Below are positions 1 to 64,000 of a stretch of DNA of 64,000 nucleotides, piece by piece. Positions within the stretch are counted from its first letter, which is position 1; every line of letters begins with the position of its first letter. Source of the DNA: Tribonema minus (lineage: Eukaryota > Sar > Xanthophyceae > Tribonematales > Tribonemataceae). The notes beneath the pieces were generated by a model that saw only the letters and a program-made list of their open reading frames with translations, did not search any database and was not told where the DNA came from. The stretch spans positions 1,116,001-1,180,000 of the forward strand of contig JAFCMP010000146.1 in the NCBI GenBank assembly GCA_017506865.1, written 5' to 3'. The translations under genes were made by a program, and so were the position numbers.

Positions 1-646
1 CGGCTACGCGCACGGCGGGCACATGGTGGCCGCGGAGGACGCGCTGGAGGCAGCGCTCAACTGCTGCAGCACTGCTATGCGCGAGAACACGGTCACGTCC
101 TTTGTGGACGCATGCGGTCGTGCTGGTGACCTGCCGCACATTGTGCGCTGGCTGCAGCGCCTGCCGTCGCTGGGGCTAGCGCCATCACCCCGCATGTGGG
201 ATATCGCCGTCAGCACGGCGCACAGGGTTGGCGACACTGCGGCGGCCGACGCTCTGTGGCGCGAGGCCGGCGGAGCGGCGTACTTTGGCATGTACAAGGT
301 CTTGGTGCCGCCGGAGGAGGGTACTAGCAGGGGGTGGACAGTGCTGGTGGATCATCCCGCACAGCAGCCGCATACGACGAGCACTGCGCTGGATCTCAGC
401 GCCTGCTCTGCTCAGGTTGGGATGATACATGCGGCGCTACGTGCAGAGGTGAGCCGGCTGCGCATGCAGCCTGTGCCGTCAGTTCTTTACGTATACTACA
501 TGCAGACTTTCGCGCCCGGCGAGCACGCAATCGCAGCATCAGAGGCTGCGGCGGTCATGGAGGATGTCGGCCTGCACATCTCGTCTGTGCCAGGAACACC
601 CGGTTTGTTCAAGGCTTCGCTGGCCTCACACTCGTCAATGCAGTAA
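1..646 (+). CDS. PPR-SMR-like protein, 5'-truncated by window edge
   Basis: The reading frame is open from base 2 to the TAA at 644-646, about 214 residues; the N-terminal part lies outside the window. It aligns along its whole length with the C-terminal half of the PPR gene at 11709-13683, sharing the GYAHG start, the RWL-RLPSLGLA helix pair and the GWTVLVDHPA and PGLFKASL segments. Helical-hairpin PPR-type repeats fill about the first 80 residues. A degenerate SMR-like segment follows (ALDLS instead of the usual LDLH, then an alanine-rich helix). PPR proteins generally bind organelle RNA; the target here is unknown. It is probably one member of a tandem PPR pair now separated by the LTR element at 1056-10519. 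Confidence 0.75.
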   Translation, partial: GYAHGGHMVAAEDALEAALNCCSTAMRENTVTSFVDACGRAGDLPHIVRWLQRLPSLGLAPSPRMWDIAVSTAHRVGDTAAADALWREAGGAAYFGMYKVLVPPEEGTSRGWTVLVDHPAQQPHTTSTALDLSACSAQVGMIHAALRAEVSRLRMQPVPSVLYVYYMQTFAPGEHAIAASEAAAVMEDVGLHISSVPGTPGLFKASLASHSSMQ

Positions 647-1055
647 AGAGCAGCCCAGGCTGGCATATCTGTGGATCATGTGCCTGTGTACTTTTATTGA
701 ATTCCGTTTGTGCCTGGTGTCCAATTTGTCCCAGTACAGCTGCCGCGTTCCGTGTCCTGTGTCATCTGTGCTTCATGAATCAGGTTGTTGACCCACCAGG
801 AGCATTGCCGCAAGTTGACGCCTTGGTCCGCGCATTATAATGACATGATTGCCCCAGGCTGCAAGGTTCTTCCCGTTTCACTACAGTAGTCATTGCTGGT
901 GTCACTGAGTTGCTTTATCAGAATATTTTTAGATTTCAGTCTTTACAATTTTGAAGTGCTTGTGGTAGGGGGTCATGCATCATGATGGTAGCCGTGCCTT
1001 CAGCCGTCATTGTTGGCATGTGCATCTGTAGGCTGTGACACATTGGCCAAACCTC
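647..1055. other. Intergenic, 3' flank of PPR gene
   Basis: About 400 bases between the PPR stop codon and the left LTR of element 1. It is AT-richer than the coding regions, consistent with a 3' untranslated region. No gene or repeat was recognised. Confidence 0.5.
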
Positions 1056-1263
1056 TGATGAACCAACTAGCCTCCGTACTACACTTCAGCAAGTGCAGGG
1101 AACAATGCAGAGAAGACACCCACACACAACACAGCTGACCGGACTGTGCTATGTGTATTCTGGGGCTGCTGCTCTTGTCTGAGCCAAACAACCAACAACG
1201 AACAATCTCGTAACTGCCAACCGTAACAGTTACAGGTGACACTCCAACATCCAGTGTCACCAC
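1056..1263 (-). repeat. 3' LTR of element 1
   Basis: Direct repeat of 10312-10519 with three substitutions (about 98.6 percent identity), implying a fairly recent insertion. The purine run at 1269-1276 (read on minus as A followed by seven G) lies five bases from the LTR edge and is the probable polypurine primer site. Confidence 0.9.
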
Positions 1264-1423
1264 AGTCACCCCCCCTAGATTGGAAAGGGCACTGCAAGGG
1301 GGACCAACTACACATATGCAACATGACTCGCGAGCCGATGCTACACATTGCAATGACCCCTGTGCACACGCAGTCAATATGCAGAGGCATGCCGCACAAG
1401 GCGCCTCTCACACGCCGGGGTCT

Positions 1424-3298
1424 CTACCAAGCACATGACCGAGTGACTACACATGCAATGAATCCAGCTGGGCTTGTGTGCCAACTAGGAACCAAGAACC
1501 ATTTGATGCATGAGCTCGTGTTGTACAAGCTAGCGTCCAGTACTAGGGTCTGATACACCCCTTCAACAATCCAGAACACCCTATGAGCTATCTGTGTACG
1601 CCTTGTCTTTCCCTTTGAGAATACGCCCGTGAGCTCGCCCTCACACCAAGTAAGGTGCTCTTCGCCGCTTGGCTCCGATGTGCTGCCCTCTCTGAGATCA
1701 AAGCGGAAGGGCAATGCGGTACAATGCCCTATGTCCCACTTGTCTTTTGAGAACATTTTGCTGCTATACTGAGCGAGCAGCAGGCACAAACACGCCACCT
1801 GATCAACGTCCCATCCCTGCAGGTCAACGCGCACTGCCAGCATGTAGTCTGGCAAGTGCTTGCGTGCCTCAGCCAAAGCAGCATTAACCTTAGGGGCTTC
1901 GTGAACGTATGACCCCAAACTTAAGCCGCCGCTGACGGGAATGTGTACCATTGCGCTCCCACTAGGCTCAAAGTCAACGCCCTCACCGAGGTGTTGCTGC
2001 AGCGCCTCTCGCACGGCCGCTGCGCCCTTCGCAATAGTCGCGTCAGCGCTGCTGCCGGCGTCACCCTCCGGCTCCGCCTCGCAGCGCGAAATGTCAGTGC
2101 GTAGGTCCAGCACAAAGATGTGCTCCTCCCTCCCAGCGCGCGCTGGTGCCGCCGCGGCGCCTGCCGCGTGCGCGCGCTGCGCCGCTGTATCGCTTGTCGC
2201 TGATGCTGCCGCTGCAGCATTGCTCCCACAAGCCCTTGCCGCATGTGCAGCGCCATCAGGCGCCGCTGCTGCTGTAGAGCGCTGCTGCGCCGCTGCCGCC
2301 CGGGTGGCGCTCGCCCGCTCCACTGCGGTGGCCATGCGCACTGCAACTGGTTCGGCGCCAGCATGCGCCACTGCTGTCGCAGTGCTCCGTTGCGTTGTGA
2401 CTCCGTGCGCGGCGTTGGTCGGCGCCGCCGCAGAATCAGCGCATGCCGCGACAGGCGCGGCGCCCGTAGGCGCCGCTGCCGCCGCAGCGCTCCGCTGCGC
2501 GTCCGCCGCTTGAGCGGCGCTCGCCGGCGCCACCGAAGAGGCTGCGCAAGCTGCAGCTAGCGCGGCGCCCACAGGCGCTGCTGCTGCTGCAGCACTCCGT
2601 GGTGTCACTGGTGCGCGTGCGGCGCGCGCCGACGCAACCGCTACACCAGCAGCACGCGCCGCGACTGGCGCGGCGCCCTCGGGCGCCGCTGCCGTCGCAG
2701 CGCTCCGTCGCGCGGCTGTTGCCTGCGCGACCTCCTTATGTGCCGCCCCTGAGGCAGCTTGGGCCGCAGCGCGCACGGTGCCAGCAGGCACCGATGCCGC
2801 CGCAGCGTCCCGGCGTGCAGCCGCTGCCTGCGCAGCAGCAGCAGTGTCGCCGTGCACGGGGCCAGAAGACGTCGCTTTCGTCGCAAGGCTCTGCGGCGCG
2901 GCCGCTGACTGCGCGGCACCCTGCGGTGCCGCGGCAGCAGCCCGCGGCGCACTGCGCGCAACGCCTGTATATGCTGCCGCCGCAGCAGCGCTCGCCAGCG
3001 CCGCTGCAGCAGCGCTCGCCGGCGCCGCCGCAGCAGCGCTCGCCGGCGCCGGTGCAGCTGCAGCAGCCTGTGCTTGAGGGGCGCACGCTCCGCGCGCCAC
3101 ACGTCTGCGCGCCTCCTGTGCAAGAGCCACTCCATACCTGCCGAAAGCGTGGTGGGTGCCAGTATTGATGAGGGTTTGTACTGGATCTGGCAGCGACGAT
3201 GCCGCCGCCTGGTCCACGACATCATGCAGCAATCCGCTCTGCAGCAGGATCCCCCCCAGTAGGTCCGCCATCTGCGGGCACACCGCGTTCGCCAGCAT
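1424..3298 (-). CDS. Element 1: methyltransferase motif X, Ala-rich repeats and an unknown C-terminal domain
   Basis: The 624-residue frame begins with the end of the C5-methyltransferase: the segment QMLANAVCPQMADLLGG, with Q at 3299-3301, matches motif X. It is in the same frame as 3479-4840 but separated by a TAG at 3479-3481 and a TGA at 3338-3340. Next come about 330 residues of Ala-rich tandem repeats resembling those at 5657-6730. The last roughly 230 residues are not low complexity. They begin near EEHIFVLDLRTDISRC and include KWDIGHCTALPFRFDLREG and AHRVFWIVEG. I do not recognise this terminal domain; it occupies the place where an autonomous element would have RT and integrase, but lacks their motifs. 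Confidence 0.6.
   Translation of the reverse strand: MLANAVCPQMADLLGGILLQSGLLHDVVDQAAASSLPDPVQTLINTGTHHAFGRYGVALAQEARRRVARGACAPQAQAAAAAPAPASAAAAAPASAAAAALASAAAAAAYTGVARSAPRAAAAAPQGAAQSAAAPQSLATKATSSGPVHGDTAAAAQAAAARRDAAAASVPAGTVRAAAQAASGAAHKEVAQATAARRSAATAAAPEGAAPVAARAAGVAVASARAARAPVTPRSAAAAAAPVGAALAAACAASSVAPASAAQAADAQRSAAAAAAPTGAAPVAACADSAAAPTNAAHGVTTQRSTATAVAHAGAEPVAVRMATAVERASATRAAAAQQRSTAAAAPDGAAHAARACGSNAAAAASATSDTAAQRAHAAGAAAAPARAGREEHIFVLDLRTDISRCEAEPEGDAGSSADATIAKGAAAVREALQQHLGEGVDFEPSGSAMVHIPVSGGLSLGSYVHEAPKVNAALAEARKHLPDYMLAVRVDLQGWDVDQVACLCLLLAQYSSKMFSKDKWDIGHCTALPFRFDLREGSTSEPSGEEHLTWCEGELTGVFSKGKTRRTQIAHRVFWIVEGVYQTLVLDASLYNTSSCIKWFLVPSWHTSPAGFIACVVTRSCAW
2100..3100 (-). repeat. 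Ala-rich coding minisatellite (second array of element 1)
   Basis: Degenerate tandem repeats rich in GCN codons with recurring blocks such as GCGCGGCGCC and GCAGCGCTCC. Units resemble those of the array at 5657-6730, so the two arrays probably share an origin. Confidence 0.6.
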
Positions 3299-3478
3299 CT
3301 GTGAGTAGGCAGTGACGTCAGGCGGCTCTGGAGCATCTCACTTGTACGAGGTGGGGAAGCTGTGAACGGCGCGCAGCGCATGCCAGGGTAGGTACTCCGC
3401 GCGCGCGTGCTCAGCCGGGTCCTGCATAGCATCCTGTGGCCGCACGTCGATGTTACTAATAGGCTGCAGGTTTCGGCG

Positions 3479-4840
3479 CTATGTGCAGCCGCGAATGGTC
3501 GTCGCCGGGCCGTCCACAGAGTGCACCTGTTTGGCCTTAGTGTTGCGGCCAACTGTTGCAAAGAAGTCGCGCCGCTGACCGTTGGAGTCAAGCACGTCGC
3601 CGGTGACGTTGCGCACGGTGTCGTACTCAGCGTGCTGCTTGGCATATGTCAGCAACTGCACTGCCTGGTGCATAGACGCCTGCATGCGCGCGCTGTCGTG
3701 CTCGCCAGTGCCAGGTCGCCCCAGCAGCCAAAACACACGCGTGCGCGTCTGAGCAATGCGGCTGTCTGCACCAGTGATCACTAGCTCCTGCTGCACCGTG
3801 AAGCCGCCATGTGCTGCGCAGCGCAGAAACTCCGCCAGCTCCGGTGCCGCCCTAAGGCCCGGAATATTTTCAATCTGTAGTAGTCTGCAGGTCTCTGCGC
3901 CCATTGCCACCTCCAGCATGTAGTAGTCTAAGAGGTGCTCCATGCCCAAAGCCATCTCCGCCTCCCCTGCTGTTGAGAACTTCTGGCAGGGGGGGGGGCC
4001 TAATAAGACCTCGGCGCGCAGCCGCCCCATATCTGCAATGAGCTCTGCGCGCGTAGATGGGTCCGCCATATCCCGGCGGCGGACGTCCGTATGAGGGTGA
4101 TTCTCCTTGTATATCCGAAGAGCGCGCTCCTCAGAGTCAACGGCTAGCTTGACGTTCAAGTAGGGCTGAAGCCCCTCTGCCAGGCCGCCAGCGCCGCAGT
4201 AAACCTCTACCGCCGTGGCGCGCGTGTTCGGGTCCCGTTCCAGCACGCTGTCGGGTACCTCACGTAGCGGCCGCGCCTTGCCTAGCACGGTGCCACGTGG
4301 CAGCGAGAGGGGCTCCCCCCGCTGCTCGAGCTTGACCGGCTTGGCATGCAGCCCAACCGTCAGCTCGCGTGTGTACATGTGATTTAGGAATTCCTCCGAC
4401 ATGGTCGCATGTGCTGTGTCCAGTTCTCTTGGGCAGCCTGAGGAGACGACAGGCGTGATCCCATCAGACTCCATCACTTGAACCCAAACTGTCTGCACAC
4501 CATGTTCAAGGCCATCTAGCTCTGTTGCGACGCGCACTACTGCCACCCAATCGCGTTCCTCCGCGTAGGTGTACACTGGGACTGTGGGACTGAAGCTGGG
4601 GGTGGGCTCTGCTGATGGCTCGCCATACACGTATGTGGGCCCACTGCCAATATGACTTGCATGCCACTTATGTCTGCTGATGTGGCCACGCCCAATGATG
4701 ATGTCGTGTGGCAGATGTGGTACAATGAGCGCCACTGGCAGCTGAGTGAAAGCTACTAGTACCCCGTCTGGTCCGTCAGCCTCAAAGTGAAGCGCTACAG
4801 CGTGGGGTGACAAGCTGTGGCTTCTTGGATGTGTCAACAC
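3479..4840 (-). CDS. Element 1: retropepsin C-terminal half plus cytosine-5 DNA methyltransferase
   Basis: The first about 70 residues hold the end of a retropepsin-like fold (LPHDIIIGRG, the usual hydrophobic-ILG segment). After a linker comes a cytosine-5 DNA methyltransferase: motif I VEVYCGAGGLAEGL, motif IV LLGPPPCQKFSTAG with the catalytic Pro-Cys, motif VI QIENIPG, and motif VIII QTRTRVFWLLG. The frame stops at a TAG at 3479-3481 just after the segment PATTIRG. Reading on in the same frame meets one TGA and then motif X at 3299 and below, so the enzyme spans roughly 4230-3240. The enzyme class transfers a methyl group from S-adenosylmethionine to cytosine C5. The stops suggest this copy is inactive unless they are read through or are assembly errors. 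Confidence 0.85.
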   Translation of the reverse strand: MLTHPRSHSLSPHAVALHFEADGPDGVLVAFTQLPVALIVPHLPHDIIIGRGHISRHKWHASHIGSGPTYVYGEPSAEPTPSFSPTVPVYTYAEERDWVAVVRVATELDGLEHGVQTVWVQVMESDGITPVVSSGCPRELDTAHATMSEEFLNHMYTRELTVGLHAKPVKLEQRGEPLSLPRGTVLGKARPLREVPDSVLERDPNTRATAVEVYCGAGGLAEGLQPYLNVKLAVDSEERALRIYKENHPHTDVRRRDMADPSTRAELIADMGRLRAEVLLGPPPCQKFSTAGEAEMALGMEHLLDYYMLEVAMGAETCRLLQIENIPGLRAAPELAEFLRCAAHGGFTVQQELVITGADSRIAQTRTRVFWLLGRPGTGEHDSARMQASMHQAVQLLTYAKQHAEYDTVRNVTGDVLDSNGQRRDFFATVGRNTKAKQVHSVDGPATTIRGCT

Positions 4841-4904
4841 CGGCTACTGCCCTAGGTTTGCTGAGTTGGTGAACATCCCGCTGCTCTATGGCTCCTGATG
4901 CAAC

Positions 4905-5864
4905 TTATTTGCGGAATGCTTGCTCCCTGATGGCAGTAACTGAGGCCTTGGTGTCCCAGAGAATGTCCCTAGAAAACTTGCAACGTAGTGCGCGCGCGGA
5001 GCGTATTACTAAGCGGGCCTTGAACCTAGAGTGCACGTCAGCATAGAGTCTGCCCCTTACGTTGGGCATGCTTGCCTGCTGTAGTACAGGTAGTACTGCG
5101 GCCTCCATCGCTGCCACCTCAGCGTAGTATGCCAAGACCGCCCCGTCATCAGCTCCGTCCTCCGGCGCCCACATGGCCAGTATCTCGAAGCAGCGCTCAA
5201 CAGTGCGCGCCTCCTCTGCCATGGCTATCTCCACCGTTGTCAGGCCTGCCTCGCCGTCCAGCACCTCGTCGATGGCGCCAAGGGTCTGTGCCGCCGGCGC
5301 CCAGCTGCGCATCCGCCGCTGCGGCTCAGATTGAGCCGTGCCATCCACTTTGAAAGCATGAAGCCGCTGCAGAGCTATCAGCCTGCGCTGCTGCTCCGCT
5401 GCAAAGGCAGGGTCGTCGGCGGCGTGCGCCGCCGCAGCAGCGTCGCCGCCGCTGAGTAGTGCTGAAGGCGATCTTGAGGTTTGCGTGGGAGTCGCAGTTG
5501 ATGTCGGAGTTGAAAATGGTGTAGAAGATGGAGTTGTCGTGTGTCGCGCCGCAGCAGCTGCTGCAGCGACTGTCGCCAAACGTGGCGCCGTTGCCGGCGC
5601 AGAAGTTGCAGTTGTAGCCGTGCTGCAGCTACTCACTGCTGGTGCTGGTGGTATCCTCACCCCCCCTTGCGATGGCGCGTGCGCGCCAACTCCATGACCC
5701 GCCGCAGCGTGCACGGGTCTCCGTGCTGGAGTACCAAGCTCCTGAACAGGGCTGAGGGGTGCCACCGGCTGACGAGCGCGCTGCTCCTGCTGCAGGCGCT
5801 CCGCGCGCGCGCGCGTCGTAGCCGCGCGGCACCGCTGGACTTGCGTCGCCCCAAAATAGGCCAT
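4905..5864 (-). CDS. Element 1: linker and retropepsin N-terminal half with altered active site
   Basis: This 319-residue frame starts with Gln/Arg-rich, then Ala/Pro/Thr-rich low-complexity sequence. It then has a more ordered region (about residues 150-310) rich in Ala and Glu helices. It ends with DILWDTKASVTAI, which matches the retropepsin active-site strand (hydrophobic-D-T-G-A-S) except that Gly is Lys. A TAA at 4905-4907 follows eight residues later. Same-frame sequence beyond the stop still looks like retropepsin, and the rest of the fold continues at 3479-4840 in another frame. The protease is therefore interrupted by a stop and a frameshift, and its catalytic triplet is non-canonical. 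Confidence 0.65.
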   Translation of the reverse strand: MAYFGATQVQRCRAATTRARAERLQQEQRARQPVAPLSPVQELGTPARRPVHAAAGHGVGAHAPSQGGVRIPPAPAVSSCSTATTATSAPATAPRLATVAAAAAAARHTTTPSSTPFSTPTSTATPTQTSRSPSALLSGGDAAAAAHAADDPAFAAEQQRRLIALQRLHAFKVDGTAQSEPQRRMRSWAPAAQTLGAIDEVLDGEAGLTTVEIAMAEEARTVERCFEILAMWAPEDGADDGAVLAYYAEVAAMEAAVLPVLQQASMPNVRGRLYADVHSRFKARLVIRSARALRCKFSRDILWDTKASVTAIREQAFRK

Positions 5865-6730
5865 CGCTGTACAGTCGTAGTTGTTGTTGCCGGCGACTGT
5901 GCCGCACCATCAGGCGCCGCCAACGCCGCCGGTGTCCATCGCGCCGGTGCTGCTTGAGCAGCGTCTGTGGGCACCTCCTCAGCAGCAGCGCTCAACGGAA
6001 GCTGCACCGCGCCCGCTGGTGCTGCTGCCGTCGTAACGTTCTGCTGCGCGGCTGCTGCGTGGGCGGCGCTCGCCGCTGCTGCAGAAGCCGCATGCACTGC
6101 AGACAGCGCAGCGCCCAAAGCTGCCGCTGCTGCCGCAGCACTCCGTGGTGCTGCTGGTGCGAGCGCGGCGCGTCGCGGCGCGGTCACACCAGAAGCACGC
6201 GCCGCGACTGGCGCGGCGCCCGAGGGCGCTGCTGCCATCGCAACGCTCCGCTGCGCGTCATCCTCTTGAGCGGCGCACGCCGGCGCCACTGCTGAAGAAG
6301 CTGCGCGCGCCGCAGATTGCGCGACGTCCATAGACGCTGCTGCTGCCGCAGCCCTCCGTGGTGCTGCTGGTGCGTGCGCGACGCGCGCCGGCGCCGCCAC
6401 ACCAGCAGCACGCGCCGCGACTGGCACGGTGCCCGAGGGCGCCGCTGCCATCGCAGCGCTTCGTTGCGCGTCATCCTCTTGAGCGGCGCTCGCCGGCGCC
6501 CCCGCAGAAGCCGCGCGTGCTGCAGCTTGCGCGACGTCAGTAGGCGCCACTGCTGCCGCAGCACTCCATAGTGCCTCTGGTGCGTGCGCGGCACGCGCCG
6601 GCGCCGCCACACCAGAAGTACGCGCTGCGACTGGCGCGGCGCCCGAGGGCGCCGCTGCCATCGCAGCGCTCCGCTGCGCGTCAGCCGCTTGGGCGGCGCT
6701 CGCCGTCGCCCCCGCAGAAGTCGCGCGCAC
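5657..6730 (-). CDS. Element 1: Ala-rich tandem-repeat region downstream of the nucleocapsid
   Basis: The 357-residue frame is almost entirely tandem repeats. The repeat period is about 210 bases (70 residues), with unit starts near 6149, 6359 and 6568, and each unit has two similar halves. Repeated motifs include AAAPSGAAPVAARASGV and AAQEDDAQRSVAMAAAP. It overlaps the nucleocapsid frame on its upstream side and the protease frame on its downstream side. It could be a flexible spacer in the polyprotein; no function is recognised. Confidence 0.5.
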   Translation of the reverse strand: MRATSAGATASAAQAADAQRSAAMAAAPSGAAPVAARTSGVAAPARAAHAPEALWSAAAAVAPTDVAQAAARAASAGAPASAAQEDDAQRSAAMAAAPSGTVPVAARAAGVAAPARVAHAPAAPRRAAAAAASMDVAQSAARAASSAVAPACAAQEDDAQRSVAMAAAPSGAAPVAARASGVTAPRRAALAPAAPRSAAAAAAALGAALSAVHAASAAAASAAHAAAAQQNVTTAAAPAGAVQLPLSAAAEEVPTDAAQAAPARWTPAALAAPDGAAQSPATTTTTVQRWPILGRRKSSGAARLRRARARSACSRSSALVSRWHPSALFRSLVLQHGDPCTLRRVMELARTRHRKGG

Positions 6731-7604
6731 TGCAGCTTGCGCGACGCCCGCAGGCGCCGCTGCTGCCGCAGCGTCTCTGACTGTTGTCGGGGGAGGGCGT
6801 CACTCCCCCCCCCAGTGACACTAGAGGCTCCAGGTGCTCCCCCCCAGCCAGGAGTGGGCTGGGGGTCGCACCCCTAGGTGCCCCTGTTGCCACTGTTGCC
6901 ACGGCCGCCGAGGCCGTAGCCGCCCCCGTAGCGGTTGTAGCTCCTGCCACCGCCAGCGCCACTTCCACTTCCACCATCTGCAGAATCTCTGCCGCGCGGG
7001 CCCTGAAGCGAGGAGGCATCGCCGCTGTTGAAAGCGCGTACGCGCGACCGGAGTGCCTGCCACGTCGTCTGGTTCGTAGGCGCAAATTTCTGCACCTGTG
7101 GGCGTTGTGCTGCTGCCGCTGCCCACCCTGCGTGGTTGAATGCCTCCGAGCATGCGCTGAACAGGTGATCACCGCCGCAGTTGTAGCACCCCAGCGCGTT
7201 ACCCCGCGCCCGCCCCGAGCTGGTGAATTTCTCCTCCACCACAACAGAGCCATGGAGTTCAGTGTCACTGATTCACGCTGCTGCCTGCGCCTCCTGTCGC
7301 CCAGCGCGTAATCATTGGTGCCACCGCCACCATTGCCGCCACATAGGCCGCTGGCGCCGCCGCCTGAGCCCGTGCTGAGTGTGTCCAGGTATAGAAGTAT
7401 CGGGTAGCCGGCGGGTGCGCCGCTGGCGAGATGCTGCACGGAGCGGTGCGCCTTGAGCGCCTCGAGCGCCTGGTGCATGCTGTAGCGTGTGTGGCAGTTG
7501 ATGATGTCCCGAATGTTGTCCTGCGCGGCAATCGTTGGGTACTGCCTGTTCACCAAGCCCGTAAGAGCTTGGACGCGTAGGTTGTCGTTTGTCGGGTCGA
7601 TCAT
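6681..7604 (-). CDS. Element 1: gag C-terminal part and CCHC nucleocapsid region (frameshifted)
   Basis: Two overlapping minus frames cover this region. The frame from 7604 continues capsid-like helical sequence (MIDPTNDNLRVQALTGLVNR onward). The frame 7242-6874 carries CYNCGGDHLFSAC, a zinc knuckle of the form C-X2-C-X3-H-X4-C, followed by Gly/Arg/Ser-rich sequence typical of nucleic-acid-binding tails. Nucleocapsid knuckles bind and package element RNA. The frame change between the two is either decay or sequence error. Confidence 0.65.
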   Translation of the reverse strand: MIDPTNDNLRVQALTGLVNRQYPTIAAQDNIRDIINCHTRYSMHQALEALKAHRSVQHLASGAPAGYPILLYLDTLSTGSGGGASGLCGGNGGGGTNDYALGDRRRRQQRESVTLNSMALLWWRRNSPARGGRGVTRWGATTAAVITCSAHARRHSTTQGGQRQQHNAHRCRNLRLRTRRRGRHSGRAYALSTAAMPPRFRARAAEILQMVEVEVALAVAGATTATGAATASAAVATVATGAPRGATPSPLLAGGEHLEPLVSLGGGVTPSPDNSQRRCGSSGACGRRASCSARDFCGGDGERRPSG

Positions 7605-9083
7605 TGCGGACAGGTTGCACTTGGCATATAGTTGAGCGCACCACGGAATGGCGTGTCCTTGCGCACCGCCACGCGTAACAGGTCCGCCGCAATGCGAGAA
7701 GGCTGACCTTGCTGGAAGTGCTCACCCAGTTGTTCCATGAGCCACTTGTAGAGCTGCAGGTCTCTCGTGCCAGCCGCCACTCCCCGTGTGCCCTCCGCGA
7801 TCCACTGTTCTGCCTGCTCGCGCACCGTTGCTGCTGCAGGGTGCGAGCCCCGTAAGGCGACGCACAGGCCCATGGTGAAGGGGGCCAGCCATTCGCAACC
7901 AAAGTCGTCCTCCCTGTTGAGCACCTGCGGCCTTCTGACGCGCGAGTGAGCAGGCGTGGCGCAGGTGCACCAGCAGTTGACTGCCAATTTGCCACACGAC
8001 ATACTCGTCGCCGCGGTTTACAGGCGTGAGGCCATGGAACAGCTTGTCCAAGTCTGCCGGCACACAGCGCAGAGCCCAGCCATCACGATCAAAGTTGTCG
8101 TCGCGGCTGCCTCCACTGCCGCCACCACCAGCGCCACCTGCACCACCGCCGCCTCCACCGCCGCCGCCGCTGCTGCCGCCAGAGGCTGCGCCAACCGGTG
8201 CAGTGCCCGGGGGCGATCTAGAGGGGCCGCTGCCGCCTCCGCCGCCGCTGCCGCCACCACCATCGCCGCCGCCGCCGCCGCCTCCGGTGCCGTCACTGCC
8301 TGCAGCGCCGCCGCTGCTGCCGGCGCCGCCGCTGCTGCCGCCGCCGCCGCCGCCGCCACCGCTGCCACCAGCGCTGCTGCTGCTGCCGGCGCCGCCGCTG
8401 CCGCCGGCGCCGCGGGCTGCGGCGCCAACTTCGCTGCTGCCGCCGTTCGCAAGGGTGGCAGCAGGCATGGTAGTTGGCGCAACTGTCGTCGAGGCCCTCT
8501 GCTGGGTAGCCGCTGTTTGCATAGTACCAGGGGCGGCCGCCATTGCGGCCGTTGGCGCCGCCGATAGGGCAGCGTTGGCCCTCCGTAGCTGCTGAGCCTC
8601 TGCCGTAGCTGCATCGCGCTGCGTAGTAAGTGTCACCAGAGCCTGATGGAGGTGGCTCTGGTCCGCCGCATGCTGCAGCTGCAGCTGAGCGTCGGGCTTC
8701 ATAGTAGGCTGCGTTGTGGGTGCCAAAGTCGCTTCCAACGAGTTAGCAGCGTAGCTGGTTGTTACACGTTCCAGTTGTTGACGCAGTGGCCGGGTGTCAG
8801 CGCCGCCAGCAGGAATGGTCGGCGCCGCCGATGCGCTCGGCGACGCGCGCGTTCCAGGCCCAGCCAATGATGGCGCAAGAGGCGGTCGTGCCACGCTGCT
8901 GCTGAAAATCGTACTAAGTGGCACTGCCGGGCCACTGGTGCTGAAGTCTGCTACTGACACGCTGTCCTCGGGAGCCACCCTGGGTGCTGCGCTGCCAAAG
9001 CTGCTACCCACAGGATGGAATGACGCCTCATACGCCGTTGTGGTACGACGCTGCGCATCAAGCATCGCAACTTTAGTGCCCAC
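7601..9083 (-). CDS. Element 1: gag-like protein, Gly-rich linker and capsid-like helices
   Basis: The frame 9083-7722 (453 residues) has a Thr/Ala-rich coiled-coil-like start. A very Gly/Ser-rich stretch (about 8100-8430) follows, then an ordered segment around DRDGWALRCVPADLDKLFHG. The ordered sequence continues in the frame 8002-7601, with EQWIAEGTRGVAAGTRDLQL and RIAADLLRVAVRKDTPFRGA, which resembles retroelement capsid helices. A single frame change near 7960-8000 joins them. Identification as gag rests on position after the 5' LTR and before the CCHC knuckle, not on a strong family match. Confidence 0.55.
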
Positions 9084-10252
9084 CTAGTACAGCTGGCGCC
9101 GCATGTCCCCCATCATGCCCTCTGCAGCGTTGTTGTGCCGCCGCAGCAGATCCTCTTGCCACGCCGCAGCAGATCCTCTTGCCGCGCAATCACTTCCTCC
9201 ATGCGCTTTTGCCCCTGCATTGGCAACCTCCGCTGCCACTCCTGACAGGCGCTCACCCATGTGGATCTGCCGCAACTCCGCAGTCGCGACCCTCTCACCG
9301 ACCTCCGCGATGCTCTCCGCGATGGCCGCCATGTCCGACCAGAGTCTCCTTGTATGACAGGAATCACATCCTGTACCAGCGCGTCCATGTCGCGCTGTGA
9401 TGCTGCACCGCCTGCGATGGTGGGGCCACTCCCCAGCTGCGCCAGTGCAGTTACTGTAGCGTGCTCCGCCAGCTGCATCTGGTGCCTGCGCAGCGATGTG
9501 TCGATACCGGGCAAGTTGTGCGTAATTACCATGCACAGATCCTGCCCCATGAGAGAGGTGGTGTTGGCCACCCCTGCGAGCCCCCCTTTGAGGCTGGTTA
9601 CCTCGGACTGCAGGTACTGCAACTCCATGTTAAGCTGCAAGTCCAGGTCCTCTTCGGCAGTCATATGCCCCACCGTTGCAGCTTCCTTTCGCTGCTCCTC
9701 CGGTTCCATTTCACGCGCCCTAGGAGAGGGCACCGCGTCCATTGCAGGCCCAGATCCCATCGGGCGGATGACTAGGTGCTTCGGGTTGTCCGCAAGGGCG
9801 CCAAGAAGTCCTGTGGGTCCAGAAGGCTTGCCGCCGGACTCGTGCCCCCAGTCCGCAGCAGCTCCATCTGCCCACGCCACCAACGCTTGGTCAGCAACAG
9901 ATGCTGGACCTGAAGTATCGTCGCTGCTCCAGATGGCGGACAGGTGGTGCGGAGCCGCCGCAGCAGCGTCAGTTGCAGGCCCTGGCACAGGCTCTGTTCT
10001 CACCGCGCTGCCGCTTGCTAGCTCGTTCGCACTCTGGGCTGGTACAACTGATCCACCAGCAGCGCCTCCAGCCTTGATCGCAACAGCATCTGCCAGTGAT
10101 GCTGCGCGTCCCACGGACAAACTCCGTGTCCTCTGCACACGCCTCGGCTCCGGGTTGCGGCCATAGGGCAGCTTGGCCAACACAACTCCACAGCTCCGCG
10201 TTGCGCGAGAGTTTACTCCTGATGCACGCGCCGAGTCCTGCTCGTGCGCCAT
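9084..10252 (-). CDS. Element 1: N-terminal gag-like protein with coiled coil
   Basis: The ATG at 10252 is the first one inside the 5' LTR, 60 bases from its edge. The frame (379 residues to 9113) begins with disordered Ala/Gly/Pro-rich sequence, then a likely coiled coil (EEDLDLQLNMELQYLQSEV). Near 9345 the coding signal moves to the frame ending at 9084, which carries MAAIAESIAEVGERVATAEL and further heptad-like helices. This is one of several frame breaks in the element. The role is inferred from position only. Confidence 0.5.
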
Positions 10253-10291
10253 GGTACCGCTATCGCCTGGTGGATTTGGTCAAAGGTCGTC

Positions 10292-10309
10292 TTTTCGTAC
10301 CGGGAACCA
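10292..10309 (-). other. Element 1 primer-binding site
   Basis: Read on minus, the bases two positions inside the 5' LTR begin TGGTTCCCGGTACG. A TGG start matches the complement of a tRNA CCA end. The tRNA species was not identified. Confidence 0.6.
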
Positions 10310-10311
10310 AC

Positions 10312-10519
10312 TGATGAAACAACTAGCCTCCGTACTACACTTCAGCAAGTGCAGGGAACAATGCAGAGAAGACACCCACACACAACACAGCTGACCGGAC
10401 TGTGCTTTGTGTATTCTGGGACTGCTGCTCTTGTCTGAGCCAAACAACCAACAACGAACAATCTCGTAACTGCCAACCGTAACAGTTACAGGTGACACTC
10501 CAACATCCAGTGTCACCAC
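10312..10519 (-). repeat. 5' LTR of element 1
   Basis: Direct repeat partner of 1056-1263 with three substitutions. On minus it reads TGGTGACAC to TTTCATCA. Confidence 0.9.
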
Positions 10520-11708
10520 CCCTCAGCAATCCCCTCAGAACCTTGGTTGCCATTGGGACAAGCTAGCGCAGGCTGGCGGCCTGATCACCATGATGCGACT
10601 GAACACTTGTGGACGTTGCATAAATGAGAAGCAGCAGCGTGCCGCCACCTGCTGCCTTTGAACGATGTCTGGCATGGACAACAGGTGCCAAACAGGTCAC
10701 GATTGTGACATCAGCCTGAAAAGTGTGATGGTGATAGGGGGGAGAATGACCTTGTCATTACAATCAGCCTATTCGGATTTTTAGCTGGTCCACCGCCTGC
10801 GGAGTCGTCCGGCTCAACTGCCTGACTGATCCCAGTGGCGAGAGCAATCGCAGTCCACAGCATCTTTCACATGATCAATTCCTACACACACGATGCACAC
10901 TGCACCACTGTGACAGTAACTGTAGCATGTGGAGAAGTGTAGAGGCCCAATCCGCCCCACCTGTCAAAACTCTCCGTTGTGTTTTGAATATTTTACCTGA
11001 GCGCCGGCGGCGGCAGCGGCGGCGGCCCCCGCGTCCCTTTGCACGAGGGTTAAAGTGATTCGGCAGGCAAATACCACACTTGGTCATAGCCCGCTGCTCC
11101 ATGTTGGCTTCGATGGGGCGGCAAGGCTGGCGCATGGTCAATGGGCTCCGGCAGCCATGTGCTATTCAGGCTATGGAAACAGCGTTGCTTGCACAGAAAC
11201 GAGGAGCTCAACTCTCAGGGATCCCATCATAGGCCAATCACTTTGTTAGCGTCGTCCATCACAGCACTGCGAGCAGTGCGGCATTGCTTAAGTGGCGTGT
11301 CGGCGCGCGCGCCTCTCTTTCTGCAGCTGCGAGAAAACTGACCGAGCCGGGGTTGTGAATTGGCAGCTCGAGGCTCTGATGCTGCTGGTCTTTATTGAGC
11401 TTGGCAGGTCAGCCTCAACTTTGAGGCTCTGATGCTGACAGTTTTCTATTGTGCGATTGGCTATGCCACCTTCAGCCTAGACTATGCCTATAGCTCACTC
11501 CTCTCACAGTGGCGAGAGCACACAGTTTCTCCTGCAGCGCCTTTGTGTCATAGGACATACTCCACATGAATTTGCGGTAACTTTTGCTGATATTCGCAAG
11601 AAGGCTACTACATATAGGACGTATGCGGCGTGTCCACAGACCGTTACCTCGAGATTTTGAAGTTGTGAGAAACTTGAAGTATTATGTGAGTGTGTGTGTG
11701 AGCGTAGG
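10520..11708. other. Intergenic, upstream of the complete PPR gene
   Basis: About 1.2 kb with no convincing coding frame. It holds the outer flank of element 1 and presumably the promoter and 5' untranslated region of the PPR gene. Nothing else was recognised. Confidence 0.5.
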
Positions 11709-13683
11709 ATGCTGTCGCTCGCGGGGCGACAGGCCTGGCGTGCTGTTAGAGGTGTCCGAGCCGATGCTGGACTTGCTGTGAAGCAGCGTTTGAGTGGTCA
11801 AGGGATCCAAGGATTTCACCCTGCGAGAGGGATCTCAACCCTCGTCTCATGCGCTGTCGAGGCAGCAGGCGTCCATACACATTGCATCTACGGAAGCAGA
11901 GTTTCGATACACGTCACAAATATTGCCCGTGGCTTTGTGAGTGCAACGCCTGAGAAGGCCACAGATCGCCCTCTTGGTGCCAGCACACCCTCGCCAGCGT
12001 CCGCAGCAGCACGTAAAGCACCTGGCAAAGGGCAGCAAAGCAGAGGTGGCAGCATCGTCATCATCAGCAGCAGCGGCGGCGGCCGCAGCACTGACCAAAG
12101 CGGTGCCGGCAGCAACGGCAACAACGGCGGCGGCAAAAGAAGCGGCGGCGGCAACAGAAGTGGAGTCGCCCGGGACGCCAACGGCGCTAACAGCGGCAGA
12201 AGCGGCGGTGCTGGCAGCAACGGCGTGAGCACCAGCGGCAGTAGCAGGAACAGCACTCAATCAGGTGACGAGCCTGAGGCTCGTGCGAGCGACCAGCTCT
12301 GATCCATCGCGCGCCCTTCCGCTTTCACAGGTCAGCATATCAATAGCCAGCGCCCCAGAGCTACAGCCGCATGCTGAGCCTGCCACCTCGACGGACTGGG
12401 CGCAGTTTTTCCGCACACATGTGGTGGCGCGCAACCTTCGCAGTGCGGTGCTCGTCCTCCGCCAGATGGTGGACGGCGGTAACAAGCCTGACGCGGCGCT
12501 CTTTGATGCCGTCCTGCGCACCGACCCAAGACTTAGGCATGGTGGGGACAGAGCTACTGCGATAGAGCTCATGTCACAGACGGGGTTGCCGCCGAATTTA
12601 GCGGCATACAACGTGGCGCTGCACGCATGCCGCAGCAGCGAAGCCGTGCAGCAGGCGGACAGGATCCTGGCGAGTATGGCAGCTGCGAGCGTCGCCCCCA
12701 ATGGACGCACTTTTGCGGGCTTGCTGCGGGCATGCAAAATGGCAAAGGACTGGCGCCGTGCAGTTAATGTCTTCTTTGACATGGAGGCGAAGCACCCCGA
12801 ATTTGCCAACGTCTACATGTGGAGCCGCCTCGTGCAGGTGCTCTACGCGTGCGCTGCGCCAGAAAGCACGCTCGATGCGGCGGCGCTAATGGCGGAGCTT
12901 GGCGTGACGCCCACCACCGCCACATACAACATGGTCCTGTGGGCGCATGCCAGGCTCGGCGACGGCGACGCAATTGAGAGCGTGCTGTCGAGCATGCGTG
13001 CCGCGGGCGAGGAGGTGACTTTCCTGTCGCTGGCTGCGCTGACCAGGGGTTACGCGCACGGCTGGCACTGGGACGCCGCGGAGGAGGCGCTGGAGGCACT
13101 GTTCAACAGCGGCAGCCCCATTGGTGTGCGCATGGACTCGGTTACGGTCTTTGTGAAAGCGTGCGACCATGCTGGCGACCTGCCGCGCATTGTGCGCTGG
13201 CTGCGGCGCTTGCCTTCGCTGGGGCTGGCGCTGACGCCTCGCATGTGGGCATCTGCCATAAGAACGGCGCACAAGGGGGGCGACGCCGCAGCAGCAGCCT
13301 CTCTGTGGCGCGAGGCCGCCGGAGCGGCGTACTCTGGCCTGTACAAGATCTTTGTGCCGCCGAAGGAGGGTGCCATCAGCGGGTGGACGGTGCTGGTGGA
13401 TCATCCCGCAGAGCAGCAGCACGCGCCGGGCGCTGCGCTGGATCTCAGCAGCTGTCGCATTGGCGTGGTGCATGCTGCGCTGCGTGCGGAGGTCGCGCAG
13501 CTGCACGCGCAGCAGCCGCCGGCGGTGCGCTATATTTTCTCGGGGGCGGGCACGCCTGAACAGCTCGCGACTGCAGCGGCGATCGGCGCAGTCATGGCGA
13601 AAGCTGGCGTCACGGTTTCTGCTGTGCCGGAGATGCCAGGCTTGTTCAAGGCTTCGCTTCTCACACAAGAGCAGGCGCAATGA
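11709..13683 (+). CDS. PPR protein with degenerate SMR-like C-terminus, two exons
   Basis: Exon 1 is 11709-12224 and exon 2 is 12331-13683, giving about 622 residues. The 106-base intron has GTGAGC and TTTCACAG borders and is phase 0. The start (ATG at 11709) opens with MLSLAGRQAWRAVRGVRADA, an Arg/Ala-rich amphipathic stretch typical of an organelle presequence. A Ser/Gly/Asn-rich linker follows. Exon 2 holds about seven or more PPR hairpins, such as NLAAYNVALHACR and TATYNMVLWAHARLGDG. After them comes an SMR-like segment with ALDLSSC in place of LDLHG, and later YIFSGAGTPEQ, resembling the SMR T-G-x-G turn. PPR-SMR proteins act in organelle RNA metabolism; loss of the LDLH histidine argues against nuclease activity. 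Paralogue of 1-646. Confidence 0.8.
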
Positions 13684-15491
13684 CGGTCAGGTAATGCTTG
13701 ATTGGTGTGCTTTGGTGGCGTTAGCTTTCATTGCAGCTCTTTGTGGAACACAAGTGCGGCACCTAGCGCGCTCCAGCAGGGCCCTAATAAGAAACGCTTG
13801 CGCAATGCTGTGCTCATTTCAACGGCGAGCACAAGGTGCTGCCGACTTTCAGATTGGATGTGAACTTGTTGTCTGGTGATGACGTAAGTCGAATTTCAAT
13901 GCACTGCAGATGGTATTGGGCAGTGATGCAGTCTGCGAGGCGTGGCCGAGCCAGAACCTCAGCCCACCTCCAGTAACTGCAGCTGTGACACTTGCAGATC
14001 CTCTGTTACAGTTTTGGGTATGCACCTTGGTTAGCAAGGGTGCATACCACCAGGGAGTTCTGAGTACCAGGGGGTGCTTTATGATGTCACAACTTGGGGG
14101 TATTCTAGGGACTGTCAAACCCTAGCCCTAGGAGCTTCTAGTCACTCAGATTCACTTGTCTGGTTGGCTGAAAAGCAAGACTGAGAGCATCCTCCCACCC
14201 ACATCCTGGAGTGTCTACATAGGCTGGCTAGGGTCACCAACATCAGGTAATCTATGCATGACATTCTGTGTGACATTCAGCCAGTATATTTGTTGTGCTT
14301 CTTTCTGTCTCAGCTGTTCCAAGACCACACATATCACTCTTACATGAATAATCCCCCTCGCATATGATTAGCATCCTTGTTGTATGTAAAACCTCTGTGT
14401 GTCAATTGTGCTCGCCGATGCCCTTGCGCTGTGGCCGCCTCTGCACCTCCGCCTGTGCTACCTCTGTGTCCATCGCGGCATTATCTGCTACTGACTGGCC
14501 CCTGCCTACGCAAATTGAATGCCACTGTTGTCATGTCCACTGTCCGATGCTGCTGCTGCGCGCGCACACAGTCAGCTGACCCGTAGGCATGTTGCAGCAT
14601 CATGCGTCCCTGTGAAGAGACAGCGCCCTTGTATTTGTGCGCACTGCAGACGTCACACAGTCAGTCAGGTGGGTATGCTGCAGTATGCGTCCCTGTGGTG
14701 GAGGCCTTCAAGTTGGCCAGTGGACTCCAGTGCTTTTGTGCGTGTCGCAACGGAGCTGCATTGGCGTCAGGATTGGAGCTGGGACGCACGTCTCTGGTGC
14801 CAGCGGGACCACCATTGCTGGTATGCAGCAGGGTAATGGAAGATGGTCAACCTGGCTGTGCCAGCGTCAGGAAACAGTACTGTAGTCACTATTCAAACCC
14901 GGCGTATCTGTAATCTAGGTGTATCTGGGAAGCCATAGCATTGAGCTGAAAAAGGTTTTGCCAGTGGTCTGCTCTCACTCTGGCATTTACGGCAGCTTGT
15001 GTGGTGATGCTGTAAGCGCACAGCCACACCACCGTATCCCAGCTTTGCAGCAGCGACACAGCTTTGCAGCAGAGACACTAACTCCAGGTAGAACCTTCAG
15101 CAGTCTCAATGCAGATTTGTATCCAGCCAGCCGCCAAAGATCTTTTGACCCCGCTCGGCCCTGCTCGTTCTGCTTCCCGCACTCTACCTTGCGGGGGGGC
15201 GCCGAGTCAGTGTTCAAGTTCGGGTGCGCCGTTCTAAGCTCAGCGCTGCACAGAATCACCCTGTGACACCTCGTCAGACCTGCGTCAATTGAGGTGCAGC
15301 CTGCCCGTTGTTGAGGTCCGACGCTCGAGGGGGAGAGGTCTGAAAAAAACGGACAACACTTTCCACGGCCAACTTCAAGCCGGCGAGTCACCCCCCCTTG
15401 GAACTCTAGTGGCTCGCCGCAGAGACAGGAGAGCTGAAGTGGAGTACCCCCGCCAACTTTTTATAGCAAAAAGGCGGCGGCCAGCAGTCAG
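13684..15491. other. Intergenic between PPR gene and UTP3
   Basis: About 1.8 kb with only short frames that lack recognisable content. It should contain the PPR 3' untranslated region and the UTP3 promoter. No repeats or RNA genes were recognised. Confidence 0.5.
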
Positions 15492-18400
15492 ATGGCGCGT
15501 CCGAAGCGGCGATCCACCAGTAAGTCCAATGGATCATCGTCCAGGCGCCAGCAGCCAGAGCAAGACACAGCCAATGAGAACTACTATAACCCCAGCGACT
15601 CTTTCATCGAGGCCAAGACGAGGTCCGCAGATACTGACGACGATGGTAGCTCTGATGAAGGCGAAAACGGCGCGACGATGGAGCAGTCAGTGTTTGACCT
15701 CAATGTTGGTGACAGCAGCAGCGATGGCAGCGAAGACAGCGAGGATGACAGGTATGTTTTAGGTTTTAAAACTGATATGAAGTTCATCATGATGCTTGCA
15801 CCGGACACTAACAGGCATTGGCGCTGAAACTCGCAGTCACGCGGCCATGACCCTCGAGCACCGACACATATCACCAGTACTTGCCACATTCAGCGAGTAG
15901 CAGGCCCATATGCTGAAGCACTTTCGAGGCAAACCATTCACAGCACCAGGATAAGCAGACGCCACCAGAAATCCCCAGCGGGGTGCTTTTCTTGTCCTCA
16001 TTTGCTGTGTCTCCCTACTGAAGTGGCATGTACGCACGAGCGAGCTCTTTGCATCTCATGCAACTGAGAAAACACGACAGGCTGGGTACGCCGCTTGGGC
16101 GCCCGTGCCAGCTTGAACGCTTCAACACGCAAACGCATTTCGCTAGACTTTCACGTGCAAGCCCCCCCCCGACAATCCTCACTTTGGGCCACAAGCATCT
16201 GCCATACACCGATTCTCAACTGCCATCGTTGCCACTGCAACGCAGCGAGGACGACATGCTGGATCAGCTGCCAGAGCACCTGAGGCGTGTGGCGAAGCGG
16301 GCGGCGGCGGGGGAGCGCGGGGAGGGCGGCAGCGGCGGCAGCGACAGCGACGAGGGGAGCGATGTGGATGAGGCTGCCAGGCCTACGGACTGGGGGAAGA
16401 GCAAGAAGGCGTACTATGACGCCGACACTGCTGATCTGGAGATCGGGCAGGTGAGTTCATGCGTGTACTGCTGAGCGTTGATGTGCTGATGTGTTCTGGC
16501 GATGAATTTGACCGCTCGTGCAAGGTGATAATTGTCAAATAAGGTGGGACTTTTCCGCTGTTAAGTACTGAGCTCACTTGCCATACGACATGGTATGCTT
16601 GCACCATACTGCATGATATAGTTGCACCATACCGTATATGCTTGCACGCAGTGATGTGATGGGCCGGACTGGTAGTATGGCAGCAACGAAGGCAGCGACA
16701 TGAACGACTGACAATACAACAGACAGGGTGTGCTACTCTGCCGATGTCTGCACGCAAGGAGATTAGACGGGTGATGCGCGCCGCTAATCTGATCAGTCAC
16801 TGTGCGCATGCAACAGGCAATGCATCTCTGCTCGTGTGCAGACAAAGTCGACAGTGACGCCAATGCATCGGGGCAGGCGCTGGTATGCTGAGCACTGTTT
16901 CCGGTTTGTGCGTGCATGTCTTCAAGTTGCACTTCTATAAAATCCATGTGAATGATCATCTCGCAGCTCAATGCAACGATTGCTTGGAGCAGCAACGCTC
17001 AGGCAGCAGCGCTCCATCTGCAGGGCCTCCAAGCCCACTGCTGGCAGCAACTGTTGCCGGTACTGCATGGCTCTCAAAGCCTGGAGGCCAGCAGTGCGTG
17101 GCCCAGCACCTACTTCATGCTTGTCATGTACACACGTACCCTAACCCCAACCCTATGTGGCAGGAGCGATTATGCTCAGACTCACAAACCTTCCCCGCCT
17201 CGCCCCCGCACACCGCGCGCGCGCGCATCGCCGAGCACTTGTTTAAATCGTGTCATATACATACGTACCCTGTTGCGGCAGCTGCGGTGACGCTCATACT
17301 CACAAACCTCCGCCGCCTCACCCGCGCGTGCGCCCGTCGCCGAGCACGTAGTTGAATTGTATCATATACATACGTACCCTCATGCGGCAGCTGCGGTAAT
17401 GCTCAGACTCACAAACCTCCGCCGCCTTGGCCCTCCCCGCACTGCGCGCGCGTGCGCACGCACCTACTAAAATTGTGTCATATACATACATACCGTGATG
17501 GCAGGAGTGGTGATGCTCAGACAAACAACCCTCTCCGTACCGCACGCGCGCGCGCGCAGGAGTTTGCGGAGGCCGAAGAAGAGGAGGCGGCGGCGCTCGA
17601 GCTCCAGCGCGCCTCCTACGGCCGCCTGCGCGCCGCCGACTTTGACTCGGACGCCGGCGACTCCGACTCTGCCGATGAGTCTGACTCGGCCAGCGCCAAC
17701 AGCGACGACAACGCAGGCGCCGCCGCCGCGAAAACGACGGCAGCGGCGGCGAAATCAGCGGCGGCGGCGAAATCGGCGGCGGCGGAGCTGCGGCGGCTGA
17801 TGGCCGGCGGCGCAACCGACGTAACTGACGTATCTGCCACAGGGGAGGCGGTGAGGCGCGACGTGAGCCGGCTGAGCGCGCGCGAGCGGCTGGCGCGTGT
17901 GGTGGGGGATGCGCCGGAGCTGCCCGCGCTGCTGCGCGAGCTGGAGGGGGGGCTGGGGGAGCTGGGGGGGCGCGCGGACCCGCTGGCGCGCGCCGTCACG
18001 CGCGACCTCGGCGCCAGCCGCGACGGCCTCGTCTACTTGCAGGTGCGCGTGTATATATGTACTTCTATGCGTATATATATATATATATGTATACTTGTAT
18101 ACTTCGGAGAATGTGGAAACGAATCAAAAGATCGTAGGCCTCATGTACCTGCAGGTGCGCATCTACATGTATGTATATGTACTTCTACATGGAAACGAAT
18201 CAAAAGATCGTAGAGCTCTAGGTGACATGGTGTGGTTAGCCGTCAGACATATATGGAAACAATCCAAAAGAATGTAGAGTGCTAGGCGACAAGGTGTGGT
18301 CAGCCACAAGTGCCTTCCACCAATAACCGTGGTCACCGCTGCTGCAGTCATTGGCCATATATATATACACGTACATATATAAACACACATAAAGCAGCCC

Positions 18401-21400
18401 TGTCCCTGAATCCTGCCCCATGCCTGCGCGTTGGTTCTGCCATGCCTCGCTTTGCGCAATGGGTTGGGTAGGCCAACTTCCCCCCCCCTCCCCCCCTCGT
18501 CCCCGCGCCTGTGCCTGCGTCGCGCAACGACTCTGCCGGCGCTCTTGCGGTGTGTGGTGCTTTGGGTGTTTTGGCCGCTTTTTCCGGTAAGCAGGCCAGC
18601 CGCTTCGGCTTTCCAGGGGTAGTGGCCCTGTGCTGGTTGTGTGTGTCCAGGGGCATGCGGCGCGGGGGGTCACGAGAGGGAGTGCAGGGCTAGTGGCGAT
18701 GCCGTCCTGAAGCAAGCGCCGGCATGGACCGCTATGAACTCATGTGTACCGCTGTGAACTCATGCGCCCGCCAACCTTTAACACCACGCACGCGCCTTGC
18801 CTGCGCGGCTGCCATTGTCATCTCGTACTCTCGCTGATCTCACGTGTACTCGCCCGACTGTGCCGCACCGCCGCGCTCATCCGCCGCGGCCGCGCGCTGG
18901 TGAAGCGGCAGCTGTTGCTGGCGCGCGTGGCCAACACGGTGCCGCTGTGAACTCGTGTGTACTCTCTGTGAACTCAAGTGTACTCGCCGACTGTACCTGC
19001 TCCACTGCAACCGCGCACAGGTGAAGCGGCAGCTGCTGCTGGCGCTAGCGACCAACACGTGCTTCTACATGCTGCTCAAGGCCAAGGGGCAGGCCGGCAC
19101 GCGCAGCCACCCGGTCATGCAGCGGCTGTTGCAGCTGCGCACGCTCGCGGAGCAGCTCGCGCCAGTGGACGCCGCGCTGGTGAGTCAGAGTCAGAGTCAG
19201 GATCGAGAGCCAGTTGTCAATTGAGTCTGGGTTTTGTGTGTGTTTAATGGTGCTTGGCAGCTGAGCTTGTGAAGCATGCTAGCGGTGCAGTCTGCACTGG
19301 CGCGGGATGCTGTTGCATCAACTTCAACTTAAGGTTGGATGACAACTTTCTCGTGTACATCTGCTGCTGCACTGTGGGCAACTGGCGGCACAAGTCTCGA
19401 AAGCAAAGCCAGAGCGAGACAGCTGATTGCAGGCACGTTCGTAAGCCTCTTCAGGCAGGTATCTATACTCTTTGTGACGCACTGCTCTGACCAAAACGCA
19501 CTTGTCAAGCAGGTATATGTATGTATGCCTCCCCAGGTAGGCAGCTATCTATCTATGCCTAGTGGTGTGCTGCTCTGACCACATACACGCGTCTCGACTT
19601 CGCGCACGCTTGCCCTTGCAGAAACCCCAAGTCGACCTGCTGGCGAAGGCGATTGACGCGGGGGTGGACCTCGCTGACCAGGGGGAATCTGACGAGGGGG
19701 AAGAGGGGGAAGAGGAGGGTGGCGAAGGGGGAGATGGGGGAGAGGGGAGTGGCGATTCTGATGACAGTGACGAAGGGGAAGTTGAACTTGACGATGATGA
19801 GCTGGACATGGAGGAGGCGCGGTTCATGGAGGGAGTTCACCAGGTCAGTGTACTCCGCTTTAACTGCAGAGTTGAAGTTAAGCCGTGAAGCGCAGGCGGT
19901 GAAGTTCCGGTAGCATGAAAGCAGAGGTATGCTGAGCAATCAAAGATCAAGATGGTGTGTGAATCATTGAATCGATACGCCTGGTGATGAAGGTGCGATG
20001 CAGAAGGCGCTGTTCTGGAGCGTTCACAACTTCAATTGTCAAACAATAGGTATCACATGGAGCGGGTGTGGCCTGTTCCACACGAACTCTGATGTTCATG
20101 ACTTTGGATGGGGATGCAGTGCAAGGTAGGGGCCTCACATGCTGAGCCAAATTCCGGAAAGGTTCTTGTAGTGCAAGGACCACAATTCAGTAAACCTTGA
20201 AGTTGCAAAAGCGCGCGCACAACACCGGAACAAACCTGAATGACTGCAATTGCTGCACCAGTTTCCTGCGCCCTTGTGCAACAGTCATATGCGCAGTCCC
20301 TATCTCATTGTATGCATGGGCTAGTGTGTGCTCAATACACGAGATGAAGCTGTCTCTGACGCGCCTGCCTCCGGTGGTGCCGTTCGACCAACATCTGGCC
20401 TGTTTATCCTGCCACATCAGTTACCACGTGCTGCATGTACTGTTACAGGCTGTTACCTTCCACAAAGTGCGCACTCCACAAAGAACTCCCCCCTTGCGCT
20501 CCTGTGGCAATGCAATTGTGAAGGTGTTGTCAACTTCAAGTTTGACGCCGCACAACCTGCCACGCAGAAAGAACGCGACAAAAGCAGCAAGCAGCTCAAG
20601 CGTGTGCAGACGTTGAGTTCAACTTCAAGTTCTGACGTGCCTGCTTGCCTCACCGCCTGCCATGCAGAGAAAACGCGACAAAAGCAGCAAAAAGCTTAAA
20701 GGCGCACAGACGTCAGCGGGCTCGCGCCAGCTGGCGGACTTTGGCGACGAGGATGAAGAGGGGGAAACGGGGGTCAAGGGGGGTGCGAACCCCCTGCACG
20801 CGCTTGTCAATAGGTATGTATGCATGGATGTACTGCAACGTATAGACATAGTAGATGCCTGTTGTCCAGCGGTCTGTAGCTCAAATGCGTTGCTGTTTGG
20901 TGGCGCTTGCTGTTGTTGCTGAGATTGGGCAGAGTGTCCATCTTCGTGCGGTTTATTGCTTTAGTGGAAACGAATCAAAAGATCGTAGAGCTCTAGTAGC
21001 AGTTGAATGGCGCACCCTGCTAAAGTTGTCAAAGGGGGGTGAGCACACCAGAGTTTCATGTAACCTGTCCGACAAGGCCAAGCGTAGTGTTGTTCATACT
21101 AGCGATGACAGGCAGGCGCCGGGCGTTCACACCCTTGGACCGCGCATGTTGAAGTTGAAGTTGTAAAATGATGAAGTACAATATCACGAGCTGCCCTGTG
21201 AAGTTGAACAGAATCAACAAGCACCGATGCGTCAATGAAGTGCCGCCCTCTGTCATCGGGTCCAGCAACAGAATGGAATGTACATGTCGAAGTTGAATAT
21301 GAAGTTGGCGATTGCATGCCGTCGTTCACCTCTCCCACAGCTGTGTGCTGGTTGTGATGGTGCTGCCTATACGGAGCGGTCACACGTAGCGATGGGCTGG

Positions 21401-24400
21401 GGGAGGGCGCATGCTCCGGCTCCTATTTTTTTTCTCTTTTGTCGACTCACGTCCCTGCCACCATGATGTATGTATTCATCACTGAACTCACGCAAACCAG
21501 CTACAACAGCAGGCAGGTGGATGGGTTAGGATTACGATGAGGTGTAGGGTAACCCTAACCCTAACCCCAGCCCTAACCCTTGTTTTAACCTAGAGTTAAA
21601 GTCAATCCTAAGCAATCCCGAGAACATTGTGCTGACGACAAGACCTGCTTCTCGCTCACACCGGCACCATCTACTGGCGCTCGTTTGTCTCATAAGCGCT
21701 GTCCTTGGCGCATTCATTAGTTCAATTAGCCCTCTACAATCTTTGCGATCTCATCCTTTAATTAAAACCGTAGTTTGCACGCATACGCAGGATCCAGCAG
21801 GGGGACAGGCATTCGTTAATCCATCTGTTCACTTTGACCGCGTCGATTTCACTATGAAGCATCAACATTGATTTCAACGGCATGTGCAGAGTTCAGCAGG
21901 GGAAGACGCAGCTTTGACCTTGCCAATCTTTGAAATCTCAAACAGAAACCTTAATTGCACGGCATATGCAGGATTTGGCAGGGGGACAGGCATTCGTTTA
22001 TCCATCTGTTCACTTGGACCTCATTAATTTCACTCTGAAACATCAACATTGACTTCCACGGCATGTGCTGGATTCAGCAGGCGTAGACGCAGGTTTGACC
22101 TTGTCAGTTTGTGAACTCTCAAACATAAAGTGTGCTTTCCACGGCACGTGCAGGATCCAGCAGGGGGAGAGGCAGGCGCAGGGCAAGGCCAGGGGGCGCA
22201 GCGGGGGGGACGAGGACGTCCAGGGACTGGGCAGGAGGGACCTGGAGAAACCGCTAAGGCGCGCTGCACCAGGTACGTAGGTGTTGCCACACTGTGACCC
22301 GTACATACCCTATTGCTGTGGCCTGTACATACCCCATTGCCGCAGCGGGGCTCGTCGGCTGCCTTCTTGTCAGGGTTACAGTAGCGTGGCACGAGTGTGG
22401 CGAGCAGGATTCGTCACTTTGGGTCTGGCATAGGGCCAGGTAAGGTCAAGCCCTTGGGGTTAGAATGAGGGCTAGGGTTGCAAAGTATGGCCCGCAGAAT
22501 GCGTCACTATGGGTCGGGCCTAGGGTCAGGCCGGGTTTTGCCCCTGCGTGTTAGGTTAGGCTAGGGTTGAAGTTAGGGTTGGGAGTAGGGTTTAAAAGTT
22601 CATCACAGAGAGCTGTGCTTGGCTACCATGGCACTTTATGCTTACTGGCTTGCAATGGTGCTGCTGGCTGTGCTGACATTGTGCTGTGATGAAGGGCTAG
22701 CGTTAGGGTTAGGGTTAGGATTAGTGATGAACAGTACACCTGCCGTACTGTGGTGACTGCTTGAGGACACATGTAACTGTAGAGGTGAGTCAAAGTTGAA
22801 GGCACCTACAATAAATGCAACTTCTCGTGAGACAGTCCCCGTGATGCTCCGGCTTTCCACACAAATCAAACGTGATATTGCACGGGAGGCATCATGAGGC
22901 CCGTGCACCTCCATCGTGCCCCTCGCTGAAAAGCAGCCAGCAGCGTCAATAGCACGGGGACGCCTTTATGTGTTCGTGTGGTGCGAGGGGTGGTGGGGGG
23001 GGGGTGTTCAGGTGAAGGCACCACCAAAAACCTCACTTGGTCATTGGAACACCCTACAATAACTGTCACAACCCACTTTGATTCTGAGGCATCCACGTTG
23101 AGTCAACTGACATTGTGTAACCCCCACACGCCCCCGCCACGCCTTCTGCTGAGTAACAGGTGACGATGACGACGACGATGGCATGGGGGACCTCTTCGGT
23201 GGCATGCCTCAGGAGGCGCTAGACTACTTTGCAGCGCAGGAAAAGGGCGGCAAAAAGAAGGGCAGCGGCGGCAACAAGCGCGCGAGAGACGAGAACAGCC
23301 GCGGCGGCAGCGATGGTGACGACGATGCGGAGACTGATGCGTTCGCCGCCGCGGCGCTGCAGAGACGCGACGAGAAACGCAAGGTGAGATTGGCGGCGAC
23401 GCTCTGCACGACAGCGATAGCGGGGCGATGTGCGTAAGAGTTCAATTTTGTAGCTCAACTTCAAAACTCAGTAGAGGCTTGACGAGATGCGCAAGGTGAG
23501 GTTGGCGGCGACGCTCCGCACGACAGCGATAGTGGGGTGATGCTCAGTGCGTAAGAGTTCAACTTTGTAGCCAAACTTCAAATTTCAATGAGCAAGCGAC
23601 GAGAAGCGCAAGGTGAGGTTGGCGACGACGCTACCTACTGCTCAGTGCGTGAAAGTTCAACTTTGTAGCCAAACTTCAAAGTTTAATGCAGTAGGCAAGT
23701 TCAACTTCATATCGACCGCACCCTCGCTTTTGATGCGTGCTGCGTTGAAGGCTTTGTTGTACAGCAAGTCAGCTATCCGCAAGGAGGAATGGCGGTGACG
23801 CTCAGTACGATGGTGATGCCAGAGCACCACTGTACACAGAGTCTTGGGCGCATCTAATCAACCGACCCCTAAACCTAGACTAAACCACACCCCAAACCTA
23901 CTGCTCAGCACAGTTGAGGCTGCGGTTTACATTTTAAGTAGATCCATGGGCATGAACAGCAGCAGCCGTCGTTGGTGTCACATGTCATTGGTGCAAGCGG
24001 TTACGCTCCCCACGACAGCGACCAGCGCGATAATGCTCAGTTCGATGCTTGTGGCGGCTGTATCTCTTCATGATGACAGTCTACGTTTTGAACAGTCACT
24101 GCGGAGCAAAGCCGAACCTCTGTGCCCTCCCCTGGCGTGCAGCTCAAGCAGTCAAAGCAAAGCGTCGCTCCGCGCAAAGGGGGGAGCTAGAAGCAGTGCG
24201 CAAGCGCTGTCATCAGCAGACGTACAGCAATTACATGCATGGGCTATCGCTACAGTCTGCGTTCTCAACAGCCCATGAGGAGCGAGACCTCATATATTCA
24301 AGTCTCACAACCTACATTCTGAAGCAAGGCCAAACCTCTGTGCCCCCGCCCCCCCCCTCTCCCCTCCTGACGCCTTCCCCCCCCGCCCCCCTTCCCCCCC

Positions 24401-25699
24401 CCCCCCCACCCCCCTCCTGACGCACAGCTCAAGCAGGCCAAGTACGAAGTGGAGCCGCGCATTGCGGGCGAGCTGGAAGAGGAGCTAGAGCGCGAGCGCG
24501 CGCGCAAGGCAGGCGGCAAGCGCGCAGCGTCCTACGAGATCATCAAGAACCGGGGTCTCACGCCGCACAAGTCCAAGCTCAACCGTAACCCGCGCGTCAA
24601 GAAGCGCGAGGCGTACCGCAAGGCGGTCATCCGCCGCAAGGGCCAAGTCCGCGAGGTACGCGCGTGTGTTCGCTATGTACACACGTGTGTATGCTATTTC
24701 TACATGTGTATGCTTTGAAGTATGCTATGTGTGCGCGATGCATGTGCGTCGAGAAGCGCGGGGCGTACCGCAAGGCAGTCATCCGCGGCAAGGGCCAAGT
24801 CCGCGAGGTATGCATGTATACTCTATGTGCACGCATGTATATAGGTGCTATTGGCGCACATGCATGTGCTTTTTATTTGTGTACGCCATCAGTATACAAT
24901 GTATGTATTTCCTCCAGGAGTACGCATATGCTGTCTACATACCGGTACATGTGCTTATTTGCCAGGGATAGGTATGCACATGCAAGGGCCCAGTCCGCGA
25001 GGCTAGCCTGCCCGAACGCCTCAATATGGCACCGCAAGGCCGGCGTCACAAGGCGGAGCTGCGCGAGGCGCGTGGCGGCTGAGTTTACGAAGTAGGTAGC
25101 TATTCACTACATGGCTGGCTGACCCTCTGCACAGCCATCAACTCTTCGACTCGAATGCTATGGGCCAAGTTCGTGACCTTTACACACACATGCGTGTGTG
25201 GGTGCGTGTGTGCGCGCGTGTGTGCGCGCGCGTGTGCGCGCGCGCGCGTAAAATCTGCATCTCTGTGATTTAAACCCTGCATCTCTGTGATTCAAACCCT
25301 GGATACTCAAATTGTTGGAGCGACTTTGAGAGCTCGACAATAATGGCAGCGGCGATGGCCGTGACAGGAACCCTACTTGGCCTAACCCTAACCCTTGGCC
25401 CGACCCTAACCCTTGTGTGTGTGTGCACGCGCGCGCGTGTAATACTGAGCACTGCTCAGTCCGCGAGGCAGATATTTACAGCAGAAGCACATACCTCTAT
25501 CATAACATATATGATGCTCAGCGCTCACCATCGTATGCTTGGCATACGCGATGCCAACTTCGCTTTTGCACCGTCACTCACCCCCCCCCTTCCCTCCTAA
25601 CCCTAACCCTAGGTGCGCACCAACGAGGCGGGGCGCTACGCAGGCGAAGGCACCGGCATTAGGTCCACCGTCACAAGAGGCCGCAAATTCGCCAGCTGA
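15492..25699 (+). CDS. UTP3: UTP3/SAS10, small-subunit processome protein, ten exons
   Basis: Exons: 15492-15751, 16246-16450, 17560-18042, 19021-19179, 19622-19843, 20668-20813, 22154-22272, 23160-23383, 24428-24655, 25613-25699. All have GT-AG borders and consistent phase, giving 710 residues. UTP3 works in the nucleolus in early 18S rRNA processing. The N-terminus is Lys/Ser/Asp/Glu-rich. The Utp3 core lies across exons 3-4 (GLVYLQ joined to VKRQLLLALATNTCFYMLLK, then SHPVMQRLLQLR). Acidic exons follow. The conserved SAS10 C-terminal domain is in exons 9-10 (about residues 625-710), with NRGLTPHKSKLNRNPRVKKR, VRRKGQ-like basic residues and the terminal YAGEGTGIRSTVTRGRKF. The last acceptor lies in a CCCTAA tract. 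Several introns carry decayed copies of exon edges. Confidence 0.9.
17120..17559 (+). repeat. UTP3 intron 2: tandem units of about 120 bases containing splice-acceptor-like ends
   Basis: Successive degenerate units each contain a TCATATACATACGTACC block, a GCTCAGACTCACAAACC block and a CG-rich run. The last unit ends at the functional CAG of exon 3 (17557-17559). Confidence 0.7.
18043..19020 (+). repeat. UTP3 intron 3 with a pseudo-copy of exon 4's start and microsatellites
   Basis: 18899-18945 repeats the first about 40 bases of exon 4 (19021 onward; GTGAAGCGGCAGCTG) and then diverges. The intron also has a TATATA-rich run (18050-18110) and three copies of a GAAACGAATCAAAAGATCGT motif (near 18117, 18188 and 18254). 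Confidence 0.75.
20560..20616 (+). repeat. Pseudo-copy of UTP3 exon 6 start in intron 5
   Basis: The CACGCAG boundary and following AACGCGACAAAAGCAGCAA repeat the acceptor and first bases of exon 6 at about 20658-20710, roughly 95 bases upstream. Confidence 0.75.
21549..21582. repeat. Interstitial telomere-like repeat (CCCTAA)
   Basis: Consecutive CCCTAA units with small variants, inside a UTP3 intron. Similar tracts occur near 22700-22722, 25380-25414, 49411-49455, 53618-53640 and 56054-56086. Confidence 0.8.
23462..23700 (+). repeat. Two pseudo-copies of UTP3 exon 8 end in intron 8
   Basis: The exon 8 donor region (CGACGAGAAACGCAAG then GTGAGATTGG at 23370-23393) recurs near 23476-23540 and 23590-23640, each with a GTGAGGTTGG donor and a following AGTTCAACTTTGTAG block. 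Confidence 0.75.
24737..25090 (+). repeat. Pseudo-copies of UTP3 exon 9 end in intron 9
   Basis: 24746-24812 repeats the last about 65 bases of exon 9, including the GCGAGGTA donor. Shorter, more decayed copies lie near 24985-25005 and 25021-25075. Confidence 0.75.
25580..25612 (+). other. Telomere-like tract forming the last UTP3 splice acceptor
   Basis: CCTAACCCTAACCCTAG directly precedes exon 10 at 25613. The tract supplies a CTAAC branch-point-like sequence and the terminal TAG. Confidence 0.7.
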
Positions 25700-26702
25700 T
25701 CGTGCCTCTGGCAGCGGCAACAGCGGCGGCGGAGGCGGCGGTGGCGGCGGCAGCGGCGGCGGCAGCGGCGGCAGCGGCATCGGCGGCGGCGGCACAACGC
25801 ACCGCCAGGCACTGACGTGCCACCAGCGCTTTGCGTGCCGCGCGCGATGCGGCGTTGCGCGTTGCTGCTGAGCTTGCGGTGGGTGCTGCGCATGTGGCGG
25901 GGCGCGCTGCTGCGGAGCGCTGCTGCAGTACTTTAGTGGAGGCAGCGCTCAGGCATACGACCCCTAGCAAGTGGTGCCAGGTGCTCAGCAGCGTAGATGG
26001 CAGCGCGGGAGCTGGGCAACAGCGTGCTGGCTGCAGTGCACAGGAAGGGCTGCAGTAGCTGGCGATCTGCGCTCAAACATCAGAAAGCTCGCTCTGCTGT
26101 CTTCCGGAGTCTCACGCAGCACCCTCTTTGTCCATTGATAAGACATTCATGGTGGGATCGCTGAATTCAAGCAGGCATCTGGACCGCAACTCAAGCACGG
26201 CCGAGAGTCTGCCTTGAAGTTCGTCGAGTCGCGACTGAGCAGGTGTCATGGTTGATGCACCTCGCTGACTTGCGTCCACAAGAGTGCGCTAGCGATACTG
26301 TATGGGGGGGGGCAGCAGCCTGTGACGTCCTTGGACTCGCAGTGACCCGCATACTCGCAAAGCAGGGTGCGAAGGCGCGCATACAAGCTGCAGTAATGGC
26401 AACAACTCAAATGGCTTTACACGACGCTGCTCTCGTGCTATGTTGTGGGCTTGTGGCAGCCAAGAGTGATCAGCAAAAAGCATGCATGCAACGTTTGTGT
26501 GCATGCCCAAATTGCACCCAAAATATGTCAGCATTTGCAGAGCTCTTCAACTCCATCTGCTGATGGCTGCGAGCGTTGAGCTTAACTGTCCCTGCTGCAA
26601 GTGCTACGGTTTGACCAGTATGTGGTGATGGCAGCCATTGGGCAGCGAGAGCAGCAGTTGATCGCAGCAAATTACTTGTTCTGCGTTCTGCGTTCATCAG
26701 AT
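25700..26702. other. Intergenic between UTP3 and element 2
   Basis: Holds the UTP3 3' flank with a GGC-rich run (25723-25795). From about 26490 to 26700 it has a segment that reappears, diverged, immediately after the other LTR at 38221-38425. No gene was recognised. Confidence 0.6.
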
Positions 26703-27098
26703 TTGACACGGTTTGATGTATATAATTGAAGTACTTATTATCAATAGGCTTATGATGTGTCAGTGCCCTCATGTTCAGTCTTGTGTACATACACTCAGAG
26801 CATAGGAAGTGAGACTGCTGCACTGTAGTGGATCTTCATGACTATTAAGACTTGCCCCTTGTTTGGGGGTTTGCAAGTATTGATGGCTATGAGATCTCTG
26901 CATAAGCGCACAACCTGAGAGCTGGAGCAACAAGACCAAGTAGAGGCACAGTGACTGAAGCCACCCAACAACATCCACTATGGCTCCCCCAGCAGCAGCA
27001 TCATCATCAGCATCAGCAGCAGCCCAGGCTGCAGAGACAAGTAAGCCATGCATGCCACAGATCTTTACAACCACACACCTACATAGTTGCTTGTTAGA
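26703..27098 (+). repeat. 5' LTR of element 2
   Basis: Differs from 37823-38218 only at 26761 (C versus G at 37881). It contains an ATG at 26980 opening a short Ala/Ser-rich frame, followed by a GTAAGC donor-like site at 27041. Confidence 0.93.
26980..27040 (+). other. Possible leader exon inside the element 2 LTR
   Basis: ATG at 26980 begins MAPPAAASSSASAAAQAAET and runs into a GTAAGC splice-donor-like sequence at 27041. The gag frame downstream (open from 28201) has no early in-frame ATG, so a spliced leader start would make sense. Phase-compatible AG sites exist near 28213 and 28225, but they lack the CAG form seen in this window's other introns. This is a proposal only. Confidence 0.3.
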
Positions 27099-28206
27099 CT
27101 GGCACCCTACAGACAGGCTTTACCTTCCACTCCGCTCCGCAGATAGTTCAGTAGGCTACTCGTGCTAACGCACCGTACTCGTTAGCCGACTAGCTAACCA
27201 TTCTAGCTCGTCCTGACCGCTGCGGAGGCTAATTCTTCTTACGCGCATTAAAGCTTATCTCGTCACGTTAGGCTCTTAACACTCCATTGAATAGTAGGCA
27301 CCTTCGCGCTAGCGGACGCGCGGCGTGGTTGGTAGCTATTCGTGCTAATTGTCGTTCATGGAAGGCCAGAGAAAGTTCAGGAAACTTGGGGAAATGGCTG
27401 GCAAGAGCAGCTTCGAGACACGCTCTGCCGCCACTTCGCTACACGATGTTAGCTGTCATCGCAGTCGCAAACACTCAACAGCCGTGCTTTGGCTGTGTAG
27501 GCAGCCCTCCGCCTGAGTGCCCGCATAAGTTTGCTCGTGCGCGGCGGTGCACACCCGCTGTGTACGACGTCTGTTGTTAGCGCTGAAATACGGGATGATG
27601 AGGTTGATGGCCATCAATGCACAGTGTAGCGCACTGCCTTGCATACGCCTAAGTGGGCTCAGAGGTTAACAGATAACAGACCCCCCACCCTTTGTTTCCT
27701 AGCACCGTTGCGTGTAACCGACTTGCGGCCGCAATTCGTCCGCCAGGTTCTGTCGCGGCCTGCCGGTAGTACTGCACGTCCAATGCAGTAGCTATTTTGT
27801 CAGATAGAAGCATGATGCGTACGTGCGTACGTGCGAGAGAGAGAGAACCACATTTCAGCAAAGACAGCAGCGCTAACTCATGACGTTAAAGATAGAATTT
27901 GATCAAGCTTGCTGCTCGGCGCGGGCAGGCTCGCTTGTTTCATGCGCGCTCTGACCGGTGCTACCTGCGGATTCGAGCACCGCACATAGCACAAGCGGTG
28001 GAGGCGAGATAAGCAGGCATATAACATCTTGTGGAAGTGTTACTTGTCTTGATGTGCTGACCCATGCTGGCATATGTATGGGCAGAATACACACGGATTC
28101 CAGTTGCTGATGTGCTGTGAGCAGGGGGATGTCTGGCAATTGCATTTGCCATGCTCACAGCGCATAACCATAGATGACGATTCAATAAACAGAGACGTAA
28201 CGTGGT
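27099..28206 (+). other. Element 2 primer site and untranslated leader
   Basis: TGGCACCCTACAGACAGG at 27100-27117 is the likely primer-binding site (the complement ends in CCA). The rest, about 1.1 kb, has only short frames; it could be leader RNA with packaging signals or an intron. Confidence 0.6.
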
Positions 28207-29340
28207 GTGAGAGATGGTGAACGAGTATTGACACATGTTCTTGTGTCATGTGCAAACTCTGAATCCTCTAAGAGGAGGCAGCCTGAGGCTCAGCCCTCCA
28301 AGGCGGCTAAGGCGTCCGCCAAGAAGCGCAGGAAGGACGCAGCTTCGGCGCTCCTTGCCGTTTCTGACGCGGACGGGCTTGAGCCGGAGGCTGAGCTCAC
28401 CTTTGAAGGTGACGATGGTAGCGGCGACGACGATGCGGAGGTAACCCCTAAGCCTCCCTCGCGGGCCGAACCTCGTTACCAGGAACTTAAGCTCGTTGTT
28501 AAGCAGGTCCGCAACTCTAGATCTGGGACTGTCTCGAAGCTTCAGGCTGAGAGGGAGCGCTTGGAGACGGAGGTTGCCACTGCGGCTCACCGTAAGGATG
28601 AGCTGCGAGCCCTGTTGCAACTGTCTAAGCCACGTTCAGCCGCGCGTACCGCTTGTGGCGAGGAACTCAACAGTGTCAGGCTCAACTTCACGCGGCTTAC
28701 AGCCTCTACGAAGCAGCTTGACATTGACGTTCACGCGCACAGTTTGAGGCTGACGGCGTTGGTCACGGTTGACGATGAGCTGGATTCTATTATGGATCTC
28801 CAGCTCGGCGACAACGAACGACTGCGCCGCCTCAACCGGTACGAAGAGAACCAGATGGTGAGCCACTTGCAGGCGGGTCGCGCGGTAACTGTTCAGCCTA
28901 CGCTGCCAGCCCGCGAAGCCCGCTCTGCCTCGTCTATCGCAACCTCGAAAGAGGCCGGTAGCAGCGTCGACGACGAAACCTCGCTTGAGGACGGCGGCGG
29001 CGCTGGCTCAAGCACCCAGCAAGGTCGAGACATGACGACGGCCAACCGCTTGGCCGGCGTCGCGAATCTGACTACCAAGACTGGCCGTTGCTCTGTGCAA
29101 CTCCGCAACTTCTCTCGGAAGGTGGCGGGGCTGTCAGAGCCTGCCAAGATCTATGGGCTGGATGTTGCCATCAAGAACTCTAGGGACAAGAACTTCTTGA
29201 AGTTGATAAACTTACACGAGGCGCTCTCACTCGAAGTGAACGGTGTCGTGACTGTGTTCGATCAGCTCCAGTTCGAGCACAGAATTGAGGCTATCTTGCA
29301 GCAATTGATTCTGACTTCGCACTTGAGGGTGCCCAGCTGA
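28207..29340 (+). CDS. Element 2: gag N-terminal part
   Basis: The frame is open from 28201 and has no early ATG (the first methionine is deep inside), so its start is unresolved. It opens with Lys/Arg-rich sequence, then an acidic stretch, then a long helical coiled-coil-like region (RYQELKLVVKQVRN to KDELRALLQL). A central DDELDSIMDLQLGDNERLRR helix and a Ser/Gly linker follow. The coding signal leaves this frame near 29289 and continues in the next one. Gag proteins form the particle shell. Assignment is by position and composition. Confidence 0.55.
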   Translation: MRDGERVLTHVLVSCANSESSKRRQPEAQPSKAAKASAKKRRKDAASALLAVSDADGLEPEAELTFEGDDGSGDDDAEVTPKPPSRAEPRYQELKLVVKQVRNSRSGTVSKLQAERERLETEVATAAHRKDELRALLQLSKPRSAARTACGEELNSVRLNFTRLTASTKQLDIDVHAHSLRLTALVTVDDELDSIMDLQLGDNERLRRLNRYEENQMVSHLQAGRAVTVQPTLPAREARSASSIATSKEAGSSVDDETSLEDGGGAGSSTQQGRDMTTANRLAGVANLTTKTGRCSVQLRNFSRKVAGLSEPAKIYGLDVAIKNSRDKNFLKLINLHEALSLEVNGVVTVFDQLQFEHRIEAILQQLILTSHLRVPS

Positions 29341-30431
29341 CCCTCCGGGAGGCCGTGAGGCTGCCCGGGGAGATGGCCAGGGACTTGAAGTTGCGTGTGC
29401 GCGACCTGTGTCTCCAGGCTGGTGAGGAGCTGGGGGGGCCAGTTGAAAGACTGAACTTCCTCCGGCTCCTGACCGAGAAAGAGCTGAACAAGGTGACAGA
29501 GAAGCTAGACCAGGGCTGGCGCCAGAAGTCGCTGGCCAAAATCCAGGCGGTTACTGACGGCTTTCCTGGCCCCAGCAAAAAGAGCGCCAAGACGCGCGCG
29601 CGCGCGCCCGCGTCTGACAGCGATGACTCGTCCGTTGCCTCTGTCTCGCCGCCGGCGTCCGTCGCTTCGGAGTGTAAGGCCGGCCTGCGCCGCAAGAACA
29701 ACAAGTCATCTAGTGGCAAGTCGCTGTCACGCTTGACGCGCGACAAGAACTTTGAGCAGAGGGAGGCGGGCTACCGCAGCCGTGAGAAAGTGCAGGCCGC
29801 TGCACTCGCCGCACTTCAACTGCAAGTTGCCGCACTCAGCGCGGCCACGCCGGCCGCGCAGCCCCACGGCGCCCCCTACGCCCCCCCTGCGAGCGCGCCG
29901 TCGCGCGCAACCCCCATTTGCTATACTTGCGGCGCCACGCAGCCCTCACACACCGCGCTGCACCAGCACAAGGGCTCGCCTGAGTGTCTGGCCAGGGTGA
30001 ACGCCAACGGCGGCGGTGGCTCGGCGGCGCCAGACGGTCATGGCGGCAGGTACCCCCGCCCCACGGGCCGCGGCCAGCCTGGCCGGGGTCACGGGCAGCA
30101 CAGCCCCTATGGCCCCCCGCCCGCTGTCGCCGCTGCCGCGGAACCCGCGCCCGCGCAGCTGAGTTCGATCATGGAGCAGCTGGCGGCCTACCAGGCCGCG
30201 CACGGTGGTGAGTCGCGCGCGCGCGCGCCTCCCATGGGTGGAGGCACCAGCCAGGCCGCTGCCGACGCTGAGCTCAGTCAAGCGCTTGCAGTCACTGATA
30301 CACGTGCAGCACCCACTGACGCGCTCTCAGGCGCGCAGCGCGCAGGCGGCGCCGCTGGTTTGCTGCATGCACTGCTCACGCCGTCGCTGCTCTCCGGCGC
30401 CCCCATGCGGGTGGCCCGTGGTTGCAGTTGA
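29289..30431 (+). CDS. Element 2: gag C-terminal part with zinc-finger-like motif
   Basis: The frame is open from 29289 after a frame change. Helices (EAVRLPGEMARDLKLRVRDL) are followed by Lys/Ser-rich linkers and a helical RSREKVQAAALAALQLQVAA stretch. A Cys/His motif follows, CYTCGATQPSHTALHQHKG with a later Cys (SPECL), closer to a C2H2/C2HC finger than to a standard retroviral knuckle. The tail is Gly/Pro/Ala-rich. It overlaps the methyltransferase frame at 30205-30431. Confidence 0.55.
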   Translation, partial: GYLAAIDSDFALEGAQLTLREAVRLPGEMARDLKLRVRDLCLQAGEELGGPVERLNFLRLLTEKELNKVTEKLDQGWRQKSLAKIQAVTDGFPGPSKKSAKTRARAPASDSDDSSVASVSPPASVASECKAGLRRKNNKSSSGKSLSRLTRDKNFEQREAGYRSREKVQAAALAALQLQVAALSAATPAAQPHGAPYAPPASAPSRATPICYTCGATQPSHTALHQHKGSPECLARVNANGGGGSAAPDGHGGRYPRPTGRGQPGRGHGQHSPYGPPPAVAAAAEPAPAQLSSIMEQLAAYQAAHGGESRARAPPMGGGTSQAAADAELSQALAVTDTRAAPTDALSGAQRAGGAAGLLHALLTPSLLSGAPMRVARGCS

Positions 30432-32439
30432 CGTTGAAGTTGACATTGAAGTTGAAGCTGACGCTAATAGAGATACACCACGTTCAGAGCCGTTGCCGTT
30501 GGGTTCAGCACCTAACGCCAACTCTGCATCTGTGTGTGCTGCTGCTGCCACACAGGACCTTGATACTGACAGACCAGTGATGGGGGCAGCGCAGCGCATC
30601 ACTCATGCCTCCATCTGCTGCGGCATTGGAGGGTGGGACGAGGGGCTTGCCCAGGCGAGTGTGGCTGGCCTTGCGGTGAACACTCAACTTGCCGTTGACA
30701 TGTGTCCCCGCGTGTGTGAGGCCTACCACGAATTGCACCCTCGCACCCCACAAGTGCTGAATGCATGTTTGAGCAGCGTTGAAGTTACCAAAGCACTGGT
30801 TGAACTTGACCCTGATCTCACCACGATCTCCCCCCCGTGCACAGACTATGCCAATGGACTGGGCATCGAGGGCGAGGCCGCCGAAGTAACAGAGAAGGCC
30901 GCGCAGCTCATCGTGAGGGCGGGGCTACGCTGCTTTTTGATTGAGAACGTGGTATCCGTGCTGAGCTCGAGGGCTTGGGCACGGGCGGAGGCTATACTGC
31001 TGGAGGCGGGCTACTTGCTGTACGTGAGCAAGCTCAAGGGCTCGGAGTTTAGCATTGCCTGCCACAGGCGCCGAGTTTACATACTCGCCGTCAAGGCAGG
31101 ACCGGGGGTTTCCGCCGCTGCGGCGCGGTTTGGGGCTTTGCTTAATGCTATTCAGCGTTCATCATTACCAGTCTCGGTCCGCCGTGTTCTTCGCTGCCCT
31201 GGGCGTTGTTTCTTTTGGAAATCACGCACCAAGGGTTGCAAAAGCGTGTATGCTGCCATTGATTGCATGCCAAGCCCTGTTCGGAGGAACCCTGGCAAAC
31301 CGCCGGTGGACCTTGCTGACTATGTGCCTGATGCAGTCAACGATGCTGGTACTGTGCATGAAGCTAGAGTGCTGTCATTGCGCAAGATGGCTGTGTTGCT
31401 CACATTTACACGTGACCTGCCAACAAGTGCCACCATCGAAGACGTGAAGTTATGGCTAGTGAATCTTGTCATGCCCCGCATGGCATTTCACCTAGCAGTT
31501 GCCCTTGCAGGCTCTGGCATACTGGACCTTCCCGCTAGCGTCTCGTGCTCTCGAGGCGTTCGCTTGGACCATGATCCGTCTGCACCCCGCCCTGAATGGA
31601 TGCAGTCGAATTTGGAAGGCATTGTGGATGTGGCAGAGACCCGTGAAGAGCAAGCGCGTGCGCAGGTTAGGGTTGCTGCCATTACTGCTGCTTACTGCAG
31701 TTGGCAGCACCGCATTACACCTGACATAATTAGTGCCGAGGGCCTCAACACTGGCCCTTGGTCCTCCATTGACGCGTACCAGGATGAGACAGTTGAAGAT
31801 GAGACAGTTGAACTTGAAGATGACAGTGATGAAGAAGAACCGCTCATGCAGAGCTCAGTCAGTGACGGTGATTCGTCACACTGCCACCCTACAGGCAGTG
31901 ACGACAATGATGAGCCCTCGTTTGACAATGACCCCCATGAAGTTCTGCGCAGACAAGGGCGTGGCAACCCACGTGCCAGCGCGGTCGCAGCTAGGCTTAA
32001 TGAGGAGATTGGGAAGCCACTACACTCAATCGTGGACCCTGCCTTGGTTAGACCTGGTGAGACGGTAGTGCAACCAACCGGCGCCCCGAGCAAACAATGC
32101 TTTGGCCGGATGGTAGCACGAGTACAGCGTCAGCGCAGGTTCAAAGAGCAAGACTTTATTGCCTTGCTGGACCCTGGTGCTGAAGCTGGCATGATGTCAG
32201 AAGAAGAGGCCCGGAAGCTTTCTCCTGGGGGAATTTGCCCCCTAGAGAAGGGGGACCATTCAGTTATTGAGCTAGCAGACAATCACACTCTGGTGAAGAT
32301 ACAGGGTGTGGTGTACCTCACATTGCGGTTTGGCAATAAGCTGGTGCGGCACAAGTTCTATGTGGTGAACCTGCCCATCACCACCATCCTGGGCAGTGCT
32401 TTGGCTTGTACAGCACCTTGTTTGATTACAAGGACCTGA
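30205..32439 (+). CDS. Element 2: cytosine-5 DNA methyltransferase fused to retropepsin
   Basis: The methyltransferase begins near 30598 with motif I ASICCGIGGWDEGLAQA. It continues with motif IV TTISPPCTDYANG (catalytic Pro-Cys), motif VI FLIENV and motif VIII CHRRRVYILAVK, within about 190 residues. A less conserved region and an acidic linker (EDDSDEEEP) follow. Near the end is a retropepsin: FIALLDPGAEAGMMSEEEA, with Asp-Pro-Gly in place of Asp-Thr/Ser-Gly, then TTILGSA before a frame change to 32406. The methyltransferase would methylate cytosine C5 using S-adenosylmethionine. It lies between gag and protease, unlike element 1, where it follows the protease. All core motifs except X were located. 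The stretch 30205-30590 precedes the recognisable domain, so the true start is uncertain. Confidence 0.88.
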   Translation: MVSRARARLPWVEAPARPLPTLSSVKRLQSLIHVQHPLTRSQARSAQAAPLVCCMHCSRRRCSPAPPCGWPVVAVDVEVDIEVEADANRDTPRSEPLPLGSAPNANSASVCAAAATQDLDTDRPVMGAAQRITHASICCGIGGWDEGLAQASVAGLAVNTQLAVDMCPRVCEAYHELHPRTPQVLNACLSSVEVTKALVELDPDLTTISPPCTDYANGLGIEGEAAEVTEKAAQLIVRAGLRCFLIENVVSVLSSRAWARAEAILLEAGYLLYVSKLKGSEFSIACHRRRVYILAVKAGPGVSAAAARFGALLNAIQRSSLPVSVRRVLRCPGRCFFWKSRTKGCKSVYAAIDCMPSPVRRNPGKPPVDLADYVPDAVNDAGTVHEARVLSLRKMAVLLTFTRDLPTSATIEDVKLWLVNLVMPRMAFHLAVALAGSGILDLPASVSCSRGVRLDHDPSAPRPEWMQSNLEGIVDVAETREEQARAQVRVAAITAAYCSWQHRITPDIISAEGLNTGPWSSIDAYQDETVEDETVELEDDSDEEEPLMQSSVSDGDSSHCHPTGSDDNDEPSFDNDPHEVLRRQGRGNPRASAVAARLNEEIGKPLHSIVDPALVRPGETVVQPTGAPSKQCFGRMVARVQRQRRFKEQDFIALLDPGAEAGMMSEEEARKLSPGGICPLEKGDHSVIELADNHTLVKIQGVVYLTLRFGNKLVRHKFYVVNLPITTILGSALACTAPCLITRT

Positions 32440-33953
32440 CATACAAACCGCTGGGAGCCGAGGGCCCCACCTTGAGAATGCTAGACAATACGAAAGTACG
32501 AGCGGCAAGCTCGGTGCTGCGCGATGCCAAGGTTGCAGGTGTCGTGCAAACGAGCCCAGAAACCTGCGCACCACCGGCGCAACGTGCTGTGTGCCTGGTG
32601 GAGGACATACTCACCCCCGCGCACACAGAGATGACAGTTGAAGTTGCACTTAACCCGCCGGTGCAAGGGCTCACCCCCTACACGGCGACCATAGAGCCTT
32701 CAGTGTCCCAAACGATGTTGAAGTTGCAAGAAAGAGGCGTGAAAGCTGCGATGTCAATAGATGTAGTGAGCGCGCAAAACCCTGTCCGGGCCCGATTGGT
32801 GAACTTCTCGGATCAACCAGTGTTGGTGACTAGGAACACCTACATTGGCGATGCGCGCCCCGTACGGCCAGATGAGATCATTGAGCTGGAAGCCGCAAGC
32901 GCACTCCAGCTGGAGCAAAAGCTCTTGCGAGTAGCCGCTGCGCACAACCCTGATGTGGCGTTTCGCGCGGCAGCAATGCAAGCGCTGGCCGCCATAGACA
33001 ACGAGAAGAGTGCAGGTATGTATGGTGCCACGGCGAAGGCGTCGGCCGCCGCCGCCGGCGACGCGCGCGTGCAAGAACCATGCACCACCGAAGAGCTTCG
33101 CGAGATGTTGCCAAAGGATGGCGACCTGTATGAGATGAAGGCTCCAGATGGCAGACTGTATGCTGAGCAACTCATGGACATTTTCAATGAGTTCACGAGT
33201 GTATTTGCCAAGGACCCCAAAAACCCTACAGTGACCAACCTCATGGAGTTTGAGATTGACACTGGTGATGCAATGCCAATTGCTGAGAAAGCCAGACGAT
33301 GGGCGCAAAAAGAAGCAGAGTACATCATGGAACATGTCAAGGCAATGCAACTGCGAAAGCAGGTAGAGCCTAGCAATGGACCATGGGCCTGTAACCCTGT
33401 GCTTGCGCGACAGGGGGACAAGATCAGATTTTGCGTGGACTTCCGCCGTCTCAACGCTGTGACAAAGCGCGACAGCAGAGGTCTGGGCAACATTGTTGAC
33501 ATGGTACATCAGATGAAAGGCGCCAAGTTCGTGTCATCCATTGACATGGCCGCCGGCTACCATCAGATACCATTGAGAGAAAGTGATAAGCCCAAAACTG
33601 CTGTCCGCACGCCAGATGGCGGGCTGTGGCAGTATACAGTTGCCCCGTTTGGACTAGTGAACCTGCCTGCGCAGTTCACCCGTCTGATGCACAACATACT
33701 AGGTTCAGCCCTAGGGGCCTACGCCATGGTGTACGTTGACGATGTGCTGATATATGATGACTCAATGGAAGCGCACTTGACTCACATTCGAGAAGTCTTG
33801 TCACGAATCCAGAACGCTGGCCTCAGTGTGGCTAGACACAAGTGCCAGTGGTTCCAAGTGAGATCAAATTTCTTGGTCACATTGTGGTCGCTGGAGGCAT
33901 ACGCCCCGACCCTGAAAAGGTCCAGGCCATGGCTGACACGAGCGCGCCATTGA
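32406..33953 (+). CDS. Element 2: reverse transcriptase
   Basis: Starts at the end of the protease fold and continues with a linker to about residue 280. The RT follows, with RFCVDFRRLNAVTKRDS, FVSSIDMAAGYHQIPLRES, TVAPFGLVNLPAQFTRLM and the catalytic YVDDVLIYDD. These are palm and finger motifs of Ty3/gypsy RT, with two catalytic aspartates in YVDD. The reading leaves this frame near 33860; the natural continuation (FLGHIV) is in the frame of 33842-36121. The RT makes DNA from element RNA. Confidence 0.9.
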   Translation: MYSTLFDYKDLTYKPLGAEGPTLRMLDNTKVRAASSVLRDAKVAGVVQTSPETCAPPAQRAVCLVEDILTPAHTEMTVEVALNPPVQGLTPYTATIEPSVSQTMLKLQERGVKAAMSIDVVSAQNPVRARLVNFSDQPVLVTRNTYIGDARPVRPDEIIELEAASALQLEQKLLRVAAAHNPDVAFRAAAMQALAAIDNEKSAGMYGATAKASAAAAGDARVQEPCTTEELREMLPKDGDLYEMKAPDGRLYAEQLMDIFNEFTSVFAKDPKNPTVTNLMEFEIDTGDAMPIAEKARRWAQKEAEYIMEHVKAMQLRKQVEPSNGPWACNPVLARQGDKIRFCVDFRRLNAVTKRDSRGLGNIVDMVHQMKGAKFVSSIDMAAGYHQIPLRESDKPKTAVRTPDGGLWQYTVAPFGLVNLPAQFTRLMHNILGSALGAYAMVYVDDVLIYDDSMEAHLTHIREVLSRIQNAGLSVARHKCQWFQVRSNFLVTLWSLEAYAPTLKRSRPWLTRARH

Positions 33954-36121
33954 ACGCAAAGGGAAGAGCTGATTTGAAGCTGGTGCGTACGGTACTGGGT
34001 TGCTTCAACTACTACCGAAGATATGTTGACCACTTTGCAGAACTGGCTGCGCCGCTGGTGGAGCTGACTAAAACTGATGCCAACATGGAATGGGACCGAC
34101 GAAGGCGTGACGCCTTTGAAGGACTCAAGCAGGCCATGTGCACCGCAAAGTTGGTGTCACACCCGGACTTCTCACTGCCGTTTGTGCCATACACCGATGC
34201 CTCTCAAACTGCCCGCAGTGGCATACTGACGCAATTCAAGCCGGTACAAGCACTCAGTGGCCAAGAAGCTGCCCCCGCGGCAGGCCGCAGACGCACAGTA
34301 AATGGGAGGGAGGAAATGGAAGTGGTAGTGGGTTATTTTTCAAAAATCAACTCCACACAAGACGCCAAGATGGGCGCTACCGCACTTGAATGCTTAGCCG
34401 TTGTGCTTTCACTCAACCACTACCGACCGTACGTATGGGGGAACCCAATCACTGTGGTCACAGACGCAGCAGCCCTGCGCTGGCTGTTGACGTTAAAAGA
34501 TCATAACGGCAAGTTGATGCGATGGGCCATGAGGTTGCTGGAGTACGACATCACAGTACAACACCGACCAGGCTTGGTCAACTCAAACGCTGATGGGCCC
34601 TCAAGACTGCCGATGCAGAGAGAGTTAGACGCGCCGAGAGAATACGATCATGCAGATGAGCAGTGGTCAGACTCCATACCGTGCTTCGCAGCGCCACCTT
34701 CAGGGGTGAAGTTTGCGGCGGCCAGGGTAAACCATGAGTCTGAGCCACTAGCACCGCCGCAGGCTGTGCGTATTGCGAACTTCAGAGGCAGACTCGTAAG
34801 CTCAGAATGGGGCAACCCCTTCAGCCTCAACAAGCTGGCCATGAACGACGCAAGCGACGGTAGTTTAGTTGCCAAGCTGTCAGCACTTACAGCTACGCAA
34901 GTGAACGAAATGTTAGATGAACTGGAGGAAGAGGACTGTACGTGGACGGATGGAGAGACCACCGCACTGTCTTTCAGCCCAGCTACGCTTCACATGTATG
35001 CGAATGCATGCATGGACGAGGCAGCGGCGCCCGATGGGGGCGTCCACACCTCTAGCAGAGCCACGGAGAGAGCAGAGAAGAGACGGAAAGTAGCTGCAAG
35101 CACTACTGCACCGCAAAGTGGGGGCACCATCCCTCCTCAGCGCGCAGAAGACGTGTCGGAACGACGCCGCAAACGCACAATCAGCGAGCCCAGCCGTGGA
35201 CTGGTCCCCCAGCAACCTGCTGCAGGACCTAACCCCACTCCAGCGGTGCTCAGCAGAGAAGCCTTTGTAGAGTTCCAGCAGCGAGACCCCCACAGCCAGG
35301 CCATAGCCCGCACACTGAGAGAGGGGATCCTTCCCCAGGACAGTGAGCTGGCCTTACACCTGATGATGAACCAGGATTGGTACTGCATTGAAGACGATGG
35401 ACTGTTGGTACACCTGGCCACTAGTCACCCCAAACGCGGGATGGTGCTGCGCCAATGGCTGGTACCCACAGCTCTGAGAGCCCTAGTGCTGAGACTTGGA
35501 CACGATGACGCCACGGCCGGGCATGCAGGCGTCAGCGCTACCGACTTGCGAATCTTTGAGCGCTTTTACTGGCCTCAGATGAGCACTGATGTGCGCGCCT
35601 ACGTCACTAGTTGTACCGCTTGCTTGCAGCGCAAGAAAGCTACCACTGGTAAAGCCCAGCTGATGTTGACGCTGCCAACTCGCATGTTCCAGCGAGCGCA
35701 CACAGACATCACTGCGACGTCCATGACCTCCACTGACGGCCATGTTGCCATTTTGACAGTGATTGAAGCTCGCTCTGGTTTTTGCTGGCTCATGCCAATC
35801 AAGAACAAGGACAAGTTCACCATTGCCACCTTGCTGTACAAGGTGATTTTAGAAGCGGGGGCCATGTTCAAAGAGCTTGTGTCTGATCAGGGCAAGGAGT
35901 TCTTGAACCAGGTGGTGCATGACCTGTGCAGAATTTTCCAGATCAGGAAAATTGACACCGCTGCATACCACCCCCAAGCGAATGGCATTGCAGAGAGACA
36001 GAATGAGCGAATTATGGCAGTCCTAGCCGCGTGGGTCAACAAGACACAGAAGAATTGGCTTGAGGGCCTAGAAGCGGTGCAGTTTGCACTACGCGCCACG
36101 CCCAGGAGGAGACGGGCTTGA
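33842..36121 (+). CDS. Element 2: RT thumb, RNase H and integrase
   Basis: Begins with EIKFLGHIVVAGGIRPDPEK (RT connection). RNase H follows, with aspartates in PYTDAS, VVTDAAALRWLL and NSNADGPSRL and a glutamate in ALECLAVV. A variable linker precedes the integrase zinc motif (GHDDATAGHAG and CTACLQRK, HHCC type). The catalytic core has D in AHTDITAT, D in VSDQGKEF and E in ANGIAERQNE, with 35 residues between the last two. The frame stops at TGA 36119-36121 within the conserved TGLSPF region, which continues in frame at 36118. This enzyme inserts the cDNA into the host genome. Confidence 0.9.
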   Translation: MPVVPSEIKFLGHIVVAGGIRPDPEKVQAMADTSAPLNAKGRADLKLVRTVLGCFNYYRRYVDHFAELAAPLVELTKTDANMEWDRRRRDAFEGLKQAMCTAKLVSHPDFSLPFVPYTDASQTARSGILTQFKPVQALSGQEAAPAAGRRRTVNGREEMEVVVGYFSKINSTQDAKMGATALECLAVVLSLNHYRPYVWGNPITVVTDAAALRWLLTLKDHNGKLMRWAMRLLEYDITVQHRPGLVNSNADGPSRLPMQRELDAPREYDHADEQWSDSIPCFAAPPSGVKFAAARVNHESEPLAPPQAVRIANFRGRLVSSEWGNPFSLNKLAMNDASDGSLVAKLSALTATQVNEMLDELEEEDCTWTDGETTALSFSPATLHMYANACMDEAAAPDGGVHTSSRATERAEKRRKVAASTTAPQSGGTIPPQRAEDVSERRRKRTISEPSRGLVPQQPAAGPNPTPAVLSREAFVEFQQRDPHSQAIARTLREGILPQDSELALHLMMNQDWYCIEDDGLLVHLATSHPKRGMVLRQWLVPTALRALVLRLGHDDATAGHAGVSATDLRIFERFYWPQMSTDVRAYVTSCTACLQRKKATTGKAQLMLTLPTRMFQRAHTDITATSMTSTDGHVAILTVIEARSGFCWLMPIKNKDKFTIATLLYKVILEAGAMFKELVSDQGKEFLNQVVHDLCRIFQIRKIDTAAYHPQANGIAERQNERIMAVLAAWVNKTQKNWLEGLEAVQFALRATPRRRRA

Positions 36122-36900
36122 GCCCCTTCTTCTGCGTGTATGGTCGCGAGCCTACCCTGCCTTTTGAGACCTTTGTTGACGAAACCCATGGTGGTGACCT
36201 GCACGCAGAGGTTGAGCGCAAGATTGACAACCTCAAGCTGGCCCAGAAAGTGATTGATGACGCCTATGGCATCAAAGTGCGCAGGATTGACAAAGCCAAT
36301 GAGGCTGTCAAGCGCGCAATGCATGTCAAGGTCGGCGATCTGGTCATGATACGCCAGGCGCCTGCCAAGGGCCGATCTAAGAAGTTGGACCCGAAGTTTG
36401 GAGGCCCTTGGGTGATTGTTGAGCAGGCAGGTGGTTTAGGGTTGTCATTTTCATGCCGCATGATGGGGCGTCACATACGCCGCACACGCCAGCATGTGAC
36501 TAACATGAAGCCCTTTCACCTGAGGCCCGAAGTCCTAGAGACTGACCGGCCATACGCCCTGCTCAATGCCGACGATTTAGAAATGTTGGCGCCCGACGAG
36601 ATGATGGAGCGCTTGGTGGACCGCCGGTACAACCCCAATGGTTCCTGGGACTACCGCTGGCTCCTGCGCGATGGTTCAACGAGTGGCTGGAAGACGGAGC
36701 ACGAGGCGCGCGAGGTTGCCATGCCTTGGACGCTTGACACCTTCCACGCACTCTATGAGCTCAAGCATGAGAACGGTATGCCAGACTACGCGATGCGCGT
36801 GCCCAAGGGAGACGTGCGCGTTGCCACGAAAGAGGCGGCGCTGGCGCTCTTCCCCAGAGGTACAAAAGTAGCGCGAGAGCACAGAGACTCACTCAAGTAA
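36118..36900 (+). CDS. Element 2: integrase C-terminus with GPY/F-like module and chromodomain-like fold
   Basis: Continues the integrase with SPFFCVYGREPTLPFE, then a helix and a GPY/F-like module (LDPKFGGPWVIVEQ, later HVTNMKPFH). About residues 158-200 (DEMMERLVDRRYNPNGSWDY followed by RWLLRDGSTSGWKTEHEA) resemble a chromodomain: strand, YRW in place of YLVKW, and GWKTE in place of TWEPE. Chromodomains in this retrotransposon clade steer insertion to marked chromatin. The frame is joined to the previous one by a single frame change at about 36105-36120. Confidence 0.75.
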   Translation: MSPFFCVYGREPTLPFETFVDETHGGDLHAEVERKIDNLKLAQKVIDDAYGIKVRRIDKANEAVKRAMHVKVGDLVMIRQAPAKGRSKKLDPKFGGPWVIVEQAGGLGLSFSCRMMGRHIRRTRQHVTNMKPFHLRPEVLETDRPYALLNADDLEMLAPDEMMERLVDRRYNPNGSWDYRWLLRDGSTSGWKTEHEAREVAMPWTLDTFHALYELKHENGMPDYAMRVPKGDVRVATKEAALALFPRGTKVAREHRDSLK

Positions 36901-37030
36901 CGAGTCAAGTACGTGTGGGGGACCGTTGTCGGCTACCTCGCCCCGTACGTATGGACTTGTATTTATAAAGGCCCAAGGGAGGCCGGGTTGCCTATGCAAT
37001 CGAAAAGCTTGCGTCAACGCAGCAGCCTAG

Positions 37031-37555
37031 TCTGCGCTGTACTGGCGCGTACGCTACGAAGACGGCGAGTGGGAGGACTTCACCAAGAGGCAGTTGCAGT
37101 TAGCCATTGCTCTTGCTGAGGCCACCCAGCAGCAGGCTAAAGATGTAGGGGTCACCACTGCAAACCCCCAAGTTGTGCAGAAAATGTGCCCTGGCATCCC
37201 TGCCGATTTTGGCGAGACCTACTTAGGTCAGACTGTGCGCGTGAAGCATGTGACTGGCTGGAGCCGCGGAGTGTTGAAAGCGTATCTGCCCCGGTCCGGC
37301 AAGTACACGTTTCGGGTGTGGTACAATGGCCAGCCGGCTTCACAGCTGGTCACCGTCAAGCTTCGGCCTGAGTACTACACGACTGCCGCAACGACCGCTG
37401 CGGCTGAGGCGTGCCCCATGACGAGCTGGAACTTGCTGCTTCTCAAGGCAGAAGAGCAGAGCACCGCCCGGGATGAGCGCGACCCAGACTCAGACTCGTC
37501 CAACGAATGTGAAGCGATGGAAGTTGGCGACGACGAAGAGAATTTTGAGAGCTGA
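37031..37555 (+). CDS. Element 2: terminal Tudor-like ORF
   Basis: The frame is open from 37031 to TGA 37553-37555. The start carries LYWRVRYEDGEWEDFTKRQL, the pattern of Tudor-like strands (hydrophobic-Y-x-V-x-Y-E-D-G-x-x-E-D). The preceding strand (GRVAYAIEKLA) is in a different frame, so one more frame break occurs near 37030. The rest (LGQTVRVKHVTGWSRGVLKA, then GKYTFRVWYNG) may be a second small beta-barrel. An acidic tail ends the protein. It sits where envelope-like or accessory genes lie in LTR elements; a chromatin-binding role is inferred. Confidence 0.5.
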   Translation, partial: SALYWRVRYEDGEWEDFTKRQLQLAIALAEATQQQAKDVGVTTANPQVVQKMCPGIPADFGETYLGQTVRVKHVTGWSRGVLKAYLPRSGKYTFRVWYNGQPASQLVTVKLRPEYYTTAATTAAAEACPMTSWNLLLLKAEEQSTARDERDPDSDSSNECEAMEVGDDEENFES

Positions 37556-37810
37556 TTCAGAAGTTCAAGAGCGAAGCACAAACACAACTTGCGGTTGTGG
37601 TAGAGCTGTGGCTATGCAGTGTGAACGATGAACATGACGCTGCATGGTACCAACGTGTAACCACGGACAGGACAGTCCATATGAGAGCACTACCGGTTGA
37701 GGGCAGAGATAATAAGTGTAGCTATGATGATACATCTAACAGTGGTACGTACGTTGGCAGCGCTGATCCCATTTTGGTCTCAGTCGTTTCTCTGGGGACA
37801 GAGAAAGGTC

Positions 37811-37822
37811 GAGAAGGGGGAG
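37811..37822 (+). other. Element 2 polypurine tract
   Basis: GAGAAGGGGGAG directly precedes the 3' LTR, as expected for plus-strand priming. Confidence 0.8.
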
Positions 37823-38218
37823 TTGACACGGTTTGATGTATATAATTGAAGTACTTATTATCAATAGGCTTATGATGTGTGAGTGCCCTCATGTTCAGTC
37901 TTGTGTACATACACTCAGAGCATAGGAAGTGAGACTGCTGCACTGTAGTGGATCTTCATGACTATTAAGACTTGCCCCTTGTTTGGGGGTTTGCAAGTAT
38001 TGATGGCTATGAGATCTCTGCATAAGCGCACAACCTGAGAGCTGGAGCAACAAGACCAAGTAGAGGCACAGTGACTGAAGCCACCCAACAACATCCACTA
38101 TGGCTCCCCCAGCAGCAGCATCATCATCAGCATCAGCAGCAGCCCAGGCTGCAGAGACAAGTAAGCCATGCATGCCACAGATCTTTACAACCACACACCT
38201 ACATAGTTGCTTGTTAGA
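37823..38218 (+). repeat. 3' LTR of element 2
   Basis: Identical to 26703-27098 except one base at 37881. Confidence 0.93.
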
Positions 38219-40385
38219 GAAATGTGTGCATGCCCAAATGACTCCCACACTGTATGTCAGCGTTTGCAGTGCTCAGCAAATTTTGCAACTGCTGATGGCT
38301 GCAACAGAGCGCTGCATGTCTCTTCTGCAAGTGCTACGGGGGTGACAAGTATGTGGTTGACATCCATTGCAGCGAGGGCAGCAGTTGATCGCAGCAAATC
38401 ATATTCACGCTTGTTGCCTTCTTTCTGTGCATTATGAAGGGCCACTGGCATCACCATTACCACTGGCAGCCGTGGGCGTGGGCCCATTATCCTTTACTTC
38501 TGACGTGTGCCTTCAATCATACACACTGGTTTGCTCTCCGAAATGCACGTAAAAGTGATGCGCACGTGCACCCTAACACACCTCCACACGTCTCACAACA
38601 CAACAAAACATGAAGCAATACTGCACATATCCTTGCCGTGGCGCTCGTGAACACCCATACATACCCACACATGACTGAGCAAGCTGGCCTGTCTGGTGGT
38701 CAGACGCGCCAAGTGTGTAACCCAAAAGGTGCGGATGTGAAATTGAAGGAAATCTTCCCCTCTTGAAGTTGATAGGGGCATCATCAAGTGGCTGCGCCAT
38801 GCGGCACTGCTCTGGACTCCATAGCTGCGGCCATCAGCTGTCGGGCCTTGCTCGCAATCTCTTGCCTGCGGGATTATGACAGCACATAAAGCGCAAATAT
38901 CAGCCTATGAATCAACACAGAACAGACATGTCGACAATGAACTTGAAGCACAGTTCATTGAGAACTGAAAGCGTACTGGAGGGCTTTGACAAGCTCTGTA
39001 CCAGACCTACTGTACTGCACTAGGATATGGTGGCACTGCAGTGATGAGACATGGTTACCCAATTGTAGATGTGGGCCAACTGCGCAGTCAATATGCTGCA
39101 ATTGACCAGGTGCTCCTCCTTTAAAGGTGGTCACCACGATCAAATGTTGGCAGCCCTGGCATGCCTGCGCAATGCTACAGCAGACCTCACACAGCACCCT
39201 TGACCACGGAGCAGACCGAGGTCTGCATGATGTGGACCTGACACTGCACCCCCCCTGGACAGTGCATGCATGTGAGTTTGCCCCCACTGCACATGATGCA
39301 AGAACTGTGTCAGTGTGTCTGCTCATGCGATGCAGCAATGCTTTCGCTTGCATCTGCTCTGAATGTCACGATGTCCTGTTGGAGCACCTCATGGCATGGC
39401 CTGACATCAGCCAGAGCACTCTATTGCTGACACGAACGGGGCGCGCATTTTGGCCAGTACAATTAGGAACGGAGACGTACCTTGCAGTGTCCACAGCCGT
39501 GCAGTATGTGGCCTGGAAGCTCTGGCCGCTGCTGTTGACCTGCGACTGTGCATGGCAAGAGCGGCCAATGTGCTACGCGTCAGCCACAATCATGAGGGGC
39601 CAGAAATTTAGCACCATCGGTGATGCTTCCACCACACCGATGCATAACATGCGTGCTCGCCCACAAGTTATGCTGGCCTGGGAAACGGGTGTCGGATGAC
39701 TTCAGGACGCGAATGAGTATGATCAACAGCTGACGTCAAGTACAACGTGCGACCAGGGCCGCACGATACCTACGTACGAGTACGATCAACAGCTGCCGTC
39801 AATTACAACGTGCCACCAGGGCCGCACGATACCTGGTTGCACCAACGCTACAGACGAGATATAGATGTAATGACGTTTGAATACACCCCTAGAGGATTGC
39901 ACCACAAAGCCGTTGGCCGTGCCAAGGCTCAACGAGTGCCATTGCCAAAGAACGAGTGCCATCGAGTTCTCTGGCATCATTCAGACTTGCAAAGAGTTGA
40001 GGGGGTGCCAAGCTTTTTCAGGGTTGGCGTTAGTGCTGGCAAGGAAGCCAGTGACCCCCAGGAGCACTCTGCTGCATGTGCCAACCAACCATATGGCACC
40101 CATTTACTCAACTATAGACTAATCTGCTTGTGTGAAAACTGATGAGCATAAACACTATACACTGACCAGCACTCAGTATACATACCATACATACATACTT
40201 GAAGTTGCGCTGTACACACGACACTTCGCGCTGGCAGAAACACTCGCACGGCAACGCAGCATCCGCACCTTGTACGTTCGCGGCGAGTATACATACTTAT
40301 ACACATACTTGACGTTGCGCTGTACACATGTTACTCTGCGCCTTGCGCCGGCGGAAATAATTGCAACAGCGCAGCGCTTTCGCAC
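38219..40385. other. Intergenic with diverged flank repeat
   Basis: 38221-38425 is a diverged copy of the segment at about 26490-26700 on the other side of element 2. 39715-39840 holds two 63-base tandem copies containing GATCAACAGCTG and CAGGGCCGCACGATACCT. 40180-40385 holds a tandem copy of the end of the neighbouring minus-strand exon. A 190-residue plus frame at 39127-39699 has no recognisable features and is not called a gene. Confidence 0.55.
40180..40385 (-). repeat. Tandem copy of the exon end downstream of the Ser/Pro/Ala gene
   Basis: A unit of about 120 bases ending in CGCACCTTGTACGT (plus strand) occurs twice. It repeats the last exon bases and donor of the 40386-42587 exon. Confidence 0.75.
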
Positions 40386-42587
40386 CTTGTACGTCCGCGG
40401 CGAGATCTGGTGCAGCTGCAGCGCGCGCCGTAGCCGCTGCTTCTCCCCAAACATGGCCAGATAATCCATCATCACTGCCTGCGATGCCGCGCGTTTCGCC
40501 TCCTCCTCCTCCGTGAAAACCTCCGTAAAGAATGCGCTGCCGCCGCCGCCGCCGCCACTGCTGCCGCCGCTCTCCTGCCTCCGGTGCGGCGAGCGCCGCG
40601 GAGACGGCGCGCCGCCGCTGCTGCCGCTGCCGTTGCTGAAGCCGCTGTGCTGGCGGCGGTGCGGCGAATGCGCCGCCGGCAGCGCCGCCGCCGAGCCGCT
40701 GCCGCCGCGGGGGCTGCGCAACGGCAGTGCTGCGCCGCCCAAGTCGCTGCGGCTCGGCAGCAGCAGCAGCAGCTCCGCAGCGCTCGCGTGTGGCGAAATG
40801 GCCACGCCGCAGGTGCTCATGCTGCTGCCGCTGCTGCTGCTGAAGCCCGTGCCCCGCCGCGGTGACGCCTGCGTTGGCGTCGCCGCCAGCGCCGCCGCCG
40901 CCGTCGGCGACCGCCGCAGCGCCGCGCCCGGCGATTTGGCGGAAGGGCTGAGAGATGGCAGGCGGCGCACGGTCCTCGGGGACAGTGCTCCGCCTCCTGC
41001 TGCTGCCAGCGGCGCGGGTACTGTTGCAGCAAACGCCGCGGCGGCGGACGGCGACCGCCGCAGCGCCGCCGCCGCAGCAGACGGCGATGGTAGACTGCGA
41101 AACGCAGTGGGTGAGAGCGCACCTGCCGCCGCTGCGTGTGCAGCCGCGTCCTGAGCTGGCGAACGCAGCGACGCAGCTGCAGACCAGCGCGCGGTGCCGG
41201 ATGGCGACAGCGGCAGCCCCGACGCGGAGCGCGCGTGGCGGAGGCGCGCTGCAGGGGAACGCGGTCCTGCCGCCGCAGCAGCAGTGGCCGGACGCGGCGA
41301 GCGCGCCATGCTGTCAGACGCCGCCGCTGCTGCCGCCGCCGCCGCTGCTGCGGCGAACACAGAGGGGGGCGCCGTCGCTGCCAGCGCAGGCGCCGCTGCC
41401 GACGGCCACCGCCGCAGCACAGCGGTCGACGACAAGGGGCCCGCCGCCGCTGCAGCGGACGGCAAGCGGCGCAGCAGCAGTGGCGCGCGTGGGGATGTTG
41501 GGCTGCCTGCCGATGGCCACCGCCGCGGCGACGGCGGCGCAGGCAAGCTCGCCTGCAATTCCGCCAGCGCCCACGGCAGCGCAGCAGGCGCGGCAGTGCT
41601 CACATGGCGCAGCGGCGCCGCCGCCATTGGCGCTGCTGCCGCCGCTGCCGCGGCAGCGGAGGGCGACCGTTTCCGCGTCGGCGACGGAGGCGGCAGGCTG
41701 GCCTCCACATCCTCCAGCATCCATGAAAGCGCCGCTGCTGCTGCCGCCGCCGCAGACGGTGAGCGCAGCGGCGCGGGCGGTGACCGCGGACTTGCCGCCG
41801 CCGCCGCTGCTGCTGCTGCAGGCGACGGCGCGCGGCGCGGCGACGGCGGTGGCGGCGACGTCGACGGTGTCGTGGCAGACGGCGACCGCTTGCGTGATGT
41901 CAGCGGCGGCGGCGATGACAGTGAAGCCACTTCTGTGGATGTGCTGCGCGTGAGGGCGGGGCGCGGCGATGCGAGCGCTACCACAGCGGCATTTTGGCGC
42001 GCTACTTGGCTACTGCTGCGCGGACGGGCGGCCTCCGGGCCAGTGACAATTGTGGAGGCTGTGTGATGTGTTGGTGCTGCTGTTGACGGTCGGCGTTGAG
42101 CAGGGGACCCCTGCTGCGCCGCGGAGAGCTTTCTGCGCTGCGGGGACTGGGATGCTCTCGCCGATTCAGCGACATTCAGCGATAATATTTCATGTTGCTG
42201 CTGGTGCTGCTGCTGTGATGTTGCAGCGACCGTTTGGATCAGACTGGGTCGAGGGCCGGGGCCCCATATCTCATCATTCAACACGTTTTGCTGCGTTGCT
42301 GCAGGAAATTTGAGAGACACAGATAGACCGCCACGCTTGTGCCCTCGCGGGTCCTGTTGCTGCTTGCTGATAGGGTCGCTCCTGCGTCGTGGGCCCGGTG
42401 ATGTGGCAGCGAGGCCTGTGGCTTTCTGTGGCGGTGGCGAAAGCGATGTCGACTTTAGCTGCTCATCGAGAACTTGCAACAAGTCCGGCTCGAGGACAAG
42501 CTGGAGTGAGGGCTTCGACCTGTGACCTCGAGGACTGGGGGGCTTAAGGTGAATGGCGGAATGCGCAGGTGCAGGCTGCTGCCACAT
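40386..42587 (-). CDS. Ser/Pro/Ala-rich protein of unknown function (3' exons not found)
   Basis: ATG at 42587 opens a long frame. The exon probably ends at 40386, where AAG is followed by a GTGCGA donor. The first about 110 residues are the least repetitive (SKPSLQLVLEPDLLQVLDEQ). The middle is made of degenerate repeats such as RSPSAAAAA and LRRLPSAAA, rich in Ser-Pro sites. The last about 60 residues (FFTEVFTEEEEAKRAASQAV to GEKQRLRRALQLHQISPRTY) look folded and helical. Past the donor the frame reads through another copy of the exon end, so that tail is intronic. Ser-Pro repeats suggest kinase-regulated disorder, but I do not recognise a family. It is divergent from DNAJC17, 308 bases away. 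Confidence 0.5.
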
Positions 42588-42895
42588 CTAAAGGATGTAC
42601 GTCGGCAATGCTGTAGGCCTTTCTCGTTTGTTGAGCGAGCTACAGCGTCATCGTCATCCGAGAATCTGACTTTAATGTGGTCATTTGGCAGTTACTGCCA
42701 AGCCGTACCTACCCATTTCCAATTGTGAAGTTCAGTGAACACATCGACTGGGCTGCTCCATTTCGCGCACTGCAGAAGGTGCAGCTGCTGCCTTCGGCCC
42801 TGACACTGCTGCTCATTAACAGCAGCTGCGGTGAGAGCACAACGGGGGCCGAAAGTGCATCTTCACTACACAGACTACTGTGAACACACAGCAGT
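42588..42895. promoter_or_regulatory. Divergent promoter region
   Basis: 308 bases separate the starts of the Ser/Pro/Ala gene (-) and DNAJC17 (+), so both promoters must lie here. No TATA box or other clear element was recognised. Confidence 0.45.
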
Positions 42896-45800
42896 ATGGC
42901 AACGCTGGGCAAGGATAAGCCCTCTGAGGCGCAGCTGGCGCAGGACTGGTACGCCACACTTGGAGTGACCAAGGATGCTACCGATGAGGCCATTCAGAAG
43001 TCCTATCGTAAGCTGGCGCTCAAGTGCCATCCGGACAAAAATCCTGACAAGCCGGAGGCCGCGGCTCTGTTCGACACTCTCACCAGGACGAAGGACTTTT
43101 TGCTGGACTCTGAAACACGAAGGTTAGCTCGCATTCTCATAGCATTAAGCCGATGATGCTGTCTTGATGACGTGAAATGTGTGTGCTTCGTACATTATTC
43201 CGTCGCAGGCTGCCTATGCAACCTCTAGGTTGCCTGCAACAGGAACGGCGGCGGCAGCAGCAGCATAGTAGAAATCAAAGCAGCAACAGCAGGGATAAGG
43301 TTCTTGCTGGTGCAACATCAACGACCGGGACTGCCGGTGGTTGCTGTCAATGATGATCGGTTGACCTCACGAAAGCACACTGCACTGTCCTCGGATGCTA
43401 CATCCGGGCCGCTGCGGCTGGTCTCAAAAGCGGGCATGATATCGGCACTCTTGCCATCGTCGCTCCGTATCACGCAATAATCACATGCAGCCACATGTAC
43501 TCCAGTACGTCAATTCAGCGTGCAGCCTGCACCTATGTCCCCCCCTCTCTCATGTTGCGCTCTGAGACGGCAGGCACCCGCCAAACTCCCATATGCCCCC
43601 CTTCGTTGACCGCCCATCTTTCAGACTGTTGCACCTGTGCAGTCGCTTCACCGCCATACTCACGCGCCGCTCACCATGCCCCCGTACCCCCTCCCCCCCC
43701 CCGCCCCTCCCCTCCTTCACCCCCATCGCTCAGAGAGTACGATGCGAAGCGGCAGGCGGCGGAAGCTCGTGCGCGCCTCAAGGAGCAGCGCGACAAGGGC
43801 ATGGGCGAGCGCCGCCGCCGCATGAAGGCGGAACTTGAGGCACGAGAGCGCAAGCTCGCGGCGGCAGCAGCAGCCCCTGGCGGCGCGCAGCGTGGCGGCA
43901 GCGGCGCAAAGTCCGTTCTGGACAGGCTGAAGGAGGAGGGGAGGGCGCGGCGGGAGGCGGCGGCGGCGGCGCAGGCGGCGCGCGATGCTGCGGCGGCGAG
44001 CAGTGGGGCGAGGAAGCGGCCGCGCAGCGAGGCGGGCGCGGAGCTGGAGGAGCGGCAGGTGCGTCACCTGCTGAAGATACGGGCAATTTTCTCAATCTCG
44101 CGAGGGTTTTCTAGGGGTATGATTTGTGTGAAAGCCGTGCAGTTAGCAGTGACGTGCAGCGCTGCGAGGAGGTCGCCTTGGAGCAAGGCCGTCGTGGAGC
44201 TCATGCAGCGGTGAGTCAACTGTTGGAGTTGCCTCTGCAGAGCCACCTGCACAGTCCAGTTTAGCAGCGAAGCGAGGAAGTTGTCACAGAACCGTAGGAA
44301 CGGGTGTCCTCCTGGTTTGAATAGTCTCATCCCCGTCATTTGAGCTGGTACAAAAGTGACGCGAGTCTCTGGCCGACACCCTCGCAAAGCTAGACGGGCG
44401 GCACGGTGCATCACTTGTTGAAGTTGTTGGTGATTGCCTGGTTAATGAAGCTGTGTTGTGCGGCAACTTGAACCGCCATGAAGCGAAAACAGAGCAATGC
44501 CATCGTGGCCTCTTTGGACTGTGAAGCAGGAGGTGCATGAAATACAGATTAGCATGCTTTTTGATTGGTCAAGATCTGCGCAGTTTGGTCAATGCGGGTT
44601 GATTCTTAAAAGGTACTGGTGCTTCAACCGGGTGCAGCATCAGCCAGAGGAGGGCCAAACGTGTTGCTTGAACGGCATGATGTGGCATCTCAGCTGCCAG
44701 TGACAGAGGGGTTTGCAGGACACCTGCACTCTTGTGCTCATGCCTGCGCTCTGCACTCGAACAAACGGCGGCATCGAAAGTATTGCAATTGACTCTTGTA
44801 AATGACTGGCCACAATGCGCTGGGCAAGGCGGTAGCAGCACCAGGCACGGCAGGCATCGGCCCTTGGCAGGGCGCTGCTCCTCATGCAGCACCATTCACC
44901 TGCGCGGCTGCGCCTGTCCGCGATACGCTGCTTGCAGCAGCATGTCCGTCAGCTGCACTGCGCGTCGTGTGATCACATACGGCGCCCTTCAGTTCCCTTG
45001 CCACGTGCCGCTTTGCTGGCGCGCATGCTGTGCTAAGCGGTCAGGCCGGCTGACTGCTGCAGTGCAACGGTTGCGCCGCCTATAACTGCTGTGGCTGCGG
45101 TATCTCGAGCGCTGAATTTCGACGCTACACCATCTGACATGGACGAATCTGGTTGTTGCAAATGCGCAGGTTCGCGTCAAGTGGTCGCGGCGACGCTGCA
45201 GCCACGGCGACGACACCCTGGCCGTACTGTTCGGCCGTTACGGCTCCGTAACCGCCGTCTCCCTCACGGGCACCAAGGGCAACTCGGCGCTCGTCACCTT
45301 CGCCACGCCCGAGGCTGCCTCCGCAGCAGCAGCGGCGCTCAGCAATGACGACACACTGCGCGCCACGCGCGTGCGCGGCGGCGACAGGGCCATCCCGTCG
45401 CACGACGCGGACGGCGACAGCGGCGGCGGCGGCGGCAGCGGCAGCGGCGGCGCGGAGCGCGGCTGCGTCGATCACAAGGACTACGAGAGCGTCGTGATGA
45501 TGCGCATGCGGCAGGCGGCGGAGCGGCAGCGGCTCATACGCGAGATGGAGCATAGGGAGGGGATCGCGCCGTCCGCTGGCGCCGCCGCTGCCGGGGATGC
45601 CACTGATGATGCTGCGCGGGCTGCGGTTGGCAGCGGCGGACGTGCCGCCGCAGCTGGCGAGGGTGGTGGCCATGGCGCAGCAGCAGCGGCGGCGGCAGCG
45701 CCAAGCCTGGATGAAGGCGACGTTTTGGCGAGAATGATGCGGGCAGCGGGCGCGCCACCCGCTGCTGCCGCTGCCGCTGCTGCTACCGTCGTTGATGGCG

Positions 45801-46060
45801 GCAGCAGCGGCGGCGGTGCGCCAGCAGCACCAGCAATTGCTACGAACGGCAGCAGTGCTTCAACATCAGCGCCGACGTCAGCTGCTTCTAGTACAGACGA
45901 AGCTGATTTGTTGCAGCGCATGATGAATGCGGGCAGGGGGTTTGGTGACAGTGCCGGGGCCGCTACACAGGGTGGCGGGCGCTTTTCAATTGGGGGGTTA
46001 GAGGAGGGGGACGTTTTGTCCAGAATGATGGCGGCAAAGAAGGCCACTGTCGCTTCATGA
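42896..46060 (+). CDS. DNAJC17: DNAJC17-type J protein with RRM, three exons
   Basis: Exons 42896-43122, 43734-44058 and 45170-46060 join in phase to 480 residues. The J domain (about residues 17-75) has HPD at 45-47. Then comes a charged helical region (YDAKRQAAEARARLKEQRDK). Exon 3 begins with the RRM (VRVKW, then LAVLFGRYGSVTAVSL and SALVTFATPEAA, about residues 185-255). The RRM is followed by the helix DYESVVMMRMRQAAERQRLI typical of this family. J domain plus RRM is the DNAJC17/Cwf23 arrangement, linked to the spliceosome and nuclear RNA processing. An unusual C-terminal extension carries three copies of an E-G/A-D-V/L-L-x-R-M-M motif. The gene is complete, with TGA at 46058-46060. Confidence 0.9.
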
Positions 46061-46664
46061 CATATAGAGTATACATGATATGTCATGTGGTTTAGATATA
46101 TGTTTGTTGCGAGTGTGTTCATGCATTGAGTTTGTTTTGCGTACCCGACTGCATTCGCGCACTGCATCCGCAAGTGCAACATTTCCTGTATGGCGTGGAT
46201 GGCATTGCGTCACAAGGTGACCTGCTGCATATTCTTGCCTCAAGCCTCACGCAATGAAGGCCCTGGTGGGAGGTGGGGGCCGACTGATCGGCATCGCTCA
46301 GTTGCCAAACGTGAGTGACTCATACTATCAAAAGTAGATGTGCGCACTTTTCGAATGTCAGGTGCAACGTCAAATTGACAGGAAATCACTTGCTTCTTGA
46401 ACAAGCTCTTTGTGAATGGTAACGAGATGGGTTCTTGATGAAAAATGTATGTTTTCTGCGATCTCCTCAGCTCTCTCAGTAGTGCGTCTGATGGTGGAGA
46501 GTTACTGCTTGAAGGTGGAGAGTCGCTTCAGACTCCGCACGGGCCTCATCCCCGCGCCGACGAGCAGAGCAGAGCACCAGTATTACCTCACAGGTGCATC
46601 TTGCTCAAACTGCGGGGTCACATCGGCGAAAGATTTTTGACAGCACAGCTTTGCCCTTCCTCCA
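46061..46664. other. Intergenic downstream of DNAJC17
   Basis: AT-rich start (46061-46120) consistent with a 3' untranslated region. No gene was recognised. Confidence 0.5.
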
Positions 46665-46705
46665 CGGCGCGAGGTCACCACTCCCAACCCACACACGGCG
46701 AAAGA

Positions 46706-47351
46706 ATGAGAGACAGCTCTGCCTCTCATGTCAGCAGCGGCAAAGCGGTCGACCAGCTCCTAGTGTACGCCGATGCCGCTGTCAAGTACGTTGACGAGGA
46801 GCGCGCAAGGCTAGGCGACGTGCGCAGCGCGCTGGCCACAGAAGGCACCTTGCAGCGATGTCAAATTGAAGCAGTTCAGAAGACCCGGCTTCGTTCGTAG
46901 CTCGTACGTCTTGCTTGTCTTGCAGGATCACTGCCGGGCAGGATCCTAGGCGTCTTGCTTGACTCGCAGGATCCGCAACAGTCCTGGTTGAAGTGCCAAT
47001 TGAGTACTGGCGCTAGCACTTGGTGATGCATGCACTCACCACCATGCAAATTGCAATGTTGCACGCCAGTCACAGCTTGCATTTCATGGCTCTCGTTTGC
47101 TTCCGATTGTGTGTCTTTCAGGGAGCAAAAGTGTGCGGGCACAGTCGCTTGCCGTGATCTGCCAAGAGCTGCCAAACATCGCCCGGTATATCCTGCAGCG
47201 AGGGTGGAGGCGCGAGCTCACTCGGCCCAGTGCTAGGATGGGAGTCAACCCGAAGGTTGATGGCCATTGTGATAGACCTATTTCCATCCTGAGGCTCGTC
47301 GCTCGGCCTGCCCTCAGAGCTGATTTCAAGCTCAGAAGAGTCTGCAGGTAG
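46706..47351 (+). pseudogene. Left-arm gene fragment of unknown family
   Basis: ATG at 46706 opens RDSSASHVSSGKAVDQLLVY and continues through YVDEERARLGDVRSALATEG without a stop. The following junction reads GGCACC where the right arm has GGTTGG, so its donor GT is lost. The second exon-like part starts after TTTCAG near 47120 (GSKSVRAQSLAVICQELPN). No family was recognised. Confidence 0.45.
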
Positions 47352-47499
47352 GTGTGACCAGTAGGGTTGATCGCTCGGCCTATCTCAGGCCTCTCTCAGG
47401 CCTATCTCAGGCCTATCTCAGGCCTATATCATGCCTATCTCAGGCCTATGTCAGGCCTACTAGTATCTCAGGCCTATATCTCAGGCCGAGCTATCAACC

Positions 47500-48135
47500 C
47501 TGCCGGTTGCACCTACCCGCAGACTCCTCCGAGCTTGAGATCGGCTCTGAGGGCAGGCCGAGCGACAAGGATGGAAATAGGTCCAGCACAATGGCCATCA
47601 ACCCTCGGGTTGACTCCCATCCTTGCGCATAGCACTGGGCCGAGTGAGCTCGCGCCTCCACCCTCGCTGGATGCACCCACGCGATGTGTGGCAGCTCCTG
47701 GCAGATCACGGCAAGCGACTGTGCCAGCACGCTCTTGCTCTCTGTCAGGATGACAGAAGGGAGAAAATGACAGCCATGGATTGCAACCTGCGACTGGCGC
47801 GCAAGTTTTGACGGAGAGAGAGTGCATGCTTAAAGCGCCAACCTTGGGCACTTCAACCAAGACTGCTGCACGGATGTGAGTCAAGCATGACGTATGGGAT
47901 CCTGCGAGTCAAGCATGACGCGTGAGGCGACAAAAGCAGCCGGGTCATTTGAACTGAAGTCACTAACATCGCTGCAAGGTGACTGCCAACCTTCAGTCGC
48001 CAGCGCGCTGCGCACGCCGCTGAGGAGCCTTGCCCGCTCTTCGTCAACGTACTCGACAGCGGCGTCGGCGTACACTAGCAGCTAGTCGATGTCATGGTCG
48101 CTGCTAACATGAGAGGCAGAGCTGTCAGGCATCTT
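47500..48135 (-). pseudogene. Right-arm gene fragment, inverted copy
   Basis: Homologous to the left arm. It has an in-frame TAG just after DSSASHVSSDHDID, which disables the start, but it keeps a GTTGGC donor-like site and a CTGACAG acceptor before ESKSVLAQSLAVICQELPHI. Confidence 0.45.
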
Positions 48136-48170
48136 CCGCCGGTGTTGTGGGTGTTGGGGAAAGGCGACAA

Positions 48171-49449
48171 TGCGCCCCAGTGGCTCTTTTGTTAAACCAA
48201 TCACTTTTCCTCGCGCCAAATTTGCCGTGCAAAAAGAAACAGCGCTCGGCGCCAGCCAAGCAGCCAAGCAGCTAAAGGCACTTTCATGCACATGCTGTGT
48301 GCAAGGCCGTCACTAATGTTTAGGACCTCATCTCAGAACCAGCGAAGCTTGGCCAACCATAATCACACAGCCCAGTCTGGAAGTTGAGACCCCGCAGCGG
48401 TTAGGTGTTGCATGACACTTTCCTAACAAGAAGAGAGTACAGTGCAAGTCCAATAATTGTACTGTGCAGTGCAAGAATACTGATGCTTCCTGCAAAAAAT
48501 TCCTTGACTCCTTGCTCAATACCAGGTGCTCTGGTATCCTTTACGAACCATGAGATGTGACAGGTGTACGAACCATGAGACGTGAGATATGAATGCAGCA
48601 ATGCTGACACCTGTGAGAGCGCATATGCTGGTGATGCCAAGTCGAATTCTGTATAACCTTGGTGCCCATGTTTTGGTATCGTGGTGTGCTCATGAAGTGT
48701 ACCACCATGTGCAGCTACTGGCGCTTTGCGTCCAAATGGCCCAGAATCATGGCTTGCAGCTTGTGGACATGCAGGCACTGCCAACTTTCCGCAAGCGGCG
48801 CAACCACATGAAGTGTTGATCGACCCTGTAAATCAGGAGCGAAATTGAAGCATGCAGCACAGAGACATAGGCACCAAACCCAAGCATGCAGCAGGAAGCG
48901 CCACACACGCTCCGCAAGGAAACGGCAGCAGCAACGCGCCAGTGTGATAGATTTGCAGTCCCAGCTCACTAGCCTGACCCTATTCCCTCAACGTCGACTC
49001 AAACAAGACATTTGCCCCCCCCATAAAAATCCCCCCTCCCGCCAGCCCGCCCCCCTGCTAGTCCCCCACCTTCACTGCTGCCTTGCAGGGGGCCACCTGC
49101 CCCCACCACCAACAGCACTATGCAGATTCTCCTGGAATCTGCGCAGCAGACTGGCCATGCGCAAACAGCGCATGGTGGCATAGACCGCGCAGACCGCAGC
49201 ACCATGACTGTCCGCGCCACAGGCACCTGTCAAAAAGTACCACAGCGCTGTCCCCTCTGCCCCCAGAGCACTGCTGCCATCCCCATACACCCGAGCGCAG
49301 CCCCCCCGTTTCGCGCGCTGCACACCATCCTGACATCGTTGTGCTTACGAAAGATCGTCTCAGCACTGTCAACTGATGGCGACACGTTGCCAGCGCTCTG
49401 CGTCTGCCGACCCCAAACCCTAGGCTAGGGTTGAAACCCTGGGCTAGGG
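48171..49449. other. Intergenic between foldback and ATP synthase gene
   Basis: No coding frame with recognisable content. It includes a C-rich stretch (49010-49110) and a telomere-like tract that overlaps the ATP synthase stop codon (49411-49455). Confidence 0.5.
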
Positions 49450-52400
49450 TTAGGCGGACGCGCTCGCCTTGAAGGCGGTGGTGAAGTCGTCGCAGATCTT
49501 GGAGAGGCGCTCCATCATGGGCTTGGTGAGCTCGTACTTGTCCTTCTTGATGCCCTCCAGGACCTCGTCCTTGTGCGCCGTCTTGATGTGCTCCAGCCAC
49601 GCCTTCTCGTACGCCTGGACCTGTGAGGTGCAGCAAGTTCAATTCCCAGAAGAAGAAGTTACAAGTTGTGCACGGAACGTCAGAACATGCGTGCCAGGGT
49701 TTGCAGCTGAACCTGAGATGCAGAAAATTCAATTGCCAGAAGAACTTCAACTTGACGCACGCGGAACGTCAGAACGCGCGAGCCAGTTGACGCCTGGACC
49801 TGCGATGCAGCGAGTTCAATTGCCAGGAGAAGCAGCGAGGTCGATTGCCACAAGAATGTGACGCACGCGAATAGTCAGAACACGCATGCCAGGGTACGCG
49901 TGGACCTGAGGTGCAGCGACTTGAATGGCCAGAAATTGTCAGAACTTCAGGTTGATGTGCGCAGATCGTCAAAACACGTGCGCAAGCACGCTGCAGCGAA
50001 CCAAGCAGAAGGGGCCATAATTAATGCGTGCATGTGCTGCGATGGAGAAACTGTCAGAGGTCACGCGTCATGCGCGTATGTATGCTTTCCCAAACGCCTG
50101 GACCTGAGGTTCCATGAATTGACGACTGCACAGCGTTACAACACCTGCCATTACACTCTGATGAACAGAGTGTCGGTGCATAGTGCTTCATGCGTTCTTG
50201 CTTGCGCCAGCACGTGCTGCTGAGCAATGCAACATGGAGAGGTACTTGCTGGCGAGGTTGCGCTCGTGGCGCAACGTGACGGTGAACCATGTTGACAGCA
50301 GCTAAAAGGGTGGTCATATGGTTATGCGTATCACCCATTGTCACCGTCACAACACGGGGGGCACATGATACAGATGCTGACCTGACAAACCGCGCTCTTG
50401 TGCTCACTACCACAAAGTGAAAACTGGGCATGCATTCCGTTTGGTTTGAAAGATCACAAATAAGGGTGGTGAGGGATTATAGAGTTGTGAGGCTGACCTG
50501 GTTGACGGCAATCTTGTCGACGAAGCCCTTGACGCCCGCAAAGAGGATCACCACCTGGTCCTCCACCTCCATGGGCTGGTACTGATTCTGCTTGAGCAGC
50601 TCGTACAGGCGCACGCCACGGTTCAACTGCAACACCAACAACAAGCAACAACATCAAAGTTCAGACACTATCTCAACAGGTGGGGCGGCCCTACGGAATA
50701 GTGCTATCTGCTGCTGAGAATTGCTGCTGCTGCTGCTGCTGCTGATGTACTGGTTCTGCTTGAGCAGCTCGTACAGGCGCACGCCGCAGTTCAACTGCAA
50801 CACAGACAACACACAATGACATCAACGTCAAGAAACTTCTTTCAATCCACTGGTTCGTCACAAACAGGTGAGGCGGTTGGGCCGTGCGCCATTCCGCACA
50901 GACCCTACGAAATGGTGCTGCACGCTGCTGAGAATTGCTGCTGGTGCTGATGCACTGATTCTGCCTGAGCAGCTCGTACAGGCGCACGACGCGGTTCAAC
51001 TGCAAAAACGAGGACAGCCAATGGCATATAACACTGTCAAGACACTCTCTTAACAGGTCAGGTGGCCCTGCGGAACAGTGCCGTATGCTGCTGAGAATGT
51101 AAGTGCTGCTGATGTACCGGTCGTGCTTGAGCAGCTCGTACAGGCGTACATAACGGCTCACTTGCAACATTGTGAGAACATGCAACAGCATACGTCAATG
51201 TCGAGACACTCTACGTAGGCTCACAAGGGACATTTGTGGCAACGAGAAGTCAAGTACTTCTAATCACATTTTGCAAAGCGACCGCGATCACTTGCTGTTG
51301 CGCTCGTGGCACTTCTGCCTGCAAGCTGCCGGGCACATGCTGAGCATCATCAGCGATGCCGCCCACAGGCAAATGACAGCGTCAGGATCAGTATGCGTGC
51401 AGTGCAGTTGCACACCAATGGGAGGCATGGGGCATGCTTCACTGCATGATTTGAATGAAACCTAGGTCTGCTTCACTGCATGACTTGAATAGAAATCTAG
51501 GTCTTCACTGCACGACTTGAACGAAACCCAGGTCGAAACCCAGGTCTGGCCCAGCCAACCCTAAGCATGGTTTTTGTGGCTCCGCTAAAGACTGCTGCAG
51601 GACCATGAAGAACATCCATGTATCAGACCTCGCTGTGTGCCCATTATTCAATGTATATTACTCTTGGTAAACACATGCTTGCTGTTGAGTGGTGATTGGA
51701 ACAGGCATTGCCTTATAATATGAACTGTAATCCGCATTCGAAAGCACCAATGCTTGGAAACTCGCAAGTGTTAGTTGGTACTGAAAAGTGGTACATACGT
51801 ACATACACCTATCCACCATGACCTGCTGCTGGGTGGCGGCGTCGTGCCGAACTTGGCAAAGGCTGCCTCCTACTGTAACTAATTCTATGCAAAACTTCAA
51901 GTGATACATACATACACACATACCTGCTGCTGGGTGGCGGCGTCCAGGTCGGAGCCGAACTTGGCAAAGGCGGCGACCTCACGGTACTGCGCGAGCTCCA
52001 GCTTCATGGTGCCGGCCACCTGCTTCATGCACTTGCGCTGGGCAGCGGAGCCCACACGCGACACGCTCAGACCCACGGAGATGGCAGGGCGCTGGCCCTG
52101 TGAACATGGAAAGGGGGGGGGGAGGGGGGGGGGCAGGCAATGTCACTCGTACATATAATGACAAGGAGCATGCTGTGTGAAGTTCACGGCCACAGCATTA
52201 ACAGGCATACCAAAACTTTGTAGACAATGGCAGAGCAGTGGCGTACTGTATATCTGCGGACTTCAGTGCCGCCTGCACCAAATGAAGTAACTATGATGAG
52301 CTCATCTGCAGGAAAATCTGGCGACTGGTGATGGCAGCAGGAATGGCGGGTGTCAGCCCTGACGCAACAGTCACATGCCTTGGAAACTACCACGACATTC

Positions 52401-55400
52401 GAAGGCGTCAGTTCACTCGATTGGCAGGCTAGTCTGGTGGCCAAACCCTGTCAGAAGCGCTCCGACTCCAGCAAGATCTGGCCGCTGGTGATGAAGATGA
52501 CATTGCGGACGTACGCAGGGGCAGAGTCTGCGGACATATAACGACTCTGCCTTGTACACACCCTCACACACGACTGGCTTTGGCTTCTGCAGGGAATGCG
52601 CAAACGCGCACCTGGCAGAAAAGCTACTACTCCAGACAGATCCGGCCGTCAAAGGACAATGTTGGTAGATATACGCCGCAGAGCACGACATCTCCGCTTC
52701 GACGATACCCTCACAAAACCAAGCTCTGCTTTGGCACGGACAGCGCGAATAACACTGCTGAACTGCGCGCCAATAGATCCCTGGTAGAAGAGCTCCGACT
52801 CCAGTAAGATCTGGCCGTAAGTGATGGAGATGACATGGGTAGGTCTGTACAGAGGCAGGCACGCCGAAGAGCGCAGCGACTGTGCTTTGCTGACACCCTC
52901 GCACAATTGAGCTCTGCTTCTGCATGGACTGCGCATGTGACACCACGGGACCGCGTGCCAGAAATAAATACCTGGTACAAGAGCTCCGACTCCAAGAAGG
53001 TGTGGCCGTCGGTGATGGACATTGGTGGGGATGTAAACGAACACGTTGCGTAGTGCAACAAACCTACTGTAAGAACCCTCACACCACTAGCAGGAGATGC
53101 GTACCTGGTAGAAGAGCTCAGACTCCAGGAAGATCTGGCCGTCAGTGATGGAGATGACGTTGGTGGGGATGTACGCAGACACATCACCGGCCTGGGTCTC
53201 AATGATGGGGAGCGCAGTGAGGGAGCCGTTGCCCATGGCCGCACCCATCTTGGCAGAGCGCTCGAGAAGGCGCGAGTGGAGGTAGAACACGTCACCGGGG
53301 TAGGCCTAAAGTGTGAGGGGGTGGGGGGTGCGGGGGGGTAGGGGACGGTGAGCAAGTACAGAGAGTAGGCGTACAGAGAGTAGGCGCAGAGAGCAGAAAG
53401 AGGTTTTAGGCCTGGGGTGCAGGGGTGCGGGGGGGGGGGCAGTGACTTGAGGGCTAGGTGCACTGCATCTTGGTGAACAGTGTATGAACATGTGCGGCAG
53501 TAACCAAGGTCTGCGAAAGAGCTGTTGCCCATAGCAGCGCCCATCTTTGCGGAGCGCTAGAGAAGGCATGAGTGGAGGTAGATCACGTCACCGAGTAGGT
53601 CTAGGGTTTGCAGGCGGAGGGTTAGGGTTGTAGGGTTAGGTGACGGTGAGCAGGTACTTAGAGTACACTAAGCAAGGTTTAAAGACCTAACAGATTGAAC
53701 TTAACAGAATCGACAACATTCGCAAATGTGATTGACAACTGACTTCAACAAAGGAGGTCGCGTGCGGTGACGCACCGCGTGGCCAGGCGGGCGCCCGAGC
53801 AGCAGCGACAACTGGCGGTGAACAACAATGAATGGCGCAATTGCAGTTGCCATGCAACTTCTCGCCAACCACCTGCAAGAGGACTGCATCAGGATGGGGC
53901 CAGCAACTTCAACGGCGCTACAACTCAATGCCACAATAAAGACAACACGCACCTCGCGGCCGGGCGGGCGCCGCAGCAGCAGCGACATCTGGCGGTGCGC
54001 GACGGCCTGCTTGGACAGGCGCACTACAGACAAGTACTTTCAAGTGCAGCTCGACGATACTCGCAGACGTGACTGATGGCCGACTTCGACAGAGGAAGTT
54101 GCGAGCGGTGACGCACCTCACGGGCGGGCGGGCGCCGCAGCAGCAGTGACATCTGGCGGTACGCGACGGCCCTGGTTGAACAAAAAACAGAAGACGACCT
54201 GCTCGCCTATCACCGCCGCCGACGCGCAACGCAAATGCGGCAACCTCAACATTCAACCCACGCACCTCACGGCCGGGGGGGCGCCGCAGCAGCAGCGACA
54301 TCTGGCGGTACGCGACGGCCTGCTTCGACAGGTCGTCGTAGAAGATGACGGCGTGCTTGCCGTTGTCGCGGAAGTACTCGCCGATGGCGGCGCCCGTGTA
54401 TGGGGCCAGGAACTGCAGGGGGGCGGCGTCGGATGCCGTCGCCGCGACGACGCACGTGTGCCCCATGGCCTTGGCGTCGGTGAGCGAGCCCACGAGCTGC
54501 GCGATGGTGGAGCGCTTCTGGCCGACGCCCACGTAGATGCAGTACAGGAGGTCGTCGCCTGCATGCACGCGCGCGCATGGGGGGGTAGGTGCGTGTTGTC
54601 ATTTGCGGAAGTGCTTTGGAACATGTACTGCGAAGTATTGAAAACGAGAAAAAAAGCAATGGTGGAGCGCTTCTGGACCACGCCGACGTAGATGCAGTAC
54701 AGGAGGGCGTCCCCTGCGTGGGTGTGCGCGCATGGGGGGGGGGGGGGGAACATGCCGTCATTTGAAGTGTTTTGTAGTCTAACATGAATCAAGAGCGAGA
54801 AGAAAAGTATCAATGGTTGCGGATAGGGTTAGGCCGGCAGAGAGGCACTGATCCCTCCGACCGGCTGACGCGCTGGGCAATTCATGCCAGCCGCACAACG
54901 CCAAAATATCTCCATAGAACACACTACGGTTTCGGGCGCAGCACTCATCCTTGATGCCGGTTCATGGTGTCAATGGCGATGGCCGCCTTTCCTGTCTGAT
55001 GATCACCAATGAGTTGAAGTTGAAGTTGTGCTGACCGTAGCCGGTAAAACACAACATCTTTGTAAATGTGTGTGTGTGTGTGAAACACCTACTTTTTACC
55101 CCTCTGTGACTCGTTTGAGTATTGCCCATGATTGGCTGAACTCTGACACTACTCTTGCACTCACCGTTGGTCTCCTGCTTGACGATGGTCTCAATCCACC
55201 GGCTGTTTTACCCATCAGACAACCACCAATGATCGCCCTGCCACGGCCCATGCAACTTCAACTACCATCAGTAAGAAGTAAACACTTCGCAGCAGCTACA
55301 GGATGGAAACGCCATAATTCCCTACGCACTCACCCTTGGTCTTCTAATTGATGATGGTGTCAATGGCAATCGCCGTCTTGCCCGTCTGACGGTCACCAAT

Positions 55401-58400
55401 GACGAGCTCACGCTGGCCGCGGCCAATGCAACTTCAACTACCATCAGTGCTCAGCGGACGCGCTCTGCAGCAGGTACAGGATACACGCACCCCGGAACAC
55501 CCTCGGCACTCACCCTTGGTCTTCTGGTTGATGATGGTGTCGATGGCAATCGCCGTCTTGCCCGTCTGCCTGTCGCCGATGATGAGCTCACGCTGGCCGC
55601 GGCCAATGGGGATGAGCGCATCCACGGCCTTCAGGCCCGTCTGCATGGGCTCGTGCACAGACTTGCGCGGGATGATGCCGGGGGCCTTGACCTCGCAACG
55701 CGAGCGCAGCTTGGAGTTGATGGGGCCGGCACCATCGATGGGCTCGCCTGACATTGCCAACATCATCAAGGGTGAATACGGTTGAATTGCATGCCAGAAT
55801 CGAGAGTCATGAAATTGTAGCAGCAGGTTATGTGTGGCGCACGAATGCGGTGCACAGCAACAGCATATGTAAAGAGGGATGATGCCGGGGGCCTTGACCT
55901 CGCAACGCGAGCGCAGCCTCGAGTTGATGGGGCCCGCACCATCGATGGGCTCGCCTGGTCGTAAGACATAGCCACAAGTCCAGGGGGAAGTTAGACTATA
56001 TTCATGTACGCGCACAAGAAGACACTGACAGCGGCGCGTCACGAGGCATGGGGCTAACCCTAACCCTAGCCCTAACCCTAACCCCAAGCCTTGACCTCGC
56101 AACGCGAGCGCGCCTTGGAGTTGTTGGGGCCGGCGCCATCGATGGGCTCGCCTGAAATTGCCAAAGTTTGGAGAAATGAAAATGAATCAAAAGATCGCAT
56201 GTTGAGCAACAGGCCATGTGTGGCGCATGAAAGCGGTGTGCAGCAGCAACATGTGTAGTGAGGGATGATGCCGGGGGCCTTGACCTCGCAACGCGAGCGC
56301 AGCTTGGAGTTGATAGGGCCCGCACCATCGATGGGTTCGCCTGACGTTGTCACAAGTTCAGAGTACAGTTAGACCAGATTTGTGTATGCGCGCATCACAC
56401 CGACAGCAGCATGGTGTCTCGAGGCATGAACCATGATGCCACTCTGGTCAACCTTGCAACGCGAGCGCAGCTTGGAGTTGAAGGGGCCCGCACCGTCAAT
56501 GAGCTCGCCTGCCCTACGTTCAGGGTAATGTTGCAGCAATTTCATACGTCCGCGCATCACAACGGCCACACAAAGAAGCATCATGTGCTCATGTACAGAT
56601 GATGCTGGGGGCCCCAGTCCAGCTGCAAGCGCGCAGCTTGAAGCTTGAAGTTGAATGGGCCTGCGCCGTCCTATGGGCTCACCTGAACGTGAATGAACCG
56701 CATTGCCATGAATTGCAGTTGCCTGCGTCTACAATGCAGTAACCAAGCGCTTCACGGAGCGTACTTCAAGCAAACTTCAACTGTGACTCACCGAGGCCAT
56801 CCACGACCCTGCCGAGCAGCTCTGGGCCCACGGGAACGTCCACGATAGCGCCCGTACGCTTGACCGTGTCGCCCTCAAGGATCTCACGGTCATCGCCAAA
56901 GATCACAACACCAACGTTGGACTCCTCCAGGTTGAGGGCCATGCCTGTTGGCGAACGTAATGCTTACGGGTTAGATTTTTGTGATGAATGATTCGTGGCG
57001 AATGCAATCGGCAGCCTCGCAAGTCTCAGAGAGTTTGAATCTATGAGCTTCCATGATGTCATGCTCATTGTTGAAGATCACGACACCGACGTTGGACTCC
57101 GCCAGGTTGAGCGCCATGCCTGATGGCAGACGTAATGGCTCACGGTTAGCTGTATGCGTTCATATGCGTTACATGGCGAGTACATTCGGTCTTCCTACAA
57201 GTCTCATAACGTCAGCAGACAGTTTGAATTTTTAAGCTTCCATGATGTCATGGTCATTGTCAAAGATGATCACGACACCGGCGTTGGATCTCCTCCAGGT
57301 TGACAGCCATGCCTGATGGCAGACATGATGTTATGCTGACGAGTTTGAGTTTATAGACAAGAATGTGTTACGGCGACTGCATTTGAAGTCATGCAAGTCG
57401 CAGAGCGTCAACAGCGGGCTTGACAGGTTGAGATTTCAGGACCTTGCGGTCGACAACACTGACGTTGGACTGCTCCAAGCTGAGGGCCATGCCTGATGGC
57501 AAACGTAATGCTCACGGGTTAGATGTAGTCTATGTTCACTCCAATCCTCTCGCCTGCAAGAATGCGAAACAGCGCTCGGTGCGCGGCAACGCATCCCACT
57601 CAGATGGCAATGACTTCCAAAAAACTCATCGGAAATGAGCTTCTCAAACCTTCCTTATACAGGTTGAGTTGTATCAGGCGTCAGCGCTCATCGCGGAGTC
57701 CGCACGCAGACACGGTCATCTCTCTATTCTTGCCCTTTCTTGTGGACGTACACGCAAGAGGCCGTACACAAGCGCAATGCTGTACCCGACGCCAATGATC
57801 ATCACTCCCAAAACACTCCTATTAGAGGGCTTCTTAAACCTCACTAGAGGGGTTTTGTGTCAGTGCTCACCACCAAGTCCGCACGCGAACACAATCATCT
57901 TTCCGCCCTGCACGTTGTTGAGGCTGTAGACACGCGCACTGCTGCCGCACTCTCAACACATTCCTGATAAATGGCTTCTCGAACCCTTTCACTAAAATCT
58001 TTGTAACACATGTCAGTGCTCACCGCGGAGTCCGCACGCAAAGACTATCATCTCGCCGGCCTGCACGTTGTTGAGGCCGTAGACGCGCGCAATGCCGTCA
58101 CCCACGCTGATGACCTTGCCGACCTCGTTGTACTCCGCAGCGGACGTCTTGGTGGCCGCGGCGCCGGAGATGCGCTTCTCCAGGTACGAGGACAGCTCGA
58201 TGGTGGTGCTCGACATGCGCGCCTGCTGCGCGATGGCCTGTCAAGTTCAAGTGTTCATTGACAGGGCAAGGTTCAAGTGTTCATTCATTCATGAGAGAAT
58301 TGAAGGTGAAATGATTGAAATGGTGCCTGGAGATGCGCTTCTCCGGGTATGATGACAGCTCGATGGTGGTGCTCGACATGCGCGCCTGCTGCGCGATGGC

Positions 58401-60314
58401 CTGCCCAAATTCATGAGAAGAATTCATTCATGAATGAGTGGATCGGAGGATGGAATGATTGAAGTTGGTACCGGAGATGCGCTTCTCCAGGTACGACGAC
58501 AGCTCGATGGTCGTGCTCGACATGCGCACCTGCTGCGCGATGGCCTGTCACGTTGCAAGACGTTAATTCATGAGTGAATTAAAGAGTGGAATGATTGACA
58601 TTGGGGCCAAAGATGCGCTTCTCCTAAAAGCGAGGGCAGCTCGGTAATGGCGTTCGATATGCGCGCCTGCTGCGCGTTGGCCTGCGCCATTCGCACATGC
58701 GTTCATAGGTGCATGAATTCACGAATGTGTGAATGTATCGCCGCAACCGCAGAATTCCCTTCAGGGAATGTGAGGAGAGCTCGATGGTGGTGGTGATTTA
58801 CATGCGCACTTGCTGCGCAAATGCCTGCGGCGCATATGAATGGCTTCCATAAGGCGGTAAATTCATCATGGGCGCATGGCAAACTTGAAGTACTGCTTGT
58901 CTGGTGTGCGGACGCAACTGCTGACGACCAATGCCTCAGCTCCGCTCTGACGGTGTGTGGCAAGGTGGCCAGACGAATGCAAACAGTCACACACGTCAGC
59001 AGCAGTGATAACGATGCACATGACGCCTGCGCTGCTGCAGAGGTCAGGTATATCAGGCGTGCTGCAGCAGCGCTCAGGGCAGCAGCGTTCAACTCTGCCA
59101 GGTGGCCCACTCTGGCGGAAAGCCGCTGCACTGCAGGGCATGAAATGGCTACATAGTAGAGTGAAAGGGGGGCGGCTTCACGCCTCCCTGCTCAGCTCGG
59201 TCGACTGCAGCAGCGCTCGGCATGCAGCTGCACGTCTCAGTGCTCAGGTCCAGTAACTGCAGCGCGCAGCGCATGGATGAATTTGCCAATTTGCTGCAGC
59301 GCTGCTCCGCACAATGCAGCGGCAGCAGCCGCATTACATCAGATTGCCATGCTGAGTACGGGGGGGGACAGCTGAGTGATGCCCAGCACACCTAACCCTA
59401 GCTCTACATGTAGTGAACTGTATTCGTACACCGTGGCCGCATGGCAGAAAGTCCATCAAGCAAATCGGATCCTCTATGACAACAGTGAAGATTCCCAGGC
59501 TTGTTTGAAATTGATAGGCTGGAGAGAGCAGGAGACCCCAAACACATGACTCTGTTCGGGTTGTTTGAGGCTGCAAAGATTAAAAGACTAGACCGCTATC
59601 GCCTTCTGAAGTAGTTGATTAAAAAAGGAGCTCTGCCATCAGTCACTGAGCATTCGCCAGCTTCAAAATCTCTTGAGGCTTTGACTTGAGGTCGACGAGC
59701 ACATCTAAGGTCGAGGTGCAGACTTCGCCTTTCGGGTGCTGCAGTTCATGTAATCCATTGTGAGCAATTGAGCAACACTACATACTTAATTGTCAAATAA
59801 ATTGAATGGCAGCAATAATGCGGCATCTGCCAGACCAAAGATGCACAGCTGCATCCGCAAGGCCTGAAAATGCATTACATACTGCTATGTACGAAGTTTT
59901 TGCACTAAAAGAATTAATCAACGGCTGAGATCACAAGGAACAGCAACTGCAAAGCCATTGTTGCCGAACCAGACTAACACGCGTTCCTGCGGCTACGCCA
60001 GCCGCAGCCCAAACCTCTGAGCTGGCTACACCAACTGTGGCAGTCAAGCGCTGTGAGATCCGAAGTGCTGGCGGCCACACACACGCAGCAGTTGCACAGG
60101 CAATGCTGCAACATTGGTTGCAATGCCTGCCCCTCCTGCGCAAGTTGCTGCCTACTCTCCTGCGGGTGTCATGGCTGTCTGAAGCTTTGTGTCGTGTGCG
60201 TGTGTGATGGTGAGGATAACATACCTTGGTGGCGGTCGCCCTGGGGACAGCCTTCGAGGCAATCGCCGTCAGCTGACGCAAGCTCTGTCGGGCGGCATTG
60301 GCAAGGAGCACCAT
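49450..60314 (-). CDS. ATP1: Mitochondrial ATP synthase F1 alpha subunit, nine exons
   Basis: Exons in coding order: 60314-60225, 58237-58024, 56944-56792, 55747-55514, 54558-54266, 53305-53105, 52097-51924, 50626-50498, 49620-49450. All have GT-AG borders and matching phase, giving 552 residues, a normal length. Exon 1 encodes a mitochondrial presequence ([20 protein letters not shown]); an upstream in-frame ATG at 60353 is an alternative start. Walker A GDRQTGKT is near residues 210-217. IYDD-type [20 protein letters not shown] and the arginine-finger segment [12 protein letters not shown] are intact. The protein forms F1 hexamers with beta in the matrix and supports ATP synthesis. Every intron carries decayed copies of neighbouring exon edges. 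The stop TAA lies in a telomere-like tract. Confidence 0.96.
49780..50130 (-). repeat. ATP1 intron 8: copies of the exon 9 acceptor edge
   Basis: The exon 9 boundary (plus sense TACGCCTGGACCTGTGAGGTGCAG, 49611-49634) recurs near 49790, 49898 and 50092, with nearby AGTTCAATTGCCAG-like blocks. Confidence 0.75.
50751..51170 (-). repeat. ATP1 intron 7: copies of the exon 8 start
   Basis: The first about 50 bases of exon 8 and its acceptor (plus sense TTGAGCAGCTCGTACAGGCG) recur near 50755-50803, 50958-51003 and 51116-51165. A copy of the exon 7 end lies at 51822-51862. Confidence 0.85.
52436..53040 (-). repeat. ATP1 intron 6: copies of the exon 6 end
   Basis: The last about 70 bases of exon 6 with its donor (plus sense AGAAGAGCTCAGACTCCAGG) recur near 52976-53030, 52785-52840, 52610-52680 and 52440-52505, each more decayed with distance. 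Confidence 0.8.
53510..54170 (-). repeat. ATP1 intron 5: copies of the exon 5 end and exon 6 start
   Basis: The exon 5 donor edge (plus sense GGCGCCGCAGCAGCAGCGAC) recurs near 53762, 53945 and 54110. The exon 6 acceptor edge recurs at 53510-53605, followed by telomere-like TTAGGG units. Confidence 0.85.
54658..55450 (-). repeat. ATP1 intron 4: copies of the exon 5 start and exon 4 end
   Basis: 54658-54722 copies the exon 5 acceptor edge. The exon 4 donor edge (plus sense CTTGGTCTTCTGGTTGATGA) recurs near 55335-55428 and 55155-55255, with a weaker copy at 54962-55015. Two copies end at the same CCAATGCAACTTCAACTACC junction. Confidence 0.85.
55879..56690 (-). repeat. ATP1 intron 3: five copies of the exon 4 start
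   Basis: The first about 70 bases of exon 4 with its acceptor (plus sense GCCTTGACCTCGCAACGCGA) recur near 55889, 56089, 56277, 56450 and, very decayed, 56603-56683. A CCCTAA tract abuts the 56089 copy. Confidence 0.9.
57060..57945 (-). repeat. ATP1 intron 2: copies of both flanking exon edges
   Basis: The exon 3 start with acceptor (plus sense GGTTGAGGGCCATGCCTG) recurs near 57091, 57290 and 57465. The exon 2 end with donor recurs near 57676-57735 and 57857-57945. Confidence 0.85.
58310..58830 (-). repeat. ATP1 intron 1: four copies of the exon 2 start
   Basis: The exon 2 acceptor edge (plus sense ATGCGCGCCTGCTGCGCGAT then GGCCTG) recurs near 58325-58403, 58470-58548, 58610-58684 and, decayed, 58748-58830. 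Confidence 0.9.
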
Positions 60315-60526
60315 CGCTGCCGTATCTCCCTTGCTGCGCCTCTGTAGGTCCACGAAGGCAGCGCTCAGGTCACAACTTCACATCTCTAACTTCACAATTT
60401 TCGTCGTGTTGCGTCTGAGGCATGGCACAGCGGCCTGTGCCGCATCGCTAGCGGAAGTAGCTGAGTAGCAGTATTTTGCTATCCTGCGCTTCTTGCGCGC
60501 TTGGCACGAACAAGAAGTCGGATACC
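60315..60526. promoter_or_regulatory. Divergent promoter region between ATP1 and the PA-domain gene
   Basis: The two start codons are 212 bases apart and point away from each other, so both promoters lie here. No clear motif was recognised. If ATP1 starts at 60353 the spacing shrinks to 173 bases. Confidence 0.5.
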
Positions 60527-63500
60527 ATGGGGAGGCTGGCGATGGTGCTTGCTCTGGCGGCGTGTGTACGTGGGGGCAGGGCTTTGGTGATACATGCCCT
60601 GCCAGGCCAGGCCGACCCTGCTTATGAGCTGCATTGGCACGTGCCTGCTGCCTTCGGCTCGGACGTCAGGGTAGACAAGGAGAGGCTGGTGAGCATAAAA
60701 AAATTCGCAACGTGTCACATCACCGTGCTTCTGTTGCGTTGCTGTAGTAGTGTGTGATGGCGTCGCCTTCGGAGCATACGCTGCCTACATGCATCACATG
60801 TGGCGCACACTTGATTTCATCCCGCTAATCAGTGCTGCCAGCTGCCGGGCAGGCGTGACGCAATTCTGCTCTGCTGTATATTTGACTGATTATAGGCCCA
60901 CCAGTGCTTCGGAGGTAGAGCAGCTATGTTGGATCTTCTTAAGCGTTGCACGTTTTAGTTCTCTTTCGCTTCGCCTGCTGTGCCGAATCCTACTGATATG
61001 GTGGTCAAAACCGAGAACAGCATGTAAACGCTGGCTCTTTCACGCCTTCGCGTACTGTGTGCGCTGTAAATCAGCTATTCAAACTCCTCTGTGATCAGGG
61101 CGCCGGCACATTGCCGGCACCTTTGTCTGCCAAGAGGGCAGGAGGATACCACCACAGTTGAAGATGACGGGCAGGGGGCATCCCCATGTTGAAGTTCGCA
61201 GTTGCTGCTGCAGTTGATCCTGTTGTAGAAGGGCTAGCATGTCGTGTGCGACACACTCAAACCACAACAAAGTCGGCAGATCAGAATCGAGCCGCTGGCG
61301 CACGGTGCACAAAGCATTGCTCAGCAGCAGCAACAGCTGACAGATGATCACAATTTGTCGTGTGTTTGGCGTGCAGTGAGAATCTTCGCCGCGTGGCACC
61401 AGTAGACTGGCGATCATATCCAGGGTTATACTTCGAAACCGGCGCACTTCAATGTACACCTGCGGTTTGTGTACATGGCACACTGTCATGTCCTTCGATC
61501 TCTTGTCTCTACAAATGCAGACAGGTTGCATGCTCTGCACACTCTACTTCTTGCGTGCTGCAAGCGTAGGTATAGCACGCGGATCTGTTGGGTCGTTTGT
61601 GGCGGTACCCGCGGGAACTTCCTGCACCTGACCAACTCAAGTGCTCTAAAGCACTTCAACCAGTGACGCACCTCCAATCCAAAACTGCACTTGCCGTCAC
61701 GGGGCACGCTGGCGAGCAATACGCACAAGTCGGAATGAAGTTGTACGCACTTCAACCTGCGACGCACCTCCAATAGACACTTCCCTGTCACACAGATTAT
61801 GGCGAATGCGGCAGACGCGTGCACGCCGCTGCACAATGCGCACACGCTGGTTTGAAGTTGTACGCACTTCAACCAGTGAGTCAGTGACGCACCTTCGGTA
61901 CACACTATTCCCTGTCACACAGATCCTGGCGAGCACTACGGACGTGTGCGCGCCGCTGAGCAATGCGCACAAGCTGGTTTTGAAGTCGTAGACACTTCAA
62001 TCAGTGACACACCTCAAATTCAATATCCTTCGCATCGCAGATCCTGGCGAGCCCGGCGGATGCGTGCACACCGCTGAGCAATGCGCACAAGCTGGCCGGC
62101 AACGTGGCGCTCGTCACGCGCGGCGGCTGCAACTTTACGGAAAAGGTGCTGCAGGCGCAGCGCTGCGGCGCCAAGGCGGTCATCGTCGGGGACACGTCCA
62201 ACGACGCTGACTGGTGAGCACCCACACGCAATGATGCAACTTCAACTTGAGCATGAAAATCAAGGCTAACGTTAACCACATGGCGTCTACCTCACACCCC
62301 GAGCACGAGCATTGTCGTGTTTGCCGTGTGGCATGAGAAAGTCCCTGCGCCAAGGCGGTCATCGTCGGGGACACGTCCAACGAGGCTGACTGGTAAGCAG
62401 TGCTACACACGCTAACACACAAGAGCACAACCTTAATTTGAGCACAAACTTCAAGTTGTACTTGTGTGCCGACCTCACCCCGAGCGCGGGCATGTTCATG
62501 TTTGAATTGTGATGATGGAAGGTCTCGGTGCCAAGGCGTTGATGGGCGGTGATACGTCCACCAACGCTGAGAGATGAGCACCCCGCACACCACAATCATG
62601 CAACTTCACTTCAATCTTCGAGTTCAAGGGCGCTTCACACATGCACCAGTCAAGGCTAGGACAACAACCAGTCACTTTTCCATCACCAAGTCAATCTCAT
62701 CGGCGCGTCCCATACCGCAAACTTCGCCTGTGACCCCCCCCGCTGCGCCCCCCGTCTCCCTCCCCTCAGGGCTGTCATCATGTCTGGCTCCGCCGCCGAA
62801 ACCGCCCCCATCACCATCCCCGCCGTCTTCGTCAGCGCGCCCACCGCCGCGCTGCTGCGCGACCTGCTGCGCGAGGAGGCGCATCTCGCGCGCCGCGCTG
62901 CGCTGCGCCGCGCCCCCGCCGCCGCCGCCGCCGCCGCGCACACCGTCCTGGACCACGTCGCGGGCGCGGCGGTGCTCGTCGCCGGCGCCCCCGTCTTCGC
63001 CATCACGTGGGCGCTGCCGCCGCCGCCGCTGCCGTTCCTGATGCGCAGCGGCTGGGGGGGGTGCGCGCGCCGCCGTGACGCCGCCCCCGCCGCCAGGACG
63101 AAAATCGAGGCCGCGCTCGATGCCGTCGCCGGCCGCATCCCGTGCGCGCTCTCGTCCACTTTCGGCGCCTGCTTCGAGCTCGCCGTCGGAGCGCGCGGCG
63201 TCGTCGACGCGGCGTCGGACGCGCTGCGCGACCCCGCGGAATCGCTCAACGCCGCAGGCGCGCACGTGCGCCACGCCATCGTCGACGGCCTGACCACGCT
63301 GCTGCCCGCCACGCCCGATCCCGCGGACGCTGCCGCCGCGAAACGCGCCGCCGCCGCCGCCGCGCCGCGCCCCACCGCCGGCGCGCTGCTGCGTGACGCT
63401 GCGGCGTCCATCCGCGCCGCCGCAGCGCACGCGCGGCGCGCCGTCGCCTGCCCCCTGGCCACGGTGCTGCCCGCCGAGACCGACCCCGAGGTCGCCGCCG

Positions 63501-64000
63501 CCGCGCCGCGCCCCACCGCCGGCGCGCTGCTGCGTGACGCTGCGGCGTCCATCCGCGCCGCCGCAGCGCACGCGCGGCGCGCCGTCGCCCGCCCCCTGGC
63601 CGCGGTGCTGCCCGCCAAGACCGACCCCGAGGTCGCCGCCGCCGCCGCCGCGCGCCGCGCCGCCGGCGCCGCCGGCGCGCCGCCCCCCGCCGCCGCCGCC
63701 GCCGCGCGCTTCGCCGCCGCCGCGGCGCGCGCCGCGCTGCCGCACGTGTCCGTCTCCATCGACGCGCGCGGCGCCGTGCTGCCGGCGGCGGCGCGCGACA
63801 GCGGCGGCGCCTTTGTGTTCCGCGGCGGCGGCGCGCTGTCGCCGCTGGGCGCCGCCGTGCTGTACGCCATCGCGTCGCTGGCGCTGCTGGCGGCGACGAG
63901 CGCGGGGGCGGCGGCGGTGGCGCGCGCCGCGGGGGCGCGCGCGCGCGGCGGCAGCGCGACTGCGCGGTGGGGCGGCTGGCGACGCGGCGCTTTTCGAGCG
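60527..64000 (+). CDS. PA-domain membrane or secreted protein, incomplete at right edge
   Basis: Exons 60527-60688, 62041-62213 and 62770 to beyond 64000 join in phase. The first 19 residues (MGRLAMVLALAACVRGGRA) are a signal peptide. Exon 2 holds most of a protease-associated (PA) domain: CTPLSNAHKLAGNVALVTRG, GCNFTEKVLQAQ and GAKAVIVGDTS. Exon 3 completes it (ITIPAVFVSAPTAALL). After it come Ala-rich helices, two 47-residue tandem repeats (63361-63642) and a hydrophobic stretch (LYAIASLALLAATSAGAAAV) that is a likely membrane segment. PA domains occur in vacuolar sorting receptors, membrane RING ligases and proteases; which one applies cannot be told because the C-terminus is missing. An extra exon between exons 1 and 2 is possible. 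Confidence 0.75.
61690..61990 (+). repeat. PA-domain gene intron 1: copies of the exon 2 start
   Basis: The exon 2 acceptor edge (CAGATCCTGGCGAG and GAGCAATGCGCACAAGCTGG) recurs near 61918-61980 and 61793-61850, with a weaker copy near 61700-61735. Each is followed by GAAGTTGTACGCACTTCAACC or a variant. Confidence 0.85.
62340..62580 (+). repeat. PA-domain gene intron 2: copies of the exon 2 end
   Basis: The exon 2 donor edge (CAAGGCGGTCATCGTCGGGG to GCTGACTGGTGAGC) recurs nearly intact at 62350-62397 with GTAAGC, and decayed at 62530-62580. Confidence 0.88.
63361..63642 (+). repeat. In-frame 141-base coding tandem duplication
   Basis: Two copies, 63361-63501 and 63502-63642, differ at only a few bases. 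Each encodes 47 residues including TAGALLRDAAASIRAAAAHA. Confidence 0.85.

Follow-up and report, generated by a model that had tools for sequence, protein, structure and literature searches.

The window, a stretch of 64,000 nucleotides of the Tribonema minus genome (G000:C146:1116001-1180000), belongs to an assembly of 158 Mb in 554 contigs. Spliced alignment to the MMETSP transcript P0002 and to the gene itself placed ATP1, the gene for the mitochondrial ATP synthase alpha subunit, with its ATG at window position 60314 and the end of its final sense codon at 49453. The gene model comprises nine exons and eight introns, all of the GT-AG type, and encodes an open 552-aa protein with three ATP synthase alpha/beta domains (PF02874, PF00006 and PF00306). 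Among the matches listed, the best 120 of at least 7999, the nearest named full-length proteins were brown-algal, which points to a probable ochrophyte alga; the identity was 82-84% to Scytosiphon and Ectocarpus and 89% to P0002. The top row among these matches was a Toxocara canis entry with 71% identity over 81% of the query.

The ATP1 introns were searched with whole exons as queries (E<1e-3). This resulted in 31 exon-edge copies with identities of 75-96%, at least one in every intron and 4, 6, 4, 4, 4, 4, 4 and 1 in introns 1 to 8, respectively. The gene, its introns and the copies are located as follows:

49453 to 60314, reverse strand: ATP1, mitochondrial ATP synthase alpha subunit
58238 to 60224, reverse strand: intron 1 (1987 bp), with four acceptor-edge copies at 58329-58413, 58471-58559, 58603-58684 and 58772-58827 (93, 94, 80 and 79% identical)
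56945 to 58023, reverse strand: intron 2 (1079 bp), 82% of it covered by arrays, with donor copies at 57858-57942, 57758-57798 (ending 49 bases before the edge) and 57669-57755, and acceptor copies at 57055-57149, 57244-57352 and 57453-57524
55748 to 56791, reverse strand: intron 3 (1044 bp), with acceptor copies at 55876-55957, 56088-56164, 56262-56352 and 56451-56511, which fall in repeat families D1 and D2
56058 to 56084, no strand assigned: interstitial telomere-type repeat (CCCTAACCC), adjoining the truncated exon-side end of copy 56088-56164
54559 to 55513, reverse strand: intron 4 (955 bp), with donor copies at 55289-55428, 55157-55195 and 54941-54998 and an acceptor copy at 54656-54774
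53306 to 54265, reverse strand: intron 5 (960 bp), with donor copies at 54111-54171, 53946-54019 and 53770-53819 and an acceptor copy at 53519-53663
52098 to 53104, reverse strand: intron 6 (1007 bp), with donor copies at 52969-53035, 52780-52850, 52606-52651 and 52447-52518
50627 to 51923, reverse strand: intron 7 (1297 bp), with a donor copy at 51800-51866 and acceptor copies at 50747-50837, 50954-51058 and 51124-51210
49621 to 50497, reverse strand: intron 8 (877 bp), with acceptor-edge copies, e.g. 49894-49934, and repeat family D11 at 49707-49937

The copies resemble either the final part of the preceding exon or the first part of the following one and nearly always include the splice junction. 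Acceptor-edge copies alone are present in introns 1, 3 and 8 and donor-edge copies alone in intron 6, while introns 2, 4, 5 and 7 contain both. The initial annotation had described copies of acceptor edges, donor edges or both in all eight introns, and this description was confirmed with intron 8 as a marginal case: its one match includes ∼12 exonic bases, and no match was obtained there with an exon-only query or in a profile search. All seven positions quoted as examples fell on a copy or at most 4 bases away from one (55889 corresponds to copy 55876-55957, 56089 to 56088-56164, 56277 to 56262-56352, 58325 to 58329-58413, 58470 to 58471-58559, 52785 to 52780-52850 and 50755 to 50747-50837). 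The range given, one to five per intron, has to be extended to one to six on account of intron 2. When the alignment of the intron 3 array was read by eye the spacers seemed to be of two alternating types, as if a dimer had been duplicated as a unit.

The alignment procedure used for ATP1 was extended to a second ATP1 gene (C101), VMA2 (C224), ATP2 (C68), a gamma-tubulin-like gene (C124), another tubulin-like gene (C201) and beta-tubulin (C142), so that seven gene models, each on its own contig, were available including ATP1 (C146). When only the exon served as query (E<1e-3), copies were present in 28/39 introns and at 35/78 exon edges, and 11/39 introns contained none. Six of the 39 introns come from divergent tubulin models (TUBx and TUBy) with less certain boundaries, and two of the TUBx donors are GC. 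Besides the first ATP1 gene (ATP1_A), five of the six models contained copies; the exception was beta-tubulin, for which the exon-edge search found no copies in three introns of 234-288 bp. A sharing of the pattern with other genes, proposed earlier as a test, was thus observed. Introns with copies had a median length of 960 bp compared to 552 bp for those without (p=0.006), the number of copies increased with intron length (rho 0.59), and the arrays covered 32% of the total intron bp and 52% in the ATP1 gene of the window. Most of the longer introns studied contain rows of decaying exon-edge copies, which suggests a stepwise lengthening by small, tolerated local duplications. The earlier view that local duplication across junctions recurs and lengthens introns is supported by both the other affected genes and the greater length of the introns with copies.

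Three additional exon edges with copies were located in the window:

24594 to 24817, forward strand: SAS10/UTP3 gene (PF09368), donor edge 24594-24658 copied at 24746-24810
23361 to 23688, forward strand: probable upstream SAS10 exon, assigned to the gene by position only, donor edge (...CGCAAG/GTGAG) copied at 23596-23632
62168 to 62399, forward strand: PA-domain gene (PF02225), donor edge 62168-62220 copied at 62347-62399

The window also contains an open frame with an RRM (PF00076) at 45206-45523, a weak PPR-like open frame below the Pfam cut-off at 12769-13155, a longer tandem array with a period of ∼207 bp at 6009-6772, and a tandem array of ∼141-165 bp within a Gly/Arg-rich open frame at 63176-63739. 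The RuBisCO large subunit was represented among the assembly matches by two short matches only, each with one stop (C334:714136-714324 and C112:516888-517037; loci L032 and L033), and a full-length rbcL was not among them.

At the settings of the local repeat search the window contained 58 direct and no inverted local repeats, and three Markov-resampled windows contained 0, 0 and 0. Exon edges compared with the introns of other genes gave 1 match in 195, and reverse-complemented edges matched in 1 of 39 introns. The direct orientation of the repeats, the empty Markov windows and these two edge controls argue that the copies are not due to chance. Edges compared with the non-adjacent introns of the same gene gave no matches, a count that comes without a denominator. 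At 13 random loci there were 44 direct and 2 inverted local repeats, and a separate tile analysis of window positions 1-49000 gave 34 direct and 2 inverted ones. A search with profiles, intended to reach older copies, extended the exon-edge result only slightly (29 vs. 28 introns; 88 copies in 29/39 introns); its controls gave one match in 78 edge searches of reversed introns and 0/78 in the introns of other genes.

Tandem arrays are typically prone to assembly error, and introners, which are likewise intron-associated repeats, are known in the stramenopile Aureococcus (PMC7789003). Either an assembly artefact or an introner-like mobile element is nevertheless a scarcely credible source of these copies. 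They diverge from one another by substitutions, their spacers are private, and the pattern is present on six contigs, all of which argues against an artefact. Introners as described in the cited account form families across many introns, often with inverted repeats, whereas the copies described here are specific to the individual edge, with the single match in 195 elsewhere, and no inverted repeat of at least 40 bp was found in 32 masked introns.

The anatomy of the repeated unit was analyzed with exon queries trimmed to 110 bases, which were used for the splice-site, spacer, period, decay and junction-placement statistics; the copy and spacer statistics rest on the first 32 introns and the final copy count on 39. 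Copies were spaced at a median of 161 bp (interquartile range 133-180), with 90% of 58 values within 100-215 bp, and 58 of the 67 copies found by their body extended to at most 12 nt from the edge. The intron spacer was homologous in 21/28 pairs of exon and first copy and in 17/30 pairs of adjacent copies (z>2.5), and the homology in the first-copy pairs identifies the unit as a tandem duplication that spans the junction. In the remaining 7/28 first-copy arrays the spacer was not recognisably homologous, and the exon-like part was still 79-97% identical. A version of the spacer test with looser gap costs hardly separated spacers from shuffles (z>3 in 5/58 exon-copy and 0/46 copy-copy pairs); it is nearly blind and was superseded by the z>2.5 version. 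With regard to decay, the nearest copy was more similar to the exon than the farthest in 15/17 arrays (p=0.002; Spearman -0.36), while copies of rank 1 and rank 2 showed no difference in similarity (0.902 vs. 0.904). The decay with distance reported at first therefore holds as a trend across the arrays of all genes, and does not extend to the first two ranks.

A single tandem duplication followed by simple neutral decay was considered and found insufficient, with the spacers unrecognisable in 7/28 arrays. Between adjacent copies the exon-like parts were more alike than the spacers (0.85 vs. 0.68). Repeated duplication from a frozen exon, together with the choice of copies by their similarity to the exon, explains part of this gap, perhaps not all of it. 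It would also be produced by gene conversion from the exon to the copy or by templated insertion of exon edges, in which case the exon-like similarity would be independent of the spacer. Exon-like parts of 95-96% identity do lie beside unrelated spacers in introns 3 and 5 of ATP1_A and in intron 8 of the second ATP1 gene (ATP1_B), and the intron 3 copies at -207 and -593 are 96% identical to the exon, compared with 94% for the copy at -404, which appears from the repeat pattern to be the younger one. However, the homologous spacers in 21/28 first-copy pairs argue against this, and recurrent duplication off a frozen exon already predicts a slower apparent decay of the exon-like part. We therefore regard conversion or templated insertion as possible, but unlikely.

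The second ATP1 gene (G000:C101:818752-828545; loci L009 and L010) is apparently intact and has a different presequence. The two paralogues have an identical nine-exon structure and differ by a dN of 0.005 and a dS of 0.23 (exons 2-9). Their introns align piecewise only: the best alignment was that of intron 4 (78% over 356 bp), those of introns 2 and 8 covered 246 bp (68%) and 31 bp, respectively, and no alignment was obtained for intron 3. ATP1_B has its own exon-edge copies, and its arrays differ from those of ATP1_A. The acceptor arrays of introns 3 and 7 are present only in ATP1_A (for intron 3, four copies vs. none in ATP1_B), and ATP1_B alone has a donor array in intron 8 (two copies vs. 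none in ATP1_A). These differences indicate that duplication continued after the paralogues split, in agreement with the ongoing process proposed in the initial annotation. Some duplications may predate the split, since the donor copies of intron 4 have an outer limit of -94 that is common to both paralogues, which suggests that both genes share one founding event there. Alignment of four arrays between the paralogues for orthologous dating gave no clean grouping.

The copies could also have a function in the definition or regulation of long introns, as decoys or as alternative or recursive splice sites. A GT or AG was found at the expected place in 44/58 copies, and longer introns have more of them. 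The retention of these sites is nevertheless what the identity of the copy body predicts (GT kept in 24/34 vs. 26.3 expected, AG in 20/24 vs. 19.5), the lengths that would be inserted if copies were used show no frame preference (24, 23 and 21 for the three remainders modulo 3), and the arrays of the paralogues differ despite near-identical mature ATP1 proteins. Selection on the splice sites of the copies and their in-frame use were accordingly rejected as far as sequence can tell. As the splice sites are kept no better than the copy body, the suggestion that the copies leave many potential alternative splice sites was not supported with regard to their use, and a function of this kind appears very improbable.

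The position of the junction within the unit was determined in 17 well-preserved first copies (at least 88% identity). It lay at 0.40 ± 0.09 of the unit (Kolmogorov-Smirnov test vs. uniform, p=1.8e-5), with an exonic reach of 25-95 bp and an intronic part of 46-128 bp. Even with whole-exon queries of up to 492 bp, the maximum exonic content of any copy was 95 bases. Random placement would yield more units with long exon parts, and either selection or steered breaks would fit this result. In addition, 102/121 local repeat pairs in the 32 introns touched exon-like sequence; the remaining 19 were labelled intron-only, of which 13 lie in two gamma-tubulin-like introns, and most are at edges by their coordinates. 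These three observations favor a duplication that is targeted to the junction, with breaks that a positioned nucleosome, a co-transcriptional R-loop or splicing-linked nicking would place at ∼60 bp from the border on the exon side and at ∼90 bp on the intron side. Under such targeting by chromatin or splicing, the introns of this lineage would be built largely from their own exon edges. The same placement could, however, result from selection against decoys that are large or near the junction. After masking of the exon-like parts, 34 repeat pairs fell in edge zones totalling 22.3 kb and 3 in interiors totalling 8.2 kb, a difference of limited weight for targeting as the zones were drawn from the copies themselves and most pairs come from few arrays.

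A border other than an exon-intron junction was duplicated in ATP2, where a copy of 71 bp with 94% identity extends across the stop codon and into the 3'UTR (L037:1444-1522 and 1613-1691). Splicing is therefore not required for the duplication, and the process is not bound to exon-intron junctions as had been supposed. Among the true 3' CDS ends 1/4 had a copy (ATP2; none in ATP1_A, ATP1_B and TUBB), a count that leaves out a VMA2 row labelled CDS end, which is a donor edge with copies. The 5' CDS starts of the two ATP1 genes had none (0/2). With the ATP2 border duplicated in the same way, targeting of the junction is rather doubtful.

Direct repeats were also found away from exon edges. With exon-like parts masked, 11/32 introns had a local direct repeat compared to 22/130 random 1-kb tiles; on the contig of the window itself the values were 4/20 for flanking tiles and 13/49 for tiles of window positions 1-49000. 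The 130 random tiles had no inverted repeats. As masked introns and random tiles still show direct repeats, the process extends beyond exon edges. The emphasis on exon edges is in part a matter of ascertainment, with selection keeping the exon template readable: a duplication at an exon edge is more visible because the exon is fixed and one side decays, whereas a purely intronic one decays on both sides.

Tandem units matching over their whole period made up 12/94 pairs, with identities of at least 87% and periods of 57-181 bp. Nine of the 12 had periods of 57-91 bp, shorter than those of the exon-edge arrays, and in nine the alignment length minus the period was -10 to +5 bp; the unit with period 181 corresponds to the intron 4 array of ATP1_B. 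Young tandem duplications that were complete, 89-99% identical and of 57-86 bp in period were observed at L034:3912-4081, L028:2617-2747, L010:8529-8657, L021:6014-6141, L014:3116-3226 and window 39715-39834. The head-to-tail form, the small number of inverted copies and the 12 whole-period units would fit a repair of staggered breaks.

TTAGGG-type 9-mers were found 55 times in 298 kb, with ∼0.7 expected, in both orientations and in 9/39 introns. Telomere-type repeats (GGGTTAGGG or CCCTAACCC) were located in the window at 17139, 21553-21571, 22706, 25386-25601, 53619 and 56058-56076, and at loci L025, L026, L027 and L031. In one instance such a repeat lies directly beside a truncated exon-edge copy. 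The telomere-type insertions are a hint of break repair and no proof of it.

Taken together, we consider it probable, at roughly 70%, that intron lengthening is due to small tandem duplications that recur across the border of coding exon and intron with a median period of 161 bp. In a first step, evident from the anatomy of most arrays, a segment with ∼25-95 exonic and 46-128 intronic bp is duplicated head to tail. The exon-proximal splice site would then stay in use and the protein remain unchanged, as the intact gene models suggest, and the second exon edge would become intron; continued function of the original site would make the duplications tolerable. The surplus copy subsequently decays, as the observed trend shows, and further rounds, perhaps sometimes of dimers, could build arrays of up to five copies. 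Exon edges would be conspicuous since selection freezes the exon template, while purely intronic duplications would decay in both copies. The likely molecular cause, by analogy with known repair reactions, would be end joining of staggered breaks with fill-in; the many short TTAGGG-type insertions in the genome may be a second mark of break repair, and later copies may arise by unequal exchange between existing units.

Related duplications have been described in other organisms. In the RdRp gene of potato, a tandem genomic duplication across an intron-exon boundary made a new intron (Ma et al. 2016, PMC4974935). That event resembles the present ones in being a direct tandem duplication over a boundary, including the 3' splice site and the beginning of the exon, so that splicing signals are inherited. 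It is described as one event by which an intron was gained, whereas here existing introns grow, in arrays of up to five copies, at donor as well as acceptor edges and in 28/39 introns. Growth instead of gain follows from the nine exons that both ATP1 paralogues retain. The same paper cites the models of Rogers (1989) and Hellsten et al. (2011). For new introns of Daphnia pulex, the account in PMC4202315 ascribes internal direct repeats to staggered double-strand breaks and describes a passive increase in length, with internal repeats in 61.1% of new vs. 16.2% of established introns and exon-end repeats of 4-12 bp. The intronic direct repeats and a length ratchet through break repair are common to both systems; unlike those of Daphnia, the repeats reported here have periods of ∼160 bp, the units span the junction and the introns are common to both paralogues. 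In mammalian cells with induced breaks, CST-Pol alpha-primase is reported to generate small tandem duplications by fill-in of break ends and end joining (PMC8355091). These are head to tail as well, and CST is also a telomere complex; the involvement of such enzymes in Tribonema is suggested by analogy. Among open-licence papers we found no genome-wide report of exon-edge arrays.

The lengthening of introns is usually invisible because intron sequence decays. In the present case the conserved adjacent exon serves as a ruler, and single growth events can therefore be counted, put in order and sized in the majority of the tested introns. Gene predictors should be aware that these introns contain many plausible false donors and acceptors. 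Intron lengthening by tandem duplication thereby becomes directly testable with respect to its rate, the size of the unit, the break sites and the cost of the decoys.
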